DNA of 36,268 nt from positions 1-36,268 of IMG/VR virus record IMGVR_UViG_3300025645_000199; one strand, 5' to 3'. The position numbers were made by a program, and so were the translations under genes. A model generated the notes under the pieces. The model had not been told where the DNA came from, did not search any database, and saw only the letters and a list, made by a program, of their open reading frames with translations. Shown here in pieces: positions 1-36,268 of the stretch (the stretch's first letter is position 1; each line of letters starts with the position of its first letter). This DNA comes from a virus.

Positions 1-330
1 GGGGCACAACCTGAGTACGATAATCTTGTACAAGTTCTTGTGCGTGACCCTGAACCTCACAACAACGAGACGGCGGTCAACGAGGAAACAGGCGAGACTT
101 ACAAGACAGGTCGCTGGGTTATCGGTTACACGGTTGAGAACAAGCCGCAGGATCAGGCAGAAGATGCCGTCAGGAATAAGCGTGACCTCCTGCTGTCAGA
201 CACAGACTGGATGGCCTTGAGTGACAACACGGTGACACCAGCTTGGGCATCGTACCGCCAAGCATTACGCGATGTGACTGCACAAGAAGGCTTTCCGTTC
301 TCGGTAGATTGGCCCGCTAAACCGGAGTAA
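1..330 (+). CDS. C-terminal part of a tail fibre / tail assembly chaperone-like protein (5' truncated)
   Basis: Frame 1 is open from the first base, so the gene begins upstream of the window; 109 codons are visible. The C-terminal half has the pattern KRD.LLSDTDWMALSDN......W..YRQALRD, then GFPF...WP.KP. This is typical of the small tail assembly chaperone (Phage_tail_APC type) domain that often ends phage tail-fibre genes or stands beside them. A GTG at 40 could start a shorter ORF, but coding continues upstream in frame with no ribosome site there. Seen: the motif. Known: these domains go with tail fibres. Inferred: the missing upstream part is the fibre. Confidence 0.7.
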   Translation, partial: GAQPEYDNLVQVLVRDPEPHNNETAVNEETGETYKTGRWVIGYTVENKPQDQAEDAVRNKRDLLLSDTDWMALSDNTVTPAWASYRQALRDVTAQEGFPFSVDWPAKPE

Positions 331-333
331 GAC

Positions 334-496
334 ATGCTAGGGTTTTCCCCTCTCGCCTCCGCTCCGTTAGGTGATGATGGGACTTGTCATCGACTACACA
401 AAGGGTTTCTTTGAGCCATCACCTGCTGGTGAAACAGTCGGTGACATTACCTCAATAAAAAACAACGAGGTAGCCTGTAATGGGCTACTTCCCTAA
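334..496 (+). pseudogene. Small structural-type ORF split by a +1 frameshift
   Basis: An ATG at 334, 7 nt after GGAG, opens with MLGFSPLASAPLGDDG, an N-terminus that resembles small phage structural or fibre-associated proteins. The frame stops at 412-414. A second frame from ATG 374 continues GLVIDYTKGFFEPSPAGETV and stops at 494-496. Skipping one A near 381 would join them into a single protein of about 53 residues. It is either a broken gene, a sequencing error or a programmed +1 shift; no classical slip site is evident. The family link is from memory of the N-terminal pattern only. Confidence 0.4.
468..490 (+). terminator. Hairpin at the end of the upstream transcription unit
   Basis: The stem GTAGCC/GGCTAC (470-475 and 483-488, extendable by an A-T and a G-T pair) has a 7-nt loop. 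It is followed by TTCCC rather than a long T-run, so it is at best a weak intrinsic terminator. It lies just before the promoter-like repeat at 496, which suits a transcription-unit boundary. Confidence 0.35.
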
Positions 497-520
497 AATA
501 CTTCGCCTTAATGAGGGACG
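496..520 (+). promoter_or_regulatory. Phage promoter-like repeat, copy 1
   Basis: AAATACTTCGCCTTAATGA (496-514) followed by GGGACG and five or six C. This is one of four forward-strand intergenic copies (others at 7672, 7782 and 27787). The 30 nt from 496 differ at one base from those at 7782. The layout (AATAC..., C..TA, A, then GGGA) recalls T7-family promoters with two extra nucleotides in the spacer. It lies upstream of the small membrane protein, PhoH and the tail-tip genes. The polymerase that reads it is inferred to be the 730-aa enzyme. Confidence 0.65.
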
Positions 521-552
521 CCCCCCTGAATATAATTTAAAGGATAACCTTA

Positions 553-639
553 ATGCTAGACAGTATTAAAGCTAAACTAACCCCTAAGAATTTTGTTATT
601 GTTACTGTTGTTGTAGGTCTCCTCTACCTCTTCTGCTAA
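553..639 (+). CDS. 28-aa single-span membrane peptide
   Basis: ATG at 553 follows AAAGGATAACC. The 28-residue product has a short basic N-terminus (KAKLTPK) and one hydrophobic stretch (FVIVTVVVGLLYLFC), then stops at once. It is the first gene after promoter-like copy 1 and precedes phoH by 47 nt. Good ribosome site, a clear transmembrane segment and position support a real gene. No function is recognised; membrane insertion is inferred. Confidence 0.5.
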   Translation: MLDSIKAKLTPKNFVIVTVVVGLLYLFC

Positions 640-686
640 TCTATTATATTGTTAAATAAATTCAAACATAACTTAAGGACTTCCAC

Positions 687-1409
687 ATGGCTAAACGCAA
701 TCGTCAAACCCGTCAGAAACCAACTTATGAGCGTGAACAAGAGCGTTCATACTACGATACTTTCGAACGTGGTCCTAAATTCAACATCATTCCAAAGAAT
801 GAGAAGCAGGATATTCTAGTTCGTTCTATCAACTGTGCACCAATAACTGTAACTATTGGTTGTGCAGGTACTGGTAAGACATATTGTTCAGCAGGCACTG
901 TTGCTCAGTTGTTTATGAAGGGTGGCTACAAGAAGATTGTTTTGACACGTGCTAACGTTCCTACGGGTAAATCACTTGGGCACTTCCCCGGTGACATCAA
1001 AGATAAGATGACCCCTTGGTTGCTACCTATGCTAGAAGTTCTTAAGAAGGCTTTTGGTTCAGGTAAGTACGAATACATGCTCAACAAAGAGCAAATTGAG
1101 ATTCAACCTATTGAGACTATCCGTGGTCGTTCCTATGAGAATGCACTGGTACTCGTGGATGAAGCTCAAAACCTAACAATGGACGAACTCAAAGCTATCT
1201 CAACCCGTATTGGTGAGAATTCAAAGCTCATTCTAATGGGCGACCCTGCACAGTCAGATGTGAAAGATGGTCGTGACCTAATGCATTTCTGCCACCTATG
1301 CCAAAAGCATGGTTTGGATGTGCCAGTGATTGAGTTCGGAGTTAATGATATTGTCAGATCAGACATTGTAGCCGACTTGGTTAAGATGTTTATTAAAGAA
1401 CAAGTATAA
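687..1409 (+). CDS. phoH: PhoH-like P-loop ATPase
   Basis: 240 aa, ATG 687 shortly after an AAGGA ribosome site. Walker A is GCAGTGKT (residues 58-65), followed by the PhoH signature around NVPTGKSLGHFPGDIKDKM (about 90-108). Walker B is VLVDEAQN (155-162). PhoH proteins are ATPases, often fused to or associated with RNA helicase/nuclease functions, and are common in marine phages; their phage role is unsettled. The first 30 residues are basic and tyrosine-rich. The gene lies between a promoter-like repeat and the tail-tip genes, so late co-transcription with structural genes is likely. Length suits the single-domain phage form. Confidence 0.92.
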   Translation: MAKRNRQTRQKPTYEREQERSYYDTFERGPKFNIIPKNEKQDILVRSINCAPITVTIGCAGTGKTYCSAGTVAQLFMKGGYKKIVLTRANVPTGKSLGHFPGDIKDKMTPWLLPMLEVLKKAFGSGKYEYMLNKEQIEIQPIETIRGRSYENALVLVDEAQNLTMDELKAISTRIGENSKLILMGDPAQSDVKDGRDLMHFCHLCQKHGLDVPVIEFGVNDIVRSDIVADLVKMFIKEQV

Positions 1410-1419
1410 CAGAGTGACA

Positions 1420-1485
1420 CAGAGAGCATCGACTTAGATTAACGGTAGGTAACCCCTATCGGAAGGCCCTAGTTGTTGCTCTCTG
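1420..1485 (+). other. Long structured stem-loop between phoH and the tail-tip genes
   Basis: A perfect 9-bp inverted repeat (CAGAGAGCA 1420-1428, TGCTCTCTG 1477-1485) continues after one T-T mismatch with CGACT/AGTTG (1430-1434 and 1471-1475, one G-T pair). It encloses a hairpin CGGTAGG/CCTATCG (1443-1449 and 1455-1461) with a 5-nt loop. It is tRNA-sized but lacks a T-arm and anticodon-arm pattern. No T-run follows, so a processing site, mRNA stability element or attenuator is likelier than an intrinsic terminator. Confidence 0.5.
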
Positions 1486-1510
1486 CATGCGCTCTAAGGG
1501 GAGTGCGACA

Positions 1511-1960
1511 ATGAGTGGGTATTATACACCTGAGGAAATACAGGAGGCTATTGAGAGGGCCACACTGACAATTAATGAGAGAAGCTCTCAAACAGATACT
1601 TACCAAAGAGGTTACAATGATTGTCTCGCCTTACTTATAGAATATGACCTTGAACTACGGGGTGATAAGAGTATGGCTGGAAGCTACATAGACTTCTCTT
1701 GGAAAACAACTAAAGAATTCTTTATTAAACTCTTAAGATCAGGCAAAAGCCTTGATGAGTTTTCTAAAGTATGTAATTATGAACTAATCCCTAGTAAGAG
1801 ACCTCTACTGGGTGATATAGCTTTTGAACAGGGTGCCATGATAAATGATGGTAGTTTCTGGGTCTCAACCAATGAAAATAATAGCGGGGTATGTCAACTA
1901 AGACAAAGCATGTTCTTAGAAAGACACTTACACCTTCTAGCCAGACCAATTAGGAGTTAA
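1511..1960 (+). CDS. NlpC/P60-fold-like tail protein (DUF6950-like), putative
   Basis: 149 aa from ATG 1511, chosen because AGGGGAG lies 7-8 nt upstream; an in-frame ATG at 1487 lacks such a site. Visible pattern: Y.RGYNDCLALLIEY near residues 33-46, DFSW...TKEFF.KLL in the middle, then PLLGDIAF and WVS.ENNSGV. This resembles the reduced NlpC/P60-like proteins (DUF6950 type) between minor tail genes and the tip protein in many siphophages, with a Cys after Asp as the candidate active site. No clear catalytic His is evident. Position before three tail-tip genes supports a tail role; the family call is tentative. Confidence 0.5.
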   Translation: MSGYYTPEEIQEAIERATLTINERSSQTDTYQRGYNDCLALLIEYDLELRGDKSMAGSYIDFSWKTTKEFFIKLLRSGKSLDEFSKVCNYELIPSKRPLLGDIAFEQGAMINDGSFWVSTNENNSGVCQLRQSMFLERHLHLLARPIRS

Positions 1961-1962
1961 AC

Positions 1963-2574
1963 ATGGCAACTTATTATTACAATGGTGCTCAGATTGTAAC
2001 ACCATTCAGCATTTTCTCTAACGAACCAGTTTATCACTCTGATACTGTATCTCTAAAAATACAACGTACTTCCTCTAACCAACATCGTTGGGAAATTAGT
2101 TTTAACACTGTTCTCACCAAAGACACACAAGTAGATGGTTTACTTAATTCTATCGTAGGCACCGCAGACTCACAAACCATGATTATGCCACAACTACCGG
2201 AAGTAATGGAGTTATTTGATTATAGTGGCCCTGGTAATATTGATATTGCGGCTTCAGCTTCGGTCGGGGCAACACTTATTTATATTGATGGTTCCACTGT
2301 ATCAGGACTAATCCCAAAAGGTATGTTCATCAAGTTTAGTAGCCACGACAAGGTTTACATTGTTACAGAGGACTGCGATCTAACCTCATCTGGTACAATT
2401 GCAATGTCTATCTTCCCCAGCTTACGTGAGAACATCACCCCAGCCCAAGCGGTTAAATTAGACTCCGATTGTGTATTTAAATACTATAAGGACATTAGTA
2501 ACCAGTCTGGTATTACCTTTAAAGATGGTGTATTATCTGATACTGGGAAAATTTACTTGATTGAGGGTCTATAA
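1963..2574 (+). CDS. Minor tail / tail-tip protein
   Basis: 203 aa, starting 2 nt after the previous stop with an AGGAG-type site inside the preceding gene's end. Beta-rich sequence with RWEISFNTVL near residues 46-55, an IMPQLPEV segment, and a late HDKVYIVTED.....GTIAMSIFPSL stretch, as in distal tail or tail-tip proteins that form small beta domains. It overlaps the next gene by 1 nt (TAATG), forming a run of three coupled tail-tip genes before the J-like protein. The exact lambda equivalent cannot be assigned. Confidence 0.6.
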   Translation: MATYYYNGAQIVTPFSIFSNEPVYHSDTVSLKIQRTSSNQHRWEISFNTVLTKDTQVDGLLNSIVGTADSQTMIMPQLPEVMELFDYSGPGNIDIAASASVGATLIYIDGSTVSGLIPKGMFIKFSSHDKVYIVTEDCDLTSSGTIAMSIFPSLRENITPAQAVKLDSDCVFKYYKDISNQSGITFKDGVLSDTGKIYLIEGL

Positions 2575-3134
2575 TGCGTACATTCAGTAGTTCAGTTCAA
2601 ACAGTTCTAAACAGTGATAATATCCAATTCTTTTTCCTTATTAAGCTAAGCTTTGCAAGTACATATTACTTAACAAGTTTAAGCTCAGATGTAGTATACG
2701 ACGGTAACACTTATATATCCGATGGTGGCCTTTACGAGTTTGACTCACCGAGCTTTTCAACAGTTGTTGATAGGGAGAGTTATAAAATCGTTATTGCTGA
2801 CCAAGTCGATACTATGCTAAACGAATTCCGTTTCGGAGTAGTTGGTAAAGATATCGAAGTAAGTGTTGGTTTCATAGATGCAAGTGGCGCACCTCTCACC
2901 GACTTAGGTGATGTTATTGCTATTTATAAAGGTTACGTTGATAGCCCTAGCACAACTAACGATTTCCAAGAAAAATTAGCCCTGATAGAGGGAACATCGC
3001 CAATGGCTGATCTAGACGGAGTTAATGATTTCCTGTCTTCTAGGGATGGGATGGATCAGCGCTCTGCTCTCGACGTCTCCTTTGATAACATCTTCAAGGG
3101 TAACGAAATTGAAGTAAAGTGGGGTAAAGTATAA
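2574..3134 (+). CDS. Minor tail protein, DUF2163/gpL-like position
   Basis: 186 aa. ATG overlaps the previous stop (TAATG), and its own stop overlaps the J-like start the same way. It contains SSDVVYDGNTYISDGGLYEF (about residues 37-56), a pattern common to minor tail proteins of the DUF2163/lambda gpL neighbourhood. A conserved-looking C-terminus around FLSSRDGMDQRSALDVSFDN leads to a short tail ending WGKV. No Fe-S cysteines of the gpL type are visible. Probable role: hub or tip complex connecting the tail tube to the J-like protein. Confidence 0.6.
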   Translation: MRTFSSSVQTVLNSDNIQFFFLIKLSFASTYYLTSLSSDVVYDGNTYISDGGLYEFDSPSFSTVVDRESYKIVIADQVDTMLNEFRFGVVGKDIEVSVGFIDASGAPLTDLGDVIAIYKGYVDSPSTTNDFQEKLALIEGTSPMADLDGVNDFLSSRDGMDQRSALDVSFDNIFKGNEIEVKWGKV

Positions 3135-6100
3135 TGGGTATTGAAGCACTAATTTTCAAAGCTATCCTTTTCGCTGCTTCAGTTGCTTATCAGCAAAAAC
3201 AAGCAAAGAAAATGAAAGCCCGCATGGCGGCGGAATCTGAAAAGCACAAGGGCTACGCTTTCACTATCAAGAACGAGTCTGTACCTATCCCTGTTATCTA
3301 CGGTAAACAGCTTGCAGGTGGTATTCAAGTAAACCAGAAGGTTTCTAACAACTACATTACTACAACAGAGCTAGCAGATGTTGTGTTTTCGGATAACTTC
3401 AATAATGTTACTGTTATTGGTCAAAAGAATGAGTATCTATTCTCACAGTATGTAATTTGCCAAGATGGTATTTCCGAAGTATCATACTTAAGAGTTAACG
3501 GGCAAGACTATGATTATGAGGATTCTAAGTTCAATCATAGAATTCGTTGTCATTACGAAGGGGGTCAAGCTGATAGTGTATCTACTGTAAATGGTTTTGA
3601 TGCTCAAGCTAAATTCACGGGTTGTGCTTTTGCAGGTGCCACATTCAAGCTTAACCGTGATGAGGGTAACTACTCCGGTATGCCTGATATGGAATTCTTT
3701 GTCAAGGGCCGTAAGATAAGAAAAATCACTAATACAGCTGGTATTTATACATTAAACTCCACCTATGAATACTCGAATAATTCGTCTTACTGTTTGCTAG
3801 ACTATCTTTTGAATTCAGATTTCGGAAGAGGCTTAGCGGTTGGTAGTGTAGATTTAGAGTCCTTTTACAACGCTGCCCAAGTGTGTGATACAATAGTATT
3901 CCCAAGTGCGAACGTAGGTGGAAAAATTAACGGTGGAGACGGAAGAAAAGATATACCTCTATATGAGTGTAACATCTTGCTTGATGTATCAACCCCATTC
4001 CGCGAGAATATCATGCGTATCATGGATACGATGGGTATGGCGGAGCTTACTTGGACAACTAACGGTAAGTACAAGTTACTACTAGAGTATCCCACATCTC
4101 AAGTGGAGATGGATGCGCTGGTTCCAGCCAATCTTCATTTTACCGAAGATACGATTATTCGTAATAGCTTCGAATTTACTTTCCCAACAGCACAGGAGCG
4201 CCTTAACCAGTGTACTGTGACTTTTAGAAATGAGCATGAAGATTTCAAAGAAGATTCTATATCTTGGCCTGAGTTTAACTCGGTCCCTTACTTGGATTAT
4301 TTGATTGAAGATAATCAAATCCCATACCGTACAACTACATCCGGAGACGGTGTAACGGACCCTTATCACGCTAAGGCTCTTGCAGAGCGTAATGTTAGGA
4401 ATAGTAGGTCGATTTACACTGCTAGCTTTACTGTTGGTAAGGCGGGCCTAGCTCTTGAGCCGGGAGATTTTATTAAGATTACTCTACCAGAAATGGATCT
4501 ATCTGGGGAAACATTCCGAGTAGAATCTATTAAGGTTAACTCGGACTTTACAGTAGGAATTAAAGCTTATCGCTTTGATTACAGTAGCCTAGCTTGGAAT
4601 ATCGCAGATGATATTGCTTATTCCAATAGACCAACGTATGACTTCACAATTGAACCACCAACAGCTCTGACATTCGTAGAAGACAGTTCTGATATCTCTG
4701 GTTTTACTTCAGGTAAGCTTTCGTGGGTAGCGGCTTCAGACATTAACGTTAGCGAGTATGTGGTATCAATCTCTACAGACGGTGGGGCCTCCTATAGAAC
4801 AATGGGGAATACTAAGAGTACCGGCTTTGATATTGGTAATATCCTTGGCGGAACCTATGTATTTGGTGTACAGTCTAGATCGTATCTTGGAGTCTTGTCG
4901 TCCATCGTATCAACAGCCACACAACTTGTGACAGAAACCCCCGCTGTATTTACAACAGTTGATGTTTATAAAAGAGATACTTCAACTCCTGCAACACCGT
5001 CTGGTGGCGTATATGACTGGAGTATTCCAAATATGACAACAGAGCCGGTAGGTTGGAGTAAGACTACTCCAGCAGGTACAGACCCTGTTTACGTATCTAA
5101 AGCGTTCATATCGACAAGCACACCTACAGGTACAACTGCTATTACTGGTTGGTCAAGCCCTGTCATATTTGTTCAAAATGGCGAGGATGGTTCAGATGGT
5201 ATTGATGGTATTGATGGTTATACACCAGTAAAAGGTATTGATTACTTTGATGGTATCCCCGGTACTGATGGTGCCGATGGTGATAGCGCTTATGTGGCTT
5301 GGCTAGCCGCAGGTAATTCAGGCACAACTACAGACTTCTTAAATAGCCTTGTAGGTGCTGATGGCGCTGACGGCGCTGACGGCATACCGGGGCCCCCCGG
5401 CGCAGATGGTGTAACCACCTATACTTGGGTGAAGTACGCAGATAGTGAGGATGGCCTAACTGGGTTCTCTAATAGCCCCGCCGGTAAGCCCTATATCGGC
5501 TTCGCATTTAACAAGACAACAGCTACTGAGAGTACAAACCCGGCTGATTACACTTGGTCTTTGATTAAAGGTGCTGATGGTATTGACGGTTATACACCAG
5601 TAAAAGGTATTGATTACTTCGATGGTATTCCAGGTGCCGATGGTGCCGATGGTGATAGCGCTTATGTGGCTTGGTTAGCTGCTGGTAATAGCGGAACCAC
5701 TACAGACTTCTTAAATAGCCTTGTAGGTGCTGATGGCGCTGACGGCGCTGACGGCATACCAGGCCCTCCTGGTTTAGATGGTGTAACCACTTATACTTGG
5801 GTAAAGTACGCCGACAGCGGGGATGGCCTGACCGGGTTCTCCAATAACCCCGCCGGTAAACCTTACATCGGCTTCTCATTTAACAAGACAACAGCTACTG
5901 AGAGTAACACAGCTAGCGATTACACTTGGTCTTTGATTAAAGGTGCTGATGGTTCGGATGGCGCTGACGGTTATACACCCGTGAAAGGTGTTGATTACTT
6001 TGATGGTTTGCCGGGTACTAATGGTGCTGATGGTGATAGCGCTTATGATGCGTGGATAGCTGCTGGTAATAGCGGAACCACTACAGACTTCTTAAATAGC

Positions 6101-6754
6101 CTTGTAGGTGCTGATGGTGTAGATGGTTCAGATGGTATCCCCGGTGCCCCCGGCGCAGATGGTGTAACCACTTATACTTGGGTAAAGTACGCCGATAGTG
6201 GGGATGGTCTAACCGGGTTCTCCAATAGCCCCACTGGAAAGCCTTACATCGGCTTCTCATTTAACAAGACAACAGCTACTGAGAGTAACACAGCTAGCGA
6301 TTATACTTGGTCTTTGATTAAGGGTGCTGATGGTTCGGATGGTGCTAATGGTGTACGTGGTGCAGGTTGGTGGCGTTATGCGGATTCTATAAATGCATCT
6401 ACTTATTATGCCACTTATACACAAGCTAGAGTTGGTTTGGCTTTTACTGTAGCTACTAGCCTGTCCCCTACGGAAGGCGATAGACTTGTAATTGCTTGTA
6501 CAGACATCGCTATTGCTTATATCTATAGCAGTTCATCTTGGATAATTCAAGCAGAATTCATTGATGGTGACTTGCTTGTAGGTGGAACTATCACCTCTGA
6601 CAAGCTGTCTTCAAACCAAATTGATGCTATGTTCGCAACCATTGGCACGTTACAATCAGCTGCATCAGGTGCCCGTCTTGTACTCCAAGATGATAAGATT
6701 GTAGTATACGATTCAAGCAACCAAGTCCGTGTTAAAATCGGTAATCTAGCATAA
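3134..6754 (+). CDS. J-like tip attachment / host-specificity protein with collagen-like modules
   Basis: 1206 aa. N-terminus has a hydrophobic start and a basic QQKQAKKMKAR segment, then IPVIYGKQLAGG (about residues 52-63), typical of lambda J-type tip proteins. The middle is beta-rich with fibronectin-like repeats. Residues about 685-1075 hold three near-identical modules (starts at residues 695, 819, 946), each with GYTPVKG.DYFDG, Gly-X-Y runs such as GADGADGIPGPPG, and a TYTWVKYAD domain. The C-terminus (GARLVLQDDKIVVYD) is the usual closing domain of phage host-specificity proteins. It binds the host receptor in the family; the receptor here is unknown. Followed 17 nt later by the holin. 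Confidence 0.88.
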   Translation: MGIEALIFKAILFAASVAYQQKQAKKMKARMAAESEKHKGYAFTIKNESVPIPVIYGKQLAGGIQVNQKVSNNYITTTELADVVFSDNFNNVTVIGQKNEYLFSQYVICQDGISEVSYLRVNGQDYDYEDSKFNHRIRCHYEGGQADSVSTVNGFDAQAKFTGCAFAGATFKLNRDEGNYSGMPDMEFFVKGRKIRKITNTAGIYTLNSTYEYSNNSSYCLLDYLLNSDFGRGLAVGSVDLESFYNAAQVCDTIVFPSANVGGKINGGDGRKDIPLYECNILLDVSTPFRENIMRIMDTMGMAELTWTTNGKYKLLLEYPTSQVEMDALVPANLHFTEDTIIRNSFEFTFPTAQERLNQCTVTFRNEHEDFKEDSISWPEFNSVPYLDYLIEDNQIPYRTTTSGDGVTDPYHAKALAERNVRNSRSIYTASFTVGKAGLALEPGDFIKITLPEMDLSGETFRVESIKVNSDFTVGIKAYRFDYSSLAWNIADDIAYSNRPTYDFTIEPPTALTFVEDSSDISGFTSGKLSWVAASDINVSEYVVSISTDGGASYRTMGNTKSTGFDIGNILGGTYVFGVQSRSYLGVLSSIVSTATQLVTETPAVFTTVDVYKRDTSTPATPSGGVYDWSIPNMTTEPVGWSKTTPAGTDPVYVSKAFISTSTPTGTTAITGWSSPVIFVQNGEDGSDGIDGIDGYTPVKGIDYFDGIPGTDGADGDSAYVAWLAAGNSGTTTDFLNSLVGADGADGADGIPGPPGADGVTTYTWVKYADSEDGLTGFSNSPAGKPYIGFAFNKTTATESTNPADYTWSLIKGADGIDGYTPVKGIDYFDGIPGADGADGDSAYVAWLAAGNSGTTTDFLNSLVGADGADGADGIPGPPGLDGVTTYTWVKYADSGDGLTGFSNNPAGKPYIGFSFNKTTATESNTASDYTWSLIKGADGSDGADGYTPVKGVDYFDGLPGTNGADGDSAYDAWIAAGNSGTTTDFLNSLVGADGVDGSDGIPGAPGADGVTTYTWVKYADSGDGLTGFSNSPTGKPYIGFSFNKTTATESNTASDYTWSLIKGADGSDGANGVRGAGWWRYADSINASTYYATYTQARVGLAFTVATSLSPTEGDRLVIACTDIAIAYIYSSSSWIIQAEFIDGDLLVGGTITSDKLSSNQIDAMFATIGTLQSAASGARLVLQDDKIVVYDSSNQVRVKIGNLA
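5216..6355 (+). repeat. Three tandem 372-381 bp collagen-like modules
   Basis: GGTTATACACC starts recur at 5216, 5588 and 5969 (372 and 381 nt apart), all in frame. Each encodes a GYTPVKG segment, a Gly-X-Y run, and a spacer with SGTTTDFLNSLVGADG and TTYTWVKYAD. Near-identity at DNA level points to recent duplication or homogenisation. Copy number could change by recombination without breaking the frame. Confidence 0.85.
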
Positions 6755-6771
6755 TATAATAGGAAAATTAA

Positions 6772-7179
6772 ATGAACTCTATATTAACACTCCTAGCACC
6801 TATCATTGGTGACGTGCTAAAGAGAATTATTCCTGACGCTGACAAACGTGGAGAAGTTGAGCGTGAAGTTCGCCTCTCTCTACTTGAACATGCAGATAAC
6901 ATCGAGAAGGTTCGTGGTGAGATTGTGCTTGCAGAAGCAAACTCCACAAACTGGCTAACATCCACGTGGCGACCACTACTTATGATGGTGGTCGTTACGA
7001 TCCTAGCTTGCAACTACTTACTATTCCCGATCATTCGTATCTTCTACCCCGAAATGATCGTACTCGAGCTTCCTGCAGAACTATGGAATCTACTTACTAT
7101 TGGCGTAGGTGGTTATATTGTTGGACGATCTGGAGAGAAGATGATTGATACATTTTCAACTAGAGGGGGAAATAAATAA
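6772..7179 (+). CDS. Holin, GTA_holin_3TM-like
   Basis: 135 aa, ATG after AGGAAAATTAA. N-terminus LLAPIIGDVLKRIIPD is amphipathic, followed by a charged region (residues 21-55). The NWLTSTWRPLLMM segment (60-72) is a hallmark of 3TM holins of this family. Membrane spans are predicted near residues 68-90 and 105-118, with a hydrophobic N-terminal segment as the possible third. It overlaps the endolysin by 1 nt (TAATG), the standard lysis cassette. Role: forms the inner-membrane lesion that triggers lysis. Confidence 0.85.
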   Translation: MNSILTLLAPIIGDVLKRIIPDADKRGEVEREVRLSLLEHADNIEKVRGEIVLAEANSTNWLTSTWRPLLMMVVVTILACNYLLFPIIRIFYPEMIVLELPAELWNLLTIGVGGYIVGRSGEKMIDTFSTRGGNK

Positions 7180-7673
7180 TGAATTTCTCTAAACTATCAC
7201 TATCAAGTCTATTTGGTTTTAAACCAAAAGTTACAAAACAAACAAAAGCTTACCATCTTGCTCGTTACTATCTGGGTCTGCACGAGATTGCAGGTAAAAC
7301 AAAGCATGAAGCTAAGGTTGTTGAATTCTTTAAACTAGTCGGACATGGCTGGGTAAAGGATGATGAGACTTCTTGGTGTGCAGCTTTCGTAGGTGCTATG
7401 CTTGAGAAGAATGATATCAAAAGCACCGGTAAACTGGACGCTCGTTCTTACCTCAAATGGGGTAAAGAAGTAGGGGTTAAAGACGTTAAAGAGGGTGACA
7501 TTGTTGTCTTCTGGCGTGTAAATCCTAACAGCTGGCAGGGCCACGTGGGCTTCTTCGTACGTTACAATGATAACGGTGATATCGTGGTTCTGGGTGGTAA
7601 TCAGTCAGATCAGGTATGTGAGCGTGTGTACGCAAAAGGTCGCCTTTTAGGCTTCCGTAGGTACGAAGAATAA
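7179..7673 (+). CDS. Endolysin, CHAP/NlpC-like (TIGR02594-type) peptidase
   Basis: 164 aa, coupled to the holin. Core motifs: YLGLHEIAG (about residues 31-39), SWCAAFVGAML with candidate nucleophile Cys67, GDIVVFWR (106-113), GHVGFFV with candidate His122, and VVLGGNQSDQV (Asn141). This order matches TIGR02594-type Cys/His amidohydrolases that cut peptidoglycan peptides. There is no signal peptide, so export depends on the holin. The stop codon TAA is itself the first bases of promoter-like copy 2. Confidence 0.85.
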   Translation: MNFSKLSLSSLFGFKPKVTKQTKAYHLARYYLGLHEIAGKTKHEAKVVEFFKLVGHGWVKDDETSWCAAFVGAMLEKNDIKSTGKLDARSYLKWGKEVGVKDVKEGDIVVFWRVNPNSWQGHVGFFVRYNDNGDIVVLGGNQSDQVCERVYAKGRLLGFRRYEE

Positions 7674-7690
7674 ATACTTCGCCCTAATGA
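7672..7690 (+). promoter_or_regulatory. Phage promoter-like repeat, copy 2
   Basis: AAATACTTCGCCCTAATGA, identical over 19 nt to copies 3 and 4, overlapping the endolysin stop. It is followed by TAATACAAG instead of GGGACG, so the initiating G-run of copies 1 and 3 is missing. It lies 91 nt upstream of copy 3, with two hairpins between. Confidence 0.55.
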
Positions 7691-7772
7691 TAATACAAGA
7701 GGACAGAATCGAAATATTCTGACAGTCCTCCCCCAAAGGGGCTAGTGGTTAGCTGCTAGTCCCTTTATTCTT
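7691..7772 (+). ncRNA. Candidate short RNA between promoter-like copy 2 and a terminator
   Basis: This 80-nt intergenic stretch holds no ORF with a ribosome site. It begins right after promoter-like copy 2 and ends at a strong hairpin with a T-rich tail. It contains a first hairpin, GAGGA...TCCTC (7699-7703 and 7726-7730) extended by CAGAAT/ATTCTG (7704-7709 and 7716-7721). If copy 2 is active, the product would be a stable two-hairpin RNA. It may equally be just the 3' UTR of the lysis operon. Confidence 0.35.
7735..7772 (+). terminator. Intrinsic terminator after the lysis genes
   Basis: AAAGGGGCTAG (7735-7745) pairs with CTAGTCCCTTT (7756-7766), 11 bp with one G-T pair and a 10-nt loop, followed by ATTCTT. 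It would stop transcription from the tail-tip/lysis operon just before promoter-like copy 3 at 7782. Confidence 0.7.
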
Positions 7773-7781
7773 AACACAAAA

Positions 7782-7806
7782 AAATACTTCGCCCTAATGA
7801 GGGACG
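7782..7806 (+). promoter_or_regulatory. Phage promoter-like repeat, copy 3 (portal/head operon)
   Basis: AAATACTTCGCCCTAATGA followed by GGGACG and CCCCC. The 30 nt from 7782 match copy 1 except one base. It sits between the lysis terminator and the portal gene (ATG 7903). The remaining leader to 7902 is AT-rich and shows no gene. Position makes it the probable promoter of the head and tail operon. Confidence 0.7.
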
Positions 7807-7902
7807 CCCCCTATAATATTATTAAATATATCTTTAAGTATACCTAAGGGTTGATATGTTTATTGTATTATGAGAATAAAGAAACAATAAGAAAGGTAAG
7901 CT

Positions 7903-9474
7903 ATGTCCAAGCTAAGAAAACCGTCAAAGGCTGTTAAGCGTTCTGTAGCCGATCCTTCTGACGTATACAACTCACTAAAACCCCTATGGAAGCGTTCTCG
8001 TTCTGTTCTAAACGGTCAAGCTCACACTAAAGCCCATGATGAGTTTATTGATGTTGTAGATTTTAAGAACCTACTACTTCCGTTTTCCCCTTCTATGAAT
8101 CAACAACAGTATGAGTTCTTTAAGGCAGAAGCAGAACTACCAGGACTAACAGCACAATACTGTAAGGTACTTATTAGTGCTCTACTACGTAAACAATCAC
8201 AACTTAATCTCCCTGATGATGTTAGTGATGATGTTTACGACTGGATTGAGAAAGACTTCACTCTTGATGGTCAATCACTATTCAATTTCCTTGATAGTGC
8301 TATCTGGGAAGAGCTACAAACATCACGAGCATGGGTATATGTAGATATGCCTTCTGTTTCTGATACAGAGCTAGAGATGATGACACCGGAAGAGCGGCTA
8401 ATGGTTGCCCCCTATCCTGTTATCCTTCGTGCTGAGAATGTTATCAATGTACAGACTAATGTACACCCGGTTACTCGTCAAAAAACACTAACTCGTATGG
8501 TTACACGCCATGTAGCAGAACGCTATGAAGTAGATAATCCTTGGCACCCAAACTATGTGGATGCTGTTGTAGATCACTTTCTTGATAGTGATGGTTACCT
8601 TGTTATTAACTACTACGAGAAACGTGACCTTACTGGTGAAGTTGAAGTTGTAAATGGTGATGTAACTCAAGAATACCACGACTTGATTGGTGAACAGGAC
8701 TTCGTTCTTGTTAATACCGTATACCCTCAGAAGTTCGGTGTAAGACTAGACCGAATCCCTGCGTGGCCCCTTAATGGTCAAGTTGAACCAGTTGAACCAG
8801 TCTTGATGCCGCTTATCGATCGTGAGATTTCTCTGTATAACAAGATTTCACGCCGTAACCACCTTCTTTATGGTGCTGCAACTTACACTCCAGTCGTACA
8901 ATCTGATATGACTGATGAGGACTTTGAAGAGCTAGTTAACGCTGGCCTCGGTTCCTGGCTACGTGTTCGTAAAGACGAAAGCATCTCTGTCCTAGATACA
9001 CCTACTGGTGCTCTAGTGGACATGGACCGAGCTATTCAAGCTACGGTTGAAGAAATGGCTAAGATGGGTATCCGCATGTTGTCCCCTGAACAGGCGGCTT
9101 CTGGTGTTGCACTAGAAATCCGCAATGCGTCTCAGACTGCACAACTCGGAACTCTCAACGCTAAAATCTCTGGTACAATGGACGAAGTAATTGCGTTCAT
9201 GATTAACTGGAGGTACAATACTGATTACAATGGTAATGACATCGAATTCAAGTTGTCCTCTGACTTCTCACCAATGGTGGGCGGTGAAGGTTCAATGCGT
9301 CTCATTACTGAATGGTATCAGAGTGGTATTATCCCACGTAGTACTTTCCTTAGCGTTGCTAAGTATAATGACTTCCTACCTATGGACTATGACGATGAAC
9401 AAGCGATCGAAGATATCCAAACCGATTCCCTCATCAACCTTACGCCAGATAACGAAGTTATTGTAGAAGAATGA
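7903..9474 (+). CDS. Portal protein (DUF4055-like)
   Basis: 523 aa, ATG after AGAAAGGTAAGCT. N-terminal basic segment, then SMNQQQYEFFKAEAELPG and a helical region with LISALLRKQSQLNLPDD (about residues 88-104). This is characteristic of DUF4055-type portals; the family is usually 450-550 aa. A long acidic C-terminus ends TPDNEVIVEE. It is the first gene after promoter-like copy 3 and is followed by the MuF-containing gene, the normal portal-then-MuF order. Portals form the dodecameric DNA channel at one capsid vertex. Its terminase partner is not in the window. Confidence 0.8.
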   Translation: MSKLRKPSKAVKRSVADPSDVYNSLKPLWKRSRSVLNGQAHTKAHDEFIDVVDFKNLLLPFSPSMNQQQYEFFKAEAELPGLTAQYCKVLISALLRKQSQLNLPDDVSDDVYDWIEKDFTLDGQSLFNFLDSAIWEELQTSRAWVYVDMPSVSDTELEMMTPEERLMVAPYPVILRAENVINVQTNVHPVTRQKTLTRMVTRHVAERYEVDNPWHPNYVDAVVDHFLDSDGYLVINYYEKRDLTGEVEVVNGDVTQEYHDLIGEQDFVLVNTVYPQKFGVRLDRIPAWPLNGQVEPVEPVLMPLIDREISLYNKISRRNHLLYGAATYTPVVQSDMTDEDFEELVNAGLGSWLRVRKDESISVLDTPTGALVDMDRAIQATVEEMAKMGIRMLSPEQAASGVALEIRNASQTAQLGTLNAKISGTMDEVIAFMINWRYNTDYNGNDIEFKLSSDFSPMVGGEGSMRLITEWYQSGIIPRSTFLSVAKYNDFLPMDYDDEQAIEDIQTDSLINLTPDNEVIVEE

Positions 9475-9538
9475 ACTAAGCCCTGAGCATGGCTGAAAAC
9501 TGCTCATACTTAACACTAACTACTCAGGAGAGTACTAG

Positions 9539-12500
9539 ATGTCCACTGTAAATGATAAGATTTACGATTCTATTGTGAATCACATGACTGACGTACGCCT
9601 CTATGAGGAAGGTCAGCAAATCGCACAGCGACGTATTATTCGTCGTCACCGAGAAAAATTAGCAAACCTTTTGAGAAAGGATATTCGTGCTGACGTCAAA
9701 CCAGAAGTCACTCGTTTCGCTAAGGAACTCCGCTCAAACATTTTTAACAGCGTAACAGAGTTCTCCACCTCTCAACTGGATTTCCACTCGGACAACCTAT
9801 ATAAGGAAGTCCGCAGTTTCTATAAAGTGCAAAGGCCACGTACTCGTGAGCTACTTGCCGAAATCACTGGACCTAATATCAAGGGTCCATCTGGACTATC
9901 AACTAATTTGAGTAACATCTCCTCAGGAGAACTAGTTCGTATACAATCTCGTGTTAAATCTGGTTTGGCTGCAGGACGAGCACCTAAAGATATTATTTCT
10001 GATGTTATGAAGACTACAAAGCTCACAGAGAACCAAGCCAAGGCGCTTACTCGTACAGCTATTACTTCTACTCAGACAGCTGCTTTAAATAAAGTTGTAC
10101 AGTCTAATAAAGATATTATTAAAGGGTATATGTTTACTGCTATCCTTGACTCAAGAACAAGCCCTATCTGTTCACACCATAACGGTAAAGTATATGATTT
10201 AGATGATAACCGTTTCCTACCACCGCTCCACTGGAACTGCCGTTCTTCACTTGTTCCTGTTCTAAAGAGCAAGAAAGAGCTAGCTGCAGCAGACTCCGCG
10301 CGGCTTCTTAAACGTCAGGTTGATAAACTTGACTCATCGAAGTTCAACGGTCTTATGCCTGCAAGAGAGTCCTTTGGTGGTTGGCTTAAGCGTCAAGCAT
10401 TCGATGTTCAATCAAAGATGCTTGGTGGAGACGAAGCCGCTAATCTGTTTCGTACAGGTCAGCTAAAGGTAGAACAGTTTGTGAGTGCAACTGGTAAGGT
10501 GTTGTCTATTCAGGCACTACGAGCTAGAGCCTCTGAGATTACAGCAGTATTCCGCCCTCGACAAATTGTCAAAGAGGAAGATATCCGAGTCGGTGTTAAA
10601 AGCCCTAACTCACTACTAAACAACCCGCAGCATAAGAATGATTTACGCCAACTCTTCGTATACGATGCAGATGACTATAATTCCGCTTATGCTCTAACAG
10701 ACTTTAAAGGTACAAGCCTTGTTGGTAAACAAGCATCACGACGCCGGATGAGTAATGAATTCGATGAACGTAACTTCATCACGGATTCTTTCACAGGTGA
10801 AGTGAGAAGTAACCTCGCTTACGAACCAGACTATAACCTGTTCCAGGAACGTATTGACTTTATGCGGAATGCTAAAGACCTTACCCGTGAACAGAAAGAC
10901 TTTATTGAAGACTTTGTTCTTGGTTTGAATGATAAGGTTTCGGTGAACCAACAAACTGTTGCTATTGAAAACCTACGTGTTGTATTCCAACGTTACAGTT
11001 CTACAAAACAACCTTGGGATAACTTTACGTCTGTGATCCGAGCAGAGAATCGCTTCGCTGTTCAGAACGTATCACGGTTACTAGATGTGCGCTCACGTCA
11101 ACGTTCTAAAATCTTTGGTGGATTTGTCTCAGACTCTGAAATACCAAAAGTTCAGATTATGGGTAAATACTACCCTGTTGACAAGCTTGTCTCAGAACAG
11201 CTATCAGATACCCGCTTCGTTAATGACTGGAGAGCAACAACAGGCTCTAAACTGGCCAAGAAAGTTTACTTCTCCGGTCGTGCCCCTCTCAATGCTTACA
11301 CCAAAAAGATTATTGACAAGTACCCTGATCGTGAAAAGTTCATAAGTAATATGCTAGATAAGGTAGTACCTTTCCGGAAAGCTTATCGTGAATTCGTTAA
11401 ACGTTTTGACCGTAATCCCTCGGACGACTGGATAGTCCGTCAGATTGCAAAGTTGAGGGAGTTTGAACGTAAGATCCTTGATATAGAATTCTTGAATGTA
11501 CGCAAGCGCCCAACCTCTGCCATCATGGATGACAAGGTTCTGAATGCCACCACCAAGGCTATGGAAATGGTAGCTGCAGGTAGAGCGACTGACTATGACT
11601 CTCTGGCGATCAATATCGGAAAGATGTTCCACGACACACTGGGCGACTTAAATCCCTTCGCAACTCATACACTTAAAGAATACCACAAAGAAGGCTCAAA
11701 GATTCTTGAGTTTATGCGAGAGCAGAACCTAATCCGAGTAAGCTTCCGTGGTAAGAATCGACGTGGTGTTTGGGATGTTGATACAGGCCGTGCATCAGGT
11801 GGATGGGCAGATACCATCTCTCGTGAGGTTCAGGTTGTTAATAAAGACTTGCTTAAGCTACAAGAAGCCAATAATAGGCTCATTGTTGCTCGGCGCTTCG
11901 GTACTATTGATAACCGAGATAGGCTGTATGTTAAAGCAGGTAACAAAGAGTTCTTTGATGCCCGTGGTAACAAGACAAGTATACCTATCATCTCTGCGGA
12001 TAAATACCCTGACTACGATCCGAAACAGATTGACGCTGACATGGCAAACATGATGAACCATGTTATGAATGTTGACTACGAAGTAGACCCTACTTTCTTT
12101 GACTTTATGGATGATGTTGTACGCTTCCGTGATCCACGTGGTAACGTGAAGAAGTATGATGAACTAAACGAGTTCCGTCATGAAATAATTAACCGAGGTG
12201 AAGCTGGCTATGGTCTTATGGCTGCTGGTCGTTTCCATCGGACAAGGGGTCGTTCCTTCAAGACTGATGTGTTTATTGACTCCCGTGGCCGTGTATACCA
12301 TAGAGGTTACTTGACCCCGACGGGTGGTGAGCTGGTACGTCCCTTCCTTAACTCTGCAAAAGCTGTAGCTGTTAATAATGACGCCATACGGGAACTTAGA
12401 ATCCAAATGGGCGCTCTTATTGGCCCCGGCACAGAAGCCCTGACTCAGAATGGTCGTTTCGAGATCTTCAGACGTAGTGAATCAAGAATACTTGAGCTAG

Positions 12501-13921
12501 GTCGTCTCATGCAAGCAACCACCCAGCGTGACCGCCGTATTAGAGAATTCCTTGAACACCCTCTGATCAGTGGCCTTGAAGGTGCAGAGGTTCCAAAGAT
12601 GGCACGTCTTGCTCTTGAGTATACTCGTATGTATGACCATGTATCTGGTAACTTTGATAACACACGCTTATTGGCCACTTACCGTACTAAGCTAATGATT
12701 GAAAATGACGCCTCTTCAAGCGGTGCTCAGATTATTAGTTTGTCAACTGGTGACCGTCCTATTGCAGAGGCTTCTAACGTTGTTGCTACAACACGTAAGA
12801 ACCGACTTTATGACCTTGTTGCTCAGGATACTGTTAATGACCCCGAGTTCCTAAAGATACCCGCACTACGTAATGCTGGTTTGACTTGGGAGGACTTAGC
12901 TAAGGGTGCAAAAGCGCAGAACATGGTTACATTCTATGGTGCCGGTGAAGCAACAAAGACTGCTAACGTAGCTAACAAACTCGCAGGTATCCTTGGTAAG
13001 AAAGGGTATGCTGCAATAACAAAAGATAACCTTAACGATATCCTTCGTGTTGTTGATGGACGTATTAAGGTTTCAGAAAGATTAGGTGCAGCTTCTGTAG
13101 TGGATGAGCTAAAGGCTTTCCGTTTGGAAATTGTATCAATGGTAAACGGTAACACCCCTGTCGGAAGGCAACTTCTAACTATGGCAAGGGATTTACACCC
13201 AGATGTTGAAGACTTCGTTCTTAAGATTTCTAACTCCCGGATGGGCCTTGTAGGTCCGAAGGACTTTGAGGAAATCTCTAGAGTTATGTCTAAACACCTA
13301 TCACAACGTGCTCCTGTTACAGACCAGTTTATTAACTTCTGGAAAGAGGCAGCTCGTGTGTACGTAAGAGAAACCGAAAAGGTAGACATACCTTGGGTGA
13401 CGTTTGACGGAAAGGTTATGATGCAAAGGTATCGTGGCAAAAGTCAAGCTCGTATAGAGTTTACTGACCCTATTACAGGGCGTAAAATTGCAAACATTTA
13501 TGAAGGTACTATTGCTGATGGGAAACTCCGTGGTAAACACGCTTTTGCTGATGCTAGTATTGGACTAGGTGTTAATGGGAACCACAGCAATGACGCTGTA
13601 ATTGTACGCAGCTTCCACCTTTGGGGGCGTAAGAATAATATTAGTACTGGTACTATTCACGATGCGTTCTTTACAAACATTGCAGATGCACAACGTGCAA
13701 AAGACGCCTTAAGAACCATCTACGCAGATGCTCTTGATGGTGACACAATTCGAAAGACTCTCCAAGCATGGCGCAAAGAGGGTCTGTCAGTGAGTGCATA
13801 TGACGAACTTATTCGTAATGCTACTCGCAGGGGGCTTATTGACCCACCAAACAAACTAACCCGTGCAGACATACTTGAACCTATTAAGGAAGGGTATGAC
13901 TGGTATGGGATCGGGCCATAG
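9539..13921 (+). CDS. MuF minor capsid domain fused to a T7-type single-subunit RNA polymerase (putative virion RNA polymerase)
   Basis: 1460 aa, ATG after CAGGAGAG. The N-terminal quarter is a MuF/SPP1 gp7-type head morphogenesis domain: DSRTSPICSHHNGKVYDL (204-221) then PPLHWNCRSSL. MuF proteins usually end soon after, but here over 1200 residues follow. Visible polymerase motifs in order: DSRGRVYHRGYLTPTGG (914-930; T7 DxxGR); motif A NDASSSGAQ with Asp1057; motif B K1125...Y1133 in KAQNMVTFYGAG, the T7 K631/Y639 spacing; motif C TIHDAFFTNIADA with His1374 and Asp1375. The T7 R627 position is Ala1121 with Lys1122 beside it. Both catalytic Asp are kept, so activity is expected. Residues about 250-850 are unassigned. 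Inference: packaged through the MuF domain and ejected with DNA, as N4 vRNAP is. Confidence 0.85.
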   Translation: MSTVNDKIYDSIVNHMTDVRLYEEGQQIAQRRIIRRHREKLANLLRKDIRADVKPEVTRFAKELRSNIFNSVTEFSTSQLDFHSDNLYKEVRSFYKVQRPRTRELLAEITGPNIKGPSGLSTNLSNISSGELVRIQSRVKSGLAAGRAPKDIISDVMKTTKLTENQAKALTRTAITSTQTAALNKVVQSNKDIIKGYMFTAILDSRTSPICSHHNGKVYDLDDNRFLPPLHWNCRSSLVPVLKSKKELAAADSARLLKRQVDKLDSSKFNGLMPARESFGGWLKRQAFDVQSKMLGGDEAANLFRTGQLKVEQFVSATGKVLSIQALRARASEITAVFRPRQIVKEEDIRVGVKSPNSLLNNPQHKNDLRQLFVYDADDYNSAYALTDFKGTSLVGKQASRRRMSNEFDERNFITDSFTGEVRSNLAYEPDYNLFQERIDFMRNAKDLTREQKDFIEDFVLGLNDKVSVNQQTVAIENLRVVFQRYSSTKQPWDNFTSVIRAENRFAVQNVSRLLDVRSRQRSKIFGGFVSDSEIPKVQIMGKYYPVDKLVSEQLSDTRFVNDWRATTGSKLAKKVYFSGRAPLNAYTKKIIDKYPDREKFISNMLDKVVPFRKAYREFVKRFDRNPSDDWIVRQIAKLREFERKILDIEFLNVRKRPTSAIMDDKVLNATTKAMEMVAAGRATDYDSLAINIGKMFHDTLGDLNPFATHTLKEYHKEGSKILEFMREQNLIRVSFRGKNRRGVWDVDTGRASGGWADTISREVQVVNKDLLKLQEANNRLIVARRFGTIDNRDRLYVKAGNKEFFDARGNKTSIPIISADKYPDYDPKQIDADMANMMNHVMNVDYEVDPTFFDFMDDVVRFRDPRGNVKKYDELNEFRHEIINRGEAGYGLMAAGRFHRTRGRSFKTDVFIDSRGRVYHRGYLTPTGGELVRPFLNSAKAVAVNNDAIRELRIQMGALIGPGTEALTQNGRFEIFRRSESRILELGRLMQATTQRDRRIREFLEHPLISGLEGAEVPKMARLALEYTRMYDHVSGNFDNTRLLATYRTKLMIENDASSSGAQIISLSTGDRPIAEASNVVATTRKNRLYDLVAQDTVNDPEFLKIPALRNAGLTWEDLAKGAKAQNMVTFYGAGEATKTANVANKLAGILGKKGYAAITKDNLNDILRVVDGRIKVSERLGAASVVDELKAFRLEIVSMVNGNTPVGRQLLTMARDLHPDVEDFVLKISNSRMGLVGPKDFEEISRVMSKHLSQRAPVTDQFINFWKEAARVYVRETEKVDIPWVTFDGKVMMQRYRGKSQARIEFTDPITGRKIANIYEGTIADGKLRGKHAFADASIGLGVNGNHSNDAVIVRSFHLWGRKNNISTGTIHDAFFTNIADAQRAKDALRTIYADALDGDTIRKTLQAWRKEGLSVSAYDELIRNATRRGLIDPPNKLTRADILEPIKEGYDWYGIGP

Positions 13922-13955
13922 TTATTTGTAATAGCCTATGGACCTCAAATTAACC

Positions 13956-13997
13956 GAGTCTGTGACTCTTTATATTATTAGATTCAGTCTGTGACTG
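13956..13997 (+). repeat. Twin mini-hairpins with identical core
   Basis: Two perfect 5-bp stems with the same 3-nt loop: GAGTC-TGT-GACTC at 13956-13968 and CAGTC-TGT-GACTG at 13985-13997. They share an 11-nt core, with centres 29 nt apart, in the leader of the scaffold gene. A 5-bp stem and 3-nt loop with a central G is also the form of N4 virion RNA polymerase promoters. They may instead be operators or mRNA elements. Confidence 0.55.
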
Positions 13998-14010
13998 GAA
14001 AGGACAAATC

Positions 14011-14685
14011 ATGAGTGAAAATCAAGAAAATCAAGTAGAAGAAACTGTAGAAACAACCGAGGAAGTGGTTGAGGAAGTGCAACAAGAAGAAACTACCTCA
14101 GAAGCACCCAAGGATGAACTAGAAGCAGTCATCGAAGAGCGCCTTGCCAAGATGAAAGCTAATATGGACCGTATGTCTAAAGAGCGGGATGAAGCCCTCA
14201 AAATGAAAGCCGAGCTAGAGCAAAAGTCAAAAGAAGACACTATGGCTCGTCTTAAAGAAGAAGGGAAAATTCAAGAAGCTCTTGAGATGGAACTAGCAGA
14301 AGCTAAGGCTAAACTAGAGCTATATCAGAAAGATATCACTTCTCTACGCCGTGATGGTGTGTTAAATGATGCGCTTGCTGGTCTAGAATTCCGTAATGAT
14401 AAGTCTCGTGAGATGGCCCGCCGTGAAATCACTGGTGAGCTTATCCAAGGCGATGATGGGTCATGGTTACACAAGTCCGGAACTTCTATTAAAGATTACA
14501 TTGAGACTTACTCAAAGTCCGATGACAACTCATTCTTGTTCCGTGTTAAATCTAACACAGGAGCAGGTACAAGCACTAATAATGGTGCTCCCGTGACCGA
14601 TGTTAAGAAAAGCATTGGTGAAATGTCAACTCAGGAAATCCTAGCACTTGCCTCTAAAGGTGGTCTAGGAAAAATTGGTTACTAA
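14011..14685 (+). CDS. Head scaffolding protein
   Basis: 224 aa, ATG after GGAAAGGACAAATC. The first 35 residues are almost only Glu, Thr, Val and Gln. Residues about 35-110 form a charged coiled coil (RLAKMKANMDRMSKERDEAL and onward), and the C-terminus is Gly/Ser/Asn-rich. This acidic, helical make-up directly before the major capsid gene is typical of scaffolding proteins, which direct procapsid assembly and then leave. No protease domain is visible. The call rests on composition and position, not on a motif. Confidence 0.8.
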   Translation: MSENQENQVEETVETTEEVVEEVQQEETTSEAPKDELEAVIEERLAKMKANMDRMSKERDEALKMKAELEQKSKEDTMARLKEEGKIQEALEMELAEAKAKLELYQKDITSLRRDGVLNDALAGLEFRNDKSREMARREITGELIQGDDGSWLHKSGTSIKDYIETYSKSDDNSFLFRVKSNTGAGTSTNNGAPVTDVKKSIGEMSTQEILALASKGGLGKIGY

Positions 14686-14717
14686 TTAAATCTACCTTAA
14701 AATAAGGAAAAATAAAA

Positions 14718-15836
14718 ATGGCTATTACAAATACAGACTTCCAGAATATTGCTCTAGCAATCTCTGCTTACTCCGATGAGGCATACACCTCCGCAAAGAA
14801 ACTAAACGGCACAGGCATTGTTTCCGCTGACCAGCGCATCGACACAAACGGTGAATCCTATGTGGGCCAGTTCCGTTGGTACAAACCACTATCCGCAACA
14901 GTTAACGTTGCATCACTTTCTTCAGCTACTGATGGTACGTACACAAACGTAACAACTGATTACGCTAGCTTCATCAAGACTCTACGTACATTCGGTGCAG
15001 AGCAAGTCAACATGCAAGAAGTAATTTCTAAGCAAGATGGTCTAGCTAAAATTGGTCGTGACTTCGCAGAAGTTCGTGCTCAAGACGAGCATGACGGTCT
15101 TCTCTCAGTACTTAAGGGTGTTTCACACTACGAAGTTGCCCTCGGCGACGCTGGTGGTGCTGGTAACGGTGGTATCATCGACTTCGATACAGATGCTGAT
15201 GCTGCTGCAACAGGCTTCTTCATTGACATCAACGCTCTTGGTCTACACGGCGCTGCTGCTACTGGCGCAGGCGATGCTCGTAAACTCTTCGACAGCACAG
15301 CTATTGGCGCTGCTCGTGGTGAGCGTCTCTTCCGTTCTGTTGGCGCTGCGTTCAAAGACTACGAACCAGACTTCATGTACATCGTAACTTCACCTGAAGT
15401 TCTCGCAGAAATGCGTGCTGCTAACCTTGTGGACGACACAATGGTTGTTGATGGTAACCTTGAATTCTCAACCATCTTCGGTGGTAAATTCCGCATCGTT
15501 CTTACACGTGCTAACCAGATGATTGCTGGTGCAGCTACTGGTGACCTCAATGCAGAATCAAGCAAGTGTACCTTCATCGTTAAGCCCGGCTCTGTTGCCG
15601 CTGCTAACCTTGGCCTACCTGTACCTGTAGAAGTAGACCGTGATGCGGCTTCTTACACAGGCGGTGGCTCCACAAACGTTTGGTACCGCTGGGGCTACGT
15701 CATGCACCCAATGGGTTATGACTGGGCTGGCTCAACTACTGCTTTCGCAACCAATGCCAACTTCGGTACTGGTGCTTCCTGGGCACGTAAGATGGACTCG
15801 CTAAACCTTGGTATTCTACCAATCTTCCACGCCTAA
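14718..15836 (+). CDS. Major capsid protein
   Basis: 372 aa, ATG after AAGGAAAAATAAAA. It lies straight after the scaffold and before the connector genes. Size and an alanine/glycine-rich composition with a long central helix region (FAEVRAQDEHDGLLSVLKG, about residues 116-134) suit an HK97-fold shell protein. The C-terminus contains WYRWGYVMHPMGYDW. Codon use is strongly biased to C-ending codons compared with neighbours, as expected for the most abundant virion protein. The specific capsid family cannot be named with certainty. Confidence 0.85.
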   Translation: MAITNTDFQNIALAISAYSDEAYTSAKKLNGTGIVSADQRIDTNGESYVGQFRWYKPLSATVNVASLSSATDGTYTNVTTDYASFIKTLRTFGAEQVNMQEVISKQDGLAKIGRDFAEVRAQDEHDGLLSVLKGVSHYEVALGDAGGAGNGGIIDFDTDADAAATGFFIDINALGLHGAAATGAGDARKLFDSTAIGAARGERLFRSVGAAFKDYEPDFMYIVTSPEVLAEMRAANLVDDTMVVDGNLEFSTIFGGKFRIVLTRANQMIAGAATGDLNAESSKCTFIVKPGSVAAANLGLPVPVEVDRDAASYTGGGSTNVWYRWGYVMHPMGYDWAGSTTAFATNANFGTGASWARKMDSLNLGILPIFHA

Positions 15837-15853
15837 TCTAAGAGGAGGAACTA

Positions 15854-16360
15854 ATGGCGCTAGTACTCAATACAAACAGCTATGTAGAAATAGCAGACGC
15901 TGATACATACTTTGAAAGTCGTATTGATAGCGCAAACTGGTTTAACGCTTCAGACGAAATCAAAGAACAAGCTTTGGTCACAGCTACTCAGCTAGTTGAC
16001 GATCATGCATGGATTGGTTCTGCTGTTAGTTCCTCCCAAGCCCTTGCTTGGCCACGTAAGAATGCAATTTACAATGATGATCGTTTAGGGATTCAGGTGT
16101 CTATTGCTGAAGATGTGGTTCCAAATAGAGTTTTCGTGGCAGTTTACGAGCAAGCATTACACCTTACTAATAATGAGGACTTGCTTGCTGGTACCACACA
16201 AACTTTCGAAAGCATTTCTGTTGGCACAATAAGCCTAACAGATTCTAATAGTGATGTTACACGTACCTCTATTAAACCAAGTGTTGTAATGAAACCTATT
16301 AAACCTCTCATTCGTAGGGGTTCGATGGGCGTAGGTACTTCCTGGTGGAGGTCCAACTAA
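15854..16360 (+). CDS. Head-tail connector (DnaT-like/adaptor family)
   Basis: 168 aa, ATG after AGAGGAGGAACTA. The N-terminus NSYVEIADADTYFESRI and the later ALAWPRKN are hallmarks of the phage head-tail adaptor family often labelled DnaT-like ssDNA-binding in databases. In that family the protein sits under the portal. The stop overlaps the next ATG by 1 nt. First of four connector/terminator/tube genes in standard siphophage order. Confidence 0.75.
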   Translation: MALVLNTNSYVEIADADTYFESRIDSANWFNASDEIKEQALVTATQLVDDHAWIGSAVSSSQALAWPRKNAIYNDDRLGIQVSIAEDVVPNRVFVAVYEQALHLTNNEDLLAGTTQTFESISVGTISLTDSNSDVTRTSIKPSVVMKPIKPLIRRGSMGVGTSWWRSN

Positions 16361-16698
16361 TGTCTCTAAAAGCTAAAATCATAGCAGCTGTGAATAAAGC
16401 ATTTGCAGCTGTTGACGATTTGGCTGTAGTAGCAACACTATCCACTAAGAGTGTCTCAGGTTACGACTTCGCCTCCCGTGGAGTTGTAGCAAGTACAGGT
16501 TCTAACTCTGTAGAAGTAATCATTCAATCAACACAAAAGCCAGCAGGTGACGGGTTCACCACAACGGCACTGATGAAATCAGGAGTTGATTTAAGTGTTT
16601 ATGATACACTAGAAGTAGATGGTCTAATCTATAATATCACGGACTATACCGACGATGGTTTCGTTATAACCGCAATTATCGTGAAGGAGAAATCATAA
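16360..16698 (+). CDS. Head closure-type connector protein
   Basis: 112 aa from ATG 16360, 7 nt after TGGAGGT; a GTG at 16345 would overlap that site and is not preferred. Small beta-rich protein with YDFASRGVVAS, an oxidised-loop-like GDGFTTTALMKSG segment, and YDTLEVDGLIYNITDY. The position between adaptor and tail terminator is that of head-closure (stopper) proteins. 1-nt overlap with the next gene. Assigned by order and fold-like pattern only. Confidence 0.55.
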   Translation: MSLKAKIIAAVNKAFAAVDDLAVVATLSTKSVSGYDFASRGVVASTGSNSVEVIIQSTQKPAGDGFTTTALMKSGVDLSVYDTLEVDGLIYNITDYTDDGFVITAIIVKEKS

Positions 16699-17102
16699 TG
16701 TTTGATTTGGTTCTTAGTGATATTGAAGAAGTTATAGCTAGCTCCGGATGGACAACAAACGGAATTGTAACAATCCCAGATAACTACCAAGGTAAACTTG
16801 GAAACAATATCAGGGAATATGTTATGGTGACTGTACGTCCAACTAAGAGTGATGCTTATACTTACTCTCGTGATAAGCTACTATCAGGAATCGTTGTGGC
16901 AAAAATATTTGTAGCAGCGGGGGAAGGTCAAGGACGCCTAATGGAGGTCTCTGACTTACTCAATACGCTACTCGAAGAAAAAACTCTAACTAACAATACA
17001 AGGCTTGGGACTTCTTACCTTCAGGTGGAAGGTCTAGACGCTGTTAATAAGTCGCTTTATAGCGCATCTTACATCATACCATTTACACTATACGGAGAAT
17101 AA
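16698..17102 (+). CDS. Tail terminator protein (gpU-like)
   Basis: 134 aa, coupled to the previous gene by TAATG. Pattern: an N-terminal helix, REYVMVTVRPTKSD....SRDKLLSGIVVAKIFVAAGEGQGRLMEVSDLLNTLL, and a C-terminal strand SLYSASYIIPFTLYGE. This alternating design is usual for phage tail terminators (lambda gpU fold), which cap the tail tube. It sits directly before the tail tube gene. Confidence 0.65.
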   Translation: MFDLVLSDIEEVIASSGWTTNGIVTIPDNYQGKLGNNIREYVMVTVRPTKSDAYTYSRDKLLSGIVVAKIFVAAGEGQGRLMEVSDLLNTLLEEKTLTNNTRLGTSYLQVEGLDAVNKSLYSASYIIPFTLYGE

Positions 17103-17106
17103 ATAG

Positions 17107-17646
17107 ATGGCACATATTTCGTCACTAGGCTCAGGTGTTTACACCTACCTAGACATTTTCACAGGTACTATTGGTACCTACACTACAGCTGCTGATTGTG
17201 CTGCTGAGTTTGTCGGTTCAGTTCCTGGAACAGCAGATGCTGAACACGTACGTATGCCTTCAGTCCGTGAGTTCCCTTCAGTGGGTACTCCTGCTAACAT
17301 CGTTAACGTTCCTGTCTACGGCCAGGCAACTTCTTCACAGGTTCAGGGTCAGTCTGACTCACCTAGTCTAGAAGTTAATGTTAACTACGTTGCTGAAGAC
17401 ATGCAAGACATTCACGCCCTTGTGGACGGTAGCGTAAAGCTATTCCGTTTCATGATGGCCGCTACTGCAGTCACGCAAGACCAAGGTGCAGCTTCAACTC
17501 TCGCAACAGAGAACACTGAATTCTACTTCCTAGGTAAAGTTGAAGCTATCCTCGTGAACCCTTCACTTTCTGACTCAATCACTGCAACCGTTACTTTGTC
17601 AGCTCAGTCTGACTTCTACGGTCCAGCAACTGTCGCAGCTGCTTAA
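17107..17646 (+). CDS. Tail tube protein
   Basis: 179 aa, ATG after GGAGAATAAATAG. Beta-rich; contains VRMPSVREFPSVGTPANIVNVPVYGQATSSQVQGQSD (about residues 48-84) with the proline/glycine loops and SQVQGQ segment typical of siphophage tube subunits. C-rich codon use like the capsid gene suggests high expression. Followed by a G-rich hairpin-capable spacer and then the chaperone genes, the standard order. Confidence 0.8.
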   Translation: MAHISSLGSGVYTYLDIFTGTIGTYTTAADCAAEFVGSVPGTADAEHVRMPSVREFPSVGTPANIVNVPVYGQATSSQVQGQSDSPSLEVNVNYVAEDMQDIHALVDGSVKLFRFMMAATAVTQDQGAASTLATENTEFYFLGKVEAILVNPSLSDSITATVTLSAQSDFYGPATVAAA

Positions 17647-17651
17647 TAGCT

Positions 17652-17682
17652 GAGACTTGGGGGGGGCTCCTTTTGGGGTCTC
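17652..17682 (+). other. G-rich hairpin-capable spacer after the tail tube gene
   Basis: An eight-G run (17659-17666) lies inside a region bounded by GAGAC (17652-17656) and GTCTC (17678-17682), which can pair. The inner TTTT sits between G-rich arms. No T-run follows. It may be a partial terminator or mRNA 3'-end block that lowers chaperone expression relative to the tube protein. Confidence 0.35.
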
Positions 17683-17706
17683 CCTGCCTAGATAATGGAA
17701 ACATAC

Positions 17707-17943
17707 ATGGATAAACCATTCAGTAAGAGCTTCGTCATGCGTACAACTTTCCGCCATATGCGGAGAAGTGTCGATATCAGTATTCGAAAATCATTTGAAA
17801 GATTTCAAGATTTTGACCAAGACTCCACAGCGGGTCGAGAAATCATGGAAACACTATCAACCCTACATACAGTCCGTAAAATGCTAGATGACTTCCAAGC
17901 GAACAATCCAGAGCTATTTACAGAAAAAGATAAGTTGAAATAA
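17707..17943 (+). CDS. Small hypothetical tail-region protein
   Basis: 78 aa from ATG 17707, preceded by ATGGAAACATAC; an in-frame ATG at 17695 would add four residues but has no ribosome site. The sequence is helical and charged, with a basic first third (MRTTFRHMRRSVDISIRKSF) and a C-terminal coiled-coil-like part ending EKDKLK. It lies between tube and chaperone genes, so a tail assembly role is likely. No family recognised. Confidence 0.6.
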   Translation: MDKPFSKSFVMRTTFRHMRRSVDISIRKSFERFQDFDQDSTAGREIMETLSTLHTVRKMLDDFQANNPELFTEKDKLK

Positions 17944-17955
17944 GGAGTATTAATT

Positions 17956-18255
17956 ATGAAACACCTAATCGGTAAAACAGAAACTAAAAAAGTCCCATTC
18001 ATGGGCGATGAAGTAGAAATCCGTAAACTCTCAATTAAAGAAGTCCTAGACCTTCAGTCACTAATCAATAGTGCAGCTGAAAGCGGAGACCAGCTTGAGG
18101 TTCTACGGGGAGTCCTTCGTCTAGCTGTAGTTGGTGCAGAAGAAATGACCAACGAAGAATTTGATACCTTCCCCCCTGCTGACCTCAATGCTATTTCTGA
18201 AGAGATTATTTCATACTGTGGTCTTGGTGGTAAGGCCGAACCTGCGGGAAACTAA
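17956..18255 (+). CDS. Tail assembly chaperone, gpG-like
   Basis: 99 aa, ATG after AAGGAGTATTAATT. Begins with a small beta part (VPFMGDEVEIRKLSIKEVL) and continues helical, ending GGKAEPAGN. It corresponds to lambda gpG, which binds the tape measure protein during tail assembly. The last sense codons lie in a GGGAAAC slippery site, followed at once by TAA, and a -1 shift leads into the downstream T-like frame. Confidence 0.85.
   Translation: MKHLIGKTETKKVPFMGDEVEIRKLSIKEVLDLQSLINSAAESGDQLEVLRGVLRLAVVGAEEMTNEEFDTFPPADLNAISEEIISYCGLGGKAEPAGN
18246..18252 (+). promoter_or_regulatory. -1 programmed frameshift site GGGAAAC
   Basis: G GGA AAC in the gpG frame fits X XXY YYZ and differs only in the last base from the lambda G/T site GGGAAAG. 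The zero-frame stop TAA follows immediately (18253-18255). A -1 slip reads on as LTNQEETFYEIAFHLGMPVY. No strong downstream hairpin is seen. Confidence 0.88.
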
Positions 18256-18593
18256 CAAACCAAGAGGAAACTTTCTATGAGATTGCTTTCCATCTTGGTA
18301 TGCCTGTTTACAAAATGATGAATGAAATGCCATACGAAGAATTGCTTAAATGGGTTAACTTCTTCCAAGACCGACCTTCTGGCTGGCAGGAAGACCAAAG
18401 AACATTTATGTTACTAAAGGCTCTTGGTTTCAAAGGTAAGGCTACAGATATCTTCCCGACTCTAAGGTCAATGGAAGAACGTAGACAATCTAAAGTACAT
18501 GCCGGACACGCACTACCGAAAGGAAAATTCCTTGACAACATGTTTAAAGCTGTTGGTGGTGATGAATCTGGTTGGAAACCTGAATGGGGTTAA
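18252..18593 (+). CDS. gpT-like extension, made as a -1 frameshift fusion with the chaperone
   Basis: 113 codons read after the slip at 18246-18252, giving a fusion of about 212 aa (17956 to 18593). The extension opens LTNQEETFYEIAFHLGMPVYK and continues NEMPYEELLKWVNFF, the classical ending of siphophage G/T fusions. An ATG at 18300 exists but has no ribosome site, and conserved sequence begins upstream of it. So independent translation is unlikely. Role: the low-abundance chaperone form that recruits tube subunits to the tape measure. Confidence 0.85.
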   Translation, partial: LTNQEETFYEIAFHLGMPVYKMMNEMPYEELLKWVNFFQDRPSGWQEDQRTFMLLKALGFKGKATDIFPTLRSMEERRQSKVHAGHALPKGKFLDNMFKAVGGDESGWKPEWG

Positions 18594-18596
18594 ATT

Positions 18597-18911
18597 ATGG
18601 CAAAACTAGTTAGTTTGGATGTTGTTAATTTCCAACAAGAAATACAAAGGATAGAGCGTGAAGTTTTAGACTTGGTTGATGCAGAGGTTGACGATTTAAT
18701 CGACTATGCAACGGAGCAGCTTATTATTGTGACACCTGTAGATACAGGCGAAGCAAGAGAGGGCTGGAAAAATGATAAAGGTAAAGAGTTTAAAGTTATA
18801 ATCAACGATGTTGAGCATATTGTTTATCTTAACAATGGTCATAGTCAACAAGCACCTGCTTATTTTATTGAAGAGGTGTTAACTAAAATCGGAATTCTTA
18901 CCCCGAACTAA
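18597..18911 (+). CDS. HK97 gp10-like tail completion protein, putative
   Basis: 104 aa, starting 3 nt after the previous stop. Pattern: an N-terminal helix, ...IIVTPVDTGEAREGWKN near residues 43-59, then VEHIVYLNNGHSQQAPAYFIEEVL. This matches the TPVDTG.LR..W and YLNNG.S.QAP signature of HK97 gp10/lambda gpZ-type proteins. These usually lie before the tail tube gene; here it follows the chaperone, an unusual order. A terminator follows. Confidence 0.75.
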   Translation: MAKLVSLDVVNFQQEIQRIEREVLDLVDAEVDDLIDYATEQLIIVTPVDTGEAREGWKNDKGKEFKVIINDVEHIVYLNNGHSQQAPAYFIEEVLTKIGILTPN

Positions 18912-18923
18912 TACGATAAATCT

Positions 18924-18978
18924 AGCCCTCTGATGGCACTCCAATATGCGGAGATTTGCTGTTAGAGGGCTTTTTTTT
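18924..18978 (+). terminator. Terminator before the tape measure gene
   Basis: AGCCCTCT (18924-18931) pairs with AGAGGGCT (18964-18971), 8 bp perfect with a 32-nt loop, followed by a run of eight T from 18971. It ends only 6 nt before the tape measure ribosome site (GGAGGT 18985-18990), so readthrough is needed to express that gene unless there is another promoter. Confidence 0.75.
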
Positions 18979-18993
18979 ATTAATGGAGGTAAA

Positions 18994-21900
18994 ATGCAAA
19001 AGGGTGTAGAGATTAGGGTCCGCGCGGATGCGACCCAAGCAAAAAGAGAACTTAGGAACCTTGAGAAGAGTGTAGCAAGCATTGAACAAACCACAAATAA
19101 GGTTTCAAAGGCTTTCCGCAACCTAGCTATTGGTATCACTGCCGCCTTTACAGGCGCAGGTCTTACACGGGCTATTACAAGCGCTACAGACTCACTCACC
19201 AACTTAGAGAACAGAATTGCTCTAGTTGTCGGTCAAGGACAAGAACTACAAGGAACGATGCGCAAGCTTTATGGTATTGCTCAACGTTCCCGCATGCCAG
19301 TTAATTCTGCAGCAGAAACATTTAACCGCTTCGGTCTTGCTCTGCAAGGATCTGGCAAATCAATCGACGAGCTACTTATAGCTACGGAAGCTGTTCAACA
19401 AGCAGCTGTCATCTCTGGTGCTTCTGCTGAGTCGGCAAATGCCGCTATTACTCAGCTTGGCCAAGGTCTTGCCTCTGGCGAGCTACGTGGTGAAGAACTA
19501 AACTCGGTACTAGAACAAATGCCACGACTAGCTCGTGCTATTGCGGATGGTATGGGGGTTCCTTTTGGTGAGCTCCGTGCTTTGGCGAAAGATGGTAAGC
19601 TTAATGCTGAATCAGTATTCCAAGCTATTATCAGTACTGCTGGTGAACTTGATAATGAATTCAAAACAATCAAAGCAACAACCTCTGGCCTCGTAACAGT
19701 ACTCAAAGACGAGCTTACACGGGCGCTTGGTGCTATCGACAGGGAACTGGGTTTTAGTGAATCTTTACGTAAGAGAATTATCGCTGCCACAAATTCACTT
19801 CGCTTCTTCGCAGATAATCTTGAAGTTGCTGTTGGTCAAGCCCGAGGAAAACTAAGGCTATTTCTTAATGACCTAGTACTATTCCGCTATGAGGTTAAAG
19901 AAACTCTAAAAGACCTATTCACATCGGACTTCGAGGTTGGCTCTATAACTGACCCTATAGTCCGGCGTATGGAATCTGCTTATAACAGAATCAAGAAAAT
20001 CTTTGATGAGGAAATAATCCCAAAGATTAAGCCTATAGATTTTGACAATGTATTCCAAAATACAGAGGCAGCTCTTGTTAGCATTAAGACGTTTGTTAGT
20101 AATGTTATCGCAGAGTTCACACATCTTTGGAGACGTATTGTTGGCCAGTCCCTCTGGACAGGTATCTTTGATCCTGCACACGAGGAACAAGGCAAGGCGT
20201 CAATCGGTAACACTTCTGCTCTTAGCAGTAATTTGAATGCAGCACTCGATACTATTAGTAAATGGGTGAGTTCAATCGTAACTAAGTTTGATGAAGTATA
20301 CGAAAAAGTAACAAAACGGTGGGACGAGTTTAAAACCTACCTAAGTACGAACCAGCTAACAGTAAGCACTATATCTTTTAATAGTATGTCTACTGCTTGG
20401 GATTCTACTATTAAAGCTATGCAAGACCGTTGGGACTCCTTTGTTAAGGCTACACGTAATCGTGAACAAGAGTCTGATCGTTCTGGGAGTGATATCCCTT
20501 TTGCTGTTAGCTTCTTGAATGCCCTAGATATACTTGATTCTCGATTTAATTCCACAATGGACAATATCGAGTCTCGTTGGAAGGCTTTCAATGATGAAAT
20601 GGCTTTACGTAACCAGGAAGCCAGCCGTATGGGTGGTAAGTCTGACCCACTAGCTTCACTATTCAACGGGCTAGCTGATGCACCGGGTGAGATAAAGGTT
20701 ATCATTGATGCAAATAGTAAACGTATCGTTGAAGATTTTAAAACTGTTCTAAGCGCAGTTGCTGCAACGCCTGTCTTCACAACTGGTAAGATTGTATTCG
20801 AATCTGTGCTAGGTGCAGCTACAGGTGAGAACACAGTAATCAACCAGTTCTTGTCAGATCTTGACGGTAATAAAGAAAAGATTGGTGTTATTCTTGCAGG
20901 TGCTATTTTTGCAGGATTCAAGTTTGGATTCGGAAGAGTTGTAGTTTCTGGCCTTGTAGTGTTGAACGCTAATGAAATTCTTAACAGTACAGAATTCCAA
21001 GATTCCGTTAACTCATTTGGTAAGGGTCTCGGTAAACTACTCTATGATACTATCTCGGGTGATGGTGACATTGGTAAGCAAATTGTTGATGGTATTGCTG
21101 CTTCGTTAGCAAGCCTTGGTGCGGGTGTTGCTGAGGGTCTTTTTGGTTCTGAGTTTGAATCAGAAGTAGCCAACGGAATGGTTGGTGCTCTAACTGCTGG
21201 ACTAATTCTCGTTACTATAAGTAAAGCGGGGAGAGCCGCTCTAATTAGCCTCGGTGGTAAAATGATTACAGCAATGCTTGGTTCTGCTTGGATTGCTCAA
21301 CTTGGCACCTACTTTGCTGCGCAAGCTGCGGCAGTATTTGGCAGCAGTACAATCATTAGTCCAGCACTTAGTGGCGTATTAAATACACTTGGCTTAAAGA
21401 TGGGTGCTATAATACAAGGAGGGCTTGTCGTAGGTTTGGTTGCAGGCCTCGCTCTTGCTGCTTCTTCAGCAATAGAGTATGCAAGTAAAAGCTTATATGA
21501 CCTAGTTGATAGGACGGTAAGAGGTGAATCAAGCGAAGAACAAGGTCTAAGACAAGCACAACGAATTCTAGAACTTGTCAACAAGGGCGAGGAGGGTGTA
21601 CGTCGGGCCGCTTTCTTGGTGGATTCTGGTAAAGTAAGCGCAGAAGCCCTTGCTACTCTAGGTGAAGAAAACTTGGAAAGGCTGCGAACCGCTATTGATG
21701 GTACTGAGGCTACTTGGGTAGATAGTGCTATAAGTCTTGGCTTTTTCAACACCTCAATCGATAACTTCGCTGACGCTGTTAATCTTGCAGCTACAAAGCT
21801 TCGGAGAAATCCAGAATTAGCCGCACCCCTCTATAAGGCCAGCGGTGGTTATATTAGTGGTGCAGGTGGACCCACCGAAGATAAAATCCCAGCGATGCTA

Positions 21901-22932
21901 TCCAACGGCGAGTATGTTATTAAATCTTCTTCTGTTTCTAAGTTTGGTAAAGAATTCCTTGACCGTCTCAACATGGGTATGTTACCTCAGATGTTTAGTA
22001 GTGGTGGTATGGTTACCCCCTACGATGACGAGATTGCAGGCATCTCTTCCGATATCAATCGTATGGAGCGTATAGGTGATCCTACTCTAACCAATGCTAT
22101 TGTTGCTTCTAATGCTGTTCTTGACGACTTACGAGCAAGACGTCGTAGATATATCTCCTCTAGTGGTGAGGTAGACCTGAGTGCTATTGACGGTGGCGGT
22201 GCTTCTGCTTCCTCTGGTAGTGGTGGCAAGGGTAAGGGAAAAGGTAAAAAGAGTGATGCGGTGAAAGCTGCTGAGTCTTATGCGCTGGGTTTCAAGAATG
22301 ACTTCAAATCAGCCCTTTCGAATGCACTAAAGACTGGTGATTTTGGAGAGTTCCTACCGGCACTCTTGGATAGCTTTACTGGGAAAATCATTGACTCTTT
22401 TGTTGATGGCTTTACTGATAGCTTATTCGAAGGTTTAATCGGAAAGGATGGAGAGGGTATCTTCTCTAATATCTTCGGGGGTATTACTTCTTTTGGAGCT
22501 GACCTCGGTAAGGGTGCGCAAGAGGGAATCCTTGAGGGCTTAACGTCATCCGAGCCTTCTGGTGGCTTCGGTAGTCTGTTTAGCGGCCTACTTGGCATGG
22601 ACGGTGGAGGTGGTCTATTTAGCTCAATCTTCGGTTCATCTTTTGGTTCATTCCTTGGATTCTCTTCTGGTGGTGTTGTACCTAATACACCTTTCTCGAA
22701 GTCAGGTTCCGACAGTGTTCCCGCGCTTCTAACTCCAGGTGAGCTTGTTGTTCCTGAAAATAGTTTCAAGGATTTCATGGACTCACAATCAGGTGGAGGT
22801 ACTACTGTAGTAAACCTAAGTGTAACAGGCGATATCTCACGTCAAACACGTACAGAGATTGCCAAGATGATTCCTGAGATTACTGCAGGTGTCAACATGA
22901 CAAATAAAGAAACAAACTTCAGAGGCCGTTAA
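18994..22932 (+). CDS. Tape measure protein
   Basis: 1312 aa from ATG 18994, 3 nt after GGAGGT; the frame is open from 18946 but that start lies inside the terminator. N-terminus VEIRVRADATQAKRELRNLEKSV, then the tape measure domain (GIAQRSRMPVNSAAETFNRFG; ITQLGQGLASGELRGEELNSVLEQMP; about residues 90-200). Central hydrophobic spans near residues 630-850 may insert in the membrane at DNA entry. Two GG-type motifs follow (GPTEDKIPAMLSNGEYVIK and SDSVPALLTPGELVVPE). Length sets tail length; at about 1.5 Å per residue a tail near 200 nm is expected. Confidence 0.92.
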   Translation: MQKGVEIRVRADATQAKRELRNLEKSVASIEQTTNKVSKAFRNLAIGITAAFTGAGLTRAITSATDSLTNLENRIALVVGQGQELQGTMRKLYGIAQRSRMPVNSAAETFNRFGLALQGSGKSIDELLIATEAVQQAAVISGASAESANAAITQLGQGLASGELRGEELNSVLEQMPRLARAIADGMGVPFGELRALAKDGKLNAESVFQAIISTAGELDNEFKTIKATTSGLVTVLKDELTRALGAIDRELGFSESLRKRIIAATNSLRFFADNLEVAVGQARGKLRLFLNDLVLFRYEVKETLKDLFTSDFEVGSITDPIVRRMESAYNRIKKIFDEEIIPKIKPIDFDNVFQNTEAALVSIKTFVSNVIAEFTHLWRRIVGQSLWTGIFDPAHEEQGKASIGNTSALSSNLNAALDTISKWVSSIVTKFDEVYEKVTKRWDEFKTYLSTNQLTVSTISFNSMSTAWDSTIKAMQDRWDSFVKATRNREQESDRSGSDIPFAVSFLNALDILDSRFNSTMDNIESRWKAFNDEMALRNQEASRMGGKSDPLASLFNGLADAPGEIKVIIDANSKRIVEDFKTVLSAVAATPVFTTGKIVFESVLGAATGENTVINQFLSDLDGNKEKIGVILAGAIFAGFKFGFGRVVVSGLVVLNANEILNSTEFQDSVNSFGKGLGKLLYDTISGDGDIGKQIVDGIAASLASLGAGVAEGLFGSEFESEVANGMVGALTAGLILVTISKAGRAALISLGGKMITAMLGSAWIAQLGTYFAAQAAAVFGSSTIISPALSGVLNTLGLKMGAIIQGGLVVGLVAGLALAASSAIEYASKSLYDLVDRTVRGESSEEQGLRQAQRILELVNKGEEGVRRAAFLVDSGKVSAEALATLGEENLERLRTAIDGTEATWVDSAISLGFFNTSIDNFADAVNLAATKLRRNPELAAPLYKASGGYISGAGGPTEDKIPAMLSNGEYVIKSSSVSKFGKEFLDRLNMGMLPQMFSSGGMVTPYDDEIAGISSDINRMERIGDPTLTNAIVASNAVLDDLRARRRRYISSSGEVDLSAIDGGGASASSGSGGKGKGKGKKSDAVKAAESYALGFKNDFKSALSNALKTGDFGEFLPALLDSFTGKIIDSFVDGFTDSLFEGLIGKDGEGIFSNIFGGITSFGADLGKGAQEGILEGLTSSEPSGGFGSLFSGLLGMDGGGGLFSSIFGSSFGSFLGFSSGGVVPNTPFSKSGSDSVPALLTPGELVVPENSFKDFMDSQSGGGTTVVNLSVTGDISRQTRTEIAKMIPEITAGVNMTNKETNFRGR

Positions 22933-22959
22933 GGTCCAGTATGAAAAGTGACTATGGGT

Positions 22960-22986
22960 CACCCCTTCGGGGGTGGCTCTTTTTTA
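22960..22986 (+). terminator. UUCG-loop terminator after the tape measure gene
   Basis: CACCCC-TTCG-GGGGTG (22960-22975), a 6-bp stem with a stabilising UUCG loop, followed by GCTC and six T. It closes the head/tail operon. Confidence 0.9.
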
Positions 22987-23007
22987 TCAAAATTGTGCCT
23001 AAAAAAG

Positions 23008-23035
23008 TGAGAAAATCAAGGCATCTATAATGATA
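23008..23035 (+). promoter_or_regulatory. TATAATGATA element, copy A (early-type promoter candidate)
   Basis: 28-nt element beginning TGAGAAAA and ending GCATCTATAATGATA, matching copy B (24587-24614) at 24 of 28 positions. It contains TATAAT (23026-23031) but no good -35 hexamer 16-18 nt upstream and no extended -10 TGn. It lies just after the tape measure terminator and before the small-gene cluster. Reader unknown: host sigma factor with an activator, or a phage polymerase. Confidence 0.6.
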
Positions 23036-23082
23036 GAATAAAATCTTTGCAGGACAAACCTCAACAAGAAATGGAAATCACT

Positions 23083-23370
23083 ATGTTTAAATTCTACCGT
23101 GGTACTACCTCACACGAAGCTAACGCCTTGAGCGATGGCACACAACACCGTGACGTTACACACTGGACTGACTCACTTGAGAAAGCTCAGATGTACTCCA
23201 AAGGTGCTGTTATTGAAATTGAGCTTGACGAGCTCCCCCCTCACTTTAATGCTTACAGAAGTATTGCCCATGGCGATGCTGTACATGGAAACATTCGCCA
23301 GTGGGTCATCTCTCGTGAATTCTACGAGAATAGGCTTTTCAACTGGGTTGAAGAAACACGTATCCACTAA
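23083..23370 (+). CDS. Small protein with weak ADP-ribosyltransferase-like pattern
   Basis: 95 aa from ATG 23083 (GGAAA just upstream); ATG 23071 and TTG 23047 are in-frame alternatives. It is the first gene after promoter candidate A. Pattern FYRGTTS at the start, then HWTDSLEKAQMYSKGAVIEIELDEL, resembles small ART-fold proteins in which an Arg or His begins a strand, an A..Y helix follows and a V.E.EL strand comes next. The catalytic Glu cannot be placed surely. If correct it could modify a host protein early in infection. Otherwise hypothetical. Confidence 0.65.
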   Translation: MFKFYRGTTSHEANALSDGTQHRDVTHWTDSLEKAQMYSKGAVIEIELDELPPHFNAYRSIAHGDAVHGNIRQWVISREFYENRLFNWVEETRIH

Positions 23371-23380
23371 GGAGACTGAA

Positions 23381-23656
23381 ATGGGCAACATTATTGTAGA
23401 CTTACTACTCTCTATACCTTTCGGAATAATTATAAGAATACTTGTAGTAGTAGCTATTGCTGCTGTTATCAAAGTTAAAATCCCTTCTTTCCACTGGATC
23501 ATCGGTGTAGCTGCTCTTATCCAGTATGGTGTATTTCAGCAAGACGCCTATGATACCCTTTTTGCTATTGGATTTTTCCTCCCGGAATTAGTCAAAGCCC
23601 CCTTCTTCGCAAAAGAGAAGAAAAACATCAAAAGTAACAAAAGGGTAACTACATGA
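23381..23656 (+). CDS. Small membrane protein
   Basis: 91 aa from ATG 23381, preceded by AAGGAGA at the end of the upstream gene. Two or three hydrophobic spans: IIVDLLLSIPFGIIIRILVV (about residues 3-22, running into AIAAVI), HWIIGVAALIQYGV (about 37-50) and a shorter DTLFAIGFFLPEL. The C-terminus is strongly basic (AKEKKNIKSNKR). The same region is open in the frame from 23135, but the ATG with a ribosome site fixes the start. Function unknown; an inner-membrane location is inferred. Confidence 0.65.
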   Translation: MGNIIVDLLLSIPFGIIIRILVVVAIAAVIKVKIPSFHWIIGVAALIQYGVFQQDAYDTLFAIGFFLPELVKAPFFAKEKKNIKSNKRVTT

Positions 23657-23710
23657 TATCCGGCTTCACCCTGCCTACTTTCAATCATAGAAAAAACATG
23701 GAGTAATAGT

Positions 23711-23992
23711 ATGAACATCACATATATTGTTGAAGACGAGTATGGAACTTATGGCGAGTATACAGATCGGATGGAAGCTGTAATAGCTTGCAATAAGCTT
23801 AACGGCCTAAATATTACACCTGTGCTGTCTGAAGTTCACTGGAAGGAACTATCTTGGGAAGCTGACTATAAGGAGTTGTGCAAGGTTGATTGTATGAAGG
23901 AGTCATCTAAATACCACTGGAAACTAACAACTGTTAATCCTTTCTTCGTCATTGACGGGGAATACCAAATAAATGGAATGGAGATATTGTAA
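23711..23992 (+). CDS. Hypothetical protein
   Basis: 93 aa, ATG after TGGAGTAATAGT. Acidic, with Tyr- and Trp-rich stretches (MNITYIVEDEYGTYGEYTDR; HWKELSWEADYKELCKVDC). No family recognised. The N-terminus, a short beta-hairpin followed by a helix MEAVIACNKLN, is of a kind common in small early phage proteins. The stop overlaps the next ATG (TAATG), so it is translationally coupled to the SleB-like hydrolase. Confidence 0.65.
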   Translation: MNITYIVEDEYGTYGEYTDRMEAVIACNKLNGLNITPVLSEVHWKELSWEADYKELCKVDCMKESSKYHWKLTTVNPFFVIDGEYQINGMEIL

Positions 23993-24396
23993 TGATTATT
24001 GAAGCAACAATGTGCCTCGCCCTTAACATGTACTTTGAGGCAAGAAAAGAGCCAATCGCAGGTCAGCTTGCGGTGGCAGCAGTAACACTTAACAGGGTGG
24101 CAGACAAACGCTATCCTGACGATGTATGTGGTGTTGTATGGGAGAAGAATCAATTCTCTTGGACACACGATGGTAAACATGACGCCCCTACTCGTATGAA
24201 CTATCTTGATGTTCAGGCTTGGCATGAGATTGCAGAGCTTGCGGAAGATGTCATGTCTGGGGAAATTGAACTCCCCGGAATCTCTTCTACACACTACCAC
24301 GCTACAAGCGTAAATCCCTTCTGGACTAAACACTATGAGCTTGATGGTCAGGTTGGGAACCACCTCTTCTACACTAATGAAACACCATACAAATAG
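23992..24396 (+). CDS. SleB-type cell wall hydrolase
   Basis: 134 aa, coupled to the previous gene. Strong Hydrolase_2 (SleB) pattern: LALNMYFEARKEPIAGQLAV (residues 9-28) with candidate catalytic Glu16, VTLNRVADKRYPDDVC, the FSWTHDG segment (55-61), and THYHATSVNPFW (100-111) followed by GNHLFY. SleB enzymes are lytic transglycosylases acting on peptidoglycan. No signal peptide is seen. It is separate from the holin/endolysin cassette, in the small-gene cluster upstream of the RNA polymerase, so it is not an obvious part of lysis. Confidence 0.88.
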   Translation: MIIEATMCLALNMYFEARKEPIAGQLAVAAVTLNRVADKRYPDDVCGVVWEKNQFSWTHDGKHDAPTRMNYLDVQAWHEIAELAEDVMSGEIELPGISSTHYHATSVNPFWTKHYELDGQVGNHLFYTNETPYK

Positions 24397-24405
24397 GAGA
24401 TAGTG

Positions 24406-24585
24406 ATGTATAAGCGATTTAGCCTACAACGTAATGGTTCAACTTGTGTTGATCGTGTAACTTTTAAAGAAGCAGTAAACTTACTGAATTGCCTTTATCC
24501 GGAGCATAGAGATTCTATTCACTTTGAAATGGTTTTCTTCCGTGAGTGGGAAGCACCCGATGGTGCTATATTCTCTATAAAATAA
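24406..24585 (+). CDS. Small hypothetical protein
   Basis: 59 aa from ATG 24406, with AGGAGA 5 nt upstream; a GTG at 24403 is in frame but less well placed. Sequence begins MYKRFSLQRNG and has a helix TFKEAVNLLNCLYP. No family recognised. Its end lies just before promoter candidate B. Confidence 0.6.
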   Translation: MYKRFSLQRNGSTCVDRVTFKEAVNLLNCLYPEHRDSIHFEMVFFREWEAPDGAIFSIK

Positions 24586-24586
24586 C

Positions 24587-24614
24587 TGAGAAAACTAGCG
24601 CATCTATAATGATA
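24587..24614 (+). promoter_or_regulatory. TATAATGATA element, copy B (early-type promoter candidate)
   Basis: Second copy of the 28-nt element at 23008: TGAGAAAA...GCATCTATAATGATA with TATAAT at 24605-24610. It lies 21 nt before the next ATG (24636). The conserved 5' TGAGAAAA block, about 10 nt upstream of TATAAT, is too close for a sigma70 -35. Confidence 0.6.
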
Positions 24615-24635
24615 AACCTTAATCAGGAGACTACA

Positions 24636-24908
24636 ATGCTTGTTAAAGTATGGCTACCAAACAATACCCACGTTATCATGGAAGAGAACAAAGTTGATGA
24701 ATTCTTTCCCGAAGATGCAGATATTGAAATCGAAGACTTTGATGATACTGAATCGGAAGCTAAAGATATCCAACGTCACAACCAACAGTTTAAAAGCTTG
24801 GTCGGTTCTCTTGATGCTAAGTTTGCGTCTACCTACGAAGCCAATGAGGAATCATTAGTTTCTGAAGTAAACGGTTTAATTAAGCGCCTTGAAGAAGAAC
24901 TCAAATAA
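24636..24908 (+). CDS. Small acidic hypothetical protein
   Basis: 90 aa from ATG 24636, preceded by CAGGAGA and promoter candidate B; the frame is open from 24546 but the upstream part overlaps the promoter element. Short beta start (MLVKVWLPNNTHVIMEE), then a very acidic stretch (DADIEIEDFDDTESEAKD), then helices ending IKRLEEELK. The acidity suggests a DNA mimic or an inhibitor of a basic partner, but that is speculation. No family recognised. Confidence 0.65.
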   Translation: MLVKVWLPNNTHVIMEENKVDEFFPEDADIEIEDFDDTESEAKDIQRHNQQFKSLVGSLDAKFASTYEANEESLVSEVNGLIKRLEEELK

Positions 24909-24923
24909 TGAGTTTTCTTAGGG

Positions 24924-24941
24924 TAGCCCTTTGTTGGGCTA
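24924..24941 (+). terminator. Hairpin after the acidic protein gene
   Basis: TAGCCC (24924-24929) pairs with GGGCTA (24936-24941), loop TTTGTT, followed by TCTAAAAG with no T-run. A weak terminator, attenuator or mRNA 3' end. Confidence 0.4.
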
Positions 24942-24988
24942 TCTAAAAGAGCACTTATGCTCTATATCACCCAAATGGAGAATTGCAC

Positions 24989-25216
24989 ATGCGTAACTAC
25001 ACACTGTCACAAGACTACTTCAACTCTAGCTACACACTTAAGGCTGGCACTCGTTATGGGCATACTGATAACCGTGAACGTGTTGTCATGGCCTGTCTCG
25101 TTATTGACAGGGTTCTAACTGTTAAAGAAGCAGCCAATAAGTCTGGCCGCTGTGAAAATACAATCCGTAATTGGATTAAGACAATCGATCACAACAACCC
25201 ACACATGGATGGGTAA
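24989..25216 (+). CDS. Small helix-turn-helix DNA-binding protein
   Basis: 75 aa from ATG 24989, 8 nt after TGGAG. Residues about 35-58 read VIDRVLTVKEAANKSGRCENTIRNWIKTI in outline: a helix, a turn at SGRC and a recognition-type helix ENTIRNWIK, as in helix-turn-helix regulators. N-terminal residues 1-25 are Tyr/Ser-rich. It lies directly upstream of a strong terminator and the RNA polymerase gene, so control of early transcription is plausible. Target unknown. Confidence 0.7.
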   Translation: MRNYTLSQDYFNSSYTLKAGTRYGHTDNRERVVMACLVIDRVLTVKEAANKSGRCENTIRNWIKTIDHNNPHMDG

Positions 25217-25227
25217 ATATAATATTG

Positions 25228-25258
25228 CCCTGCCCCTTCGGGGGTGGGGTTCCTTTTA
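25228..25258 (+). terminator. UUCG-loop terminator before the RNA polymerase gene
   Basis: GCCCC-TTCG-GGGGT core (25232-25245) with flanking CCCT/GGGG pairing, then TTCCTTTT; a further ten-T run lies at 25264-25273. The 15-nt core CCCCTTCGGGGGTGG is identical to the one at 22962-22976. Confidence 0.85.
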
Positions 25259-25283
25259 TTAAATTTTTTTTTTCGAGGTGCGA

Positions 25284-25340
25284 ATGTATACAGTATTTTT
25301 CATTCTTGTTATTTTCCAAATATTCGGTGATAAAGAATAA
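25284..25340 (+). CDS. 18-aa hydrophobic peptide, possible
   Basis: ATG 25284 follows CGAGGTGCGA. The product is 18 residues, almost all hydrophobic (MYTVFFILVIFQIFGDKE), and could be a tiny membrane peptide or leader. It lies between a terminator and the RNA polymerase gene. The rest of 25217-25408 holds the terminator, a poly-T run and a weak TATAAA (25356-25361) that might serve the polymerase gene. Confidence 0.3.
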   Translation: MYTVFFILVIFQIFGDKE

Positions 25341-25408
25341 TACTGTTACAGTGTCTATAAAAGCAGAGTACTAAAAAGTACACAGTCTGCAAGAATTATG
25401 GAGTAGCA

Positions 25409-27601
25409 ATGCCAAAAACATCAATAGAACTACTAGTAGAAGATATAAAACAAAGACAGATCTTCTTAATGACATCTGACGGATCAAAGCCAGATAAGAG
25501 GAATAAATCGTGGATGCTATGGGACAAGGATCCTCAGAAAATAATCGAGCTAACTTATGGGCATATCCTTCTTGGCATCGAGAGGAAGTCTACCCTACTA
25601 AACATCGTAACTTCAGTTGGCGCTTGTCTCAATAGGCGTCTTCGTTTAAAAGTAGATGAGATAGCAGCAACACACCTCGGGTGGTTTGTACTGATAAGTT
25701 ACTTCGAGACAGGTATACTAGACTACTTCTCTAAACACCTACGTATAAAAGGTCGGCTAAGCAAGTACCCAACTTACCAAGTAAAAGTAACAAACCTAGA
25801 TGCTCTGAATTCTGTTATGGATCTGATCGATAACAATTCAAGCGAGTTGTTCCCAGTAAGTATCCAACCAGAACCTTGGGGTGAAGGCTTCGTACACAAG
25901 GAAACAGGAAGACCTCTAATTAAGAGTCCACACGAAGACGCTGTAGCAATGGCCAAAGAGTTGGACTTGTCTTATATTAAGGAAACACTTAACAAACTAC
26001 AGTCAACCGCTTGGCGTATTAATAAGCCCGTATTCTCTGCTTTTGAAGAGTGTGTCGGTTCAGCTAGTAATCCTTTTAAGTTCTCTAAGGAGATTGACCC
26101 AGAGAAGAGAGCATCCCTGTTAATCGAAATCGAAGCTATTCGTAGGCTAGCTACAAGGAACATTGACAATGCCTTCTATCATCTATACAACTTGGATTTC
26201 CGTGGACGAATTTACCCCAATACAGCTTTCCTTCACGAACAATCAAGCGATAACGCAAAGGGTCTTCTGATACTGGATGAACCAGTTTGTCTTGGTGAAG
26301 AAGGATACTATTGGTTATCTGTTCACACAGCTAATATGTGGGGTAATGACAAAGTATCTCTAGACGATCGTGCTCAGTGGGTACAAGACAACATGGATGA
26401 TATCTTGTTGTATGCTGAAGACCCTATGCAGTATGTAGGGTGGATGGATGCAGATAAACCATTCTGCTTCTTAGCTTGTTGTTATGAGTGTTCTCTAATT
26501 TCTAACTGGCATGGCGATGGCTATGCAACAGAGGATTTCCCAAGTTGCCTACCTGTCTATATCGATGGTTCCAACAACGGAGTTCAACATCTTGTTGCCA
26601 TGTCCAAAGATGAGTATATTGCACCACTAGTTAACTTGGTACCACAGGATCTACCCGGTGATGTGTACATGTTTATAGCAGAACACACACAGAAAAATGT
26701 AAAGAGAGACTTGGAGAAAATGGACCCCGCTGTAGTGGCGAGGTTCGATGATATACACCCGCAACTCGTCTTATTGAGGCAAGGTGTTGGTAAGTATTCA
26801 CCCGGTACAGAGTTATACCGGAATGCCATGCAGAGACTTCGTGAGTTCAGTAACTCTGTGTATGACATCAAGAAGCAACTTGGTCCAGTATTCTGGTCTA
26901 AAGTAAAAAACAAGAAGACATGGAGAAAGACTGTTAAACGCCCGGTCATGACTCTCGGTTATGGCGGAACTAAGTTCGGCATGGTTGATATGGTTGATGG
27001 TGATACCCGAGACCTGAGTGAGTATCTACGAGATAAGGATAAGTCTTGGTCCGCTTACCTAGGTCACCTTATCTTCGACACCTGCTACGAGAAACTTGAG
27101 GGCCCGGCTAGAATGCTAAGGATGTTTGAGGCTCTGGCAGAACGTGAGAATAACAGGGATACACCAATCACATTTGTGCAAAATGTAACAAACTTTCCCT
27201 TCGTTCATTCTTACAAAGAAGCTGCAATAAAGAGAGTAAAACTTTATCACGGTGACAACATACTGGATCTGCACATCTCTGTTTGGAAAGAGTCTACACT
27301 GAAGAAGTCTAAACAGAAGACAGGTGCTGCTCCTAATATTGTTCATAGTGTTGACGCCGTTCACCTAAGTATGTATGTACATGATACAGACTACCAGACA
27401 ACAGTGGTTCATGACTCCTTCGGTTGTCACGCAGGTAACATGAGTAAAGCCTTTATCGACGTGCGTAATAAGTTTGTAGAACTATATGACCTAGACCCAC
27501 TAGAGCATATCATGTCTCAAATGGAATCCCTAGACCTAATCCCCGAGAAAGGAAACCTAGATGTCTCAGAAATACTCAGTTCAGACTTTGCGTTTGCATG
27601 A
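25409..27601 (+). CDS. T7-like DNA-directed RNA polymerase
   Basis: 730 aa (T7 enzyme: 883), ATG after TGGAGTAGCA. All key single-subunit RNA polymerase elements are present: NLDFRGRIYPN with Asp263 and Arg267 (DxxGR); motif A YIDGSNNGVQHL with Asp386; motif B with Arg506, Lys510 and Tyr518 (T7 R627/K631/Y639 spacing), then YGGTKFGM; APNIVHSVDAVHL; motif C VVHDSFGCHAG with His668 and Asp669. It transcribes phage genes from phage-specific promoters; the AAATACTTCGCC repeats are the natural candidates. The next gene overlaps its 3' end by 41 nt. The shorter N-terminus could change promoter recognition. Confidence 0.95.
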   Translation: MPKTSIELLVEDIKQRQIFLMTSDGSKPDKRNKSWMLWDKDPQKIIELTYGHILLGIERKSTLLNIVTSVGACLNRRLRLKVDEIAATHLGWFVLISYFETGILDYFSKHLRIKGRLSKYPTYQVKVTNLDALNSVMDLIDNNSSELFPVSIQPEPWGEGFVHKETGRPLIKSPHEDAVAMAKELDLSYIKETLNKLQSTAWRINKPVFSAFEECVGSASNPFKFSKEIDPEKRASLLIEIEAIRRLATRNIDNAFYHLYNLDFRGRIYPNTAFLHEQSSDNAKGLLILDEPVCLGEEGYYWLSVHTANMWGNDKVSLDDRAQWVQDNMDDILLYAEDPMQYVGWMDADKPFCFLACCYECSLISNWHGDGYATEDFPSCLPVYIDGSNNGVQHLVAMSKDEYIAPLVNLVPQDLPGDVYMFIAEHTQKNVKRDLEKMDPAVVARFDDIHPQLVLLRQGVGKYSPGTELYRNAMQRLREFSNSVYDIKKQLGPVFWSKVKNKKTWRKTVKRPVMTLGYGGTKFGMVDMVDGDTRDLSEYLRDKDKSWSAYLGHLIFDTCYEKLEGPARMLRMFEALAERENNRDTPITFVQNVTNFPFVHSYKEAAIKRVKLYHGDNILDLHISVWKESTLKKSKQKTGAAPNIVHSVDAVHLSMYVHDTDYQTTVVHDSFGCHAGNMSKAFIDVRNKFVELYDLDPLEHIMSQMESLDLIPEKGNLDVSEILSSDFAFA

Positions 27602-27779
27602 CGTACTGTGCATTAGTAGTACAGAAGACTCACCTGAATCTGTTTTTCGTATCACCGAAATATTCGAAGACTGTGTCGGAGGCTACGCCAAGTTTGGCCC
27701 CTTTGAACCTGAAGAATATGGCGAGCTTTACGAAGACAATTTTGACTTGATAAGGGTTTTGTATCGCCCTGAAAAATAA
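27561..27779 (+). CDS. Small acidic hypothetical protein overlapping the RNA polymerase gene
   Basis: 72 aa, ATG 27561 within the end of the RNA polymerase gene, preceded by GAAAGGAAA. Acidic throughout the second half (FEPEEYGELYEDNFDLI). A 41-nt overlap with a good ribosome site suggests coupling to the polymerase; an early product acting on transcription is possible but not shown. No family recognised. Promoter-like copy 4 begins 7 nt after its stop. Confidence 0.65.
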   Translation: MSQKYSVQTLRLHDVLCISSTEDSPESVFRITEIFEDCVGGYAKFGPFEPEEYGELYEDNFDLIRVLYRPEK

Positions 27780-27786
27780 GGCAGAA

Positions 27787-27805
27787 AAATACTTCGCCCT
27801 AATGA
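27787..27805 (+). promoter_or_regulatory. Phage promoter-like repeat, copy 4 (SSB/replication genes)
   Basis: AAATACTTCGCCCTAATGA, identical over 19 nt to copies 2 and 3, followed by CCAAAAGG rather than GGGACG. It lies 61 nt upstream of the SSB start, between the RNA polymerase block and the replication genes. Lack of the G-run suggests a weaker promoter class. Confidence 0.6.
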
Positions 27806-27866
27806 CCAAAAGGTTTTTCTGAGGTCTCTAAACACTTATAAAACATAATCCAAGAGGAAATATATT

Positions 27867-28394
27867 ATGGCTATTCTTAAGAACGTAGAACTATTCTTTG
27901 CTAAACTCAACCCTTCAAAGCCTAACACTCGCTTTGACAAAGAGAACCCGACATGGGAAGTACAAATCCGTACACGAGACAAAGCCCAAGCTAAACAGTG
28001 GAAAGACATGGATATCCGTGTTAAGCCTGATGAAGATGATGGAGGTATCTTCTACAAAGCTTCACTTAAAAAGAAATCCAAGAAGCGTGATGGTACTGAC
28101 CAAAACCCAGTTAGTGTTGTAGCTGGTGACTTGTCCCCTATTGATGTGGATAAGATTGGTAACGGTTCTGTTGCTAACGTCCGTGTTTACCAGTACGAGT
28201 ATAACGTTAACGGTACTGCAGGTATTGCAACGATGCTTATGGCGGTTCAGGTGACTACTCTTCGTGAGTATGAGCCAAAGACACGTGATGATGACTTTGA
28301 GATGACAGACATGAAAGTCGTAAAAGTAGCCGAGAATCAAGATGTTGATAGTGACATGCTTGGTGGCTCCGATGATGACGACATGGACTTTTAA
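27867..28394 (+). CDS. Single-stranded DNA-binding protein, T7 gp2.5-like
   Basis: 175 aa, ATG after AAGAGGAAATATATT. OB-fold-like strand pattern: VELFFAKLNPSKPNTRFD near the start, WEVQIRTRDKAQAK, a basic KKKSKKRDG loop (about residues 68-76), and VRVYQYEYNV. The C-terminus is extremely acidic and ends DDDDMDF, with the terminal aromatic residue that gp2.5-type SSBs use to contact the DNA polymerase and helicase. First gene after promoter-like copy 4. Protects ssDNA and organises the replisome. Confidence 0.88.
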   Translation: MAILKNVELFFAKLNPSKPNTRFDKENPTWEVQIRTRDKAQAKQWKDMDIRVKPDEDDGGIFYKASLKKKSKKRDGTDQNPVSVVAGDLSPIDVDKIGNGSVANVRVYQYEYNVNGTAGIATMLMAVQVTTLREYEPKTRDDDFEMTDMKVVKVAENQDVDSDMLGGSDDDDMDF

Positions 28395-28457
28395 GAACTA
28401 AAACAAACACCTGAGTAAGTGTATAAACTTCTCATTTTTATTAAAAAGGATAGTAAT

Positions 28458-28622
28458 ATGAAAATCGCAGAGTTAGGATTTTTTCACACCCCTGCTAACT
28501 GGGACGAACTCCACGCATGGCTTGATAACCTTGAAGGTTCAGAAAAAGCTATGGCAACTACTGCTGCAATCATGGCTTGGAACTTAGCCGCTAAACTTAC
28601 AAACCAGGAGGAAGAAGTGTGA
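28458..28622 (+). CDS. Small hypothetical protein
   Basis: 54 aa from ATG 28458, preceded by AAAAAGGATAGTAAT; the frame is open from 28419 but the ribosome site favours this start. Contains ANWDELHAWLDNLEG and an Ala-rich helix (AMATTAAIMAWNLAAKL). Overlaps the next start by 4 nt. Function unknown. Confidence 0.65.
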   Translation: MKIAELGFFHTPANWDELHAWLDNLEGSEKAMATTAAIMAWNLAAKLTNQEEEV

Positions 28623-29041
28623 TTACTATATATACAGCAGGTGCTATGGAACACGTATCTAGAGGTGCGATGGAGGGCTGGCGTCATCTTGCAGAGGAGA
28701 TGATGCCTGATGCCAAGTTCTTACACCCAACCCGGCGTATGCCACTACATGAGCAAATGGAAGACGCTACACTAGAAACATACAGCAAACTAAAACGTAT
28801 CGTTGCCCAAGACCTGAAAGATATCCGAGAGTCGGACCTTATGATTGTTAACTTGAAAGACAGCGAGCCCGGGAAAAAGTGGGGTTCCGTGATGGAAGTT
28901 GCACTTGCTTGGGAGTGGGGTAAGCCTGTCATTGCGGTTGTTGATGAGAAACAATTCAAACACCCGTTTATCTACACAATGGCAACAGAGGTACATTATA
29001 CAATCGAAGATTCTGTAGAAGCTGCAAAGGAGTACTGCTAA
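28619..29041 (+). CDS. Nucleoside 2-deoxyribosyltransferase-like protein
   Basis: 140 aa with a GTG start at 28619, preceded by AGGAGGAAGAA. Family pattern: IYTAGAMEHVSRGAMEGWRH at the N-terminus, ARTRRM-like basic loop (PTRRMPLHEQ), DLKDIRESDLMIVNL in the middle (the conserved D...I..SD), then GSVMEVALAWEWGKPVIAV with the candidate catalytic Glu. These enzymes exchange bases between deoxynucleosides or hydrolyse the glycosidic bond, supporting nucleotide salvage or modification. Position between SSB and DNA polymerase fits. Substrate cannot be told from sequence. Confidence 0.82.
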   Translation: MITIYTAGAMEHVSRGAMEGWRHLAEEMMPDAKFLHPTRRMPLHEQMEDATLETYSKLKRIVAQDLKDIRESDLMIVNLKDSEPGKKWGSVMEVALAWEWGKPVIAVVDEKQFKHPFIYTMATEVHYTIEDSVEAAKEYC

Positions 29042-29508
29042 TGAATATTTTCTTCTTAGACTATGACGTACGTAAATGCGCAGAGAGCCACATAGACAAA
29101 CATGTTGTCAAGATGATACTGGAGTATGCCCAACTAATGTCTACAGCCCACAGGGTACTAGACGAGGCAGACAATGAGACTCTGTATAAGGCTACCCATA
29201 AGAACCACCCGTGTGGTATATGGGTTCGAGAAGATGCTGCAAACTACAACTATGTGTATAGCCTTTTCTTAGAACTCTGTGACGAATACCGTCGCCGTTA
29301 TGGAAAAACTCACCTAACCGAAACTAAGTTGGCGGACCTACTGGAGACGCCTCCTGCAAATATGCCAGATAAGGGTATGACAGTGCCACCTCAAGCTATG
29401 CCAGAGGAGTATCGTCGTGAAGACCCTGTTGAGGCTTATCGTGCTTACTATAAGGGCGCTAAGTCAGAGATTGCAACTTGGAAAACAACACCGCCCCCTT
29501 GGTGGTGA
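29041..29508 (+). CDS. Conserved phage protein of the MNIFFLD..../DKHVVKM family
   Basis: 155 aa, 1-nt overlap with the previous stop. Opens MNIFFLDYDVRKCAESHIDK, then HVVKMILEYAQLMSTAHRVL, later THKNHPCGIWVREDAANY and PPQAMPEEYR. This is a widespread phage family known from T4-like and other phages; the helical HVVKM.LE.AQL core has sometimes been likened to pyrimidine-dimer glycosylases. No settled function. Its neighbours suggest nucleic acid metabolism. Confidence 0.7.
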   Translation: MNIFFLDYDVRKCAESHIDKHVVKMILEYAQLMSTAHRVLDEADNETLYKATHKNHPCGIWVREDAANYNYVYSLFLELCDEYRRRYGKTHLTETKLADLLETPPANMPDKGMTVPPQAMPEEYRREDPVEAYRAYYKGAKSEIATWKTTPPPWW

Positions 29509-29555
29509 TATTGATTGAGTATATTGATAATATGAATAGAGTGGAGAAACGACTA

Positions 29556-29990
29556 ATGGAAGAACTGAATAAAGAAAAGCGGTTTCGTGATGAAACACCG
29601 GAGCTCATGGGTAAAGTATTCCCAGCCTCTCCGGACTTCCACGGAGAATTTGAAAGTATGGATGAGGAGGCTCAAGACCAAATCATCAACCCTAAGCACT
29701 ACCAAATCATCCCAGTAGAAGCGATGGTTCTGTTCCTTAACAAAGGAATGCAGTACATGGACATTATGCGGTACGCACTTAAACGGCATAAGGGTGTGTT
29801 TGCCCATGTTCTTGGTCAGGTGTTTAAATATTCATTTCGTATCGGGGGTAAAGACGATGTACTTCAAGATGCTAAAAAGATTGCTTGGTATGCAAATCGT
29901 CTTGTAGAAGAAATCGAGTTTGAAAGAGGGCTTAAAACCGAAAAACCTCGTGGAGAGTATTGCGCAGATATTCTCGATACAAAAGATTGA
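29556..29990 (+). CDS. DUF3310-like protein
   Basis: 144 aa from ATG 29556, 9 nt after GTGGAG; ATG 29532 and TTG 29478 are in-frame alternatives with poorer sites. The DUF3310 pattern is clear: INPKHYQIIPVEAM (about residues 44-57), MDIMRYALKRHKG, and KYSFRIGGKDDVLQDAKKIAWYANRL (about 91-116). Family members occur in many phages near nucleotide-metabolism genes and are often labelled nucleotide kinase without proof. The N-terminal 40 residues are acidic and probably disordered. Confidence 0.8.
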   Translation: MEELNKEKRFRDETPELMGKVFPASPDFHGEFESMDEEAQDQIINPKHYQIIPVEAMVLFLNKGMQYMDIMRYALKRHKGVFAHVLGQVFKYSFRIGGKDDVLQDAKKIAWYANRLVEEIEFERGLKTEKPRGEYCADILDTKD

Positions 29991-30003
29991 AAGGTGAGAA
30001 ATA

Positions 30004-30219
30004 ATGATTACTCAAGAAGATATTGACGCCTTGCATCATGACAATGACTTCGAATCCGTCCGCAGGGATGTAGAGAACGCTTACAAGGGTGTATGTCAAG
30101 CACTACACTACCTAGGTGAAACTGGGGATTATGAATCCAACAACCTTGACTACAGCTACGAGATGCTGGATCTAGTAAAACAGCAGCTAGAAAGAATGCT
30201 CAGAAAGGAAGTAGTATGA
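30004..30219 (+). CDS. Small acidic hypothetical protein
   Basis: 71 aa, ATG after AAAGGTGAGAAATA. Helical and acidic, with DIDALHHDNDFESVRRDVEN and a C-terminal helix EMLDLVKQQLERMLRKEVV. The next gene starts inside its stop (ATGA overlap), so the two are coupled. No family recognised. Confidence 0.65.
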   Translation: MITQEDIDALHHDNDFESVRRDVENAYKGVCQALHYLGETGDYESNNLDYSYEMLDLVKQQLERMLRKEVV

Positions 30220-30392
30220 AGCTATCACCTGACACTAAGATTATCCGTAGGGCTGCGGAGGGGCTACGTAGGACTGATATTGGTCTTTCGATACCCCAAG
30301 CCGTCCACAAGGCTTACATGGCCCTAGAGGTTATCAGAGACGCAGAGTATCGTGTACAGGATGACTACTACGACTCACACCATAAAGACTGA
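30216..30392 (+). CDS. 58-aa basic hypothetical protein
   Basis: ATG 30216 with AAAGGAAGT upstream and a 4-nt ATGA overlap with the previous gene. The 58 residues start MKLSPDTKIIRRAAEGLRRT and end with the charged DDYYDSHHKD. The basic N-terminal helix contrasts with the acidic upstream partner, so the coupled pair might interact; this is conjecture. DNA polymerase follows after 29 nt. Confidence 0.65.
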   Translation: MKLSPDTKIIRRAAEGLRRTDIGLSIPQAVHKAYMALEVIRDAEYRVQDDYYDSHHKD

Positions 30393-30421
30393 ATAGAAAC
30401 ACTAACAAGCTAGGAGAACTT

Positions 30422-32230
30422 ATGAAGTTAGTTTTTGACATTGAAGGCAACAACCTTCTCCCGGGGCTTGACACATTTCATTGTGCAGGTGCCCAAGATG
30501 TAGACACTGGAAAGGAGTATTGGTTCAGACCGGACCAACTCTCCGACTTCTTGGAGCTACTAGATCGTGCTACTACTATCATTGCTCACAATGCTTTTGG
30601 GTACGACATCCCAGCCCTTAATATCCTGTCTAATAAGTACTTCGGGAAACCTTGGGAACCAAAAGCGAAGGTACAGTGTACCAAGATTATGTCTCAGGTA
30701 CTCAACTATCGTCGTTTTGGTTTTGGACACTCACTCAAACAGTGGGGTGAATCCTTCAAAGACAAGAAGGGTGACTACACAGGTGGATTTGAAAATTTCA
30801 ACGAAGAAATGTTTGAGTACATGAAGCAAGATGTTCGGTTGGGCACTAGTGTGTATAAGCACCTGATGGAAGAGTTGAAGCGTTATGTAAGCAACACCGG
30901 TTCTAAGAAAATCCTAGCTGCACTAACAGCAGAGGGTCAGATGGACCGAATTATGGTTGAACAAAGCCAGAACGGTTGGTTGTTTGATAAGAAGGGGGCT
31001 GAAGAACTACTCGTAACTATTGAGAAGAAGATGAAGTATATTGAAGGCTTCATTAATCCACAACTACCAGCGAGGGTAAAGAGAGTAGATGCGGAACCGA
31101 AGAAAGTTAAATTCACCAAAGCTGGAAAGCTGGTCTCTCACCTTGATAAGTGGTTTGGCCTTGGTGGACAGTGCACTGTTGACAATTGCCCTGTCGGGGG
31201 AGAGTTCTCCCGTATTGAGTTCATCACTGGTGATATCGGCAATACTGACACCGTTAAGCGTCTTCTATATTCGCTGGGTTGGAAGCCAGACGAGTGGAAC
31301 TGGAAGAAGATCGACGGAAAGTTCGTCAAAGTCTCCCCCAAACTCACGGATAGTTCACTGGAACCACTCGGGGAAGTTGGACAAGCACTAATGGAATACT
31401 ATACCTTGCGTTCTCGCAAGTCCATCATGGAGGGTTGGTTTCCACATATCGATAACACTTCTCGGCTACACGGTGATGTGTTTAACATCGGCACACCTAC
31501 CTTCAGGCAGACGCACAAGATTATTGCTAACTTGCCCTCGGGGAAGGCAGTGCTTGGTCCTGAAATGCGAGGACTATTCGTAGCTAAGCCCGGATACAAA
31601 CTCGTATCTGCTGACTCTGCTGGTTGTCAGCTAAGGCTACTCGCTCACTTTATGAGGGATGAAGATTACACACGAGAGGTGTTGGAAGGAGATATCCACC
31701 AAAAGAACGCAGACATCCTTGGTAGCTCTCGTAATGATGCTAAGCCTTTTATCTTTGCCTATCTCTACGGAGCCGGTGGGAAGAAGCTTGGTAGTATCCT
31801 CGGCGTGTCTGACAGGGAGGGTAATAAGCTCAAGACTAAGTTTACCAATGCTTTTCCAAAGCTAAAGTTGCTTATTGAGCGTGTAACTGCGATATCAGAA
31901 AACCAAGGGTTTATCCCGGGGTTGGACGATAGGCCAATCCACGTAGACAGTAGCCACAAATCTCTCAACTACCTTATCCAAGGTGCAGAGGCTGTCGTGA
32001 TGAAGGCTACTGTGATAATGATTGACAAGCGCCTTAAGGAGGCTGGTATAGATTTCAGCCACTTGCTGTTCTATCACGATGAGCATACAGTAGAAGTCCG
32101 AGAGGACCAAGCCGAACAAGCTCGTGAAATCATTATGGATTGCTTCGTAGAGGCACCGAAACAGTATGGAATCAATATCATGGAATGCGGTGATTGTAAC
32201 ATCGGTGATGATTACTTTGAGGTGCATTGA
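30422..32230 (+). CDS. Family A DNA polymerase with 3'-5' exonuclease (T7-like)
   Basis: 602 aa (T7 gp5: 704), ATG after CTAGGAGAACTT. Exonuclease: FDIEG with Asp6/Glu8, HNAFGYDIP with Asp62, YMKQD with Tyr133/Asp137, all intact. Polymerase: motif A ADSAGCQLRLLAHF (Asp398); motif B RNDAKPFIFAYLYGAGGKK (Arg437, Lys441, Phe445); motif C HDEHTVEV (His552-Glu554). T7 has DASGLELR in motif A, so its Glu480 is Gln403 here. Tyr526 of T7 is Phe445, the state that disfavours dideoxynucleotides in E. coli Pol I. It replicates the phage genome, presumably with the SSB; primase-helicase is outside the window. Confidence 0.95.
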   Translation: MKLVFDIEGNNLLPGLDTFHCAGAQDVDTGKEYWFRPDQLSDFLELLDRATTIIAHNAFGYDIPALNILSNKYFGKPWEPKAKVQCTKIMSQVLNYRRFGFGHSLKQWGESFKDKKGDYTGGFENFNEEMFEYMKQDVRLGTSVYKHLMEELKRYVSNTGSKKILAALTAEGQMDRIMVEQSQNGWLFDKKGAEELLVTIEKKMKYIEGFINPQLPARVKRVDAEPKKVKFTKAGKLVSHLDKWFGLGGQCTVDNCPVGGEFSRIEFITGDIGNTDTVKRLLYSLGWKPDEWNWKKIDGKFVKVSPKLTDSSLEPLGEVGQALMEYYTLRSRKSIMEGWFPHIDNTSRLHGDVFNIGTPTFRQTHKIIANLPSGKAVLGPEMRGLFVAKPGYKLVSADSAGCQLRLLAHFMRDEDYTREVLEGDIHQKNADILGSSRNDAKPFIFAYLYGAGGKKLGSILGVSDREGNKLKTKFTNAFPKLKLLIERVTAISENQGFIPGLDDRPIHVDSSHKSLNYLIQGAEAVVMKATVIMIDKRLKEAGIDFSHLLFYHDEHTVEVREDQAEQAREIIMDCFVEAPKQYGINIMECGDCNIGDDYFEVH

Positions 32231-32319
32231 TGGGTGGTTGTAAAAAAGGTCAGAGTCCAAGGGAGTGGGTTCATACAGACTTGACTGTACTAAACCTAGA
32301 TAGGATTCTAGAAGAATGA
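32230..32319 (+). CDS. 29-aa coupled mini-protein
   Basis: ATG 32230 overlaps the DNA polymerase stop (TGATG), and its own TGA overlaps the next start (ATGA). Product begins MGGCKKGQSPREWVHTD and ends DRILEE. Overlaps at both ends and the conserved strand make it a likely real gene or coupling leader. No family recognised. Confidence 0.5.
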   Translation: MGGCKKGQSPREWVHTDLTVLNLDRILEE

Positions 32320-32576
32320 TAAACGAAGAAATCCGTAACCGAATTAAACTCTCGGTTGCGGCTTACACTTACGAGTACCAAGATGTTTCTATAATGTCTG
32401 ACGGAGACTATGATGCTTTGTCTTATAAGATAAATCCTCAAGAAACAACAGGTAACAGAAAGTTAGACAACTTTTTTAAGAAAAACTTTGAACCCGCTAC
32501 AGGTATGTGGATCAGAAAGCACCCTGACAAAGCGGGTTTAGAGAACATCTATCAACGTTATTATAAAGGGAAGTAG
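32316..32576 (+). CDS. Small conserved-type phage protein
   Basis: 86 aa, ATG 32316. Pattern YEYQDVSIMSDGDYDALSYK near residues 19-38, then TGNRKLDNFFKKNFEPATGMW. The first segment weakly recalls domain Ia of NAD-dependent DNA ligases (YY..D.P.ISDAEYD.L), without any adenylation domain, so ligase activity is not expected. Function unknown. Confidence 0.65.
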   Translation: MINEEIRNRIKLSVAAYTYEYQDVSIMSDGDYDALSYKINPQETTGNRKLDNFFKKNFEPATGMWIRKHPDKAGLENIYQRYYKGK

Positions 32577-32577
32577 T

Positions 32578-32844
32578 ATGGATATTGCGTATGTAAAAAC
32601 TGGAGATTGGGGTGGACCGTATCTTACATATATGGCCGATGACATCAAGGTCGAATCGGAAGCACTCCCAAACCCCTATGTATACGGTTATGGCCCAAAG
32701 GTGCCCACCCGTTATAAGATCTTGTATAAGGGGCATTGGCGGCGTGTTTACTCGGCGTGTTTTAGTAATTGTTCTACCGAATACATCTGTGTAAAAGGGG
32801 TTGACACTATTGTCGATATTTACTCAGATAACATCACAAGATGA
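32578..32844 (+). CDS. Hypothetical protein
   Basis: 88 aa, ATG one nt after the previous stop, with AAAGGGAAGTAGT upstream. Tyr-rich beta-type sequence: AYVKTGDWGGPYLTYMADD, later RYKILYKGHWRRVYSACFSN. Three or so cysteines are spread in the second half. It could be a small surface or regulatory protein. No family recognised. Confidence 0.6.
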   Translation: MDIAYVKTGDWGGPYLTYMADDIKVESEALPNPYVYGYGPKVPTRYKILYKGHWRRVYSACFSNCSTEYICVKGVDTIVDIYSDNITR

Positions 32845-32915
32845 ATAGCAGCATCGAATAACAACTGCGACTTTCAGCTTGTAACCCAACCACAGTCTTG
32901 AAAGGACTAACTACT

Positions 32916-33191
32916 ATGAAACGATACTTTTATGTAATCGCGCTTAGAAACAACAGCAATGCCGTGTCTGATTGCAATTCTAACTACCGCTTGGCAAGTG
33001 GTCAGGTGAGAGCAGAAACGTTAGATGATGCTTTTTCTGCAGCTTGTAAACTTGAGTCGGTTTCGTTGGCGGTGGATGATAGGTATACTTTTAGACCTCA
33101 ACTTGAATACTTCCGCAAAGGTCAGCGCGTTAGTTTATACGTCACGCCAATGGCAGACGACCAAACCGAAAAGAAGGAAACACAGCAATGA
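32916..33191 (+). CDS. Hypothetical protein
   Basis: 91 aa from ATG 32916, with AAAGGA upstream; the frame is open from 32898. Beta-alpha start MKRYFYVIALRNNSNAVSDC, a helix TLDDAFSAACKLESV, and an acidic/polar C-terminus. The stop overlaps the start of the collagen-like gene (ATGA), so the two are coupled. Function unknown. The 70-nt spacer before it shows only a weak hairpin potential. Confidence 0.6.
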   Translation: MKRYFYVIALRNNSNAVSDCNSNYRLASGQVRAETLDDAFSAACKLESVSLAVDDRYTFRPQLEYFRKGQRVSLYVTPMADDQTEKKETQQ

Positions 33192-33580
33192 AAACCATCA
33201 TCACAGCAATGGCAACTGCCCTCCTGGTGGCAACAGCAACAACAGCAACGGCAGATCAAAGCTGCGCAGTTAAGACAGATACATCTGGTAATCAGGTTAA
33301 GAACAATCAGTGTGACCTGTTTAAAGTAGCGCAAGGAGCCCAAGGGCCTAAAGGTGATCAAGGGAATGATGGAAAGGACGGGACTAATGGAACGAATGGG
33401 ACGAATGGTGCTGATGGTGTTAACGGCCTTGATGGTGCTACTGGCGCTACTGGCGCTACTGGACCACGTGGTGTGGATGGAAAGGATGCTGTTGCACCTC
33501 TAGGCTCCCTATCCTTTGCAGCGGCTACTGCCTCCTTCTACGGAGATGGTATCGGCTTCGGCCTATCTAACTCCAAATAA
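33188..33580 (+). CDS. Secreted collagen-like protein, truncated by TAA before its membrane anchor
   Basis: 130 aa, ATG after AAGGAAACACAGCA. A clear signal peptide (MKTIITAMATALLVATATTA, cut after about TATA|D) is followed by a short region with two Cys (SCAVKT...NNQCDLF). Collagen-type Gly-X-Y repeats cover residues about 50-98 (GPKGDQGNDGKDG...GATGATGATGPRG), then SLSFAAATASFYGDGIGFGL. The last part starts a YadA-type beta anchor, but TAA at 33578-33580 ends the frame. The missing part is still present downstream in frame. As it stands the product would be exported without a complete anchor. Confidence 0.75.
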   Translation: MKTIITAMATALLVATATTATADQSCAVKTDTSGNQVKNNQCDLFKVAQGAQGPKGDQGNDGKDGTNGTNGTNGADGVNGLDGATGATGATGPRGVDGKDAVAPLGSLSFAAATASFYGDGIGFGLSNSK

Positions 33581-33715
33581 GGCGGCCTTGAGGGCTCTAT
33601 CGTATTGGGTTTCGGCTTAGATTATAACTGGCGATTAGTAGGCGGTATTACGACAAACTTCAATGATAACACATCGGTATCCATCGGTATCCATCGGTAT
33701 TGGTTATAGCTTCTA
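33581..33715 (+). pseudogene. Remnant C-terminal YadA-like anchor of the collagen-like gene
   Basis: The frame continues after the TAA as GGLEGSIVLGFGLDYNWRLV, then GGITTNFNDNTSVSIGI. It is then thrown out of frame by an extra copy of a 10-bp unit. Removing one unit gives SIGIGYSF and a stop at 33713-33715, the alternating, aromatic-ending strand expected of YadA-type outer-membrane anchors. So two lesions, a nonsense codon and a 10-bp duplication, separate this from the upstream gene. The intact gene would have encoded about 170 residues. Confidence 0.65.
33671..33700 (+). repeat. 10-bp tandem repeat that shifts the anchor frame
   Basis: ACATCGGTAT-CCATCGGTAT-CCATCGGTAT: two perfect units (33681-33690, 33691-33700) and one with a single mismatch. 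Ten bp is not a multiple of three, so each gain or loss changes frame; slippage or recombination here can switch the C-terminus. Confidence 0.85.
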
Positions 33716-33727
33716 AAGGAGAACTAC

Positions 33728-34138
33728 ATGAATAAGCTCATTAAAAACCACATCATCTTCGCTATTGATAATGACGAAGACCTACACACTGTTGCTAAGT
33801 TTACTCGTTTCGTCGATACACAACGTGCACTGGGTTACCTGCGGTACTCCCCTGTAATCTGTAAAGGATACTATAAAGGGGAATACGAACAGTCCTACAT
33901 GATGGACTATAATGACTTCTACACCTTCGTTAAAGAAAGCGGTTATGTAGATAATCAAGACAGCTTCCTACAACTCTCCCCACGGAACCCACGTACTATT
34001 GCACTAATGGGATACTTGGTGTTCCAAGATGGAAGACCCACAGAGCTCCTTGGTGAATGGAAGAATCTGCCACGAGGTTTTCAGACCGGGCTGGACTGCT
34101 TCACCATCATGGACGGTGAGCTCTTTGTCTGTCAGTGA
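33728..34138 (+). CDS. Hypothetical protein
   Basis: 136 aa, ATG after AAAGGAGAACTAC. Pattern: MNKLIKNHIIFAIDNDEDLH, VAKFTRFVDTQRALGYL, CKGYYKGEYEQSYMMDYNDF, and a late TGLDCFTIMDGELFVCQ. It looks like a compact alpha/beta protein of a kind frequent in marine phages, but I do not recognise the family. The 129 nt after it (34139-34267) hold only a possible 33-codon GTG ORF and no clear gene. Confidence 0.65.
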   Translation: MNKLIKNHIIFAIDNDEDLHTVAKFTRFVDTQRALGYLRYSPVICKGYYKGEYEQSYMMDYNDFYTFVKESGYVDNQDSFLQLSPRNPRTIALMGYLVFQDGRPTELLGEWKNLPRGFQTGLDCFTIMDGELFVCQ

Positions 34139-34267
34139 GCTTGATGTGTTACATACAGACATCTTTGTCAGTTGGGTGAAGAACGGTTACATAAACGATA
34201 ACTCAATCCATACGTAAATGGGTTGGGTTCAAGACTAGTATTGGGAAAACAAAAAGGAAATCCTAAA

Positions 34268-34537
34268 ATGACTTGCACTATTAGCATTGAAGAAAATGTT
34301 CGTGTTGAATTTGACAGGTTTTACAATAACTGTAACTTAAAAGGTATTGATATCGCACCTGAGCTCAAGGAGCTTATCGGTGCTCTCGAAGAAAACGTCA
34401 TCCAACCCTACTCTCAACAACTCTCTCTAAGCTACGATGAAGGCTACGAGGACGGTTATGGTGATGGTCACGGGGAGGGTTACGCTACAGGATACGAAGA
34501 GGGGCTTTCTGACGGTCTCAAGGAGGCTTCAGAATGA
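34268..34537 (+). CDS. Small protein with Gly-Tyr helical repeat
   Basis: 89 aa from ATG 34268 (AAAAGGAAATCCTAAA upstream; the frame is open from 34223). The N-terminal 55 residues are acidic and helical. The C-terminus repeats a four-residue step G-Y/H/L-x-D/E (YDEGYEDGYGDGHGEGYATG and onward). Such GxxxG-spaced repeats occur in FliH-type helices and in phage proteins that self-associate. 4-nt overlap with the next gene. Function unknown. Confidence 0.65.
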   Translation: MTCTISIEENVRVEFDRFYNNCNLKGIDIAPELKELIGALEENVIQPYSQQLSLSYDEGYEDGYGDGHGEGYATGYEEGLSDGLKEASE

Positions 34538-34740
34538 AAGGCTACTTCTACAGAGTTCTAATCTCTATTTCCATGTTAGCGAATGTACTGATGTTTGGTG
34601 AGATAGGTCAGACTCTCTCTGCTCGACACCATGATCGGAAGCGCAACGGTAAGTGGAATATGGTACGGCTCATAGACGCACTTTTGGGGAAGAATCACTG
34701 CTTAGAGTGCTGGTGCTGGTGGAAAACACGGAAGTGGTAA
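34534..34740 (+). CDS. Small membrane-associated phage protein
   Basis: 68 aa, ATGA overlap with the previous gene. N-terminal hydrophobic helix (YFYRVLISISMLANVLMFGE), then QTLSARHHDRKRNGKW, a helix VRLIDALLG, and a Cys/Trp-rich end (HCLECWCWWKTRKW). The LN.LL.GE..QTLSAR...GKW pattern is found in many phages, unassigned. Membrane attachment is inferred from residues 5-22. Confidence 0.65.
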   Translation: MKGYFYRVLISISMLANVLMFGEIGQTLSARHHDRKRNGKWNMVRLIDALLGKNHCLECWCWWKTRKW

Positions 34741-34755
34741 TTAAGGAGGGGTATT

Positions 34756-35010
34756 ATGTTCACTATTGAGTTCGATACAGATAATGACGAAGGTATTACT
34801 GTCACTACTCTTGACGACAGGGGTGCGATGGACGATGTAGAGGTTATCATGTTTGATGACCAAGTGTTTATTCGACAAGTTGACGAGCACGAGGGTGTTC
34901 AGCTTATCTTGATGTCAGTTCAGCAGATGAAAGATATTGTAGCTGCTATGAATCTACCTGAAGGTGCTTACTACCAGAGCTCATCTTTGAAACAAAAAGG
35001 AGTTATATAA
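34756..35010 (+). CDS. Small acidic conserved-type phage protein
   Basis: 84 aa, ATG after AAGGAGGGGTATT. Acidic beta-type sequence MFTIEFDTDNDEGITVTTLD, DVEVIMFDDQVFIRQVDEHEG, then a helix MSVQQMKDIVAAMNLPEGAYY. Similar small proteins occur in several podo- and siphophages without known function. 1-nt overlap with the next gene (TAATG). Confidence 0.65.
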   Translation: MFTIEFDTDNDEGITVTTLDDRGAMDDVEVIMFDDQVFIRQVDEHEGVQLILMSVQQMKDIVAAMNLPEGAYYQSSSLKQKGVI

Positions 35011-35234
35011 TGAGAATCAAACACGAAACAAAAAGAGTAAACCCTGAGGATGCTGTAGCCTTCAAGTTCCACATGCTGGCCAACCCAGAGGAGATGGGTT
35101 TGTGCATCCGTATAGCTAATATTAATAAGGCTATTTGGCTATACTCCGATGGGGATTCTAGCTTAGGAGCGTGGGAGCCAGAAGTTGCCGATGTGTTATT
35201 CTATGAGGGTGACAAAATAGAGATTACGTTTTAA
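35010..35234 (+). CDS. Small hypothetical protein
   Basis: 74 aa, coupled to the previous gene. Contains MRIKHETKRVNPEDAVAFKF, GLCIRIANINKAIWLYSDGD and a C-terminal VLFYEGDKIEITF; a small beta-rich protein. No family recognised. Confidence 0.6.
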   Translation: MRIKHETKRVNPEDAVAFKFHMLANPEEMGLCIRIANINKAIWLYSDGDSSLGAWEPEVADVLFYEGDKIEITF

Positions 35235-35245
35235 GGAGAAACAAA

Positions 35246-35407
35246 ATGACTTTTGAAGAATGGTGGGAAACTAAATTTGAGGCTTCTCAGTTTTCACTTA
35301 CGGTAGACGACATGTACAAAGCCTTTGAGGCTGGGTGGAACTCTTGCGCACAATCACGATCAGACATGACTTATGTAGAATACTTGGAGGAGAAACAAAA
35401 TGACTAA
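35246..35407 (+). CDS. 53-aa hypothetical protein
   Basis: ATG 35246 after AAGGAGAAACAAA, the same leader sequence that precedes the next gene. Product MTFEEWWETKFEASQFSLTV, then DMYKAFEAGWNSCAQ and YVEYLEEKQND. The EEWW and AFEAGWNS pattern (W.....AF.AGW) is common among small phage proteins of unknown role. Overlaps the next ATG by 8 nt. Confidence 0.7.
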   Translation: MTFEEWWETKFEASQFSLTVDDMYKAFEAGWNSCAQSRSDMTYVEYLEEKQND

Positions 35408-36029
35408 CGAAACAAACACAGGTTACTGCAACACAGGTTCCCACAACACAGGTTCCCACAACACAGGCTACTGGAACACAGGGGACTACAACACAGGTTC
35501 CAACAACTCAGGTTCCTACAACACAGGTGGCTACAACTCAGGTTACCGCAACACAGGTTACTGGAACACAGGTAACTACAGCACAGGTAACGCCAACACA
35601 GGCGACTTTCATGTAGGTTGTTTTAACACGGTCTCTGCTGAGAAAGCTTATTACTTCAATCGCTTGATTGATACAGGTGACTGGGACAACGCAGAGAAGC
35701 CGGATTGGATTTATGAAGTTTCACCAACAAAGTGGGTAGAAGAGGATCAAATGACCGACAAGGAGAAGTTAGATAATCCATCTTACAAAACGACAACTGG
35801 CCACCTTCGTGTGATCGACATGAAGTCAGCGTGGGCAGAAGCTTATGCAAAAGCCACACCAGAGGACATTGAGTTGACTAAAGCACTACCCGCTTTTGAT
35901 GCTGATGTGTTCCTTGAGATCACAGGTATTGATTTGCGTGACAAATCCGTTGATGCACCATGTGAGGGCCGTGAAGTAGAGATTGATGGTGTGACTTATG
36001 TGTTGAAGCTTAAAGGAACGACACTATGA
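35400..36029 (+). CDS. Pentapeptide-type repeat protein with conserved phage C-terminal domain
   Basis: 209 aa, ATG 35400 after GGAGGAGAAACAAA. Residues 6-70 are 13 units of N-T-G-x-x (for example NTGSHNTGYWNTGDY), a right-handed-helix type of pentapeptide repeat resembling those of mycobacterial PPE-MPTR proteins more than the A(D/N)LXX kind. The C-terminal part (KPDWIYEVSPTKWVEEDQMT, NPSYKTTTGHLRVI, FDADVFLEITGID) is a conserved phage domain of unknown function. It was presumably fused to or expanded with the repeats. The next gene starts inside its stop (ATGA). Confidence 0.8.
   Translation: MTNETNTGYCNTGSHNTGSHNTGYWNTGDYNTGSNNSGSYNTGGYNSGYRNTGYWNTGNYSTGNANTGDFHVGCFNTVSAEKAYYFNRLIDTGDWDNAEKPDWIYEVSPTKWVEEDQMTDKEKLDNPSYKTTTGHLRVIDMKSAWAEAYAKATPEDIELTKALPAFDADVFLEITGIDLRDKSVDAPCEGREVEIDGVTYVLKLKGTTL
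35415..35609 (+). repeat. 13 tandem 15-bp units encoding N-T-G-x-x
   Basis: Each unit begins AACACAGG (variants AACTCAGG, AGCACAGG) with two variable codons. The unit is in frame, so copy number can change without disrupting the gene. The first-two-codon sequence is nearly invariant while the last two codons vary, as in surface-exposed solenoid repeats. Confidence 0.9.
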
Positions 36030-36268
36030 GGGATACGACGCATAGATGTGATAACTGGGTGGTTGTAAAGTCACCTTATAAGGCGAACCCCCACTACCGT
36101 GTTCTTACAGGCACAAGTGGAGGCTACCTATCTGGTTCCTCATGGCGTATGAACAGTGGTATTGTCGAAGTACACGAAGTAGGAGATTCCTTTTACTTCT
36201 ACGGTTCATCTGGCTCTTGCTATCAATGCCGCAAAGATTCGTATACAGTGCGAATGAACATGGCATTC
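36026..36268 (+). CDS. Conserved phage protein, 3' truncated by window end
   Basis: At least 81 codons from ATG 36026 (ATGA overlap; AAAGGAACG upstream), open to the last base. Contains NWVVVKSPYKANPHYRVLTG, GGYLSGSSWRMNSGI, and FYFYGSSGSCYQCRKDSY. The GWSGGYL..SWRLNSGI motif is shared by many phage small proteins of unknown function. Incomplete, so the C-terminus cannot be judged. Confidence 0.75.
   Translation, partial: MRDTTHRCDNWVVVKSPYKANPHYRVLTGTSGGYLSGSSWRMNSGIVEVHEVGDSFYFYGSSGSCYQCRKDSYTVRMNMAF

Follow-up and report, generated by a model that had tools for sequence, protein, structure and literature searches.

Virion RNA polymerases have been described in a handful of lineages, among them those of N4, the phiKZ-like and crAss-like phages, and P23-45. 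Fusion of a virion RNA polymerase with a structural protein is indeed already a known kind of arrangement, as in N4 and P23-45 (PMC10770324), which the original prediction on the locus described here had overlooked. In N4 (Schitoviridae), gp50 contains a T7-superfamily RNA polymerase within a large structural polypeptide, and a second RNA polymerase is provided for later genes (PMC4496689); the N4-type gp50 is described as always having a zincin peptidase domain (PMC5512222). In the Thermus siphophage P23-45, the virion RNA polymerase gp96 has the tape measure protein as its fusion partner (PMC10770324). Also related are the MuF-effector fusions among polyvalent proteins, in which a MuF head protein is combined with an enzymatic domain and delivery into the host is presumed; the partners described in the passages on these fusions are PBECR, 2H, RelA/SpoT, and PRTase, with no RNA polymerase among them (PMC5512222). 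When we searched the literature, MuF proteins and virion RNA polymerases were found to be treated apart in one paper, and nothing was found on MuF together with a T7-like RNA polymerase, but most subscription journals were outside these searches, which are hence weak evidence.

Here, we analyzed a stretch of viral DNA of 36,268 nucleotides (called the window), in which an SPP1-gp7/MuF head protein was confirmed, from the sequence and a structural model, to share a single polypeptide chain with a full single-subunit RNA polymerase (Table 1). The original prediction had proposed an uninterrupted frame of 1460 codons with a MuF module near the N-terminus, and indeed, the frame has no internal stops, and the module (C211, PP228-229, and HWNCR235) was located as proposed, with matches above the curated cut-offs to both Pfam PF04233 (residues 135-238, E=2.5e-15, 57.6 bits vs 29.6) and NCBIfam TIGR01641 (SPP1 gp7 minor capsid; residues 136-241, E=4.7e-19, 68.8 bits vs 39.65). 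The N-terminal half is similar to minor capsid/head morphogenesis proteins. A structural model of the N-terminal part gave middling matches in the PDB, the best of which was a helical stalk (Z 9.5). The gene sits between those of the portal and scaffolding proteins, as is the case for MuF/SPP1 gp7 proteins, and this slot is unlike the gene order of T7 or N4, as was rightly pointed out before.

Table 1. Positions of the fusion gene, its parts, and the surrounding features in the window
Feature	Position	Strand	Basis or remark
Late-class T7-like promoter motif AATACTTCGCCTTAATGA	497..514	+	
Late-class motif AATACTTCGCCCTAATGA	7673..7690	+	5' of portal and MuF-RNAP
Late-class motif AATACTTCGCCCTAATGA(GGGA)	7783..7800	+	5' of portal and MuF-RNAP
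Portal protein	7903..9474	+	PHROG 145; immediately upstream of fusion
MuF-RNAP fusion, 1460 aa, single ORF	9539..13921	+	ORF calling, Pfam, PHROG, NCBIfam
Head-morphogenesis part, residues 1-345	9539..10573	+	Homologue in Pelagibacter phage Kolga is a head protein without fusion
MuF/SPP1 gp7 domain, residues 135-241	9941..10261	+	PF04233, TIGR01641
Stretch connecting the head part with the T7-like fold, residues 346-547	10574..11179	+	Conserved, no fold assignment
Predicted single-subunit RNA polymerase fold, residues 548-1459	11180..13915	+	AF2 model vs RNAPs of T7 and mitochondria, highest Z 31.8
T/DxxGR motif, DSRGR 914-918	12278..12292	+	Homologue alignment; D and R invariant
Motif A, D1057 within DASSSGAQ	12707..12730	+	Homologue alignment
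Motif B, K1125 to Y1133-G1134	12911..12940	+	Homologue alignment
Motif C, H1374-D1375	13658..13663	+	Homologue alignment
Head scaffolding protein	14011..14685	+	PHROG 206
Major head protein	14718..15836	+	PHROG 247
Tape measure protein (TMP_3), 1328 aa; long-tailed phage	18946..22932	+	Pfam, PHROG
Terminator-like stem-loop and T run	22956..22979	+	3' of tape measure gene, just before first early motif
Early-class promoter-like motif TGAGAAAATCAAGGCATCTATAAT	23008..23031	+	
Early-class promoter-like motif TGAGAAAACTAGCGCATCTATAAT	24587..24610	+	AGGAG and an ATG come next
Second, free T7-type RNA polymerase, 730 aa	25409..27601	+	PF00940 E=2e-76, PHROG 414 E=1e-127
Late-class motif AATACTTCGCCCTAATGA	27788..27805	+	Directly 3' of second RNAP gene

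In the C-terminal half, the only other Pfam domain of the fusion, RNA_pol (PF00940), was matched at residues 1046-1407 (E=1e-6, 28.3 bits vs a cut-off of 22), and PHROG 414 was matched at residues 911-1148 (E=9e-25); the sequence is nonetheless distant from that of T7 RNA polymerase (phmmer E about 0.6). An AlphaFold (AF2) model covering residues 263-1460 has the right-hand polymerase fold with an N-terminal domain and was superposed on T7 RNA polymerase over the whole polymerase domain (8dh5_M; Z 31.8, rmsd 3.5 Å, 514 residues; the aligned part corresponds to the model residues 286-1197), so that the structural comparison by which the original prediction could have failed was passed. All the polymerase landmarks that it had named were furthermore found at their proposed positions, and D914, R918, D1057, K1125, Y1133, H1374, and D1375 are invariant in an alignment of 47 full-length homologues drawn from two clades. 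Given this invariance and the predicted fold, the fusion is more than a product of chance, and the sequence and the model provide strong support for a chain in which a complete T7-type polymerase follows a head protein.

In terms of the fold, the polymerase is nearer to T7 and mitochondrial RNA polymerases (Z 28.3 for the latter) than to N4 gp50 (Z 17.7), and membership in the N4 lineage was hence rejected; a match to N4 exists but is weaker than that to T7. Alignment by hhalign with a single sequence of the N4 mini-vRNAP was not usable, and the zincin metallopeptidase motif HExxH, expected for the N4 type, was not found in the fusion protein. Also, N4 gp50 is a protein of about 3,500 aa with three domains and no MuF in a podovirus using hairpin promoters, while the fusion has 1460 residues and belongs to a phage with a long tape measure protein. 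A second RNA polymerase in the same genome is nonetheless common to N4 (PMC4496689) and the window phage. P23-45 resembles the window phage in its long tail, a virion RNA polymerase (putative in the window phage) fused to a structural protein, a separate non-virion RNA polymerase, and two classes of promoter motifs (PMC10770324). The P23-45 gp96, however, is a two-barrel polymerase related to cellular RNA polymerases and resides on the tape measure protein, whereas a T7-type enzyme on MuF is found in the window phage. The overall scheme proposed below would work like that of N4 or P23-45 but is built of different parts.

In IMG/VR, relatives of the fusion were found on at least 571 contigs. 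The same fusion occurs at 48 loci of a second clade, about 31% identical to the first; in both clades, the fusion remains a single chain. Full-length relatives in the phage collection were limited to DSS3_VP1/DSS3_PM1 (Naomviridae; QGH74596, QGH74736) and EBPR siphovirus 1. The former have a full-length orthologue with 58% identity and an unchanged gene order and share the second RNA polymerase and the early motif with the window phage, but their records give only “minor head protein-like protein” and leave the polymerase half unnamed. In EBPR siphovirus 1, the same fusion (gp47 and gp49; about 31% identical) is split exactly in motif B, where an element resembling a group I intron and containing an HNH gene is located; the pieces are recorded as a head protein, an HNH endonuclease, and a hypothetical protein. 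The original prediction made no mention of these deposited genomes. Only two contigs, both in one MAG, were hit when 84,980 species genomes of bacteria and archaea were scanned; a prophage origin was thus rejected, and these phages look lytic. The group carrying the fusion is large, mostly uncultured, long-tailed, and old.

The second, canonical T7-type RNA polymerase and two classes of promoter-like motifs, spatially separate in the genome, were absent from the original prediction. This second enzyme is encoded in the window, in DSS3_VP1, and in all ten tested contigs longer than 59 kb; in a profile comparison with the fusion, motif B was misaligned. The late-class motif is T7-like, precedes the portal/structural genes, and follows the second polymerase gene in four phages, among which its sequence varies from phage to phage. 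The early-class motif is a near-invariant single block, TGAGAAAAN5GCATCTATAATGA, located 5' of early genes (TGAGAAAA-N5-GCATCTATAATGA in the window phage; in DSS3_VP1, at 35796 and 36243), and is considered a promoter candidate, about 25 bases long and unlike the T7 promoter. All 28 contigs found to have multiple copies of this motif were of the Naom type, and a search of 50,697 phage records gave a significant E-value only for DSS3_VP1/PM1. The distant clade has its own version of the early motif, which was present in each of eight large contigs, with 22 of 22 copies on the gene strand (0.12 expected), and is identical in register. About half of the early motifs in the relatives have an inverted repeat, which is located downstream of TATAAT. 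From their location and conservation, we infer that the fusion reads the early motif and the second polymerase reads the late motif.

Our preferred reading, to which we assign a probability of roughly 0.78 on the basis of the sequence and the model, is that the fusion is a virion RNA polymerase injected into the cell, where it serves the early genes before the second polymerase makes the late genes. As the head assembles, the MuF part would place the polymerase inside it close to the portal, and a few copies would exit together with the DNA by way of the long tail; passage of a folded polymerase through the tail tube is plausible by analogy with N4 and P23-45. In the cell, the fusion would recognize the early motif and transcribe the early genes, including the operon leading to the second polymerase, and early transcription would then have no need of the host RNA polymerase. 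The second polymerase would in turn recognize the phage-specific T7-like motifs and transcribe the late region, to which the portal/MuF-RNAP operon belongs. Injection and the start of transcription by the fusion, as we infer them here, are independently supported by the presence of the second polymerase and, in contigs of this phage type, of the early-type motif before early genes.

Phages commonly use the host RNA polymerase for early genes, and TATAAT in the early motif is the exact consensus of the sigma70 -10 hexamer; a host or phage-helped holoenzyme may hence read this motif. If so, the fusion would be a working virion polymerase serving another step such as genome pulling by transcription from other sites or late assembly. 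We nonetheless consider this unlikely, because no sigma70 -35 element was found for the early motif (the best matches fell below the shuffled expectation), the site was not called in a sigma70 promoter scan, and GTGAGAAAA and GCATC, which to sigma70 would be mere spacer, vary little or not at all. The motif is, moreover, tied to the phage type with its register kept between the clades. Much less probable is that the polymerase domain is cleaved off or becomes active only late in infected cells, with the MuF link merely coupling its expression to that of head genes and no delivery with the DNA. Head proteins can undergo processing, but the one-chain fusion is retained in both clades, and the second polymerase with its own late-type motif already covers the late role. 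The divergence from T7 RNA polymerase might instead suggest a dead module retained as a structural or DNA-binding part of the head; this is hardly credible, however, given the invariant catalytic residues and the group I introns that, in relatives, interrupt motif B between V1130 and T1131 or follow D1375 of motif C directly. Mobile introns usually choose such sites in working essential enzymes. The window comes from a metagenome and is an incomplete contig, but the same single ORF recurs in dozens of independent contigs and in the isolate genomes of DSS3_VP1 and PM1, the latter already excluding that the fusion arose from an error of assembly or annotation.

A link to uracil-containing (dU) DNA, which might require a phage RNA polymerase, was also considered. 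Virion RNA polymerases are carried by the dU phages PBS1 and R1-37, and DSS3_VP1 and PM1 have dU genomes as well (PMC12697855). This link was nonetheless rejected; the dCMP/dCTP deaminase family was found in only 3 of 17 records, a count limited by fragments among them, and did not turn up in the scanned proteins of the window, so that the fusion is not tied to dU DNA.

In conclusion, hundreds of environmental phage contigs encode a head protein combined with an RNA polymerase of the simplest kind, and database labels such as “minor head protein” hide polymerases. The MuF slot thereby gains a new cargo, and a new small RNA polymerase with its candidate promoter becomes available, as does a system of 1,460 residues for studying the packaging of a folded polymerase and its passage through a long tail; two cultured Roseobacter phages carry the fusion, in which these ideas are directly testable. 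We are inclined to think, with some reserve, that the MuF head protein and the T7/mitochondrial-type polymerase constitute a separately evolved virion transcription machine, distinct from the N4 lineage and equipped with its own conserved non-sigma early promoter in two old clades of long-tailed phages, whose early transcription would be independent of the host RNA polymerase.

Translation confirmed the uninterrupted 1460-codon frame of the original prediction (9539-13921, + strand): its product, the MuF-RNAP fusion, is one protein of 1460 residues, in which the N-terminal third matches profiles of the MuF/SPP1 gp7 head protein (see table) and the remainder matches RNA polymerase (PF00940, score above its cut-off; PHROG 414, E=8.7e-25). 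All residues named in that prediction were found at their positions, and HExxH was absent from the protein sequence. When 50,697 phage records were searched by tblastn, full-length relatives were noticed only in DSS3_PM1, DSS3_VP1 (58% identity), and EBPR siphovirus 1 (31%). Of 598 candidate IMG/VR stretches, at least 571 code for relatives. Besides phages like DSS3_VP1 and PM1 (Naom type), there is a second clade (the EBPR clade), for which 48 loci were retrieved with the EBPR protein as query. Cellular genomes are nearly free of relatives, with two contigs, both in a single MAG, among 84,980 species. In public records, such relatives carry the names "minor head protein-like protein" or "head morphogenesis". 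The proposed catalytic landmarks (D914, R918, D1057, K1125, Y1133, and H1374-D1375) are invariant in all 47 full-length sequences from both clades, as are the MuF-motif residues C211, H231, C234, and R235. Separately, in-frame extra stretches of about 50-140 residues occur at recurring positions, namely after the equivalents of residues 1036 and 1281 (loci L144, L158, and L165) and 252 (locus L086); none had a Pfam match above cut-off, and one looks by eye like a ParB-type domain.

Structure prediction likewise upheld the claim of a T7-type polymerase in the C-terminal half. Residues 263-1460 were modelled with AlphaFold2 from an alignment of 43 sequences (mean pLDDT 78, pTM 0.68). The model, on which Foldseek was also run, is closest to T7 RNA polymerase (Z 31.8, rmsd 3.5 A, 514 residues); mitochondrial RNA polymerases come next (Z at most 28.3), and N4 virion RNAP (2po4) is a weaker match (Z 17.7). 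The matched range, model residues 286-1197, corresponds to protein residues of about 548-1459, and the polymerase N-terminal domain is hence present. A model of residues 1-560, in turn, resembles predicted structures of phage minor capsid and head morphogenesis proteins. Pelagibacter phage Kolga has a polymerase-free protein of 633 residues homologous to residues 3-345 (30% identity, E=7e-41), which places the joint near residue 345, and its single T7-type RNAP is encoded separately, away from the head-protein gene. Residues 346-547 of the fusion are conserved.

In EBPR siphovirus 1, an element that carries an HNH gene (locus L045, 22994-23913) splits the MuF-RNAP gene within motif B, between V1130 and T1131; the Rfam group I intron match of this element, 40.5 bits, is below the cut-off of 50. 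Fifteen group I introns above that cut-off were found in eight related loci, often more than one per gene, and several lie at motif B or directly after D1375 in motif C. Since mobile introns prefer conserved sites in essential enzymes, this placement speaks for a working polymerase. The second RNAP gene also appears to be in pieces in five large contigs (G016, G018, G020, G021, and G024).

This second, free RNAP is encoded by the window, by DSS3_VP1, and by 10/10 contigs checked that exceed 59 kb, in both clades. Through intergenic repeats we discovered motif L, which looks like a T7-class promoter and occurs in the window ahead of the operons for tail and portal and again shortly 3' of the second RNAP gene.

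Features of the fusion, the window, and its relatives
Feature	Location	Position	Sequence or remark
TIGR01641	MuF-RNAP fusion	residues 136-241	E=4.7e-19
PF04233	MuF-RNAP fusion	residues 135-238	E=2.5e-15
PHROG 241 "head morphogenesis"	MuF-RNAP fusion	residues 1-333	E=1.6e-48
Second RNAP	window	25409-27601 (+)	730 aa; PF00940 E=2e-76
Motif L	window	497, 7673, 7783, 27788 (all +)	AAATACTTCGCCCTAATGA; intergenic repeats
Motif L version	G013 (other phage)	comparable location	AAATACTGCCGCCTAATGA
Motif L version	DSS3_VP1 and PM1	comparable location	AATAGGGTGCGTTAAAGAGGGGGA
Motif L version	G009 (other phage)	comparable location	AATACCTGACCTTAAAG
Motif L version	EBPR clade	comparable location	CCCGTTAAATTAACCC
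Motif E	window	23008, 24587	AAAAAGTGAGAAAA-N5-GCATCTATAATGA; one block
EBPR-clade motif away from RNAP2 region (examples)	G022 (large contig)	19079, 23932	ATCTTATATGAA
Group I introns, motifs B and C	MuF-RNAP gene of L122, L130, L135, L139, L141, L161, L164, L167 (related loci)		
dCMP/dCTP deaminase family	MN602266	47637-48089	
dCMP/dCTP deaminase family	G009	44200-44529	
dCMP/dCTP deaminase family	G023 (large contig)	58517-58828	

A second, promoter-like motif E lies in the window 3' of the putative tape measure terminator and 5' of the genes leading to the second RNAP, and is nearly invariant among phages with differing L motifs. An exact-pattern scan of IMG/VR hit at least 80 loci; among the matches listed, all 28 loci with two or more copies encode Naom-type proteins, and those with a single copy comprise 34 Naom-type loci and 18 others, as many as chance would give. 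In the 50,697 phage records, the E-value was significant only for DSS3_VP1 and PM1. The EBPR clade has a block, tGCGnAAA-N4-ggtATCTTATATGAA, of different sequence but identical register (8/8 large contigs carry it, with 22 copies in total, every one on the gene strand, versus 0.12 expected); its TG.G.AAA element scores 4.6/6 at the other clade's register versus at most 2.8 at other offsets tested. A -35 element is absent from motif E (the best match scores 2.2/6, below the shuffled mean of 3.0), and the invariant bases of the motif occupy the would-be sigma70 spacer. The EBPR-clade motif ATCTTATATGAA is also found outside the region upstream of RNAP2 (G016, G017, G018, and G020-G024), where it possibly marks other early genes.

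In 52% of 106 motif E copies from relatives, a mismatch-free stem of 5 or more pairs begins directly 3' of TATAAT, versus 0.4% after shuffling and 13% after exchanging 3' sides among copies. The stem sequences vary (GATAC, GATATA, GAACT, GATAAA); the inverted repeat that forms them covaries, is 4-7 bp long, and is seen in roughly every second copy (e.g., loci L202, L186, and L189). By eye, both window copies are without such a stem. The repeat, which would be at or near the RNA 5' end, is possibly a 5' RNA hairpin or part of the promoter. The arrangement is not that of N4, where the hairpin is upstream of the start (PMC4496689).

Other genes were noticed as well. A deaminase family of the dU-DNA pathway in DSS3_VP1 is restricted to some members. 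In the window, a nucleoside deoxyribosyltransferase-like gene (28619-29041) adjoins one (29041-29508) whose product has a domain that scores above cut-off as pyrimidine dimer DNA glycosylase, and 33728-34138 weakly matches S-adenosylmethionine lyase (26.1 bits versus a cut-off of 28), a known type of anti-restriction protein. Collagen-like repeats occur in the tail tip protein (3134-6754) and in a separate small protein (33188-33580), and a pentapeptide-repeat protein (35400-36029) is built from 15-base tandem units.

The analysis shows the fusion, its predicted fold and conservation, the second RNAP, and the two motif classes with their locations. From these we infer that the MuF part would carry the polymerase along into the assembling head, and that the fusion would be ejected together with the DNA and initiate at motif E; the second RNAP would subsequently initiate at motif L for production of late proteins, the fusion itself included. 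This scheme follows the same logic with different parts as N4, which uses its virion RNAP and then RNAPII (PMC4496689), and as siphophage P23-45, which has two classes of motif and in which a tape measure-fused virion RNAP acts before a non-virion one, and for which it was likewise argued that the motif occurs where the fused RNAP occurs (PMC10770324). The passages on MuF-enzyme fusions consulted in PMC5512222 report no fusion of MuF to RNAP. In conclusion, the MuF-RNAP fusion is real and widespread and, judging from sequence and predicted structure, is a putative virion RNA polymerase of a variant kind.
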